DNA of 32,892 nt from contig VXLW01000053.1 in NCBI GenBank assembly GCA_009841435.1, positions 1-32,892 on the forward strand. Direction: 5' to 3'. The notes beneath the pieces are model-generated. The model saw only the letters and a program-made list of their open reading frames with translations. It made no database searches and was not told the DNA's origin. This stretch comes from Dehalococcoidia bacterium. GTDB lineage: Bacteria > Chloroflexota > Dehalococcoidia > Tepidiformales > Tepidiformaceae. Both the position numbers and the translations under genes were made by a program. Below are positions 1-32,892 of this stretch, in pieces (the stretch's first letter is position 1; every line of letters begins with the position of its first letter).

Positions 1-1
1 C

Positions 2-259
2 CCCGAGACCCAGCCCGCCCCCGGTCCCGACGGCGCACCGGCTGACGGCGGCGAGGGCGGCGAGCAAGCGCTCTCGCCCGAGGCCCTCGAGGAGCAGCTT
101 GCCGCCATCGACGCCGAGGTCGCCCAGCTGCGAGAAGAGGCCGGCGAGGTGCTGAGCGCTCGCGAGGCGCTCGCCATCCTCGAATTGCTGGAGGAACGCA
201 GCCGTCTCTCGGCACAGAATCCCGTCCGCGGAGTCTGGACCGATGCCAGCGACTATTGA
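2..259 (+). CDS. C-terminal part of an unknown protein (5' partial)
   Basis: An open frame enters from the left edge and stops at TGA 257-259, giving about 85 residues. The visible part starts with a Pro/Gly/Ala-rich acidic stretch. A Glu/Leu-rich helical segment follows (around residues 27-70) that could form a coiled coil, ending in a short polar tail, ..WTDASDY. No domain is recognised. The frame is supported by its uninterrupted reading and high-GC codon pattern. It lies about 30 bp before the CtaG-like gene on the same strand, so co-transcription is likely. The N-terminus is outside the window and no function can be assigned. Confidence 0.6.
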   Translation, partial: PETQPAPGPDGAPADGGEGGEQALSPEALEEQLAAIDAEVAQLREEAGEVLSAREALAILELLEERSRLSAQNPVRGVWTDASDY

Positions 260-289
260 TCGGTCCCGTAGGCTGGTGGGGGGTCTGTC

Positions 290-1198
290 ATGAGCGACGC
301 CGCCCCGGGCTTCGGCGAGATCATTGCCCAGTTCGCCTTCGATGCGCCCTGGTACGGACTGCTGCTCGCGGCCGCCGGGTTCTACGCGGTCGCATGGTTC
401 CGGGTGCGCGCGGAACACCCTCGCGTCCCTCCCCGTGCCTGGCAGCTCGTCGCCTTCATGCTTGGGTTGGCCCTCATCTTCGTCGCTACGCAGTCTCCCC
501 TCGAGCACTACGGCAACCAGCTCCTCTGGACCGACTTCGCCGGGATGCTGCTCCTCACGATGATCGCCCCTCCCCTCCTCCTTCTCGGCTCGCCCCTCAC
601 CCTCGCCTTCCGCGTGAGCGGTCCGCGCGGACGTGCCCGGCTTCGCCGCCTGTACCGCGGGCGAACCGCCCGCATCGTGGCCATGCCCATCGTCTCGTGG
701 CTCGTCTTCGCGGTCGTCACCTATGCCTGGCAGTTCATGGGCATCACCGAGGAGGCCGCCGAGAACGTCTTCGTGCGCGATGTGCAGCAGCTCTCCCTGC
801 TCGCCGTCTCCCTGCTCTTCTGGTGGCCCGCCCTCTGCGCCGACCCCGTTCCCTGGCGGATGAACCACCCCCTGCGCGTCCTCTACGTCGCCGTCGAGAT
901 GACGCACAAGGGGCTGTTCGGCGGCATGTTCCTCAGCCTCAACACCCCCGTCCACGAGACGTTCGCGGCCAACACGCCCGCCTGGGGTCCCTCGCCCATG
1001 ATGGACCAGCGCCTCGCCATCCTCGTGCTCTGGGTCGGGGGAAGCCTCGTGTTCCTCGTCGCCCTGGCCGCCATCGCCGTCAGCTGGATCCGTTACGAGG
1101 CGCGACAGTCGCACCGCGTCGACCGCCGCCTCGAAGCCCTGCGAGAGGCCCGGCGTGAGCGCGCCCGCGCCCTCGGGAGTGTCTTCGAACGCTCCTAG
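290..1198 (+). CDS. ctaG: CtaG-family cytochrome c oxidase assembly membrane protein
   Basis: This 302-residue protein is strongly hydrophobic, with about seven predicted membrane helices. It has the pattern of the caa3-type CtaG family (Pfam caa3_CtaG). Its residues include a histidine after the second helix (SPLEHYG), the MIAPPLLLLGSPL helix, and the MTHKGLFGGMF helix with a His-Lys pair. A charged C-terminal tail rich in Arg follows the last helix. The family is needed for maturation of caa3-type haem-copper oxidases in the cytoplasmic membrane, probably in copper-centre assembly. The ATG at 290 is preceded by a G-rich stretch at a suitable distance. The gene converges with the CoA-transferase gene on the other strand, 13 bp away. 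No oxidase subunits are visible here. The family call is good; the exact role is inferred. Confidence 0.85.
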   Translation: MSDAAPGFGEIIAQFAFDAPWYGLLLAAAGFYAVAWFRVRAEHPRVPPRAWQLVAFMLGLALIFVATQSPLEHYGNQLLWTDFAGMLLLTMIAPPLLLLGSPLTLAFRVSGPRGRARLRRLYRGRTARIVAMPIVSWLVFAVVTYAWQFMGITEEAAENVFVRDVQQLSLLAVSLLFWWPALCADPVPWRMNHPLRVLYVAVEMTHKGLFGGMFLSLNTPVHETFAANTPAWGPSPMMDQRLAILVLWVGGSLVFLVALAAIAVSWIRYEARQSHRVDRRLEALREARRERARALGSVFERS

Positions 1199-1211
1199 GT
1201 CGGCTTCTCCG

Positions 1212-2687
1212 CTAGATGCCCAGCTCGCCCCACAGCTCGTTCGCCTGCTTCTGCAGGTCGGCCCGGAAGTCGGGATGCGCCACGCTGATCAGCTCGGCGG
1301 CGCGCTGCCGGTGGTTCTTGTCGAGCAGCCTCGCCACCCCGTACTCGGTCACGATCGTGTCCGCCAGGTAGCGCGGGATCGTTACGAGCGTCCCCGCCTC
1401 GTGCTTCGCCACGATCTTCGAGAGCGAGCCCTCGATGGCCGTCGAACGCAGCACCGTGATGGCGCGTCCGTCCGGGCAGAGCGCCGCGCTGATATGCGTG
1501 TCCGGCTGCCCGCCCGTTCCGTTGATCATCTGGCCGCCGTAGCGGTCCTCGCTCGCAATCTGCCCCAGCAGGTCGACCGCCACGGCGCTGTTGATCGAGG
1601 TCATCTGGCTGTTCTGCGACATCAGCGCCGGGTTCAGCAGGTAGTTCGGGTCGTACACCTCGAACGCGGGGTTGTCGTTGATGATCCCGAGGTCCACGCC
1701 GTCGCAGCCCGTCCAGGCCACGGCCACGCAACGCTCCTTGTGGATCGTCTTCCGCGAGTTGTCGATGATGCCCCGCGCCCAGAGCTGCGCCAGCCCCGGC
1801 GACCCCAGCTCCGTGTGCACGCCCAGGTGCTTCGCGTGGTCGAACGCGCCCGCCTTGAACATCAGCGCGCTCGGCGTTCCCACCCCCACCTGGATCGTGT
1901 CGCCGTCCCGGATCAGCGGCGCGAGGTTGTCCGCGATCGCCTGCGCCTCGTCGTCGACCTCCGCCAGCCCGAACGCCTGCCGCACGATCTTCGGCGGGAG
2001 CATGTGGTACATGCTCTCCGCCAGCGCGATTTGGTCGGGACTGGCCATGTCGAGCAGTTCCAGCAACTCCGCGCGGTTCTCCTCGGGCGCCTGCGTGTGC
2101 ACTCGCTCCCGCACCGCCTCGGCGTTCACCGGCTGGATGACGCCCTCGATAAACGCCGCGAACTCGCTCACATGTACCCACACGTCGCCGTGCGCCGGTG
2201 TGATGTTCGGGTCGATCATGCCAATGGTCCTGGGGCAGCGCTTCGTGTACGACTTCCGCGTCCACATGTGCACACCGAACTGCACGTAACCGGCGTCGTT
2301 CGGCTCGCTGCAGGACGTGATCTGCACGTCCGGAAGGCGCGCCTCCTCGCGGCCCGCATCGAACGCCTTCATGCCCAGCATGAACGTGTTCGGCAGGTAG
2401 GTCCCAATCTTGGCGTCGTGCGCCGCCCGCAGCGGCTCGCCGATGAACAGCTCGAATTCGCGCTCGCCGTTCTGGCCGGGGCTGAAGAGCCGCGGCTCCG
2501 TGGGCGAGAGCGCGCGCACGTGCATGCTCCCGAGCTGGTCGGCGCGGTCGGCCAGGGCTGAGGCGAGCTGGGCGGGCGTCAGGACGCCCATCGTCACCAG
2601 GTCGCCGTCGCCGATGAGCGCCATCGCTTCCTCGACGCTGCAGAGGCGCTCCTTGTATGCCTCCCGCCAGTCTCCTGAGTGCGTCAT
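1212..2687 (-). CDS. Acetyl-CoA hydrolase / CoA-transferase family protein
   Basis: This 491-residue protein matches the length and layout of the acetyl-CoA hydrolase / 4-hydroxybutyrate (or propionate/succinate) CoA-transferase family. The GVGTP motif (residues 268-272) is the oxyanion-hole region. The HLGVHTELG segment places Glu293 where family members carry the glutamate that forms the glutamyl-CoA thioester. A GTGGQPD motif near 390-396 marks the C-terminal domain. The family exchanges or hydrolyses CoA on short acyl groups such as acetyl-CoA; the substrate cannot be read from sequence. The ATG at 2687 has an AGGAG 7-8 nt upstream. It lies 10 bp after the Rieske ferredoxin stop and is the last gene of the long minus-strand run. 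A role handling acetyl-CoA from the acetoin-type dehydrogenase upstream is plausible but inferred. Confidence 0.88.
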   Translation of the reverse strand: MTHSGDWREAYKERLCSVEEAMALIGDGDLVTMGVLTPAQLASALADRADQLGSMHVRALSPTEPRLFSPGQNGEREFELFIGEPLRAAHDAKIGTYLPNTFMLGMKAFDAGREEARLPDVQITSCSEPNDAGYVQFGVHMWTRKSYTKRCPRTIGMIDPNITPAHGDVWVHVSEFAAFIEGVIQPVNAEAVRERVHTQAPEENRAELLELLDMASPDQIALAESMYHMLPPKIVRQAFGLAEVDDEAQAIADNLAPLIRDGDTIQVGVGTPSALMFKAGAFDHAKHLGVHTELGSPGLAQLWARGIIDNSRKTIHKERCVAVAWTGCDGVDLGIINDNPAFEVYDPNYLLNPALMSQNSQMTSINSAVAVDLLGQIASEDRYGGQMINGTGGQPDTHISAALCPDGRAITVLRSTAIEGSLSKIVAKHEAGTLVTIPRYLADTIVTEYGVARLLDKNHRQRAAELISVAHPDFRADLQKQANELWGELGI

Positions 2688-2697
2688 GGCCTCGCTC

Positions 2698-3090
2698 CTA
2701 GGTGAAGGTGAAGTTGAACCCCCGCGGATCCTCGTACGACGGCGGCTCGGGCTTCTTGTACTGGACTTCGATCTCGTCCGTGTCCTCGTTGTAGCGCACC
2801 GGGAAGGACGCGACCGGCCGAAACGCCGGCAGCGACTTCGCTGCGCCGTCCCGCACGTCGAACTTGGCGCCGTGGCGGGGGCAGTCGATCTCGTAGCCGA
2901 CGAGCCTGCCCTGGCCGAGCGGTCCGTCGTCGTGGGAGCAGCGGTTCTCGATCGCGAAGTACCCCTCTACGAGGTGGACGAGCACGATCGATTCGTCTCC
3001 GAACTCGATGATCGCGCTCTCGCCCGGCTTCAGCATGTTCGCGGGCCCTACCGGCGTGAAAGGTGTCTCGCTATCGGTCTGCTCGCTCAT
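2698..3090 (-). CDS. Rieske [2Fe-2S] ferredoxin
   Basis: This 130-residue protein is a single Rieske domain. Ligand motifs are C51-x-H53 (CSHDDGPLGQG) and C70-x2-H73 (CPRHGAKFDV), which bind a [2Fe-2S] cluster through two Cys and two His. The conserved phenylalanine and glycines after the second motif are present. It resembles soluble ferredoxins that pass electrons to ring-hydroxylating oxygenases, here longer than usual by a polar C-terminal tail. It follows the Rieske oxygenase alpha-subunit gene by 76 bp on the same strand, so it may be that enzyme's electron donor. No reductase gene is seen. The start at ATG 3090 has GGGAGGAG about 10 nt upstream. The domain call is secure; the partner is inferred. 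Confidence 0.92.
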   Translation of the reverse strand: MSEQTDSETPFTPVGPANMLKPGESAIIEFGDESIVLVHLVEGYFAIENRCSHDDGPLGQGRLVGYEIDCPRHGAKFDVRDGAAKSLPAFRPVASFPVRYNEDTDEIEVQYKKPEPPSYEDPRGFNFTFT

Positions 3091-3116
3091 CCGCTCGTGC
3101 TCCTCCCGTGAGGCAA

Positions 3117-3145
3117 GCGAGCCGCGACCATGGGCCGCGGCTCGC
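3117..3145 (-). terminator. Intercistronic hairpin between oxygenase and ferredoxin genes
   Basis: A perfect 10-bp inverted repeat (GCGAGCCGCG and its complement, 9-nt loop) lies in the 76-bp gap between the Rieske oxygenase stop and the ferredoxin start. There is no T-run after it on the minus strand. It could be a partial terminator, an mRNA-stabilising hairpin or an operator; the sequence does not decide. Confidence 0.4.
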
Positions 3146-3166
3146 CGGTGCGGTCTCGCGCCGGTC

Positions 3167-4447
3167 CTAGCGGTCCGGCCCGTAGATGTAGTCGTCGATC
3201 GTCTTGTGCATGTGACGGATGCGCCGCTCGCGGTAGTTGATGAGCAGCCCCTTGTAGGCCCGCGAGTTCATCCCCTTCTGCACGCGCGGCAGATTGTAGG
3301 AATCCTGGTCGAGGACGAGTCCGATGGAGATCTCGCCGTGCTTGTACGTCGTGTGGGCCGGTCGCGGCGGCGGGTCCGCCCCATCCGGAATGCGCGTGTA
3401 GTTCTGCAGGTCGAAGTACATCTTGTTCGGGTCCGTCGCGTGCGGACGCTGCCGGAACACCATCACGCCTGTGTGGTGCGTGTTCAGCGTGATGCTCGGG
3501 AAGATGTAGTAGTGGTAGTCGTCCGTCATCTGGTCGTCGTTGAGCTCTGAGACGTCGATCCCGCGCGCTTCCGTGCTCTCGCGGGCCGCCGTCTGCATCA
3601 TCGTGCGGACTTCTTCCGGCGCCCCGTCGAACTCATCCGGGTCGATGCCGGCGCGCACCAGCATGCCTTGCAGTGCGTCCGTGATCTCGTCCTTGTTCGG
3701 GTAGCGCGGGCTCAGCAGCCCGAACGGCACCAGGTAGCGGTTGTGGCGGTCGTACAGGTCGATCTGCACATGGATGTCGTCCAGCGACTCGAGCAGCTGC
3801 GGGTGGATGCCCTGCACGTGGTAGACCTCGTTGAAGGCATCCACGGAGGCCTTCCAGTTTGTGTCCCACTCGATCGTCTTGTCCTGGACGATGTACATCT
3901 TCTCGAAGTGGTACGGGTCGATGTGCTCCGGCAGCACGCCCAGGAACTCTTCGAGGGGCTCCGCGTCCGGGTTCATGTTGAACCAGACCCAGCCGGCCCA
4001 GGTGTCGCACGGCACTTCGACGAGCGCCGTCTCCTGGGGAACGCCCTGGGTGAAGGTGTCCTCGTCCGGGACGAACTTCTTCGAGCCGTCGAGGTTGAAC
4101 TCGAAGAAGTGGTACGCGCACTGGAAGCTCTCCGCATGCCCCATGCCGGGGTTGCGGATCTGGTTCCCGCGGTGGGGGCAGACGTTGTAGAAGGCGCGGA
4201 CCTTGTCCTCCGCCTCGCGCACGATCAGGAACGACTCCGGCCCCAGCTCGGTGGTGAAGTAGTCACCTACGTTGGGGATGTCCTGCTCCCGCCCGGCGAC
4301 GTTCCACACCTTCGTCCACATGCGCTCCCACTCGAGCTCCATGAACTCCTTCGAGGTGTAGCGTTCCTTCGGGATCAGCTCCGTGCCCAGCAGGGGCTCC
4401 GGCGCCTTCTCCTGGGGGGTGCCCTTCACTCGTGCTTCAACAACCAC
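3167..4447 (-). CDS. Rieske non-haem iron oxygenase, alpha subunit
   Basis: This 426-residue protein has the two-domain layout of aromatic-ring-hydroxylating oxygenase alpha subunits. The N-terminal Rieske domain carries C90-x-H92 and C110-x2-H113. The catalytic domain has the ferrous-iron site in EVYHVQGIH: H210 and H215, with Glu207 at the position that usually bridges the Rieske and iron sites. Asp is usual there, but Glu occurs in CntA-like and choline-monooxygenase-like members. The likely third ligand is the Asp in LVLDQDSYN near the C-terminus. Such enzymes insert oxygen into aromatic or quaternary-ammonium substrates; the substrate is unknown. The start is GTG 4447 with AAGGAG seven nt upstream. 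It is followed by a Rieske ferredoxin, and no beta-subunit gene is visible. Confidence 0.9.
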   Translation of the reverse strand: MVVEARVKGTPQEKAPEPLLGTELIPKERYTSKEFMELEWERMWTKVWNVAGREQDIPNVGDYFTTELGPESFLIVREAEDKVRAFYNVCPHRGNQIRNPGMGHAESFQCAYHFFEFNLDGSKKFVPDEDTFTQGVPQETALVEVPCDTWAGWVWFNMNPDAEPLEEFLGVLPEHIDPYHFEKMYIVQDKTIEWDTNWKASVDAFNEVYHVQGIHPQLLESLDDIHVQIDLYDRHNRYLVPFGLLSPRYPNKDEITDALQGMLVRAGIDPDEFDGAPEEVRTMMQTAARESTEARGIDVSELNDDQMTDDYHYYIFPSITLNTHHTGVMVFRQRPHATDPNKMYFDLQNYTRIPDGADPPPRPAHTTYKHGEISIGLVLDQDSYNLPRVQKGMNSRAYKGLLINYRERRIRHMHKTIDDYIYGPDR

Positions 4448-4549
4448 GCCTTCACTCCTTGGACTCTTTGTCCGTTTCGATTACCCGGGTGCCTGGCGAC
4501 GGGTAGCCGGATTTTACGCGAAACAGGTCCGGCCCGCCCCTTCGAGCGG

Positions 4550-5068
4550 CTAGTACGAACCCGGCGTGGGCACGATCTCCGTGCCCATTTCTTCCGGCTC
4601 CATCCCCAGCGTGATCAGCACCTTCGAGAGGCTCATGAAGAGCCCCACGCCCAGCGCCATCTCGACGATCTCGGGGTCGCTGAAGTGCTCCCGCAGCCGC
4701 TCCTGCACCTCGGGCGTTACCTGCCTCGGGTCCCCGATGATCGCATCCGTCAGGGCGATCGCCGCCTTGTCCCGCGAGGACAGGTCCGACTCTTCGTAGC
4801 CGTCCTCGATCTCCGTTACCTGGTCCTCGGTCAGTCCTTGCTCACGCGCCACGGCGAAGCGAACGTTCTTTCAGTAGCCGCAGTCCGTCACGCGGGCGTT
4901 TCGCATCCGCGTGACCTCCTTCGTGCGGTGGTCGAGCGCGCCCTTGCTCCAGAACGTCCCGTAGAGCATCCCGAAGGCGCCCGCCAGCCCCGGCTGGTGC
5001 GCCAGCGCCGTGCCGAAGCTGGCCTCCTCGCCCGGTATCGCCGAACTCACTCGTGGTTTGGTCGACAT
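4550..5068 (-). CDS. AhpD/carboxymuconolactone-decarboxylase-like protein with in-frame TGA: selenoprotein candidate
   Basis: Two open segments in the same frame are separated only by TGA at 4871-4873. Read through, they give a 172-residue AhpD-like protein. The ATG at 5068 has an AAGGAGG Shine-Dalgarno at ideal spacing. The active-site region reads E51-x11-C63-G-Y-[TGA66]-KNVR70, so the TGA replaces the second Cys of the C-x-x-C motif. In AhpD that cysteine is the nucleophile, activated by the conserved Glu. About 106 codons follow with good conservation (LSKVLITLGM) and a TAG stop. A small hairpin lies just after the TGA. AhpD-like selenoproteins with Sec at the redox motif are known, so selenocysteine is the best reading. 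A nonsense mutation or sequencing error (TGC to TGA) remains possible. It lies 19 bp behind a paralogue in the same operon. The role would be thiol/selenol peroxide or redox chemistry. Confidence 0.72.
4840..4873 (-). promoter_or_regulatory. Candidate bacterial SECIS hairpin after the in-frame TGA
   Basis: On the minus strand, 17 nt after the TGA, CGC pairs with GCG around a 4-nt loop, CGUG (4853-4850). An outer GCU/AGC pairing extends the stem with a bulge. Bacterial SECIS elements sit in the coding region directly after UGA, with a G in the first two apical loop positions; the loop here has G second. The stem is short and this is hand folding, so it is suggestive only. Confidence 0.4.
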
Positions 5069-5087
5069 CGCATCCTCCTTCGGGACA

Positions 5088-5588
5088 TCAGTAGATCGGC
5101 CCCTCGCTCGAGGCCGGCATCGCCGCCTCGACCGGTGCGGGCTCGGTGCCCAGCGCCAGGCGCAGGCGGCAGTTCGCATCGAACAGCGCCACCCCGATCG
5201 TCAGCGCCACCACCCCCGACTCGCCGAAGTGTGCGTTCAGGTCCGCGTACTCCTCGTCGGTCAGGTCGTGGTGCTGCCAGGGCATCTTCTCGGCCAGCGT
5301 CAGCGCGGCCTGCTCCTGTTCGCTGAACAGGTCGCTGCCCGCCCAGTCCGCGAGCGCCGCGACCTGCGCGTCGCTCACGCCGGATTCGGCGTGGCGAACG
5401 GCCAGCTCGGCCTCGCAGTCGTGCAACTGCGCGACCCGCAACCGGCACAGTTCGAGCAGGCTCGCGGGCAGCAGCTCCTCATCCCAGAGCTTCCCGTAGA
5501 AGGCCGCGTACAGATCGCGCAACTCGGGCCGCAGGCCCAGCGCCGCATCGAACGGCGCGCTTCCTTCTGCTCCCTTGAGCCAGGTCAT
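5088..5588 (-). CDS. AhpD/carboxymuconolactone-decarboxylase-like protein, one active-site Cys missing
   Basis: This 166-residue protein has an AhpD-like helical core. The segment LELCRLRVAQLHDCEAELAVRH aligns with the usual E-x(n)-C-x-x-C-x3-H/R motif. The first cysteine (DC) is present, but the second position is Glu (C-E-A-E), so the redox C-x-x-C is broken. The gene lies directly upstream of the TGA-containing paralogue (19 bp gap), and the two may form a hetero-oligomer or act in sequence. Ordinary AhpD peroxidase chemistry is unlikely; decarboxylase-like or structural roles are possible. The start at ATG 5588 has only a weak ribosome-binding site. The family assignment is good and the function unknown. 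Confidence 0.8.
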   Translation of the reverse strand: MTWLKGAEGSAPFDAALGLRPELRDLYAAFYGKLWDEELLPASLLELCRLRVAQLHDCEAELAVRHAESGVSDAQVAALADWAGSDLFSEQEQAALTLAEKMPWQHHDLTDEEYADLNAHFGESGVVALTIGVALFDANCRLRLALGTEPAPVEAAMPASSEGPIY

Positions 5589-5635
5589 GGGCGCATTCTC
5601 AGGGCGGGACCCGACCGCCGCAACGCCGTCCCGTG

Positions 5636-6154
5636 TCAGGTTGCCGCAGCCTGCGGGATTCGCACCCGTCCCAGCCGCTGCGCGACCTCCGTGATCCCCA
5701 CCGCAAAGGTCGCCGGGATCAGTTCACCCCGCTCGATCGCCGCGATGAACATCGGCAGGATCGTCATCAACACGCGGATGCGTACGGACTCGCGCGCGTG
5801 CCACTCTTCCGACACCCGCCCCTCCGCCACCATCTCCTCGAGGTCCTTCGGCAGGTAGACCCCGCCACGGCGCGCGTACGCCATCGTTGCGACAACCGCC
5901 ATCGCCCGTGGGTCGAGGTCGGTGCGGTGGAAGCCGGCGCTCTGGCTGGCCGGGAACCGCTGGATCGCCCCCTGGACGTTCTGGTGCAGGGCCTCTGCCT
6001 CTACGGCCGCCCCTGCGATGGCCCCTTCCGGGTCCTCTAGCTCCGACGTCAGCAGCGCGCCCCCCGCCAGCTCCGCCTCCGCCGCAGCCGTCACGTCCTC
6101 AATGCTGGCCCCCTCCGCGGAAAGGGACTTCAGGTGGTCGATCAGCGCGCCCAT
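5636..6154 (-). CDS. Unknown protein
   Basis: This 172-residue protein was not recognised. The first third is acidic and Ala/Glu-rich. The second half contains a conserved-looking segment, DLDPRAMAVVATMAYARRGGVYLP, then an amphipathic or hydrophobic helix (VLMTILPMFIAAIERG) and a basic end. It has no signal peptide and no clear metal or nucleotide motif. The ATG at 6154 has GGAGG about five nt upstream. It sits between E3 and the first AhpD-like gene on the same strand, 70 bp after the E3 stop and 47 bp before the next start, so it is probably co-transcribed with them. Confidence 0.7.
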   Translation of the reverse strand: MGALIDHLKSLSAEGASIEDVTAAAEAELAGGALLTSELEDPEGAIAGAAVEAEALHQNVQGAIQRFPASQSAGFHRTDLDPRAMAVVATMAYARRGGVYLPKDLEEMVAEGRVSEEWHARESVRIRVLMTILPMFIAAIERGELIPATFAVGITEVAQRLGRVRIPQAAAT

Positions 6155-6224
6155 GACCGCCTCCGCGATCGCGTCCTGCCCTTACTGTACAGCCGCGAGA
6201 AAGCCCTCGGCGGCGCCGGAAGGG

Positions 6225-7622
6225 CTAGACGTGCAGCACCCGGTCGTAGGCGTCGAGCACCGACTCGTGCATCGCCTCCGAGATCGTCGGATGCGGGAAC
6301 ACGGTCTCCATCAGCTCGGCCTCGGTCGTCTCCAGGCCCATCGCGACAACGAACCCCTGGATCATCTCCGTCACGTCCGGGCCCACCATGTGCGCCCCGA
6401 GCAGCTCGTCCGTATCGGCGTCGAAGACCGTCTTCACCATGCCGCCCGTGTCGCCCACGGCGATCGCCTTGCCGTTCCCGACCAGCGGGAAACGCCCAAC
6501 GCGCACGCTGAAGCCGGCCTCCTGCGCCGCCGCCTCGGTCAGGCCGACGCTCGCCACCTGCGGGTGGCAGTAGGTGCAGCCGGGGATGCGCCGCCGCTCC
6601 ATCGGCCGCGCCGAGGGCAGCCCTGCGATCCGCTCCACGCAGATCACGCCCTCGTGCATCGCCTTGTGCGCCAGCAGCGGCGGCCCGGCAACGTCGCCGA
6701 TGGCGTAGAGCCCCGGCTCGCCCGTCTCCAGCCACTCGTTCACGACGATCGCCCCGCGGTCGACCGTGGCCGCCGTCGCTTCGAGCCCGAGGCCCTCGAC
6801 GTTGCCGGTCACGCCCACCGCCAGGATGGCGCGGTCGAAGGTTGCCTCGACCGTGCCCTCCTCGGTTGCGATCGTGGCCGTCACGCTGTTGTCGCCCTTT
6901 TCGAGCGATTCCACCGTGGCGTTCGTGTGAATCGCGATGCCCTGCTTCTCGAACTCTTCACGTGCGAAGGCCGAGATCTCCTCGTCCTCCACGGGCAGGA
7001 TGCGGGGCAGCACCTCCACCACCGTCACCTCCGCCCCGAGCGAACGGTAGAAGCTCGCGAATTCGACGCCGATCGCGCCCGACCCGATGACCAGCAGCGA
7101 GTCGGGCATCATCGTTGGGACCATCGCTTCCTTGTACGTCCAGACCAGCTCGCCGTCGGGCTCCAGGCCCGGGAGCGAACGCGGCCGCGCGCCCGTTGCC
7201 ACGATGATGTTGTCCGCGCCCAGTTCGGCGACGGTCTCGCCGTCCTTCTCGACGACGATCCCGCCCCCGCCTGTGAGTCGCGCTGCCCCGTCGAACACCT
7301 GGATCTTGTTCTTCCGCATGAGGAACTTGACGCCGCTGTTGAGCTGGCGCGCCACCGATCGCGAGCGACTCACGACCTTGTCCAGGTCGAACGAGGCCTC
7401 GGCCGTCAGGCCGTAGCGCTCGGCGTCCTGCATCTCGCGGTAGAGGTCGGCCGTGTGCAGGAGGGTCTTGGTGGGAATGCAGCCCCAGTTCAGGCAGATG
7501 CCCCCGAGGTGCTCGCGCTCCACGAGGGCCGTCTCCAGTCCGAGCTGCGACGCCCGAATCGCGGCCACATAGCCGCCCGGGCCGCCGCCCACCACTACGA
7601 CATCGAACGTTGTTTCCGCCAT
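6225..7622 (-). CDS. lpdA: Dihydrolipoyl dehydrogenase (E3)
   Basis: This 465-residue flavoprotein has every hallmark of E3. An N-terminal FAD-binding GGGPGG motif is at 12-17. The redox disulfide is in GGICLNWGCIPTK (C43 and C48). A second dinucleotide motif, GSGAIGVEFA, lies mid-protein, and GDVAG is in the FAD domain. The C-terminal HPTISE (H444, E449) is the catalytic His-Glu pair supplied to the partner subunit. It reoxidises the dihydrolipoyl groups of the E2 subunit and reduces NAD. It follows the E2 gene by 12 bp in the order E1 alpha, E1 beta, AcoX, E2, E3. The start at ATG 7622 has GGGGAGGGG upstream. No lipoyl domain is fused to it. The identification is secure. Confidence 0.97.
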   Translation of the reverse strand: MAETTFDVVVVGGGPGGYVAAIRASQLGLETALVEREHLGGICLNWGCIPTKTLLHTADLYREMQDAERYGLTAEASFDLDKVVSRSRSVARQLNSGVKFLMRKNKIQVFDGAARLTGGGGIVVEKDGETVAELGADNIIVATGARPRSLPGLEPDGELVWTYKEAMVPTMMPDSLLVIGSGAIGVEFASFYRSLGAEVTVVEVLPRILPVEDEEISAFAREEFEKQGIAIHTNATVESLEKGDNSVTATIATEEGTVEATFDRAILAVGVTGNVEGLGLEATAATVDRGAIVVNEWLETGEPGLYAIGDVAGPPLLAHKAMHEGVICVERIAGLPSARPMERRRIPGCTYCHPQVASVGLTEAAAQEAGFSVRVGRFPLVGNGKAIAVGDTGGMVKTVFDADTDELLGAHMVGPDVTEMIQGFVVAMGLETTEAELMETVFPHPTISEAMHESVLDAYDRVLHV

Positions 7623-7634
7623 CGTGCCCCTCCC

Positions 7635-9020
7635 CTAGACCAGCAGCCGGAACGGCGCTTCGAGGTAGTCGCGCAGCGAGGCCAGGAACTGCGCTGCCGG
7701 CGCCCCGTCGAGCGCGCGGTGGTCCCAGGTCAGGCTCAGCGTCATCGCCTTCTGCCGGACGGGACGCTCCCCCTCCCAGCGCACGTCGTCGCGCAGCCGG
7801 TTCACCCCGAGGATGCCCACTTCGGGCGGGTTGAGGATGGGCGTGAACGAGTCGACCCCGAACATCCCCAGCGTCGACACCGTGAAGGTGCCGCCCGCCA
7901 TGTCGTCGAGCCCGAGCTTCCCTTCGCGCGCCAGCCCCGCCAGCCGCGAGGACTCCAGCGCGATCTCCTTCAGCCCGAGTTGGTCGACGTGCCGCACCAC
8001 CGGCACGACGAGCCCCTCATCGAGCGCGACGGCCATGCCCACGTGAACCTCGCCCCGCAGGTTCATCTCCGTTCCGAGGAACTGTGCGTTCATGCGTGGG
8101 TGGTCGAGCAGCGCTTTCGCCGCGGCCTTCATCACGATGTCGGTGTACGAGGGTCGCACGCTGTCGCCCGCCCACTCCTCGATCAGTTGGCTGCGCAGCT
8201 TCACGCAGTCGTCCATGGCCACGTCCATGTCCATGGTCAGCTGCGCCGTCTCCTGCAGGCTCGCGTACATGCGCTCGGCGATGACCTTGCGCATGCCCCG
8301 CACCGCCATCACCTCGTCCTCGCGCGCCGCCGCCGGAGCAGCCGCTGCTGCGGGGGCAGCCGCGGGCGCGCCGCTCGCTGCTGCCGCTTCGACGTCTTCC
8401 TTCGTGATGCGACCGCCGGGGCCCGTCCCTGTCACTGTCGACAGGTCGACGCCGAGCGCCTCCGCCCGCTTCCGCGCCAGCGGCGAGGCAGGCGCGGGGG
8501 CGCCCGCCGGAGCAGCCGCGGGTGCGGCTGCCGCCGCCTCGTGCGCGGTACGCACGTCGTCTTCGGTCACGCGCCCGCGCGGACCCGTCGCCGTAACCGT
8601 GGCGAGGTCCACGCCCAGCTCTTTCGCAAGCCGCCGCGCGGCCGGCGAGGCCGGCACACGCTCGCCCTCGGCTCGTGCCGGGGCTGCGGGAGCTTCGGTC
8701 GCTGCTGCCGCAGGCTCTGCCTCGGCAGGAGCGGCGTCCGCCGCTGGCGCGCCGCCTCCCGGCAACACATCCGGAATCTCTTCGTCGGCGGCGTAGATCC
8801 ACCCCACGACCGCGCCCGGGTCGACGGTGGCCTCGGCCGGCACCAGGTGCCGCACGATGCCCGCGGCTTCCGCCTCGACCTCCATCTCGACCTTCTCGGT
8901 CTCGAGCCGGTAGAGGTCCTCGCCGAGCTTCACCTCGCCGCCGTCGGGGATGTGCCACTCGGCTACGGTTCCCTCCGTCATCGTCATGCCGAGCTTCATC
9001 ATGTAAATCTCGGTTGGCAT
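7635..9020 (-). CDS. Dihydrolipoamide acyltransferase (E2) with two E3-binding domains
   Basis: This 461-residue protein uses the ATG at 9020, where the lipoyl domain begins (MPTEIYMMKLGMTMTEG); a longer in-frame extension looks non-coding. The domains in order are: a lipoyl domain (1-80) with Lys43 in ETEKVEM as the lipoylation site; an Ala/Pro linker; a first peripheral-subunit-binding domain (122-156); a second linker; a second binding domain (177-211); and a catalytic core (235-461) with H434-x3-D438-G. E2 transfers an acyl group, probably acetyl, from E1 to CoA. Two E3-binding domains are unusual for bacterial E2. Only one base separates the AcoX stop from this ATG (TGAgATG), so translation is probably coupled. 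The acetoin versus pyruvate preference is not decided by sequence. Confidence 0.94.
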   Translation of the reverse strand: MPTEIYMMKLGMTMTEGTVAEWHIPDGGEVKLGEDLYRLETEKVEMEVEAEAAGIVRHLVPAEATVDPGAVVGWIYAADEEIPDVLPGGGAPAADAAPAEAEPAAAATEAPAAPARAEGERVPASPAARRLAKELGVDLATVTATGPRGRVTEDDVRTAHEAAAAAPAAAPAGAPAPASPLARKRAEALGVDLSTVTGTGPGGRITKEDVEAAAASGAPAAAPAAAAAPAAAREDEVMAVRGMRKVIAERMYASLQETAQLTMDMDVAMDDCVKLRSQLIEEWAGDSVRPSYTDIVMKAAAKALLDHPRMNAQFLGTEMNLRGEVHVGMAVALDEGLVVPVVRHVDQLGLKEIALESSRLAGLAREGKLGLDDMAGGTFTVSTLGMFGVDSFTPILNPPEVGILGVNRLRDDVRWEGERPVRQKAMTLSLTWDHRALDGAPAAQFLASLRDYLEAPFRLLV

Positions 9021-9021
9021 C

Positions 9022-10068
9022 TCATCCCCCGTCCTGTTGGAGTTGCTGTTCCTCTGGCGAGCCGCCGGCCGCCTCGTCGTTGCGATACAAACCCACGCAC
9101 GCTGCGTACTCCAGCGTCGCGTGGACATCGATGACCCAGGGACCATCCCGGGCTACTCGGAGTGTAGCCGCTTGCCCCGGTTTCAACACACGCTCACGTT
9201 CGCCGTCGAACGCGAGCACGCCCGGTCCCGTCACCGTCACCGACTCCCCGAGCGCGAGTCGCGTGTGCGAACGCACGGCGATCGGCTCGTACAGCCCCGG
9301 CGCGATCGGCGCCAGCAGGGAGACGCCCCCCTCGCCCGGCCCCAGGCGCATGTGCAGTGCCTCGTCCTCGTTCGGCGTCAGCGGGGCCAGCAACCCCCCG
9401 ATGGAGGTGATTCCCACGGCCGACGGCTCCGCCCGCGTGACGACCGCCTCGCGCAGGCGCTCCCCGCCCCAGATCGCACGCGAACCCACAAAGCGGTCGG
9501 CAGCGAGCACGGCGTCGACGAGGGCGATGTCGTCGCGCTCGCCTTCGATCTCGACGTGTACCGCCTTCACCTGCCTCGCGACCCGGTCCAGCGGAACCTG
9601 GCCACTGGCCACGAGCCCCGCCGCCGAGCCCGCTACCGTTGCCTCCACCATCGTCGGGAAGACGTTGTTCGTGCCCGTTGAGACGGGAACGATGGGCGCC
9701 TCTCGCCAGCCAAGCGCGAAGGCCCGGTTCGTGCCGTCTCCCCCGAGCGTGATGACAGCCCCGCAGCCCTCCGCCCGCAACGACTCCGCCGCGCGGATGG
9801 TGTCGAGCGTGCTCGCCGTGTGCGTCGCCTCAACGGCGACGAACGTAGCCTCGTCGCCGAATTCCTCGGCTGCGGCTGCCGTGATCCCGTGCGTGTCGGG
9901 CATGTAGCGGAAGTCGCGCACGCCGCTCGCGAGTGCGCCAACGATCGCGCGCCGCACGATCGCGCGCTTCTCCTGGTTGTCGAAGACCGACGCGCGCGCA
10001 ACGAGGCGGCGGATGTCCTTCCCCGAAGCGGGGTTGGCGGCGATCCCGAGTGGGCGCGAGGCGGTCAG
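9022..10068 (-). CDS. acoX: AcoX-like ATP-NAD kinase family protein, apparent CTG start
   Basis: This 348-residue protein carries the GGDGT motif of NAD/diacylglycerol kinase folds (109-113) and STGTNNVFP downstream. The N-terminus, GIAANPASGKDIRRL then ASVFDNQEK, is typical of AcoX from acetoin-catabolism operons. That conserved part lies upstream of the first ATG-like codon (9957). The only suitable start before it is CTG at 10068, four bases after the E1 beta stop, which would give MTASRPLGIAANP. An in-frame TAG at 10072-10074 blocks any longer frame. AcoX is not needed for the known dehydrogenase reaction and its role is unclear, but its place between E1 beta and E2 is the classic acoABXC arrangement. 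The family is secure; the start codon is inferred from conservation. Confidence 0.88.
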   Translation of the reverse strand: MTASRPLGIAANPASGKDIRRLVARASVFDNQEKRAIVRRAIVGALASGVRDFRYMPDTHGITAAAAEEFGDEATFVAVEATHTASTLDTIRAAESLRAEGCGAVITLGGDGTNRAFALGWREAPIVPVSTGTNNVFPTMVEATVAGSAAGLVASGQVPLDRVARQVKAVHVEIEGERDDIALVDAVLAADRFVGSRAIWGGERLREAVVTRAEPSAVGITSIGGLLAPLTPNEDEALHMRLGPGEGGVSLLAPIAPGLYEPIAVRSHTRLALGESVTVTGPGVLAFDGERERVLKPGQAATLRVARDGPWVIDVHATLEYAACVGLYRNDEAAGGSPEEQQLQQDGG

Positions 10069-10071
10069 GGC

Positions 10072-11076
10072 CTATCCCGTCCCGAGGATGCGACGCGCCT
10101 CGGCCGCGATGCGCTCGGCGTTCGGCACGTACGTCTGCTCCAGCACCGGGCTGAACGGCACGGGCGAGAACGGCGCCGCCACGCGGCCGACCGGCGCATC
10201 GAGGTAGTCGAACGCCAGCTCCGCGATCTGCGCCGCAATCTCCGCGCCGACGCCGCCGAAGCGGACCGCCTCGTGCACGACGAGCGCGTTATGCGTCTTC
10301 GACACCGAGTTGATGATCGTGTCGGTGTCGAGCGGCTGCAGCCACAGCGGGTCGATGACCTCGACGCTGATGCCTTCGCCCTCGAGGATATCCGCGGCCT
10401 TCGTGGCCTCGTGGATCATCCGCCCGTGCGCTACGACGGTGAGGTTGTCGCCCTCGCGCAGCACGTTCGCCTTCCCGATGGGAAGCGTGTACGGCTCCTC
10501 CGGTACCTCGCCCGGCAGCGCCATCAGGCCCTTGCACATCACGACGAACACCGGGTTCGGCTCGCGCGCGGCGGTGATGATCGCGCCCTTCACGTCGTAG
10601 GCCGTCGCCGGCATCACCACCTTCAGGCCCGGCGTGTGGCAAAGCCACGCCTCCAGGCTCTGGGAGTGCTGCGCCGCCAGGTTCATGCCCGCGCCCGACA
10701 TCGTCAGAACGGTCACCGGCAGCGTCGCCTTGCCGCCGAACATGTACCGCATCTTCGCGAGCTGGTTGACGATCTCGTCCATGCACTCGCCGATGAAGTC
10801 CATGAACATAATGTCCACGATCGGCTTGAGGCCCGTGGCCCCCGCCCCCACCGCCAGCCCGATGATGCCGGACTCGCTGATGGGCGTGTCGATCACGCGG
10901 TCCGGCCCGAACTCGTCGAGCAGGCCGCGGTAGATGCCGAACACGCTGCCCGCGCCGGCGACGTCCTCGCCGGCCATGAACGCCAGCGGTTCCTCCTGGA
11001 GCGCCTGGCGGACGCCCTCCGTTATCGCGAGGGTGTAAACGAGTTGCCGCCCGGCGGGCGCTTCTGCTGCGGTCAT
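10072..11076 (-). CDS. acoB: Thiamine-dependent dehydrogenase E1 beta subunit (acetoin/pyruvate type)
   Basis: This 334-residue protein matches E1 beta subunits in length and motifs: GEDVAGAGSVFG near the N-terminus, DTPISESGIIGLAVGAG, and VTVLTMSGAGMNLAAQHSQSLEAW, which contains the conserved QHSQ. The C-terminal transketolase domain (VLREGDNLTVVAHGRM, WLQPLDTDTI) completes it. With E1 alpha it forms the heterotetramer that binds thiamine diphosphate and decarboxylates pyruvate or cleaves acetoin. AcoX next door favours the acetoin system. The ATG at 11076 has AGGAG eight nt upstream, and the E1 alpha stop is 10 bp before it. It ends in TAG in the same frame as AcoX. Confidence 0.92.
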   Translation of the reverse strand: MTAAEAPAGRQLVYTLAITEGVRQALQEEPLAFMAGEDVAGAGSVFGIYRGLLDEFGPDRVIDTPISESGIIGLAVGAGATGLKPIVDIMFMDFIGECMDEIVNQLAKMRYMFGGKATLPVTVLTMSGAGMNLAAQHSQSLEAWLCHTPGLKVVMPATAYDVKGAIITAAREPNPVFVVMCKGLMALPGEVPEEPYTLPIGKANVLREGDNLTVVAHGRMIHEATKAADILEGEGISVEVIDPLWLQPLDTDTIINSVSKTHNALVVHEAVRFGGVGAEIAAQIAELAFDYLDAPVGRVAAPFSPVPFSPVLEQTYVPNAERIAAEARRILGTG

Positions 11077-11086
11077 TGGTTCGCTC

Positions 11087-12106
11087 CTAACTCGCCGCCG
11101 TGGGCGTGTAGACGTCGTTGAGCAGGTTCGCCGGGTCCGGCAGGGGGCTGTTCTCGGCGAATTCGATCGACTCGGTGATGTCGGCCATGACTGCGTCGTG
11201 CACGGCTTGGATCTCCTCCGCGGTCATCACGCCCATCTCGACCATGCGCTGCTCGTGCTGCGGGATCGGGTCACGGGCTCGCCACTCTTCGAGCTCCTCG
11301 TCGGTGCGGTAGTGCAGACCGATGCCGCGCAGGCCCACGTGGTCGACGAAGCGGTAGGTCTTGCACTCCACCAGCGTGGGGCCGCCACCTGAGCGGGCGC
11401 GTTCGATCGCCTCGCCGGCGGCTTCCCAGACTGCAATCGCGTCCATGCCGTCGCAGATGACGCCCGGCATGCCGTACCCGGCGGCGCGGTCGGCGACGTC
11501 ACTGATCGCTTGGTGCTCCGCCTGTGGCGTGAACTCGCCGTAACCGTTGTTCTCGCAGACGAACACCACCGGCAGCTTCCAGATGGCCGCCATGTTCGCC
11601 GCCTCGTGGAAGGCGCCCTCGTTCGTCGCGCCGTCGCCGAAGAAGGGGACGGCCACGTTCATGGAGTCGCGACCTTCCATCCGGGCGAGGTACTTGTTCG
11701 AGAAGGCCGCGCCCACGGCGATGGGCGGCCCCGCCGCCACGATGCCGTTCGCGCCGAGCATGCCCGCATCCACGTTCGAGATGTGCATGCTGCCGCCGCG
11801 GCCCTTGTTGTAGCCGGTCTCCCGGCCGTACAGCTCCGCGTACATCTTCTTGAACTCGCCGCCCTTGGCCACCAGGTGCCCGTGGCCGCGATGCGTGCTC
11901 GTAATCTGGTCCTGGTCGCTGAGGTGCACCATCACACCCGATGCGACGGCTTCCTCGCCGATGTACAGGTGCAGCGCCCCCGGCGACTTGCCCTGTTCCA
12001 TCAGCTTGCCCGCCTCTTCCTCGAAGTGGCGAATTCGCACCATCCGGAGATGCAGGTCCTTCAGGACCTCTTCGCTTGGTTCCATTGCCTGGCTGCTGTT
12101 GGCCAC
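11087..12106 (-). CDS. acoA: Thiamine-dependent dehydrogenase E1 alpha subunit (acetoin/pyruvate type)
   Basis: This 339-residue protein starts at GTG 12106, chosen because GGAGG lies six nt upstream; the frame extends further but without a ribosome-binding site. The thiamine-diphosphate motif runs from GDG (157-159) to NN (186-187). STHRGHGH and KGRGGSMHIS are the expected E1 alpha phosphorylation-loop region. SMHISNVDAGMLGANGIVAAG resembles acetoin dehydrogenase alpha subunits as well as pyruvate dehydrogenase. With E1 beta it carries out the first step: thiamine-dependent cleavage and transfer of the acyl group to E2 lipoate. It is the first gene of the minus-strand cluster, divergent from the SDR gene, with an inverted repeat in the shared control region. 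Confidence 0.92.
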   Translation of the reverse strand: MANSSQAMEPSEEVLKDLHLRMVRIRHFEEEAGKLMEQGKSPGALHLYIGEEAVASGVMVHLSDQDQITSTHRGHGHLVAKGGEFKKMYAELYGRETGYNKGRGGSMHISNVDAGMLGANGIVAAGPPIAVGAAFSNKYLARMEGRDSMNVAVPFFGDGATNEGAFHEAANMAAIWKLPVVFVCENNGYGEFTPQAEHQAISDVADRAAGYGMPGVICDGMDAIAVWEAAGEAIERARSGGGPTLVECKTYRFVDHVGLRGIGLHYRTDEELEEWRARDPIPQHEQRMVEMGVMTAEEIQAVHDAVMADITESIEFAENSPLPDPANLLNDVYTPTAAS

Positions 12107-12226
12107 GGCATCCTCCGCGCACAGTGGGATAGGGACGCCGTCGCGGGCGTCCGAGCGCCCGCGCATCGTACAGGACCACTCCGACTCGACAAAGGCGCGG
12201 CGCCCCTTCCCGCCTGCACTTTCGTA

Positions 12227-12258
12227 GCAGTGCGCGACTCTCTAGAATCGCGCACTGC
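12227..12258. promoter_or_regulatory. Inverted repeat with promoter-like centre between divergent acoA and SDR
   Basis: An 11-bp perfect inverted repeat (GCAGTGCGCGA and its complement) surrounds CTCTCTAGAA in the 217-bp gap between the E1 alpha and SDR genes. TAGAAT at 12243-12248 is a good -10-like hexamer reading towards the SDR gene, but no convincing -35 is seen. An operator overlapping a promoter, or a hairpin, are both possible. The rest of the gap shows nothing recognisable. Confidence 0.45.
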
Positions 12259-12323
12259 CAAACAGGCGGCCGCGGCCCTGGATCCGCCCGGTCGCACCCA
12301 ATACAAGGGAGGTTCCCCACACC

Positions 12324-13121
12324 ATGGATCTTGGACTGCAAGGCAAGAAGGCCCTCGTTACGGCCGCCAGCCAGGGCATCGGCAACTTCATCGCCAACAC
12401 CCTCGCCGCCGAAGGCGCCGATGTCGCCATCTGCGCCCGCACCGCGGAGCGGGTTGATGCCGCCGTCGAAGGGCTCAAGTCTCACGGCACCAACGTCTGC
12501 GGCGCCGCCTGCGACGTCGGCGACGGCGACGCCCTCAAGGCCTGGGTCGAGGCCAGCGCCGCCGAGCTTGGCGGCATCGATATCTACGTCAGCAACGCCT
12601 CCGCCGGTGGTGGCGGCTCGCTCTGGAACGAGCACTTCGCCATCGACATGATGGGCACCGTCAACGGCGTCGACGCCGCCCTGCCGTTCCTCACCGAGTC
12701 CGAGGCCGCCAGTGTTGTCGTGATCAGCACGTCGGCTGCCGTTGAGGCCTTCCCGCCGCCGCCCGCGACCTCCGCCGGCGCCTACGGCGCCATGAAGGCC
12801 GCCCTGCTGAACTACGCGTCCTTCGCCGCTCAGCAGCACGCGCCCGCAGGCATCCGCTTCAACGTCGTGTCGCCCGGCCCCACCTACTTCGAGGGTGGTC
12901 CCTGGCACAACATCGAGCAGGCTATGCCGCCGTTCTTCGAGATGATCGCGAACGGCATTCCCCTGCGCAGCAAGAGCAAGCCCGACACCCTCGCCGGCCA
13001 GATGGGCAGCGGCGAAGAGGTGGCGAACGTCGCTGCCTTCCTCGCGAGCCCGGCTTCCAGCCACACCACCGGCGTCAACGTCGTCGTCGACGGCGGCTTC
13101 ACCCGCCGCGTCGCCTTCTAG
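12324..13121 (+). CDS. Short-chain dehydrogenase/reductase
   Basis: This 265-residue classical SDR has the cofactor motif TAASQGIG (13-20), SNAS in place of NNAG (90-93), a serine-rich strand, VISTS (134-138), and the catalytic pair Y154-x3-K158. The C-terminus ends in VVVDGGFTRR, as usual for the family. It should oxidise or reduce an alcohol or ketone with NAD(P); the substrate is unknown. GGGAGG lies upstream of ATG 12324 with somewhat long spacing. It is transcribed away from the dehydrogenase cluster, and a strong hairpin follows its stop, so it is probably a single-gene unit. Confidence 0.93.
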   Translation: MDLGLQGKKALVTAASQGIGNFIANTLAAEGADVAICARTAERVDAAVEGLKSHGTNVCGAACDVGDGDALKAWVEASAAELGGIDIYVSNASAGGGGSLWNEHFAIDMMGTVNGVDAALPFLTESEAASVVVISTSAAVEAFPPPPATSAGAYGAMKAALLNYASFAAQQHAPAGIRFNVVSPGPTYFEGGPWHNIEQAMPPFFEMIANGIPLRSKSKPDTLAGQMGSGEEVANVAAFLASPASSHTTGVNVVVDGGFTRRVAF

Positions 13122-13136
13122 TTCACGTACAGCGGG

Positions 13137-13168
13137 AGTCCCGCGCCGGCACACTCCGGCGCGGGACT
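13137..13168 (+). terminator. Strong hairpin after the SDR gene
   Basis: A perfect 13-bp stem (AGTCCCGCGCCGG and its complement, 6-nt loop) begins 15 bp after the SDR stop. It is followed by CTTCGTGCTTCG, which is only moderately T-rich. Position and stability support a transcription terminator separating the SDR and ThuA-like genes. Confidence 0.7.
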
Positions 13169-13207
13169 CTTCGTGCTTCGCCGCGCACATCCCGCAGGGA
13201 GGCTGCC

Positions 13208-13987
13208 ATGCCGAGAATCGACGCCTACCTCATCGCGGGTGGCAAGTGGCACGACATTAACTTCGCCCGCCTCGAGGTTCTCAAGCTCCTCCACGAGGAT
13301 GACGACGTGCGCGTCCGCGTCGGCGAGGACTACAGCAACACCGAGGCCATCGCCGCCGCCGACTTCCTCATCAGCTACACCTGCGACGTGCATCCCACCG
13401 TTGAGCAGCAGGAGGTCGTGCGCGACTTCGTCGCGAGCGGCAAGCGCTGGTTCGCCCTCCACGGCACCAACTCCGTCATGGACTTCCAGGCCGACGGCGT
13501 CCATTGCCCGCGCGACTACCCCATCCTCATGGAGACGCTCGGCAGCCAGTTCCTGGCCCATCCGGCCATCGAGCCCTACCCCATCACGGTGAGCGAGTCT
13601 GCAAAGGACCATCCCCTCGTGGCCGGCATCGAGCCCTGGCAGTGCGAGGACGAGCTCTACCTTTGCGAGTACCACGGCGACATCATCCCCCTCATGGAGA
13701 CGCGTTTCGCCGGAGACAGCGGCGCCGGGTTCTTCGAGCACGACTGGCCGAACGACGAGCCCCGCCTCGTGATGTACCTCCACCCCGTGGGTGAGGGCGA
13801 GGTCCTCTACTTCACGCCCGGCCACCGCCGTTCGAAGTACGACATGCAGGATCCCCCGCTGAGCGTCCCCGAATGGCCCGTTCCCGAACTGGGCGCGTGG
13901 ACTGAGCCCACCTACTACGAGATCCTCCGCCGCGGCATCGAGTGGGCGAAGGAGCCCACCCGCGCCGCCGCTGCGGCCGCCGGCTAA
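13208..13987 (+). CDS. ThuA-like (trehalose-utilisation family) protein
   Basis: This 259-residue protein has the flavodoxin/glutamine-amidotransferase-like fold pattern of the ThuA family. Features are a first strand, AYLIAGGKWHD, then DFLISYTCD, VASGKRWFALHGTN, and HPLVAGIEPWQCEDELY, and a C-terminal GEGEVLYFTPGHRR strand with Pro-Gly-His. Members occur in sugar catabolism and in many environmental operons of unknown purpose, so trehalose use should not be assumed. GGGAGG lies seven nt before ATG 13208. The Ala-rich C-terminus converges on the acyl-CoA-dehydrogenase-like gene with a 12-bp gap. The family call is good; the biochemical role is unknown. Confidence 0.85.
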   Translation: MPRIDAYLIAGGKWHDINFARLEVLKLLHEDDDVRVRVGEDYSNTEAIAAADFLISYTCDVHPTVEQQEVVRDFVASGKRWFALHGTNSVMDFQADGVHCPRDYPILMETLGSQFLAHPAIEPYPITVSESAKDHPLVAGIEPWQCEDELYLCEYHGDIIPLMETRFAGDSGAGFFEHDWPNDEPRLVMYLHPVGEGEVLYFTPGHRRSKYDMQDPPLSVPEWPVPELGAWTEPTYYEILRRGIEWAKEPTRAAAAAAG

Positions 13988-13999
13988 GCGCGGCGCTCC

Positions 14000-15196
14000 C
14001 TAGGCGAACAGCAGCGGGTTGTCCGGAAGCTCCCCGAAGAGCATCCCACCCAGCGTTTCGAAGTTGCGTGGCGAGGTTCCCGCGTGCTGCGTGGCCGCGT
14101 GGATGTCGCGGAAGCAGCGCTCGATCGGACTCGTCTGGAAGACGGACGTGCCGCCCGCCGCGGTGTGCACCAGGTCGGTCGCGTAGGCGGCGCTGCGGGT
14201 CGCGTTCGTGCCCGCCAGCGAGAGGTCCCGCCGCTGCTCCAGGCTCACGTCGTCGCCCCGCAGCACGGTATCCCAGGCCTCGTCGACCATCTCGTAGAGC
14301 CACGAGCGCGCGGACTGGACGGCGGCGTGCGCCTTGGCGACCTCATTGCGGATGGCGGTGTTGTCGCTGATACGCGCCTGCGAGGTGCGCGCCGTCTTCG
14401 TCTTGGCGAGCTTGATGAACTCGTCGATAGCGCGCTGCGCGATGCCGGTCGCGATGATCCCGATCGGCGCGCCCAGGATGCCCATCACCGGGAAGTGGTA
14501 AAGTGGCCCCTCGAAGTGCTTGCCGCGCGTGGTCCCGGCGCCGAAGGCGGATGTGCGGTACTCCGGCGCGAACGCGTCTTCCACGGCCACGTCGTTGCTG
14601 CTCGTGGCGCGCAGGCCCACTACGTGCCACGTATCGATGATCTCCGCCTCTTCGCGGGGGAAGGTGACGAAGCGCATCTCGGGGATGCCCATCGGCGTCA
14701 TCCGCGGCCGCCCGTTCTCCATGACCATGATGCCGCCGCCGACCCACCTGGCGTGGCTCGACCCGCTGCAGAATGGCCAGCGCCCCGTCACGCGGTAGCC
14801 GCCCTCGACGGCCACGGCGGGATTGAAGGGGAAGATCCCCCCCGCCCCCACGGCGCTCGGAGGTCCGTCCACGTAGGACTCGGCGATGGACTCTTCCGAG
14901 CTGGACGACGAGAGCGCCGCTCCCGTCGACCAGATCCAGAGGTTCCAGGCGGCGGAGCCGTGAACCCTGGCGACCGCCTCGAACAGCTCGAACCCCTCGC
15001 GGGGCGTGGACTCGAGGCCGCCCAGCGACTCAGGAACCCAGACGCCGAGCAGGCCCTCGTCCTTCATCGCCTCGAACGTGCGGTCCGTCAGGCGCCGCTC
15101 GCGCTCGGCCTCGTCGAGGTCTTCCTCCACGATGGGCGCGATCGCTTCTGCTCGCGCGAGCAGGCTCTTCGTTTCCGTTCCGGTTGCCGTTGCCAT
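14000..15196 (-). CDS. Acyl-CoA-dehydrogenase-fold flavin monooxygenase (HsaA/DszC type)
   Basis: This 398-residue protein has the three-domain acyl-CoA dehydrogenase fold but resembles group D flavin monooxygenases. Examples are GVWVPESLGGLE in the N-terminal helical domain, RWPFCSGSSHARW (139-151) in the central barrel, and ERCFRDIHAATQHAGTS (359-375), which matches the C-terminal domain of HsaA/DszC-like enzymes. These use reduced flavin from a separate reductase to hydroxylate aromatic or sulfur compounds. No reductase is adjacent. A true dehydrogenase role cannot be ruled out. It lies 25 bp after the neighbouring acyl-CoA dehydrogenase gene, probably in the same operon. ATG 15196 suits the family N-terminus. 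Confidence 0.85.
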   Translation of the reverse strand: MATATGTETKSLLARAEAIAPIVEEDLDEAERERRLTDRTFEAMKDEGLLGVWVPESLGGLESTPREGFELFEAVARVHGSAAWNLWIWSTGAALSSSSSEESIAESYVDGPPSAVGAGGIFPFNPAVAVEGGYRVTGRWPFCSGSSHARWVGGGIMVMENGRPRMTPMGIPEMRFVTFPREEAEIIDTWHVVGLRATSSNDVAVEDAFAPEYRTSAFGAGTTRGKHFEGPLYHFPVMGILGAPIGIIATGIAQRAIDEFIKLAKTKTARTSQARISDNTAIRNEVAKAHAAVQSARSWLYEMVDEAWDTVLRGDDVSLEQRRDLSLAGTNATRSAAYATDLVHTAAGGTSVFQTSPIERCFRDIHAATQHAGTSPRNFETLGGMLFGELPDNPLLFA

Positions 15197-15221
15197 GTCA
15201 GGTCCCTTCGTGTTGAGGCGG

Positions 15222-16391
15222 TTAGGCCCGGGGAAGCCCGAGCCCGCGTGTCGCGATGATGTTTCGCTGGATCTCGCTCGTACCGCCGGCGATCGTCTCG
15301 CGAACCTGGTTCACGTAGCCGACGCCCGGCATGCCCCGCAACGGCGCGTTCTCGTCGGAGATGTCGCCCCACATGCCAACCATGTGGGAGGCGGTGCGCG
15401 CGATGCGCTGGCTCAGCTCCGTCGTGAACAGCTTCGCGATCGAGGACTCCGCGTTTGGGATCTCGCCCGCGTCCTGCATCGAGATGATGCGGTAGGCCAG
15501 CATCGTCGCCGTCTGCACTTCGATGAAGCGCTCTGCCCACTCGAAGCGGTTGGCCTCGTACGTCGTCTGGGGAATCTCGTCCTTGTGCTCGCGCAGCCAA
15601 GCCAGGTTCCGCTCGACGCCCTGGCGCAGCCCGATCGGCGTACCGATCGAGGAGCGCTCGAAGTCCAGCGTCGTCGTGCCCACGTACCAGCCCCGGTTGA
15701 TCTCACCCATGATGTTCCGCGTCGGGACGCGCACATCCTCGAAGAACACCTCGTTGAAGTCGTGCCCCCCGGTCATGTTCACGAGCGGTCGCACGGTGAT
15801 GCCAGGCGTTTTCATGTCGAGGAGGAAGTAGGTGATACCCCGGTGCTTGGGGGCGTCCGGGTCCGTCCGCGCCAGCATGAACATCCAGTGCGCGCGGTGC
15901 GCCAGCGAGGTCCAGATCTTCTGGCCGTTGATCACGTAGTCGTCCCCGTCGCGCACGGCGCGGGTCTGCAGGGAGGCCAGGTCCGAGCCGGAGCCCGGCT
16001 CGCTGTAGCCCTGGCACCACTCAACCTCGCCGCTCAGGATGCCCGGGATGTGCTGCTGCTTCTGTTCCTCGGTGCCGTGCTCGATGAGCGTCGGGCCCAG
16101 CATCATCAGGCCCAGGCCGCCCAGCCTCGGGGCGCCGGCCTCCGCGAACTCCTGGCTCAGGATGAACTGATCCATCGGCTTCATGCCCGCGCCGCCGTAT
16201 TCCGACGGCCAGGCCGGCGCGATCCAGCCGCGCTCCGCCAGTGCGACGCGCCACGCTTCCCACAGGGGCTTTTCCTCCTCGGGCCGCCCCATCGGGAACT
16301 TGCCCCGAATCTCCTGGGGGCAGTAGTCACGCAGGAATTCCTGCACCTGGATGCGCCACTCGGCCTGAGCCGGGCTGTCTCGAAAATCCAT
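15222..16391 (-). CDS. Acyl-CoA dehydrogenase
   Basis: This 389-residue FAD enzyme starts at ATG 16391 (MDFRDSPAQAEWR), with an AGGAAAGG-like site upstream; the longer frame has no ribosome-binding site. Signatures are AWPSEYGGAGM, CQGYSEPGSGSDLASLQTRA with VINGQKIWTS, and the C-terminal ETIAGGTSEIQRNIIATRGLGLPR. It should catalyse alpha,beta-dehydrogenation of an acyl-CoA, passing electrons to electron-transfer flavoprotein. Chain length or substrate cannot be judged. It heads a two-gene minus-strand operon with the HsaA/DszC-like gene and is divergent from the ABC transporter genes. Confidence 0.94.
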   Translation of the reverse strand: MDFRDSPAQAEWRIQVQEFLRDYCPQEIRGKFPMGRPEEEKPLWEAWRVALAERGWIAPAWPSEYGGAGMKPMDQFILSQEFAEAGAPRLGGLGLMMLGPTLIEHGTEEQKQQHIPGILSGEVEWCQGYSEPGSGSDLASLQTRAVRDGDDYVINGQKIWTSLAHRAHWMFMLARTDPDAPKHRGITYFLLDMKTPGITVRPLVNMTGGHDFNEVFFEDVRVPTRNIMGEINRGWYVGTTTLDFERSSIGTPIGLRQGVERNLAWLREHKDEIPQTTYEANRFEWAERFIEVQTATMLAYRIISMQDAGEIPNAESSIAKLFTTELSQRIARTASHMVGMWGDISDENAPLRGMPGVGYVNQVRETIAGGTSEIQRNIIATRGLGLPRA

Positions 16392-16495
16392 GTCCTGGGC
16401 CTTTCCTCGGAATCGCCAGCTTCGCCGGAATTCCTTGTCTGCTAGAGCGAAGGTCAAGCATAGCCGTACCCCTTCCCTACCGCCACGCGCCCTAA

Positions 16496-16524
16496 CCCGG
16501 CCTTGTTGACGCCGGGCCTAGAAT
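16496..16524 (+). promoter_or_regulatory. Candidate promoter and small hairpin before the first binding-protein gene
   Basis: In the 190-bp divergent gap, a 6-bp stem (CCCGGC/GCCGGG) is followed by TAGAAT (16519-16524), a -10-like hexamer 58 bp before the ATG at 16582. The same CTAGAAT element occurs before the SDR gene. No good -35 is placed 16-18 bp upstream. Weak evidence. Confidence 0.3.
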
Positions 16525-16581
16525 GACGCAAATGAGCGAGTGGCCGGGATGACGGCCAGCTATAGAAAGAAGGGGTACGAA

Positions 16582-18480
16582 ATGGCTGAAGGGTATTGGG
16601 GTAAGTACTGGCGAAGGCGCGTCTCGCGCCGCCGGATCCTCGCCGGAAGCGCTGCCGCTGCCGCGGGCGCCGCCGGCCTTGTGGCTGTTGGCTGCGGCGA
16701 TGACGACGACGATGAAGAGCCGGAGCCGGCCGCTACCGCCGCACCGACCGAGGCTGCAGCGGCAACTGAAGCCGCCCCTGACGAGGCGGCGACCGAAGCT
16801 GCAACTGAAGCTGCGGCCACAGAGGCTGCGACCGAGGCCGCGACCCAGGCCGCCGCCACCGGCCCCAGGTCGGGCGGCACCTTCAAGGCGCAGCGCGCCT
16901 TCGCCGAAACGGGCTACGACCCTGCCATCACCATCACGGGCTACCAGTGGGCGGCCGTCACTTACAACCACCTCCTCGGCTACTCCCTCATTGAGGACGA
17001 GGCCTGGGGAGATGCGGCCCAGAGCTGGGAGCAGCCCGACCCCTTCACGATCGTCTTCAACCTCGAGCCCAACCTGCGCTTCAACCCCGAGGCCGCGGGC
17101 GGACGCCCGATCACGTCACAGGACATCGCCTACAGCTACGCGCGCCTCCCTGCCGCCTTCACCAACCTCGCCTCCGAGGTCAACCCGATGCAGTTCTCCT
17201 TCATGGCCGGGTTCGACACGCCCGACGAATCGACCTTCGCCCTGAATATGGCCTACCCGTGGGTCTCCGCCATCCCCACGCTCGCCTCCACCTCCCTCGC
17301 CATCGTCGCTCCCGAGGTCGTCGAGGCGAACGGCGGCAACCTCACCGATACCGTCAATGCCGGCGGCGGCGCCTACATGTTCGAGTCCCGCGGGCTCGAC
17401 GGGTTCAACTCCTACGTGCGCAACCCCAACTACGCCGGCCATACCACCGCCCGCGGGCGCTTCACCAAGGACCCGCCCTACATCGACGGCTGGGAGGACG
17501 CTCTCATCACCGATTCCGCCACCGCCGAGGCCCGCTTCCTCGCCGGCGACTCGGACATCCTCACCGGCGTCGTCGGCGGCATCGACGCCATCAAGGCCGA
17601 AGAGCTCCGCGGCCAGGACGGCGTCAACATCATCACCGGCCCCACCAACACCCACCTTGTCATGGCCCTCGACGCGCTCAAGTGGGCGCGCTTCCCGCAA
17701 CTGCGCGAAGCCCTCTCGCACTCCATCGACTGGGATGGCTACATCGACATCGTCCACGACGGCGACGGCATCCGCGGGGCGCCCGTCGGCCCCCGCTTCC
17801 CCCAGGTCCTCTCCCAGGACGAGATCCGACAGCTCCAGCAGTTCGATCCCGAGCGCGCCCGCCAGCTGTGGGAGCAGGGCGGCGGCGATCAGGTCTTCCC
17901 CGATGGCCTCACCACCCTCCTCGCCACCTTCGCGAACACGCGCGGCACCGAGTTCATCTCCCAGAGCATCGAGGAGAACCTCGGTGTCGAGGTGACGATG
18001 ATGCCGGTGGATCTTGCCACCTACGTCTCCAGCCTCACGGCCCCGCCGGGCTCGAAGATCTGGCACTTCGCCCTCGTCACCGAGAACACCCTCTCGACCA
18101 TCCCCGACTACAACGCCCTCACCCACTACGTGCCCTTGGGCTACGGCGGGGCCTTCGGCCTCTTCATCCACGAGCACCCGCAGGCGCCGCTCATCCCGCC
18201 CGAGGTCATCGACATCACGCACGACATCGGCAAGCCCATCCAGGACCTCTACAACGCTCAGTCCGTGACCCACGACCCCGAGCAGCGCACCGCCCTGCTG
18301 CACCAGCTGCAGCGCCTCCTCTTCACGCAGTTCTGCTGCACCTTCCCTGTCCCCGTGGAGGCCACGGAGCAGCACGCCCTCCGCACCCGCGTCCAGAACG
18401 CGCCGTTGCCCCCGGACTTCCGCGATAACGGCTCCATGGGTTACCGGCGGGCCCAGAACATGTGGCTCTCCGACGCCTGA
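16582..18480 (+). CDS. ABC transporter substrate-binding lipoprotein, oligopeptide type (Tat-exported), copy 1
   Basis: This 632-residue protein starts at ATG 16582 (MAEGYWGKYW), where homology with the second copy begins and an AGAAGGGG site precedes. The N-terminus carries a twin-arginine signal (SRRRILAGS) and ends in a lipobox, VAVGC (Cys38), so it is probably a Tat-exported lipoprotein. A low-complexity Ala/Thr/Glu linker (about 40-95) tethers the solute-binding domain. That domain shows SBP family 5 features: YNHLLGYSLIEDEAWGDAAQSWE, a LRFNPEAAGGRPITSQDIAYSY region, LREALSHSIDWDGYI and a conserved Cys-Cys pair near the end (FCCTFP). It captures a peptide-like or other solute for the permeases downstream; the ligand is unknown. 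It is a duplicate of the next gene. Confidence 0.92.
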   Translation: MAEGYWGKYWRRRVSRRRILAGSAAAAAGAAGLVAVGCGDDDDDEEPEPAATAAPTEAAAATEAAPDEAATEAATEAAATEAATEAATQAAATGPRSGGTFKAQRAFAETGYDPAITITGYQWAAVTYNHLLGYSLIEDEAWGDAAQSWEQPDPFTIVFNLEPNLRFNPEAAGGRPITSQDIAYSYARLPAAFTNLASEVNPMQFSFMAGFDTPDESTFALNMAYPWVSAIPTLASTSLAIVAPEVVEANGGNLTDTVNAGGGAYMFESRGLDGFNSYVRNPNYAGHTTARGRFTKDPPYIDGWEDALITDSATAEARFLAGDSDILTGVVGGIDAIKAEELRGQDGVNIITGPTNTHLVMALDALKWARFPQLREALSHSIDWDGYIDIVHDGDGIRGAPVGPRFPQVLSQDEIRQLQQFDPERARQLWEQGGGDQVFPDGLTTLLATFANTRGTEFISQSIEENLGVEVTMMPVDLATYVSSLTAPPGSKIWHFALVTENTLSTIPDYNALTHYVPLGYGGAFGLFIHEHPQAPLIPPEVIDITHDIGKPIQDLYNAQSVTHDPEQRTALLHQLQRLLFTQFCCTFPVPVEATEQHALRTRVQNAPLPPDFRDNGSMGYRRAQNMWLSDA

Positions 18481-18499
18481 CGGCGGAGGGGCCTGAATC

Positions 18500-18551
18500 C
18501 GGCTCATTGCGCCTATTGAAAGGCGTATGGGCTTCCGTTATGAATGAGCCG
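18500..18551 (+). repeat. Nested inverted repeat between the two binding-protein genes
   Basis: In the 105-bp gap, CGGCTCATT (18500-18508) pairs with AATGAGCCG (18543-18551). An inner CGCC/GGCG hairpin (18510-18525) sits inside it. There is no T-run. It may modulate mRNA processing or partial termination between the duplicated genes, or be an operator. The AGGAGGG ribosome-binding site of the second gene follows. Confidence 0.45.
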
Positions 18552-18585
18552 ATCGGCCCGAAATACAAGGGCCAGGAGGGATGAT

Positions 18586-20493
18586 ATGGCTGAAGGGTAT
18601 TGGGGGAAGTATTGGCGTCGGCGGGTTTCACGCCGGCGAGTCCTTGCGGGAGGTGCGGCCGTTGGCGCTGGCGCCGCCGCCCTCGTAGCCGTTGGCTGCG
18701 GAGACGATGACGACGACGATGCCGCCGCTCCTGCGGCGACGCAGGCGGCCCGTGCGACTGAGGCGGCTGAGCAGGCCGCCGAGGAAGCGACCGAGGCCGC
18801 CCAGGCCGCCGAGGCTGAGGCCACCGAAGCCGCCCAGGCCGCCGAGGCTGAGGCGACCGAGGCCGCCGATCCGGTCCAGCGGGGCGGAACGTTCCAGCAC
18901 CAGAAGTCGGCCCAGAACACGACGCTCGACCCCTCGGTTACCGTCACCGACCCCACGTGGACGGCGCTCACCTACAACCACCTGCTCGGCTACTCCCTTG
19001 TCGAGGAAGAGGCCTGGGGCGATGCGGCTAACGGCTGGGAGCAACCCGACGCCACCACGCTCGTCTTCAACCTCGAGGATGGGCTGAAGTTCAACCCCAA
19101 CGCCGCCGGCGGGCGCGACCTGACCTCCGAGGACGTGGCCTTCAGCTACAGCCGGTTCCCGTCCAGCCTCTCCGACTTCGGTTCCGAGGTGAACCAGCTG
19201 CAGTGGGGCTGGATGGGCGTCGACCGTGGCGCATCATTCGATACGCCGGATTCCCAGACTTTGACCATCAACCTCGCGTTCCCATGGGCTTCCGCAATCC
19301 CCTCGCTCGGATCGAGCGCCATGGCGATCGTCAACCGCGAGGCGGTCGAGGCCGCCGGCGGTGGTCTCCACGATGTCCCGAACGCCGGCGCCGGCGCCTA
19401 CATGTTCGAGAACATCGACGAAACCGGAAACACGTACGTACGCAACCCCAACTACCGGGGCCATTCGACCGCCCGCGGTCGCTTCACCGATGAGGTGCCC
19501 TACATCGATCGCTGGGAGGACGCCATCATCGTCGACCAGGCCTCGCGCGAGGCGCGCCTCCTGGCCGGTGACTCTGACGTCCTCGGTAGCATTGACAAGA
19601 TCCAGGCTGAGCTGTTCGAAGGCGAGCAGAACGTTCAGGTCATCTCCGGCCCCGCCAACGACCACGCCATCATGGAGCTCGACGCCTACAAGTGGGCCGA
19701 GCACCCGCTGCTGCGCGAGGCGCTGTCGCTCTCGATCGACTGGGAGGGCTACATCGAGGTCGTCCTCGACGGTGAGGGCATCCGCGGCGCTCCCGTCGGC
19801 CCGGCGTTCTCGCAGGTGCTTCCACAGGACGAGATTCGCCAGCTCCAGCAGTTCGACCCCGAGCGCGCTCGCCAGCTCTGGGCGCAGGGTGGCGGCGACG
19901 ACGTGTTCCCCGATGGGTTCGTGACCGTCATCGCGACATTTGGCACGAGCACCCGCCACATCGAGTTCATCGCCCAGAGCATCGAGGAGAACCTCGGTGT
20001 TCCCACCCTGCTTGAACCCGCCGACCTCGCCACCTACGTGGCGATCGCGACGGCGCCGCCGAGCGAGAAGATCTGGCACTACTTCATTGCGGGCGAGAAC
20101 TCGCTCTCAACCATTCCCGACTACAACGCCCTCACCCACTACGTGCCAAACGGGTACGGCGCCATCTTCGGCGGTCTCTACACCTTCGATCACGTGCTTT
20201 CGGCGTTCTATGACGACGAGATCATCGCGGTCACGGACGAGATCGGGAGCGAGCTCCAGGGCCGCTACGACCTCCAGGGCGCAACCGTCGACCCGGAGGA
20301 GCGCAAGGAGATCCTCCAGGATATGCAGCGGTATATCTTCACGAACTTCTGCTGCGTCCTACCGCTGCCCGTGGCCTCCGTCCAGTACTACGCCATGGGC
20401 GCGCGCCTGCGGAACGTTCCGCCCGTGCCCGACATCGCCAACAACGCGTCGATGGGCTACCGGCGCGCCCAGAACATGTGGCTCGACGGCTAG
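18586..20493 (+). CDS. ABC transporter substrate-binding lipoprotein, oligopeptide type (Tat-exported), copy 2
   Basis: This 635-residue paralogue follows the first copy by 105 bp. The first 18 residues (MAEGYWGKYWRRRVSRRR) are identical in both. The Tat motif, lipobox LVAVGC and poly-Asp stretch recur, as do YNHLLGYSLVEEEAWGDAA, SQVLPQDEIRQLQQFDPERARQLW, SIEENLGV, the FCC pair and the terminal MGYRRAQNMWL. The Ala/Glu/Thr linker contains an exact 11-residue repeat. The ligand-pocket regions differ more than the ends, suggesting a related but different substrate. AGGAGG lies seven nt before ATG 18586. It is followed by a hairpin and then the permease genes, so both binding proteins probably feed one transporter. 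Confidence 0.92.
   Translation: MAEGYWGKYWRRRVSRRRVLAGGAAVGAGAAALVAVGCGDDDDDDAAAPAATQAARATEAAEQAAEEATEAAQAAEAEATEAAQAAEAEATEAADPVQRGGTFQHQKSAQNTTLDPSVTVTDPTWTALTYNHLLGYSLVEEEAWGDAANGWEQPDATTLVFNLEDGLKFNPNAAGGRDLTSEDVAFSYSRFPSSLSDFGSEVNQLQWGWMGVDRGASFDTPDSQTLTINLAFPWASAIPSLGSSAMAIVNREAVEAAGGGLHDVPNAGAGAYMFENIDETGNTYVRNPNYRGHSTARGRFTDEVPYIDRWEDAIIVDQASREARLLAGDSDVLGSIDKIQAELFEGEQNVQVISGPANDHAIMELDAYKWAEHPLLREALSLSIDWEGYIEVVLDGEGIRGAPVGPAFSQVLPQDEIRQLQQFDPERARQLWAQGGGDDVFPDGFVTVIATFGTSTRHIEFIAQSIEENLGVPTLLEPADLATYVAIATAPPSEKIWHYFIAGENSLSTIPDYNALTHYVPNGYGAIFGGLYTFDHVLSAFYDDEIIAVTDEIGSELQGRYDLQGATVDPEERKEILQDMQRYIFTNFCCVLPLPVASVQYYAMGARLRNVPPVPDIANNASMGYRRAQNMWLDG
18790..18855 (+). repeat. Two 33-bp tandem repeats in the binding-protein linker
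   Basis: Two consecutive 33-bp units each encode TEAAQAAEAEA and differ at only two bases. They lie in the linker between the lipidated cysteine and the folded domain. Such in-frame repeats are prone to slippage and would change tether length without breaking the frame. Confidence 0.8.
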
Positions 20494-20509
20494 CTGGTTG
20501 AGAGAGTTG

Positions 20510-20540
20510 CCGGTCCCCGGCCCGCGTGGTCGGGGACCGG
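20510..20540 (+). terminator. Hairpin between binding protein and permease genes
   Basis: A perfect 10-bp stem (CCGGTCCCCG and its complement, 11-nt loop) followed by AATTTCT lies in the 77-bp gap after the second binding-protein gene. It fits a partial terminator or 3'-stabilising hairpin that keeps permease expression below that of the binding proteins, as is common in ABC importer operons. Confidence 0.6.
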
Positions 20541-20570
20541 AATTTCTGGGAACGGAGGAGAGGAGGAGTC

Positions 20571-21518
20571 ATGCAGGCGTACATCATTCGCCGGCTGCTG
20601 CTCGTTCCATTCACCCTGGTCCTCATCTCCATCATCGTCTTCATCTTCATGCGCGCGGTCCCCGGCGATGCAGCCGACGTCCGCTGCGGCGCCGCCGGCA
20701 ACTTCGACCAGCAGTGCTTCGATGTCGTCCGGGAAGAGCTGGGCCTGAACGAGAACAAGTTCAACCAGTACTTCAAGTGGCTGGGTGACATCGTCCTCCG
20801 CGGCGATTTCGGTTACTCCCTCTCCCAGCGCGCCCACATCAACGAGGAGATCGGAAAGCGAATCTGGAACACGGCCCAGATAGGCCTCCTCTCCATTGCC
20901 TTCACGCTCTTAATCGGCATTCCGGTCGGGATGGTCTCGGCGGTCAGGTCGGGGAAGCCGTCTGACTACATCCTTCGCTTCCTCGCCGTCATGGGACTCT
21001 CCGTCCCCAGCTTCTGGATTGCGACCCTCGTTGTCATTTTCCCGGCAGTCTGGTGGGGGGTGCGCGTCGCGCCTGACTGGGTTGGCTGGGAGGAGCCCCT
21101 CACCCATCTCCAGATCCTCGCCATTCCGGCCTTCATCATCGCCCTCGCCGGCGGTGGCACCATTGCCCGAATCGTGCGCTCCTCAATGCTTGAGGTTCTG
21201 CGCAGTGATCAGGTGCGCACAGCCCGTGCCAAGGGCCTCCGGGAGTCCGCTGTCGTCTCCCGGCACGTGTTCCGCCCCTCGATGATCGCGCTCTTCACCA
21301 TCATCGGCCTCCAGTTCAGCCTGGTGCTGGGCGGCTCCGTCATCATGGAAAGCATCTTCAACATCCCCGGCATGGGCCTCTGGGTCATCTCCGCCGTCGG
21401 CGAGCGCGACTTCATGATCATCCAGGCGGTGGTCGTCGTCTTCGCCACCTGGTTCCTTCTCATCACCCTGCTTGTCGATATTGCCTATGCGTGGGTCGAT
21501 CCGCGCATTCGGTACTGA
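20571..21518 (+). CDS. ABC transporter permease, DppB/OppB type
   Basis: This 315-residue integral membrane protein has about six helices. The N-terminal MQAYIIRRLLLVPFTLVLISIIVFIFMRAVPGD is typical of DppB/OppB permeases. The cytoplasmic EAA-like loop reads ARAKGLRESAVVSRHVFRPSM, followed by the GGSVIMESIFNIPGMG motif. It forms half of the transmembrane channel for the solutes delivered by the two lipoproteins. ATG 20571 was chosen because GGAGGAG lies directly upstream and family members begin here; the frame extends a further 15 codons without support. The periplasmic loop after helix 1 contains two Cys. Confidence 0.94.
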   Translation: MQAYIIRRLLLVPFTLVLISIIVFIFMRAVPGDAADVRCGAAGNFDQQCFDVVREELGLNENKFNQYFKWLGDIVLRGDFGYSLSQRAHINEEIGKRIWNTAQIGLLSIAFTLLIGIPVGMVSAVRSGKPSDYILRFLAVMGLSVPSFWIATLVVIFPAVWWGVRVAPDWVGWEEPLTHLQILAIPAFIIALAGGGTIARIVRSSMLEVLRSDQVRTARAKGLRESAVVSRHVFRPSMIALFTIIGLQFSLVLGGSVIMESIFNIPGMGLWVISAVGERDFMIIQAVVVVFATWFLLITLLVDIAYAWVDPRIRY

Positions 21519-21532
21519 TCGGAGCCGCCACC

Positions 21533-22450
21533 GTGACAACCGCTGACGAGATTGCCGGCTCCCTCGGACTCGAGGCGCAACCGAGCTTCGCCCGGAGAAG
21601 GCTCAACGCGCTTGGCCGCTTCGTCGTCACGCAGCCACTGGGCACGATCGGCGCCATCATCATCATCGTCATGATCCTGGGGTCCGTCTTCGCAGGGCAG
21701 CTCAACACCGTCGACCCCAAGACCTCTATCCGTGAGGCGGGCCCTCTCGACGCCCCCAACGGTGACAACTACTTCGGCACCGACCGCAGCCGGCGAGATG
21801 TCTGGTCGCGGGTGCTCTACGGGGGCCGCCCCACGCTCCTCATCGGTTTCGGCGCTGTCGCCATCACCATGGGGGCGGCCATCGTGCTGGCGCTCGCCGC
21901 CGGCTTCCTTGGGGGGATCGTCGACGTCATCATCTCGCGCTTAATCGAGATCATCATCGCTGTGCCCGCCATCCTGTGGCTCTTAATGTTCACCACTGCC
22001 ATCGATCGCAGCGTTCAGACGCTCATGTTCTCGGTGGCCTTCACCTTCACCCCAATCGCTATCCGGCTGTTCCGGGGCAACGTCATCCAGGAGCGGTCTA
22101 TCGCTTACGTGGAGGCCGCACGCGTGATCGGCGCCTCCGGCGGCCGCATCATGTTCCGCCACATCCTGCCGAACCTGGCGCCGCTCGTGATCGTGGCCGC
22201 CAGCATCACGATTCCCGCCGCGATGCTCGCGGAAGCGGGACTCACCTTCCTCGGCCTGGGGCTCGAGCCGGGGACGCCTTCATGGGCCCAGGACCTTGGC
22301 CCCAGCAACCGCCCTTACTTCCGGCTCGCCTGGTGGCTCGTGATCTTCCCCGGCGCCGCCCTTGCCCTTGCCGTCCTCGCCTTCAACTTCTTCGGCGATT
22401 CCGTGCGCGATGTCCTCGACCCGCGCCTCCGCGGCTCGGGCCTCATCTAG
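21533..22450 (+). CDS. ABC transporter permease, DppC/OppC type
   Basis: This 305-residue protein starts at GTG 21533, with GGAG about nine nt upstream; an overlapping ATG at 21491 would add 14 unlikely residues. It has the DppC/OppC layout: an N-terminal cytoplasmic segment, a first helix (TIGAIIIIVMILGSVFAG), the FGTDRSRRDVWSRVLYGGRPTL region, an EAA loop (EAARVIGASGGRIMFRHILPN) and the LAEAGLTFLGLGL helix. It pairs with the DppB-like permease. The two ATPases usually encoded next (DppD/DppF) are absent: the following gene is on the opposite strand. They must lie elsewhere in the genome. Confidence 0.93.
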   Translation: MTTADEIAGSLGLEAQPSFARRRLNALGRFVVTQPLGTIGAIIIIVMILGSVFAGQLNTVDPKTSIREAGPLDAPNGDNYFGTDRSRRDVWSRVLYGGRPTLLIGFGAVAITMGAAIVLALAAGFLGGIVDVIISRLIEIIIAVPAILWLLMFTTAIDRSVQTLMFSVAFTFTPIAIRLFRGNVIQERSIAYVEAARVIGASGGRIMFRHILPNLAPLVIVAASITIPAAMLAEAGLTFLGLGLEPGTPSWAQDLGPSNRPYFRLAWWLVIFPGAALALAVLAFNFFGDSVRDVLDPRLRGSGLI

Positions 22451-22471
22451 GGACCGGGACGGTTCAAGCGC

Positions 22472-22888
22472 CTACGACTGGCTCTCCAGCGAGCGCAGCA
22501 TCGCGCCGCCGTGGTGGTAGTCCACCTCCAACGTCACCTTGCCCGCGTCGTCGAACTCCAGGTAGGTCATCCCGTCGGAGTACCACTTCTTACCCTTGTG
22601 CTCCGCCCCGAACGCCTCGTGGGTGACCGTTGCGCTCATGCGCCACGTAAACGCGACGCCGTCGTCGGCAGTCCAGAACTTCTCCGGGATGAGCGCAAGG
22701 TCGGGCGCGCCCTCCAGGCCCCCCGCGAAGAACTCGCGGATGGCCGGCCAGCCCACCTTGTCCTCACCCGCCACGATGTCGCGCAGGATGCACTCCTCCG
22801 CGAAGAACGGCGCGGGCGCGTCCGCATCGCCGCTGCTCCACGCCTTGAACAGTTCGATTGCCGTGTCGATCTCTTGCTGTCCCGCCAT
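22472..22888 (-). CDS. SnoaL-like / NTF2-fold small protein
   Basis: This 138-residue protein starts at ATG 22888 with GGGAG eight nt upstream. The alpha+beta pattern is that of SnoaL-like or limonene-epoxide-hydrolase-like NTF2 folds: an N-terminal helix, IELFKAWSSGDADAPAPFFAEECILRD, then IREFFAGG and curved strands (VAFTWRMSATVTHE, WYSDGMTYLEFDDAGKVTLEVDYHH). This fold is used by isomerases, hydrolases and stress proteins, so the function is open. It is the last gene of the minus-strand operon, 14 bp after the kinase-like gene, and converges on the DppC gene. Confidence 0.75.
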   Translation of the reverse strand: MAGQQEIDTAIELFKAWSSGDADAPAPFFAEECILRDIVAGEDKVGWPAIREFFAGGLEGAPDLALIPEKFWTADDGVAFTWRMSATVTHEAFGAEHKGKKWYSDGMTYLEFDDAGKVTLEVDYHHGGAMLRSLESQS

Positions 22889-22902
22889 GTTCGTGTCTCC
22901 CT

Positions 22903-23889
22903 TTACTCGCCCTCCCGGGCGTATGACATGCCGATGATAGTGGAGAGGTGCTGAACCATTGAGAGCTTCAGCGCCGTCCCGATGGCCGCCATGTTCGGCG
23001 CCGGGTTCGCCCCGGTGATGAAGATGCGCAACGCCGACGTGTTGGCGCACGCCCCCTTGAACTGGTTGAACACGTCCCAGTAGGCCCACGTCTCCTTCGT
23101 GATGACGTGTCCCGTCACGTCCGCGATGTACTCGCGCCACTGCGGCGGCTCCATCACCCCGCGTCCCCGCATCCCGCCCAGGAAGAGCCAGTCCTCGTTC
23201 GGGTCGCCGATGTGCGAGAACTCCCAGTCCGTGAACGCTTGCACGTCGTCGCCCTTGTGGATGAAGTTCAGCGGGCCCGGGTCGCCGTGCACGAGTGTGA
23301 GATGCAGGTCGTCCGGGGCGTTCCGCTTCAGCCACGTCGCCGCCTCTTCCAGCAGGGGCTCCGGCAGCACGCGACCCCAGCGATGCACGTCCATCCAGCG
23401 GTCTACCTGCTGGTGGACCGCATCGATTGGCACTGAGGGGATGCGCGCGAACGGGATCTCCTTCTTCCGCCAGTCGATCTGGTGCAGCTCGTGCAGCTTC
23501 GTTACGTAGTCGCGCAGGGCCGCGTCGTTCGGCGGCCCGCTGCTCCCCTCCACCCAGTCCATCACGAAGAACGGCGTCCCGATGACCGCCGGGTCGAACT
23601 CCACGAAGCGGATGTTGGCCACGGGGAATCCAGCCGCCCGCATCGAACGCATTGTGCGCACCTCGTCGAGGGTGTTCGTCCCGAACATCCCCGCCTGCTC
23701 CACCCGCAGCGCGAATGACCGCTCCACCGCTTCTCCGCCTTGCCGGTAGCTCGCGTTCACCCGGAACATCCCGCGGGAGTGCCCGATCGTGATGCGCTCC
23801 AGTGGGCCCACCTCCACACCGTCGTCCGACGACAGCTTCGCGGAGAGGAACGCCGCTATCTGCGGCCGCGCGACCTCAACGTTCAACAC
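22903..23889 (-). CDS. Aminoglycoside-phosphotransferase-like kinase
   Basis: This 328-residue protein has the APH/choline-kinase fold. The catalytic motif H201-G-D203-x4-N208 and the metal-binding DWE (221-223) are intact. The APH-like N-lobe ends in the hinge FFVMDWVEG. Its operon and sequence resemble the phosphotransferase-like proteins that accompany acyl-CoA dehydrogenases and may phosphorylate hydroxyacyl or other small substrates. Antibiotic resistance should not be assumed. The start is GTG 23889, with GGGAGG seven nt upstream; a TTG six codons earlier is less good. The start overlaps the end of the upstream gene by 14 nt, indicating coupled translation. Confidence 0.88.
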   Translation of the reverse strand: MLNVEVARPQIAAFLSAKLSSDDGVEVGPLERITIGHSRGMFRVNASYRQGGEAVERSFALRVEQAGMFGTNTLDEVRTMRSMRAAGFPVANIRFVEFDPAVIGTPFFVMDWVEGSSGPPNDAALRDYVTKLHELHQIDWRKKEIPFARIPSVPIDAVHQQVDRWMDVHRWGRVLPEPLLEEAATWLKRNAPDDLHLTLVHGDPGPLNFIHKGDDVQAFTDWEFSHIGDPNEDWLFLGGMRGRGVMEPPQWREYIADVTGHVITKETWAYWDVFNQFKGACANTSALRIFITGANPAPNMAAIGTALKLSMVQHLSTIIGMSYAREGE

Positions 23890-24331
23890 GGCGCGGCCTC
23901 CCGCCAAATGCCATCAGCATTGGCATCGTCTCGTTCAGGGTGTCCGTTGCTTGCTGGACGATCAGGGGCCGTAGCCGCTCCCGGATGGCGTCCGCCTCCG
24001 CCGAGTCGTTCGCGACGGCGTGGCTCAGCAGCCGGCTTGCCTGGTCCAGCACCGTGAAGCCGCGTGTCTCGCCCCCGCTCCCTTCCAGCACCGCCTCCAG
24101 CCCCGGGTGGTCCCGCAGCAGATCGGCGATGACCGCCTCAACCGCATCGACCCGCGCGTCCACGTGCTCGTCACCCGCGATCAGGCCCCGCGCGTATTCG
24201 AGCGTGCCCATGAGCTGGCTCGCCGCCGCCCGCGCCCAGGTGTCCTCCAGGTTGGGAAGGAGCTGGTTCTCGATCGTGTGCACCGCCCCTGCGAGCACCT
24301 CGTCGACAGTTGGTCGTTTCGCCTCCGGCAT
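23876..24331 (-). CDS. Unknown helical protein coupled to the kinase-like gene
   Basis: This 151-residue protein starts at ATG 24331 (MPEAKRPTVDEVL). It looks wholly alpha-helical and acidic (ENQLLPNLEDTWARAAASQLMGTLEYARGL; VDAVEAVIADLLRDHPGLEAVLE). It is not recognised and no catalytic motif is seen. It begins 11 bp after the epimerase stop with a weak ribosome-binding site, and its end overlaps the kinase-like gene by 14 nt. Tight coupling suggests it works with the phosphotransferase, perhaps as a partner subunit, but this is inference from position only. Confidence 0.75.
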   Translation of the reverse strand: MPEAKRPTVDEVLAGAVHTIENQLLPNLEDTWARAAASQLMGTLEYARGLIAGDEHVDARVDAVEAVIADLLRDHPGLEAVLEGSGGETRGFTVLDQASRLLSHAVANDSAEADAIRERLRPLIVQQATDTLNETMPMLMAFGGRPRRVER

Positions 24332-24342
24332 ACGGCTTCGCG

Positions 24343-25377
24343 CTAGCCGCTGCGGAGCGCCGCAGCCGCCTCCGCCTCGCGCTCGAAGTCCCAGCCGCCT
24401 CCCCAGAGCGGATCCTTCGGGTTCTCCCCGATTTGCGCCATGCCTTCCTCCATGAACCACTCGAAGGTATGGGCGTGCCCGCTGCGGAAGTCGTACTCGT
24501 TCTTGAAGTCCATCAGGGTCTCCGCCTTGCGGATGCTCAGCACGGAGTGGTGCATGCGGCCGAAGAGGTGCCCGAAGACAGGCTTGTTCTCCGGGTTGCG
24601 CCAGTTGAACCCCATCTCCGGCAGCTTGTCCTCGGGGATGTACACGATGTCCGCCGGCTTCCCCACGATGTCCGCCAGCGTCTCCACGTAGTACTGCGTC
24701 GTCACGCCTTCGTTCGTCAGGTTGAACGCCTCGCCCTTGGCCACGTCCTGCCCCGCGATGTCGATCTGGAAGCGCACGAGGTCGTCCACGTGCCCGTACG
24801 AGCAGGTGACCAGGCCCTCGTGCGGGATGAGGATGGGTAGACCCCGCAGGAGGCGCAGGAACATCGGCGCCTCCATGTCGTAGATGTTGTTGTTCGGTCC
24901 GTAGATCGCCGCCGGACGCACCGTCGTCACCGGAAAGCCCGTCTTCCGGTGCTGCTCGAACAGCCGCTTCTCCGTGTACGCCTTGAACCCCCCGTAGGTG
25001 TCCCTGGGCTGGTCCGTGTAGCCGTTCGTCTCCGGCCAGGGCATGTTCCCCGACGGCTCGTAGCACATGATTGAGCTGCAGTAGACGTAGTGGCCGATCT
25101 GCCCGTCGAGCAGGTCGATGAGGAAGTCCAGGTCCGACTTGCCCGCCACCATCACGAACCCGGAAATGTCGAACACCGCGTCGAACTCGCGGCCGCCGAG
25201 TGCCGCCTTCATCGACTCGTTGTCCGTCCGGTCGGCAATCAACCGCTCCGTTCCCGGCGGCAGGTCGACCGAGGTCACGCCCCGGTTCAACACCGTCACC
25301 TCGTGACCTCGCGCGGCCAACTCCCGCACGGTGCGAAGCCCCACGAACGTCGAGCCCCCGAATACCAGCGCTTTCAT
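24343..25377 (-). CDS. NAD-dependent epimerase/dehydratase family protein
   Basis: This 344-residue extended SDR has a Rossmann motif, GGSTFVG (7-13). Tyr128-x3-Lys132 (TYGGFK) is the catalytic pair, and VRPAAIYGPNNNIYD is a typical substrate-loop region. The N-terminus, MKALVFGGSTFVGLRTVRELAARGHEVTV, resembles NAD-dependent epimerases and plant-type mRNA-binding or isoflavone-reductase-like relatives. ATG 25377 is preferred to 25383 because GGAGG is then about seven nt away. It likely acts on a sugar nucleotide or another alcohol; the substrate is unknown. It is the third gene of the minus-strand operon. Confidence 0.88.
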   Translation of the reverse strand: MKALVFGGSTFVGLRTVRELAARGHEVTVLNRGVTSVDLPPGTERLIADRTDNESMKAALGGREFDAVFDISGFVMVAGKSDLDFLIDLLDGQIGHYVYCSSIMCYEPSGNMPWPETNGYTDQPRDTYGGFKAYTEKRLFEQHRKTGFPVTTVRPAAIYGPNNNIYDMEAPMFLRLLRGLPILIPHEGLVTCSYGHVDDLVRFQIDIAGQDVAKGEAFNLTNEGVTTQYYVETLADIVGKPADIVYIPEDKLPEMGFNWRNPENKPVFGHLFGRMHHSVLSIRKAETLMDFKNEYDFRSGHAHTFEWFMEEGMAQIGENPKDPLWGGGWDFEREAEAAAALRSG

Positions 25378-25419
25378 CGCCATCCCTCCATGTGTCTGTG
25401 AGCGTCCGCCCGCGGATCG

Positions 25420-26523
25420 CTATTCGAAGACGACCGCCTCATGGTGTGCAAGGCCCACATCGTCGCCGCTTCGCAGCAACGTGAAGCTCTCCGCCCAGGC
25501 GTGGTCGAACTCACGCTCCGTGCCGTCTTCCTCGACGATCTTCTGCGGGTGCGAGGCGTCCCACACCTCGCCCTCGACATGATATTCGCCGCGCCAGACG
25601 CCCTGTCCCAGGCCGTCGTTGAAGCCACCGAAGTAGCCCCCGCCCTGGCAGTACACCCAGCCCAGGTCCTCGAACTCGTAGTCGCGCTTCGTCCCGTTCT
25701 CATCCGTCAGGCTGAACGCCCCCGACTTCACCCGCTTGTGGCCATCGGGATAGAACTCGAGGTTGTGCTCAATCTCCGTGACCTCGAGCTGCGAGTCCTG
25801 CAGCAGGATCGCGCCCTCCTGCTGGACGCGCGTCCCGTCGTTCCGATCCATCGTCTGGTAGAAGCCGCCGTGGTCCGGCATGCGGAATAGCACCCACTGA
25901 CGCAGCGCCTGCATGCGATCACGCCGGAACTGCGCTGGTGCGCCGTGCTCGCTCGGCCCGCCCCGCCCCGGCATCGACCCCCACGAGTGGTTGCGGAAGA
26001 AGAACCACTTGTCCGGCGTCGCCGTGTACGTCTTGTCGCCCACCGTCACCGATCCCTCGACCGTGCCGATGACCTCGTACACCGCCCGCGAGCGGACGAA
26101 ACGGCCGCCCTCGCGCACGTACGACGGCTGATCCTCGTACGGGACGGCCGTGGAGCGGCAGGTCAGGTCGCAGGAGATGCCGTAGTCGTTCTCCTCCAGC
26201 ACGAGCCGCACCGTCTCCATCGGCTCGACGATATCGATGCGCAACGGCCCGATGCCGTTCGTGTTGATATCCGACCGCAGTCTGCGCGAAAGCCGGATGT
26301 TGTGCTGCTTCCCCTCGTGACGAATGCAGACGAACCCATCGATCACGTCGTTGTTCGTGTAGAGCCGCACCAGCCCGATGAGCTGGATATTGCCCTCGGT
26401 GTCGCACAGGCAGATGTAGTGCCCGTCGTTCCAGTGCTTGTCCGATGCCGCCACGGCCCCAAACGCCTCGGTGATCTGGTGCACCGGGTGCTCGTCAAAG
26501 TTGGTCAGGCCGTAGTCGCTCAT
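25420..26523 (-). CDS. Unknown beta-rich protein
   Basis: This 367-residue protein was not recognised with confidence. It is rich in predicted beta-strands, and Trp/Phe/Tyr-rich motifs recur (DKWFFFRNHSWGSMPGRGG; FYQTMDRNDGTRVQQEGA; EFEDLGWVYCQGGGYFGGF). The layout recalls lipocalin-like two-barrel proteins of the CrtC/AttH type, but that is a guess. There is no signal peptide. ATG 26523 has a GAGGGG site upstream. It lies 31 bp after the luciferase-like gene and 42 bp before the epimerase gene, in one operon, so it probably shares their pathway. Confidence 0.75.
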   Translation of the reverse strand: MSDYGLTNFDEHPVHQITEAFGAVAASDKHWNDGHYICLCDTEGNIQLIGLVRLYTNNDVIDGFVCIRHEGKQHNIRLSRRLRSDINTNGIGPLRIDIVEPMETVRLVLEENDYGISCDLTCRSTAVPYEDQPSYVREGGRFVRSRAVYEVIGTVEGSVTVGDKTYTATPDKWFFFRNHSWGSMPGRGGPSEHGAPAQFRRDRMQALRQWVLFRMPDHGGFYQTMDRNDGTRVQQEGAILLQDSQLEVTEIEHNLEFYPDGHKRVKSGAFSLTDENGTKRDYEFEDLGWVYCQGGGYFGGFNDGLGQGVWRGEYHVEGEVWDASHPQKIVEEDGTEREFDHAWAESFTLLRSGDDVGLAHHEAVVFE

Positions 26524-26554
26524 GGCTGCATCCCCTCGCCTCTGGTCCGGCGGC

Positions 26555-27520
26555 CTAGCCGTGCGCCACTTCGACGAGCGGTGCGAAGAAGTCGACCTGG
26601 TCGATCCAGTTCTGCGGGCTCGGGCAGGGCTCCCAGAAGCCGGTCTCGATGATGACGTGCTCGATGCCCGCCTCCTTCGCCTCCTCGACCTTCGGGATCA
26701 TGTCCTCGGTCGTGCCGCTCCACGACATCGGCCCGAAGAAGCCGCCGTGCCAGGGCTCGATGCCCGGCATGGTCGGGTTGGCGAAGATGCGCATGTAGTT
26801 CTTCAGCGGCCCGCGGCCGTACTCGGCCGCAAGCGCGTTCAGGCCGGCCATGCCCTGCATCACGGCCTCGGGCGGGGCGCCTGCGGGATTCCAGGCGTCG
26901 GCCAGCTCCGCGATGCGCCGCTGACCCTGCGGGTTGCCGCCGCCACCCATCGCGATCTCGATCTGCGGCTCGCCCGCCGCGTTGCGCTGGATCGGCTTCG
27001 GCGAGCTGTCGGCTCGCGGCACGTCGAAGAACTCCCCGTGGTACTCGACCGGGTCCGGCAGCCAGCACGCCTTCAGCGCTCGCACGAAGTCCGTCATGCG
27101 TGCGCCGCGCTGCGTGAAGGGCGTGTCCATGTGGTCGTACTCGTCCTTGCTCCAGCCGAGTCCGAGCCCCGCGATGACGCGTCCGCCCGAGAGGATGTCG
27201 AGCGTCGTCAGGCGCTTCGCCAGCAGCATCGGCCGGTAGTAGGCCGTCACCAGGATCGAGGTGCCGATCTGCACCCGCTCCGTTGCCGCCGCCACGAACG
27301 CCAGCAGCTCAATCGGCGAGAGCATGCAACGGTACGGGTCCGGCATCTTCAGCTCCGTGGGGCCGCCCGCGTAGCCGACCTGCGGATCCTCCGGGACCAT
27401 GAAGTGGTCCTGGACCCAGAGCGAGTCGAAGCCCGCGGCTTCGGCGTTTCGGGAGAATCCGAGCACCGCCGTGCGGTCCGCGTGGGGGTTGAGCTGGGGC
27501 AGGCAGAGTCCGATCTTCAT
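26555..27520 (-). CDS. Luciferase-like (LLM-class) flavin/F420-dependent oxidoreductase
   Basis: This 321-residue protein begins at ATG 27520 (MKIGLCLPQ), the usual family start; a GTG four codons earlier has no better ribosome-binding site. It has the bacterial-luciferase TIM-barrel pattern: GFDSLWVQDHF near residue 35, then VQIGTSILVTAYYRPMLLAKRLTTLDILSGGRVIAGLGLGWSKDEYD, and a C-terminal strand, IEHVIIETGFWEP. Such enzymes use reduced FMN or coenzyme F420 for monooxygenation or hydride transfer; the cofactor cannot be decided. It is the first gene of the six-gene minus-strand operon and lies 125 bp from the IS1595 element's left target repeat. Confidence 0.93.
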   Translation of the reverse strand: MKIGLCLPQLNPHADRTAVLGFSRNAEAAGFDSLWVQDHFMVPEDPQVGYAGGPTELKMPDPYRCMLSPIELLAFVAAATERVQIGTSILVTAYYRPMLLAKRLTTLDILSGGRVIAGLGLGWSKDEYDHMDTPFTQRGARMTDFVRALKACWLPDPVEYHGEFFDVPRADSSPKPIQRNAAGEPQIEIAMGGGGNPQGQRRIAELADAWNPAGAPPEAVMQGMAGLNALAAEYGRGPLKNYMRIFANPTMPGIEPWHGGFFGPMSWSGTTEDMIPKVEEAKEAGIEHVIIETGFWEPCPSPQNWIDQVDFFAPLVEVAHG

Positions 27521-27623
27521 GCGCGAAATCACCGTCCGTCAGAAGTGCGCGCAGTCTACCGGGTTTCCGTAGCGGGCGATGGCCCTGCCAGATCGCGGTC
27601 AGAGACGAGTTTGTAAAGGAAAC

Positions 27624-27652
27624 TTGACAGGCTATGGAGTGTCAAGGATACT
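27624..27652 (+). promoter_or_regulatory. Promoter split by the IS element (-35 TTGACA, -10 GATACT)
   Basis: TTGACA (27624-27629) is followed after exactly 17 bp by GATACT (27647-27652), a near-consensus sigma-70-type promoter reading rightwards. GATACT is also the last six bases of the duplicated target. In the uninterrupted site this promoter lies just upstream of ATG 31202. CTTGACA (27623) and TGTCAAG (27640) form a 7-bp inverted repeat, a possible operator. Confidence 0.6.
27645..27652 (+). repeat. Left target-site duplication AGGATACT
   Basis: This is an 8-bp direct repeat of 31176-31183, directly outside the left inverted repeat. Eight bases is the target duplication length expected for IS1595-family elements. 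Confidence 0.9.
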
Positions 27653-27675
27653 GGGGATTATACCTAAAGTTTACA
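27653..27675 (+). repeat. Left terminal inverted repeat of the IS1595 element
   Basis: This 23-bp sequence starts GGGGATTATACC and matches the reverse complement of 31153-31175 with one mismatch (T versus C at its 13th base). On the minus strand it contains TATAAT directed out of the element. Confidence 0.92.
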
Positions 27676-27720
27676 AATTGACTCCTGAGCCTTATCATTA
27701 GGGGTGTTCAGGAGGTTCCA

Positions 27721-28692
27721 GTGCCGAGGAAGAAGGGTCCGGGACGCGCTCATCGTGACGGTCTCTCCGCGAAGCAGTTCCGGGACATGTTCCCGGACGA
27801 CGAAGCGGCCGAGCTGTTCTTCGAGAAGCAGCGCTGGCCCGAGGGCAGGTTCTGCCCCGACTGCGGTTCCAAGAACACGGTCCTCGCGAAGCAGCGCTCC
27901 ATGCCCTACTTCTGCAACGCCTGCCGGTCGTTCTTCAGCGTCCGCAAAGGCACTGTGATGCAGAGCTCGAAGCTCGGCTACTGGATGTGGCTCTACGCGG
28001 CCTATCAGATGATGACGAACATCAAGGGGATCTCCTCGATGAAGCTTCATCGCGACCTGGACATCAGCCAGAAGGCCGCGTGGCACATGCTCCATCGTCT
28101 CCGAGAAGCGTTCGAGGACGGCTCCGGCGAATTGCTGCCTGGACCGGTCGAAGTCGACGAGACTTTCATCGGCGGCAAGTTCGCGAACAAGCCCAAGAAG
28201 GTGCGAGCCGCGAAGTACAGCGGCATGGGCGGACGCGGCCCGCTGGACGACAAGGAGATGGTCGTCGGCATCGTGAGTCGGCGGACGGGCGAGGTTCGGG
28301 CGGAAGCCGTCGGGAAAGCGAAGGGCGAAGCGCTACGGGACGTGGTTCACCGGAACGTTCGGCCCGGCGCCCACGTCTTCACCGACCAGCTCGGTGACTA
28401 CAAGCCGCTCGGCTACCAGGGCTTCCGGCACGCGAGTGTGAATCACAACCGCGGGGAGTACGTAGCGCCAGATGGCTACACTCACACGCAATCGGTGGAG
28501 AGCTTCTGGTCGCTCCTGAAGCGCGGATACAACGGGACGTTCCACCACTTCTCCGCGAAGCACACACAGCGGTACGTGACGGAGTTTGCGAAGCGCCAGA
28601 GCATCCGGGAGATGGGGACGCTGGAGCAGATGAAGTGGCTGGCGCGGGCGATGGTGGGGAAGCGGCTCAGATACGCGGACCTGACGGCCTAG
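27721..28692 (+). CDS. IS1595-family (ISXO2-like) transposase
   Basis: This 323-residue protein begins with a zinc ribbon: C45-x2-C48 and C65-x2-C68. A DDE-type catalytic core follows, with D146 in VEVDETFIGGK, D222 in FTDQLGDY, and E260 in THTQSVESFWSLLKRG. The adjacent HNRGEYV (H242-N243) is characteristic of the ISXO2/IS1595 group. Length and motifs are complete, so the enzyme is probably functional. The start is GTG 27721 with AGGAGG five nt upstream, 46 bp inside the left terminal repeat. It should cut and join the element's inverted-repeat ends. Its stop overlaps the convergent 63-residue ORF by 4 bp. Confidence 0.95.
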   Translation: MPRKKGPGRAHRDGLSAKQFRDMFPDDEAAELFFEKQRWPEGRFCPDCGSKNTVLAKQRSMPYFCNACRSFFSVRKGTVMQSSKLGYWMWLYAAYQMMTNIKGISSMKLHRDLDISQKAAWHMLHRLREAFEDGSGELLPGPVEVDETFIGGKFANKPKKVRAAKYSGMGGRGPLDDKEMVVGIVSRRTGEVRAEAVGKAKGEALRDVVHRNVRPGAHVFTDQLGDYKPLGYQGFRHASVNHNRGEYVAPDGYTHTQSVESFWSLLKRGYNGTFHHFSAKHTQRYVTEFAKRQSIREMGTLEQMKWLARAMVGKRLRYADLTA

Positions 28693-28880
28693 CTATCCCC
28701 TTTTCGGTAGAGCGCGTCCTTTTCCCACCAGCCGGAAACGGCGGACATTACGAAGGAAGCAACCGTCTTGCCGTCGTCGGTAATTTTGAGCGCCCCGGTG
28801 GAGGTATCGATTCCATCCGCTTTGAGTTCTACGATCGAGCCGTCGGTGAAGCGGATGACGAGGATTTTCTCTTCTGCCAC
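28689..28880 (-). CDS. Small unknown protein carried by the IS element
   Basis: This 63-residue protein (MAEEKILVIRFTDGSIVELKADG...) is predicted to be mostly beta-strand with a helical end (SFVMSAVSGWWEKDALY). No family is recognised. ATG 28880 has a GGAAGGAAA site eight nt upstream. It lies 14 bp after the 58-residue ORF on the same strand and ends head-on, 4 bp into the transposase gene. The clean Shine-Dalgarno sites of both small ORFs support them as a real two-gene unit. Confidence 0.6.
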   Translation of the reverse strand: MAEEKILVIRFTDGSIVELKADGIDTSTGALKITDDGKTVASFVMSAVSGWWEKDALYRKGDS

Positions 28881-28894
28881 TTGGTTTCCTTCCC

Positions 28895-29071
28895 TTAGCC
28901 AGCGACCCGACGCCGCTGCGTTCGATGTTTCTGGAGACCCGGGTCGGGGTCGTCCACCGCTGAGAACACGGCTCGAAGCGTCTCCTCGATCGAGTCGGCC
29001 TCGATGGAGATTTCCTCCTCCGCTTCTTCACGCGAGAGGTAGAGCTTACGGGGGATTCTCAGTTTCGCCAT
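28895..29071 (-). CDS. Small unknown acidic/basic protein carried by the IS element
   Basis: This 58-residue protein starts at ATG 29071 (MAKLRIPRKLYLSREE) with GGAG six nt upstream. It has a basic N-terminus, an acidic helical middle (EEAEEEISIEADSIEETLRAVF) and a basic C-terminus (KHRTQRRRVAG). It is not recognised. It is probably co-transcribed with the 63-residue gene that follows 14 bp later. The frame continues upstream through the tRNA-like region, but that part lacks coding character. Confidence 0.55.
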   Translation of the reverse strand: MAKLRIPRKLYLSREEAEEEISIEADSIEETLRAVFSAVDDPDPGLQKHRTQRRRVAG

Positions 29072-29100
29072 CGGCTTCTCCAGATAGGATGAGCAAGGAA

Positions 29101-29171
29101 GGCGGGTGACCCCAAAGGTTGGGACGTGTCGTCGCAAAGCACGGATTTCCGGTTCGATTCCGGCACCCGCC
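29101..29171 (+). tRNA. tRNA-like sequence, irregular, isotype unassigned
   Basis: A 7-bp acceptor-like stem (GGCGGGT with ACCCGCC) encloses a perfect B-box, GGTTCGATTCC, forming a T-arm (CCGG/CCGG). A D-arm-like CCC/GGG hairpin with a GG-containing loop and a CGTG/CACG anticodon-like stem are also present. The outer pairing extends to 12 bp (29097-29108 with 29164-29175). Defects are G at position 8, a weak fifth T-stem pair, and an anticodon loop that is either 9 nt or closed by a mismatch (anticodon then CGC). CCA is not encoded. It may be a degenerate or divergent tRNA, or another structured RNA. Confidence 0.35.
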
Positions 29172-29277
29172 TTCCCAGCATTATGATCACCTATCTCGAC
29201 TCCACATGTAAACCTTGCGTCTGGAACGATCGTCTCACTCCCGCGCAAGTCGTCAAAGTGCGATCTGAAGATAGCAC

Positions 29278-29826
29278 CTACCGCAGCCAGCTCACAAACG
29301 GGCTGGTGATGATGTCGTAGAACAAGTCCCACCAGCCGTAGGGCGGCGGCGGCTCCGGAGTTGCGTTCCGCCTCAGCCACTCCTCATTCGTCTCCTGGAA
29401 GCGCTCGACGCAGTTCGTGAAGCTGCTATCTGAAGGCCTCTCTGTCGAGAACAAGCATGGGAGCCGGGTGCGCTTGCCCCACTCACGGGCAATCTCCGCA
29501 TCGACCTGCCGAGTTCGTCCCCCGGCCTCGATGACTTGCCGTCGGACATCGGAGAAGTTGTCGCCGAAGTAGGGTTCCGTTCCGTCGTAAGCAACAGCGC
29601 AGTAGGTGCGCCCACACCAGCCAGGCTCGCCGTAGACGCGGTTGTAGGCGGCGTGGGCCCGGTGAAGGCGCGCACGCTGGTCCGCTTTCATGCGTTCCGG
29701 CATGTCCCCTGGTATATCCGAGAGCTGGATGGGGAAGGGTGGCTCCTCTTCCGACGGTTCTTCGGCGAGGGCCGGCTGCAAGGGGAGGGCCAAAACAAGC
29801 AGCGCGAAGATGAGACAGCGACCCAC
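29278..29826 (-). CDS. Secreted cysteine-containing protein of unknown function (IS cargo)
   Basis: This 182-residue protein starts at GTG 29826, with AAGGGGG about nine nt upstream, giving a clean signal peptide (MGRCLIFALLVLALPLQPALA, cleavage before Glu-Glu). An in-frame TTG at 29883 would add 19 residues but has no ribosome-binding site. The mature part has four cysteines (71, 76, 124, 139) that could form two disulfides. It also has an acidic Pro-rich N-terminus, a helical MKADQRARLHRAHAAYNRVYG segment and a Trp/Pro-rich C-terminus (PPPPYGWWDLFYDIITSPF). No family is recognised. It lies inside the IS element on the opposite strand to the transposase. Its export makes it an unusual passenger. 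Confidence 0.6.
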   Translation of the reverse strand: MGRCLIFALLVLALPLQPALAEEPSEEEPPFPIQLSDIPGDMPERMKADQRARLHRAHAAYNRVYGEPGWCGRTYCAVAYDGTEPYFGDNFSDVRRQVIEAGGRTRQVDAEIAREWGKRTRLPCLFSTERPSDSSFTNCVERFQETNEEWLRRNATPEPPPPYGWWDLFYDIITSPFVSWLR

Positions 29827-29862
29827 AGCAAGGAGCCCCCTTCGTGGCCAGTGATGAGGCGT

Positions 29863-29960
29863 CCGTGAGAAGAACAGCCGCAACGCGAAGACACGGAAGG
29901 GGGCGCGATGACCCCATCACCGACTAACCCTTCACGCTGGGCGGGCGGTTCTTCTCACGG
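29863..29960. repeat. 13-bp inverted repeat in IS cargo
   Basis: CCGTGAGAAGAAC (29863-29875) is exactly inverted at 29948-29960, with 72 bp between. The GC-rich bases just inside the arms also partly match. It lies over the 5' end of the secreted-protein region. It may be a remnant of a nested element's ends or a regulatory structure; no flanking duplication is evident. Confidence 0.6.
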
Positions 29961-30054
29961 AACGGGGTAAGGTTAGCGTTTTGCGCCGGTAAGCGGGTGT
30001 GTTGACTGAGGAGGCTGTGTTTGCCAAAATAGAACAAACATTCTGGAGAAGAGA

Positions 30055-30201
30055 TTGCCTCGCAAGAACGTTCGTGATGCCAGGACTGGTCGTTTCGTGC
30101 CTAAGGGAGAAGCGAAAAGGCGCCCCGCCACCACCGTGACTGAGACGGTTCGTCGCAGCAGCGGCAAAGGAAAGAGCAACAAAGGACGGAGGGGGCGTTA
30201 A
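30055..30201 (+). CDS. Small basic protein (IS cargo)
   Basis: This is a 48-residue ORF starting at TTG 30055 with GGAG six nt upstream and ending at TAA 30201. The product, PRKNVRDARTGRFVPKGEAK then RRPATTVTETV and a Lys/Arg/Gly/Ser tail, resembles a widespread class of short basic proteins with a DA(R/K)TGRFV and RRPATTVTE pattern often found near mobile genes. This resemblance is recalled, not searched. The function is unknown; nucleic-acid binding is possible from its charge. It precedes the Panacea-domain gene by 83 bp on the same strand. Confidence 0.65.
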   Translation: MPRKNVRDARTGRFVPKGEAKRRPATTVTETVRRSSGKGKSNKGRRGR

Positions 30202-30284
30202 GGGTCACCGTCCAGACTTGCCATTTGCTTGCGGGTGTGCTAGCTGCCATGCTGAGCACGAGGCTCGTCGGGAGGCCCCAAAAC

Positions 30285-30824
30285 ATGGGAAACATAAAGT
30301 ACGACAAGGAGAAGTTCGCCGAGCTCATCATCTACGTCGCAGAACGGTGTGAGAGTCATCGCCTGTTCGGCGCGACAAAGATGAACAAAATCCTGTTTTT
30401 CTCAGACTTCATCGCCTTTCGAGAGCTTGGAGCTCCGATCACAGGCGCGCAGTACCAAGCGCTAGAGCGTGGCCCCGCTCCGGTCAAACTGTTGCCAGTC
30501 CGCAAGGTGCTCGAGAAGCAGGGTCAGATTGCTATTCAGAGAATTGGTGGCCAGGAGCGTATCGTCCCGCTGCGTGACCCGGACCTGAGTGGATTCTCGG
30601 CCAGCGAAATTAGCATTGTCGAGTCTGTGATCGACGAACTCCGGACCCTTTCGGCGGATGAAGTTTCGGACCTGTCCCACGAGTTTCTGGGGTGGGAAGC
30701 TGCGATTGCTGAGGGCCCCAAGACTCCTATCCCTTACGAAACAGCGTTCGTGAGCAATCCAGAGATCGATGCGTTCGACAGCTCGATTGTGCGCGAAAAG
30801 GCGCGGGAACACGGGTACGTCTAG
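30285..30824 (+). CDS. Panacea-domain (SocA/DUF4065) protein, probable antitoxin
   Basis: This 179-residue protein starts at ATG 30285 with GGGAGG about nine nt upstream; the frame continues upstream without support. The core KFAELIIYVAERCE, then FGATKMNKILFFSDFIAF, ITGAQYQALERGPAP and a C-terminal SDLSHEFLGWEAAI with IPYE is the signature of the Panacea (DUF4065, SocA-like) domain. The family includes proteolytic-adaptor antitoxins such as SocA and the promiscuous PanA antitoxins, which are encoded beside varied small toxins. The stop is immediately followed by a GTG for an 84-residue ORF, the layout of a toxin-antitoxin pair. The domain call is strong; the antitoxin role is inferred. Confidence 0.88.
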   Translation: MGNIKYDKEKFAELIIYVAERCESHRLFGATKMNKILFFSDFIAFRELGAPITGAQYQALERGPAPVKLLPVRKVLEKQGQIAIQRIGGQERIVPLRDPDLSGFSASEISIVESVIDELRTLSADEVSDLSHEFLGWEAAIAEGPKTPIPYETAFVSNPEIDAFDSSIVREKAREHGYV

Positions 30825-31079
30825 GTGCAGCCCCGAGGCCTTCGAGACGGCGAAGGTTGGCTGCCGTCGCTAGAGGAAGTTGGCCTTAGTGCGGAGGAAG
30901 CTGACAGCAAGCTCCTCGGCGTCACCTTTGAAATCGCCCGAATCCCCCAGAGATTTCGCTATGTCTCGGGTACTGACCTTCAAGTAGCACAGTACTCAGG
31001 AGACCCCAAGCTGTGGATAGTCTTTCGACAGCTCAGCGATGAGCAGGTCGAGCTGCTCTTTGCGATGCCTCAGCCCTAG
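30825..31079 (+). CDS. Small unknown protein, candidate toxin partner of the Panacea protein
   Basis: This 84-residue ORF begins with GTG directly after the Panacea gene's TAG (zero spacing), so translation is probably coupled; no independent ribosome-binding site is clear. The sequence has a polar N-terminus (GWLPSLEEVGLSAEEADSK) and then beta-strand-like segments ending LWIVFRQLSDEQVELLFAM. The final strands faintly recall RelE/ParE-like folds, but no catalytic pattern is identified. Its position suggests the toxin of a Panacea pair, although it could also be an accessory subunit. It ends 73 bp before the right terminal repeat. Confidence 0.65.
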   Translation: MQPRGLRDGEGWLPSLEEVGLSAEEADSKLLGVTFEIARIPQRFRYVSGTDLQVAQYSGDPKLWIVFRQLSDEQVELLFAMPQP

Positions 31080-31152
31080 CGCTGGGCAACCCTCTCTACC
31101 ATCCCCATGTCGGCCTGTGATGAAGGCCCATACCTGCGGAGCCCGGGCATTC

Positions 31153-31175
31153 TGTAAACTTTGGGTATAATCCCC
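31153..31175 (-). repeat. Right terminal inverted repeat of the IS1595 element
   Basis: This is the 23-bp complement of the left end with one mismatch, immediately followed by the AGGATACT duplication. Reading outward it contains TATAAT (31166-31171). Confidence 0.92.
31166..31171 (+). promoter_or_regulatory. Outward-facing TATAAT in the right terminal repeat
   Basis: A perfect -10 hexamer lies 30 bp before ATG 31202 and points out of the element. No good -35 lies 16-18 bp upstream. It could partly replace the promoter broken by the insertion. The left repeat carries the same hexamer directed leftwards. Confidence 0.35.
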
Positions 31176-31183
31176 AGGATACT
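31176..31183 (+). repeat. Right target-site duplication AGGATACT
   Basis: This is an exact 8-bp copy of 27645-27652, directly outside the right inverted repeat. Confidence 0.9.
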
Positions 31184-31201
31184 TGACTTGCGGAGCACGC
31201 C

Positions 31202-31594
31202 ATGTCAGTCGACCAGGACGCCCCCAAACGCCGCTACAACCGTGAGATGGTCTTCGGGTTGATCGGTTACGCAGCCCTGTTGGTGCCCGCTATCTTCATC
31301 GTCGATGCCAACCCGGATGCCGGCTGGCGGTACGCAATCGCTCCGCTCCCGATCATCCCCGCCGCGTTCATGGTCATGGCCTACGTGCGCTACTTCCGGA
31401 CTGCGGACGAGCTTCAGCAACGCATCGGCCTGGAATCGCTCGCGTTTGCCTTCGGCGGGACGTTCCTGGTCACCTTCACCTACGGCTTCTTCGACTTTGC
31501 CGGGCTGCCCCGCATTAGCTGGTGGTTTGTGTGGCCCGTCATGGGGACTCTCTGGGTCGTCGGCGGCTTCCTCGCGAGGAAGCGCTGGCTGTGA
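31202..31594 (+). CDS. Four-helix membrane protein, paralogue 1
   Basis: This 130-residue protein has four predicted membrane helices. Landmarks shared with the next two genes are NPDAGWRYAIAPLPIIPA, then VRYFRTADELQQRIGLESLAFAFGGT, a YGFFDFAGLPRISWWFVWPVMGTLW hairpin and a terminal ARKRWL. No named function is known to me. GGAG lies six nt before ATG 31202. The gene's own promoter has been split by the IS1595 insertion 18 bp upstream. It is first of a four-gene operon ending in an XRE regulator, an arrangement common for small membrane proteins of unknown role. Confidence 0.85.
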   Translation: MSVDQDAPKRRYNREMVFGLIGYAALLVPAIFIVDANPDAGWRYAIAPLPIIPAAFMVMAYVRYFRTADELQQRIGLESLAFAFGGTFLVTFTYGFFDFAGLPRISWWFVWPVMGTLWVVGGFLARKRWL

Positions 31595-31605
31595 AGGGGG
31601 AAATC

Positions 31606-31995
31606 ATGTTGGAACAGGACATTGCCAAGCGAATCTACGACCGCTGGGTGTGGGTTGCGTTCATCGTCTACTCGGGACTGCTCGCCGGCGTCATCACCGT
31701 CATGCAAACGTACCCGGACGCGCCCTGGCGGTACGCCGTGGCCGTCACGCCAATGATCCCGTGGGTCTTCATCGTGGGGGCGTACGTGCGCTACTACCGC
31801 CGCATGGACGAACTCCATCAGCGCATGGCCCTCGAGGCCTTCGCGTTCGCCTTCGCCGGGACCGCGCTTCTCACGTTCACGTACGGCTTCCTCGACTTCG
31901 CCGGCGCCCCCCGCATCAACTGGTGGTTCGTCTGGCCCGTCATGGCGGCGCTCTGGGTCATCGGTGGCTTCGTCGCGAGGAAGCGCTGGCTGTGA
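31606..31995 (+). CDS. Four-helix membrane protein, paralogue 2
   Basis: This 129-residue paralogue of the preceding protein begins at ATG 31606 with AAGGGGG upstream; a longer frame starting inside the previous gene is unlikely. It keeps YPDAPWRYAVAVTPMIPW, the VRYYRRMDELHQRMALEAFAFAFAGTA segment, YGFLDFAGAPRINWWFVWPVMAALW and the terminal ARKRWL. Its closeness to copy 1 in the third and fourth helices suggests local duplication. The conserved Asp-Glu-Leu-x-Gln-Arg between helices 2 and 3 probably faces the cytoplasm and may be functional. The role is unknown. Confidence 0.83.
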   Translation: MLEQDIAKRIYDRWVWVAFIVYSGLLAGVITVMQTYPDAPWRYAVAVTPMIPWVFIVGAYVRYYRRMDELHQRMALEAFAFAFAGTALLTFTYGFLDFAGAPRINWWFVWPVMAALWVIGGFVARKRWL

Positions 31996-32405
31996 GTCCC
32001 GACAGCACCATGCAAGCCGACCAGCAAGCCGTCGTGAAGCGCTTCCGCTACGGTTTCTTCTTCGCGACCCTTGCCTATGTCGGGCTTTCCTACCTCTCGG
32101 ACTTCGTCATGGATGCGAACCCCGATGCGAGTTGGCGCTACGCAATTGCCGTCCTGCCGGCGGTCCCGGTTGCCACCTGCGTGGTTGCGCTGGTGCCTTA
32201 CTACAACCGCCTCCTCGACGAGCTCCAGCAGCGCGTCCAGCTTGAGGCGATCGCGTTCGCCTTCCTGGGTGCCCTGGTCATCGCCTTTGTCTATGGGCTC
32301 CTCGAGTTGGCGGGGCTCCCAGGCATCGCCTGGAGGTGGGCCTGGGCGCTGATGATCTTCCTTTGGTTGATGGGCGACTGGCTCGCCAGGCGGCGCAGGC
32401 TGTGA
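31992..32405 (+). CDS. Four-helix membrane protein, paralogue 3
   Basis: This is the third paralogue, 137 residues from GTG 31992, which overlaps the previous stop (GTGA). ATG 32010, giving 131 residues, aligns better with the other copies but lacks a ribosome-binding site. The conserved NPDASWRYAIAVLPAVPV and YYNRLLDELQQRVQLEAIAFAFLG are present. The C-terminal hairpin differs (LAGLPGIAWRWAWALMIFLW, ending ARRRRL). It is the most diverged copy. The GTGA overlap is repeated at the junction with the regulator gene, indicating coupled translation. Confidence 0.82.
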   Translation: MSPDSTMQADQQAVVKRFRYGFFFATLAYVGLSYLSDFVMDANPDASWRYAIAVLPAVPVATCVVALVPYYNRLLDELQQRVQLEAIAFAFLGALVIAFVYGLLELAGLPGIAWRWAWALMIFLWLMGDWLARRRRL

Positions 32406-32599
32406 AGAACACCCTGCGCGAGCTCCGCGCCGAGCGCGGCTGGACCCAGGCCGACCTCTCCGAGGAACTCGGCGTCAGCCGCCAGACGGTTAACGCCATC
32501 GAGACCGGCAAGTACGACCCCAGCCTCCCGCTCGCCTTCCGCATCGCTGCCCTCTTCGACCGCCCCATCGAGGCCATCTTCCACCCCGGTGCCCCCTGA
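32402..32599 (+). CDS. Small XRE-family transcriptional regulator
   Basis: This 65-residue protein starts at GTG 32402, overlapping the previous stop (GTGA). It is a single helix-turn-helix domain: LRELRAERGWTQADLSEELGVSRQTVNAIETGKYDPSLPLAFRIAALF. It closely resembles the compact XRE regulators usually found beside small membrane proteins. It probably binds DNA as a dimer and controls its own operon. Candidate sites are the CTTGACA/TGTCAAG repeat before the operon and the TTGATAC/GTATCAA repeat just downstream. The ligand or signal is unknown; the membrane proteins may transmit it. Confidence 0.92.
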   Translation: MKNTLRELRAERGWTQADLSEELGVSRQTVNAIETGKYDPSLPLAFRIAALFDRPIEAIFHPGAP

Positions 32600-32633
32600 C
32601 CCCTGCCCGGACATGGCGGGTGGAGCCTCCTTA

Positions 32634-32650
32634 TTGATACTTAGTATCAA
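32634..32650. promoter_or_regulatory. Palindromic operator candidate before the lipoprotein gene
   Basis: TTGATAC-TTA-GTATCAA is a perfect 7-bp inverted repeat, 75 bp before GTG 32725. It overlaps a -35-like TTGATA and is followed by GTAGGATACG, similar to the TCAAG..GATAC core of the split promoter at 27640-27652. It may be a binding site for the adjacent XRE protein or another repressor. Confidence 0.5.
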
Positions 32651-32724
32651 GTAGGATACGGTCTCTGCTGCCGGCAGCCTGCGGGCTCCGGAAATTCTGT
32701 TCTGCCTTTGGAGGCACTCTCCCC

Positions 32725-32832
32725 GTGAGATTCCCGATTGTCCTCGCGGCCACCCTGGCCGCCGCCCTTCTCGTCGTCGCCTGTGGTGGCGACTCCAGCC
32801 CCGAACCACCCACCCCACCCACTGAAATATAA
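32725..32832 (+). CDS. Lipoprotein N-terminus, truncated or ending at assembly junction
   Basis: This 35-residue ORF starts at GTG 32725 with GGAGG about ten nt upstream. It encodes a lipoprotein signal peptide (MRFPIVLAATLAAALLVVAC, lipobox Cys20) and then a short Pro/Thr-rich start of a linker that stops at TAA 32830-32832. A full lipoprotein would be much longer. The sequence from about 32823 changes to AT-richer composition unlike the rest of the window. The gene is therefore probably cut by a rearrangement or a misassembled contig end rather than being a real 35-residue product. Confidence 0.55.
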   Translation: MRFPIVLAATLAAALLVVACGGDSSPEPPTPPTEI

Positions 32833-32892
32833 ACCAAACACACACCACCGCACAAGAGGTCAAGTAAGATGGCATAGTTTGGAGTTAAAAGA
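32823..32892. other. Compositionally foreign contig end
   Basis: The last 70 bases are markedly AT-richer than the preceding sequence and hold no recognisable gene or motif. They interrupt the lipoprotein linker. This looks like a chimeric or low-quality contig end, though a short insertion boundary is possible. Confidence 0.45.

What the first reader, a model, noticed from the sequence alone, without database searches (positions are those of the whole stretch)
4550..5068. Probable selenocysteine at the catalytic position of an AhpD-like protein
The TGA at 4871-4873 replaces exactly the second Cys of C-x-x-C, the nucleophile in AhpD. The AhpD-type Glu sits 12 residues before the first Cys. 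Reading is open and conserved on both sides of the TGA, and the start and ribosome-binding site are ideal. A random nonsense mutation would be unlikely to hit this codon. AhpD-like selenoproteins are known in bacteria (established). A selenoprotein here, in an operon with an acetoin-type dehydrogenase and a Rieske oxygenase, would be a notable context.
Basis: partly seen in the sequence, partly recalled or inferred. Interest (0 to 1): 0.85.

Follow-up and report, generated by a model that had tools for sequence, protein, structure and literature searches.

The report
AhpD-like selenoprotein with inactive partner gene
A small redox protein of an uncultured Chloroflexota bacterium almost certainly carries selenium at its active site, because its in-frame stop codon is conserved in relatives and the genome has the machinery to read it; the kind of protein is known, but its conserved pairing with a degenerate sister gene is a less familiar detail.

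Summary
TGA codon 66 (4871-4873) is the only internal stop and takes the second place of C-x-x-C (CGYU). Selenocysteine is strongly supported. The genome has tRNA-Sec, selA, selB and a Sec-containing selD. Five of its eight CMD matches have an in-frame TGA, each at C-x-x-U. Of 27 named-genome orthologues from three phyla, 20 have TGA and 7 Cys at this codon, with no other stop. All six genomes of sister group g3 (Tepidiforma) lack SelA, and the five in which the gene was found read Cys. Selection is purifying on both sides of the TGA. CxxU proteins of this Pfam family have been in print since 2005, so this is a new member of a known kind. In part of the family the pair lies in an E1-E2-E3 cluster, which suggests electrons from lipoyl-E2 and E3, as for Mycobacterium AhpD. 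That route, the heteromer and the substrate are inferred. The SECIS hairpin is not significant by energy; the best RNA-level sign is codon conservation in an AT-rich relative.

The parts
4550..5068 (-). CMDsec: AhpD-like/CMD-family selenoprotein gene, 172 aa with Sec66 (C-G-Y-U), stop TAG
   Evidence: orthologues
4871..4873 (-). TGA codon 66 read as selenocysteine; second position of CxxC
4828..4873 (-). TGA and candidate bacterial SECIS: the window's own lowest-energy fold is a hairpin 7-31 nt after the TGA with loop CGUG; L073-L076 fold nearly the same letters with loop CGUGGC
   Evidence: energy not significant; codon identity with L074 9 of 9 against 12 of 52 elsewhere, p=1.7e-5
5088..5588 (-). 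CMDdeg: degenerate CMD paralogue, C-E-A-E in place of CxxU, 19 nt upstream of CMDsec; ends in an ordinary TGA stop
5636..6154 (-). orphan 172-aa protein between E3 and CMDdeg, no Pfam or NCBIfam match at the thresholds used
6225..7622 (-). E3, dihydrolipoyl dehydrogenase
   Evidence: TIGR01350 555 bits, over its cut-off
7635..9020 (-). E2, lipoyl acyltransferase (ORF opens at 9146; likely Met start at 9020)
9022..9957 (-). ATP-NAD-kinase-like protein in the place of AcoX (the name AcoX is recalled)
10072..11076 (-). E1 beta
11087..12166 (-). E1 alpha
3167..4447 (-). Rieske ring-hydroxylating-type oxygenase alpha subunit, 102 nt downstream of CMDsec
1212..2687 (-). acetyl-CoA hydrolase/CoA-transferase family protein

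Best explanation
Codon 66 (UGA) is translated as selenocysteine by the genome's own SelA/SelB/SelC/SelD system, giving a CMD-family, AhpD-like thiol-selenol oxidoreductase with a C-G-Y-U redox pair (probability about 0.97). The protein most likely cycles between a selenol-thiol and a selenenylsulfide (inferred from CxxU and the family). It probably works together with the CMDdeg subunit encoded just upstream, which has lost the second redox residue (heteromer inferred from conserved tandem order, about 0.6). Where it lies in the E1-E2-E3 cluster it may take electrons from NADH through E3 and the lipoyl arm of E2 and pass them to a peroxide or an oxidised partner, for example to limit damage from the neighbouring oxygenase (inferred by analogy with Mycobacterium Lpd-DlaT-AhpD-AhpC, about 0.3; lowered from 0.35 on re-check, because two family members, L075 and L076, have the pair without that cluster).
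For: Sec decoding: tRNA-Sec, SelA (8), SelB (11), SelD with its own TGA (12, 17). 5 of 8 CMD matches in the genome have one in-frame TGA, each at C-x-x-TGA. 20 of 27 orthologues have TGA and 7 of 27 Cys. 7 of 7 same-genus genomes of the sample have TGA; 5 of 5 g3 genomes in which the gene was found have Cys; SelA is in 9 of 9 genomes of the genus and 0 of 6 of g3. SelA is in 18 of 20 Sec-type and 3 of 7 Cys-type orthologue genomes (p=0.024). dN/dS is 0.079 before and 0.119 after the TGA over 10 sequences, against pN/pS 1.9 and 3.1 in the shifted frames. RNA level: in L074 (GC3 0.32) 9 of 9 codons at +4 to +12 are identical to the window's, against 12 of 52 elsewhere. Partner: a CMDdeg relative directly upstream in 25 of 27 loci. 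Cluster with short gaps. Electron route in Mycobacterium: PMC12028322, passages.
Against: The window's candidate SECIS hairpin is not more stable than synonymous recodings (p=0.75; stem score p=0.66); of 25 Sec sequences only L003, L006 and L092 fall below 0.05 in either test. SelA was not found in 3 of 27 genomes with a TGA-type CMD match (G002, G133, G212: 54, 69 and 90% complete) nor in 2 of the 20 Sec-type orthologue genomes (those of L090 and L092); all of these are draft assemblies. The E1-E2-E3 cluster was seen only in the window's family and not in all of it: L075 and L076 lack it within 10 kb upstream. Elsewhere I saw SDR, P450, zinc-dehydrogenase or Rieske neighbours, so lipoyl-E2 cannot be the general donor. 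Arg70 stands where AhpD has His. None of the twelve listed parts is a peroxiredoxin by the family scans made. L081 has no partner gene.
Confidence: 0.85

Rival explanations
1. The protein is a selenoprotein, but it does not take electrons from the E2/E3 of the cluster: it is a stand-alone thiol oxidoreductase or peroxidase fed by another reductant, or a CMD-type enzyme acting on a product of the neighbouring oxygenase or dehydrogenase.
For: The pair occurs without E1-E2-E3 genes in the flanks held of L075 and L076 (same family) and of the Pseudomonadota loci, next to SDR, P450 or Rieske genes. The His of AhpD is Arg here.
Against: In the window's genus, in g3 (Tepidiforma) and in L074 the pair stays in the E1-E2-E3 cluster, although in g3 the E3-like gene at that place is only 28-33% identical to the window's.
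Confidence: 0.55
2. The TGA is a true stop, or a fresh nonsense mutation, and the gene is a pseudogene or two pieces.
For: TGA is an ordinary stop elsewhere in the same cluster (CMDdeg ends in TGA).
Against: Same codon TGA or Cys in 27 of 27 loci with no other stop, purifying selection after the TGA, Sec machinery present.
Confidence: 0.01
3. Sequencing or assembly error at one codon.
For: Raw reads were not available.
Against: TGA in the same place in separately deposited records (20 of 27) and in four paralogues of the same genome.
Confidence: 0.005
4. TGA is read as Trp or another standard residue throughout the genome.
For: None found.
Against: TGA ends CMDdeg; in the five CMD genes read, the in-frame TGA inside the match falls only at C-x-x-U; orthologues replace it only by Cys.
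Confidence: 0.01

Closest known systems
CMD domain-containing / AhpD-like 2 selenoproteins (PF02627, CxxU) of the Sargasso Sea and GOS surveys
   Same: Same Pfam family, same C-x-x-U motif, Cys homologues known (PMC1088965 and PMC2398784, passages)
   Different: No tandem degenerate partner or E1-E2-E3 cluster is mentioned in the passages seen; orthology with this subfamily was not tested
NCBIfam NF053654 'YciW-related (seleno)protein'
   Same: Best NCBIfam match by E-value of CMDsec (45.6 bits), of CMDdeg (47.6) and of the four Sec paralogues of the genome (33 to 55 bits)
   Different: All far below its cut-off of 310 bits; not members by that rule
AhpD of Mycobacterium tuberculosis (Lpd-DlaT-AhpD-AhpC chain)
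   Same: Same Pfam family (recalled), Glu 12 residues before the first Cys, redox pair two residues apart; lipoyl-E2 and E3 genes in the same cluster
   Different: Sec instead of the second Cys, Arg instead of His at +4, AhpD-core NCBIfam model 22.5 bits against a cut-off of 27.8, no AhpC among the listed parts
PA0269 (2o4d, with 2ijc and 7xw1) and Atu0492 (2gmy), solved CMD proteins
   Same: Best solved relatives by sequence profile, E about 1e-14 to 1e-15; the Sec codon aligns with their second Cys
   Different: CxxC followed by His at +4 in the printed alignments, no Sec; their function was not looked up

Membership tests
Bacterial selenoprotein | in-frame TGA at a redox position with Cys homologues | tested here: met
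   20 TGA and 7 Cys of 27 loci
Bacterial selenoprotein | selA, selB, selC, selD in the genome | tested here: met
Bacterial selenoprotein | SECIS hairpin just after the TGA | tested here: inconclusive
   a hairpin folds at the right distance but is not significant against synonymous recoding; codon identity in L074 supports an RNA constraint
Bacterial selenoprotein | Sec shown in the protein | not testable with these tools
   needs mass spectrometry or selenium labelling
CMD family PF02627 | Pfam gathering score | tested here: met
   37.7 bits against 23
AhpD (Mycobacterium type) | Glu-x11-Cys-x2-Cys-x3-His (motif recalled) | tested here: not met
   Glu51 and Cys63 invariant, second site Sec or Cys, but Arg70 in place of His in 25 of 25 aligned rows
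AhpD (Mycobacterium type) | AhpD core domain model TIGR00778 over its cut-off | tested here: not met
   22.5 bits against 27.8
AhpD (Mycobacterium type) | reduction by lipoyl-E2 and E3 | not testable with these tools
   only gene neighbourhood seen
NF053654 YciW-related (seleno)protein | score over 310 bits | tested here: not met
   45.6 bits

The most novel reading that the evidence does not exclude
A two-gene module in which a Sec (or Cys) CMD subunit works only as a heteromer with a redox-dead sister subunit that supplies conserved His/Asp/Arg residues, coupled in part of the Tepidiformaceae to the lipoyl arm of an acetoin-type dehydrogenase complex: a selenium-dependent branch that draws electrons from such a complex to protect or serve an oxygenase.
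Probability: 0.22. Interest if true: 0.65.

Novelty: new member of a known kind. Interest (0 to 1): 0.42.

Why it matters
An uncultured genus of the Tepidiformaceae keeps five AhpD/CMD-like selenoproteins in a genome of about 2.7 Mb, and its cultivable aerobic sister genus Tepidiforma has the same gene in a matching cluster with Cys and no SelA: a natural Sec/Cys pair for asking what selenium adds. Annotation that takes TGA as a stop would split the gene. The conserved degenerate partner gives a handle on what these little-studied CMD selenoproteins do.

Tried and rejected
Pseudogene, read error and genome-wide reassignment of TGA were considered and rejected. Double-TGA matches in two relatives (G216, G242) suggested a UxxU motif, but reading them showed one Sec codon, at CDFU, in each. 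Hairpin energy as proof of a SECIS failed: window p=0.75 and, by stem length, p=0.66; dinucleotide shuffles gave z=0.96 for the window; RNAalifold over 16 sequences gave only 3 pairs, the clades having their hairpins at different places. The codon range +4 to +12 was chosen after seeing the alignment; of 13 comparisons L074, L075 and L072 were below 0.05. In one search I gave L007 and L008 in a wrong frame, so their empty results there mean nothing; one search repeated them in the right frame. The predicted structure had not returned after 17 collecting calls, so no fold evidence is used and no fold search was made. The tRNA-Sec model also scores other tRNAs at 40-50 bits; the six g3 genomes have nothing better than 47-50 bits, against about 70 for the genus, so SelA was used to call them Sec-negative. 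The gene caller is crude and served only to pick neighbours for Pfam.

Full report
OBSERVATION. The gene lies on the minus strand, 5068 to 4550. It starts with ATG after CCGAAGGAGGATGCG, has a single internal stop at codon 66 (TGA, + coordinates 4871-4873) and ends in TAG. Read through, it is a 172-residue protein with one PF02627 (CMD) domain, residues 33-107, 37.7 bits, spanning the TGA. The motif is D-C63-G-Y-U66-K-N-V-R70-F, with Glu51 twelve residues before Cys63. In profile alignments to solved relatives (PA0269, Atu0492; E about 1e-14 to 1e-15) codon 66 falls on the second Cys of CxxC.

SEC MACHINERY. The window is contig C13 of a genome of 2.71 Mb in 127 contigs, 89.78% complete. It holds tRNA-Sec (71.1 bits, gathering score 47; ARAGORN calls it SeC with anticodon tca), SelA (3.5e-120, cut by a contig end), SelB (296.9 bits over a cut-off of 242) and SelD (6.5e-103), whose own gene has a TGA at CGG-U.

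PARALOGUES. PF02627 gives 8 matches at E <= 0.001 in the genome. Five have one TGA inside the match, and all five have it as C-x-x-TGA: CGYU (window), CRYU, CFTU, and CDFU in two different genes. The other three are the degenerate partner next door and two proteins without CxxC in the matched region. By the listing, six of seven same-genus genomes have five TGA-type matches and the seventh has four; I read the codon position in all seven orthologues of the window gene and in the seven copies of one paralogue, not in the rest.

ORTHOLOGUES. In a class sample 65 of 245 genomes match at E <= 1e-8. The orthologue has TGA in 7 of 7 genomes of the genus; in five of the sister genus g3 it has Cys, C-G-F-C. 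A scan of named genomes gave 27 loci: Chloroflexota, Pseudomonadota (Gammaproteobacteria/Pseudomonadales) and Actinomycetota, one record naming only 'bacterium'. Identical coordinates show that g3 holds Tepidiforma flava (L084 = G173) and that the window's genus holds a record titled Tepidiformaceae (L073 = G092). The first Cys is kept in 27 of 27; the second site is TGA in 20 and Cys in 7; no other stop occurs in these frames. On a tree with the site masked, the Sec/Cys label needs four changes (bootstrap 3-4); many deep branches are weak and the root is unknown, so I claim no direction.

SEC STATE AND SELA. In the family sample SelA is in 9 of 9 genomes of the genus and 0 of 6 of g3, one of which is 72% complete. 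In the genomes of the 27 loci SelA is in 18 of 20 Sec-type (missing for L090 and L092) and 3 of 7 Cys-type (one-sided Fisher p=0.024; many loci are close relatives and not independent). Among the 65 class genomes SelA is in 24 of 27 with a TGA-type match and 20 of 38 without (p=0.0018; without the window's genus 17 of 20, p=0.014). The TGA-type genomes without SelA are G002, G133 and G212 (54, 69 and 90% complete). One SelA-positive genome among those without TGA, G158, rests on a short fragment. I checked the place of the TGA in 16 of these loci, all at C-x-x-TGA; L045 was not printed there.

SELECTION AND RNA. Over 10 sequences (window and 9 loci) dN/dS is 0.079 before and 0.119 after the TGA; the shifted frames give pN/pS 1.9 and 3.1. 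Hairpins with a G in the first two loop letters can be drawn at SECIS distance in all 25 Sec sequences: 7 bp with loop CGUGA or CGUGC in Pseudomonadota, 7-8 bp with triloops GGC, GUC or GUU in the four paralogues, and a bulged stem with loop CGUGGC, or by the window's own lowest-energy fold CGUG, in the window and its near relatives. Against synonymous recoding the window's hairpin is not special (p=0.75 and 0.66); only L003, L006 and L092 of 25 Sec sequences fall below 0.05 in either test, and Cys forms also give stems. The better sign is codon conservation: in L074, a marine relative whose GC3 is 0.32, codons +4 to +12 match the window's in 9 of 9 shared residues, against 12 of 52 elsewhere (p=1.7e-5). 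L075 gives p=0.01 and L072 p=0.049; the other ten of 13 comparisons, including the three Cys forms compared, are not significant. I chose that range after seeing the alignment.

PARTNER GENE. A second CMD gene, CMDdeg (5588-5088, minus strand), ends 19 nt before CMDsec and lacks the second redox residue (C-E-A-E). A relative lies directly upstream in 25 of 27 loci at E <= 1e-5. L083 has a diverged candidate seen only by eye, and L081 has none. In an alignment of the window's copy and 16 of those 25 (eight close relatives and L093 left out) eight columns are invariant: P21, L23, F30, H56, H107, D111, D137 and R141, while the Cys pair is not kept. In CMDsec, Arg70 is invariant in 25 of 25 rows (window plus 24 of 27 loci; L067, L069 and L088 left out) at the place of the AhpD His (AhpD motif recalled). 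This suggests a heteromer of a redox-active and a redox-dead subunit; nothing here shows it.

CLUSTER AND MECHANISM. Upstream on the same strand come E1 alpha, E1 beta, an ATP-NAD-kinase-like protein (the place of AcoX in acetoin operons, recalled), E2, E3 and an orphan 172-aa protein; downstream a Rieske oxygenase and a CoA-transferase-family protein. NCBIfam models score the E1 and E2 highest as pyruvate-dehydrogenase-type but below cut-off, so 'acetoin-type' rests on gene order alone. The cluster is seen in the genus (as far as the contigs reach; L072 lacks the Rieske gene), in L074, and in Tepidiforma with an E3-like and a Rieske gene only 28-33% identical. L075 and L076, whose SelA coordinates show them to be two more genera of the same family (G250, G249), have the pair without the cluster within 10 kb upstream. 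In M. tuberculosis electrons run NADH to Lpd to DlaT to AhpD to AhpC (PMC12028322, passages read). By analogy I propose that CMDsec can be reduced by the cluster's E3 and lipoyl-E2 where that cluster is present. Elsewhere the neighbours I looked at are SDR (L075, L085), P450 (L079), Rieske (L077) and zinc-dehydrogenase (L081) genes; in L091 an E2 relative and a Rieske gene lie further off on the other strand. So the donor must differ there, and a role in other oxygenase-linked chemistry is as likely. On re-check I lowered the electron-route odds from 0.35 to 0.3, and the novel case from 0.25 to 0.22, for the L075/L076 result.

KNOWN OR NEW. CMD-domain CxxU selenoproteins were reported from the Sargasso Sea (4 sequences) and the GOS data (AhpD-like 2, pfam02627, CxxU, 70 sequences), and are in a 2026 review table (PMC1088965, PMC2398784, PMC13188914; passages only). 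PMC1794560 lists other AhpD-like families (passages). The best NCBIfam match is the YciW-related (seleno)protein model, far below its cut-off. A search for Tepidiforma with selenocysteine found 0 papers. Searches for CMD with heterodimer (5 papers) and CMD with acetoin dehydrogenase (3 papers) show nothing on such a pair in titles and abstract beginnings; the papers were not read. The 2026 review does not hold the words Chloroflexota, Chloroflexi, acetoin or Rieske. Tepidiforma isolates are described as strictly aerobic, and genus UBA2991 is named there for cooler environments (PMC10284905, passages). I file this as a new member of a known kind, with an uncurated subfamily and a conserved partner as the part worth following.

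Noticed in passing
window 5088-5588 (-): Degenerate CMD paralogue directly upstream, conserved as a tandem pair in 25 of 27 loci; conserved His/Asp/Arg instead of the Cys pair.
   Followed up: partly
own genome: L003, L006, L007, L008: Four further CMD proteins with C-x-x-U, each followed by a 7-8 bp hairpin with a G-first triloop.
   Followed up: partly
own genome L026: SelD itself has an in-frame TGA (CGG-U).
   Followed up: no
window 5636-6154 (-): Orphan 172-aa protein without family match, kept between E3 and CMDdeg in the genus and in L074.
   Followed up: no
L082, L084, L087 (Tepidiforma group): Matching cluster with Cys, but the E3-like and Rieske genes there are only 28-33% identical to the window's, as if replaced.
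   Followed up: no
window 16540-22450 (+): Two family-5 solute-binding proteins in tandem followed by two permease genes: a peptide-type ABC transporter with two binding proteins.
   Followed up: no
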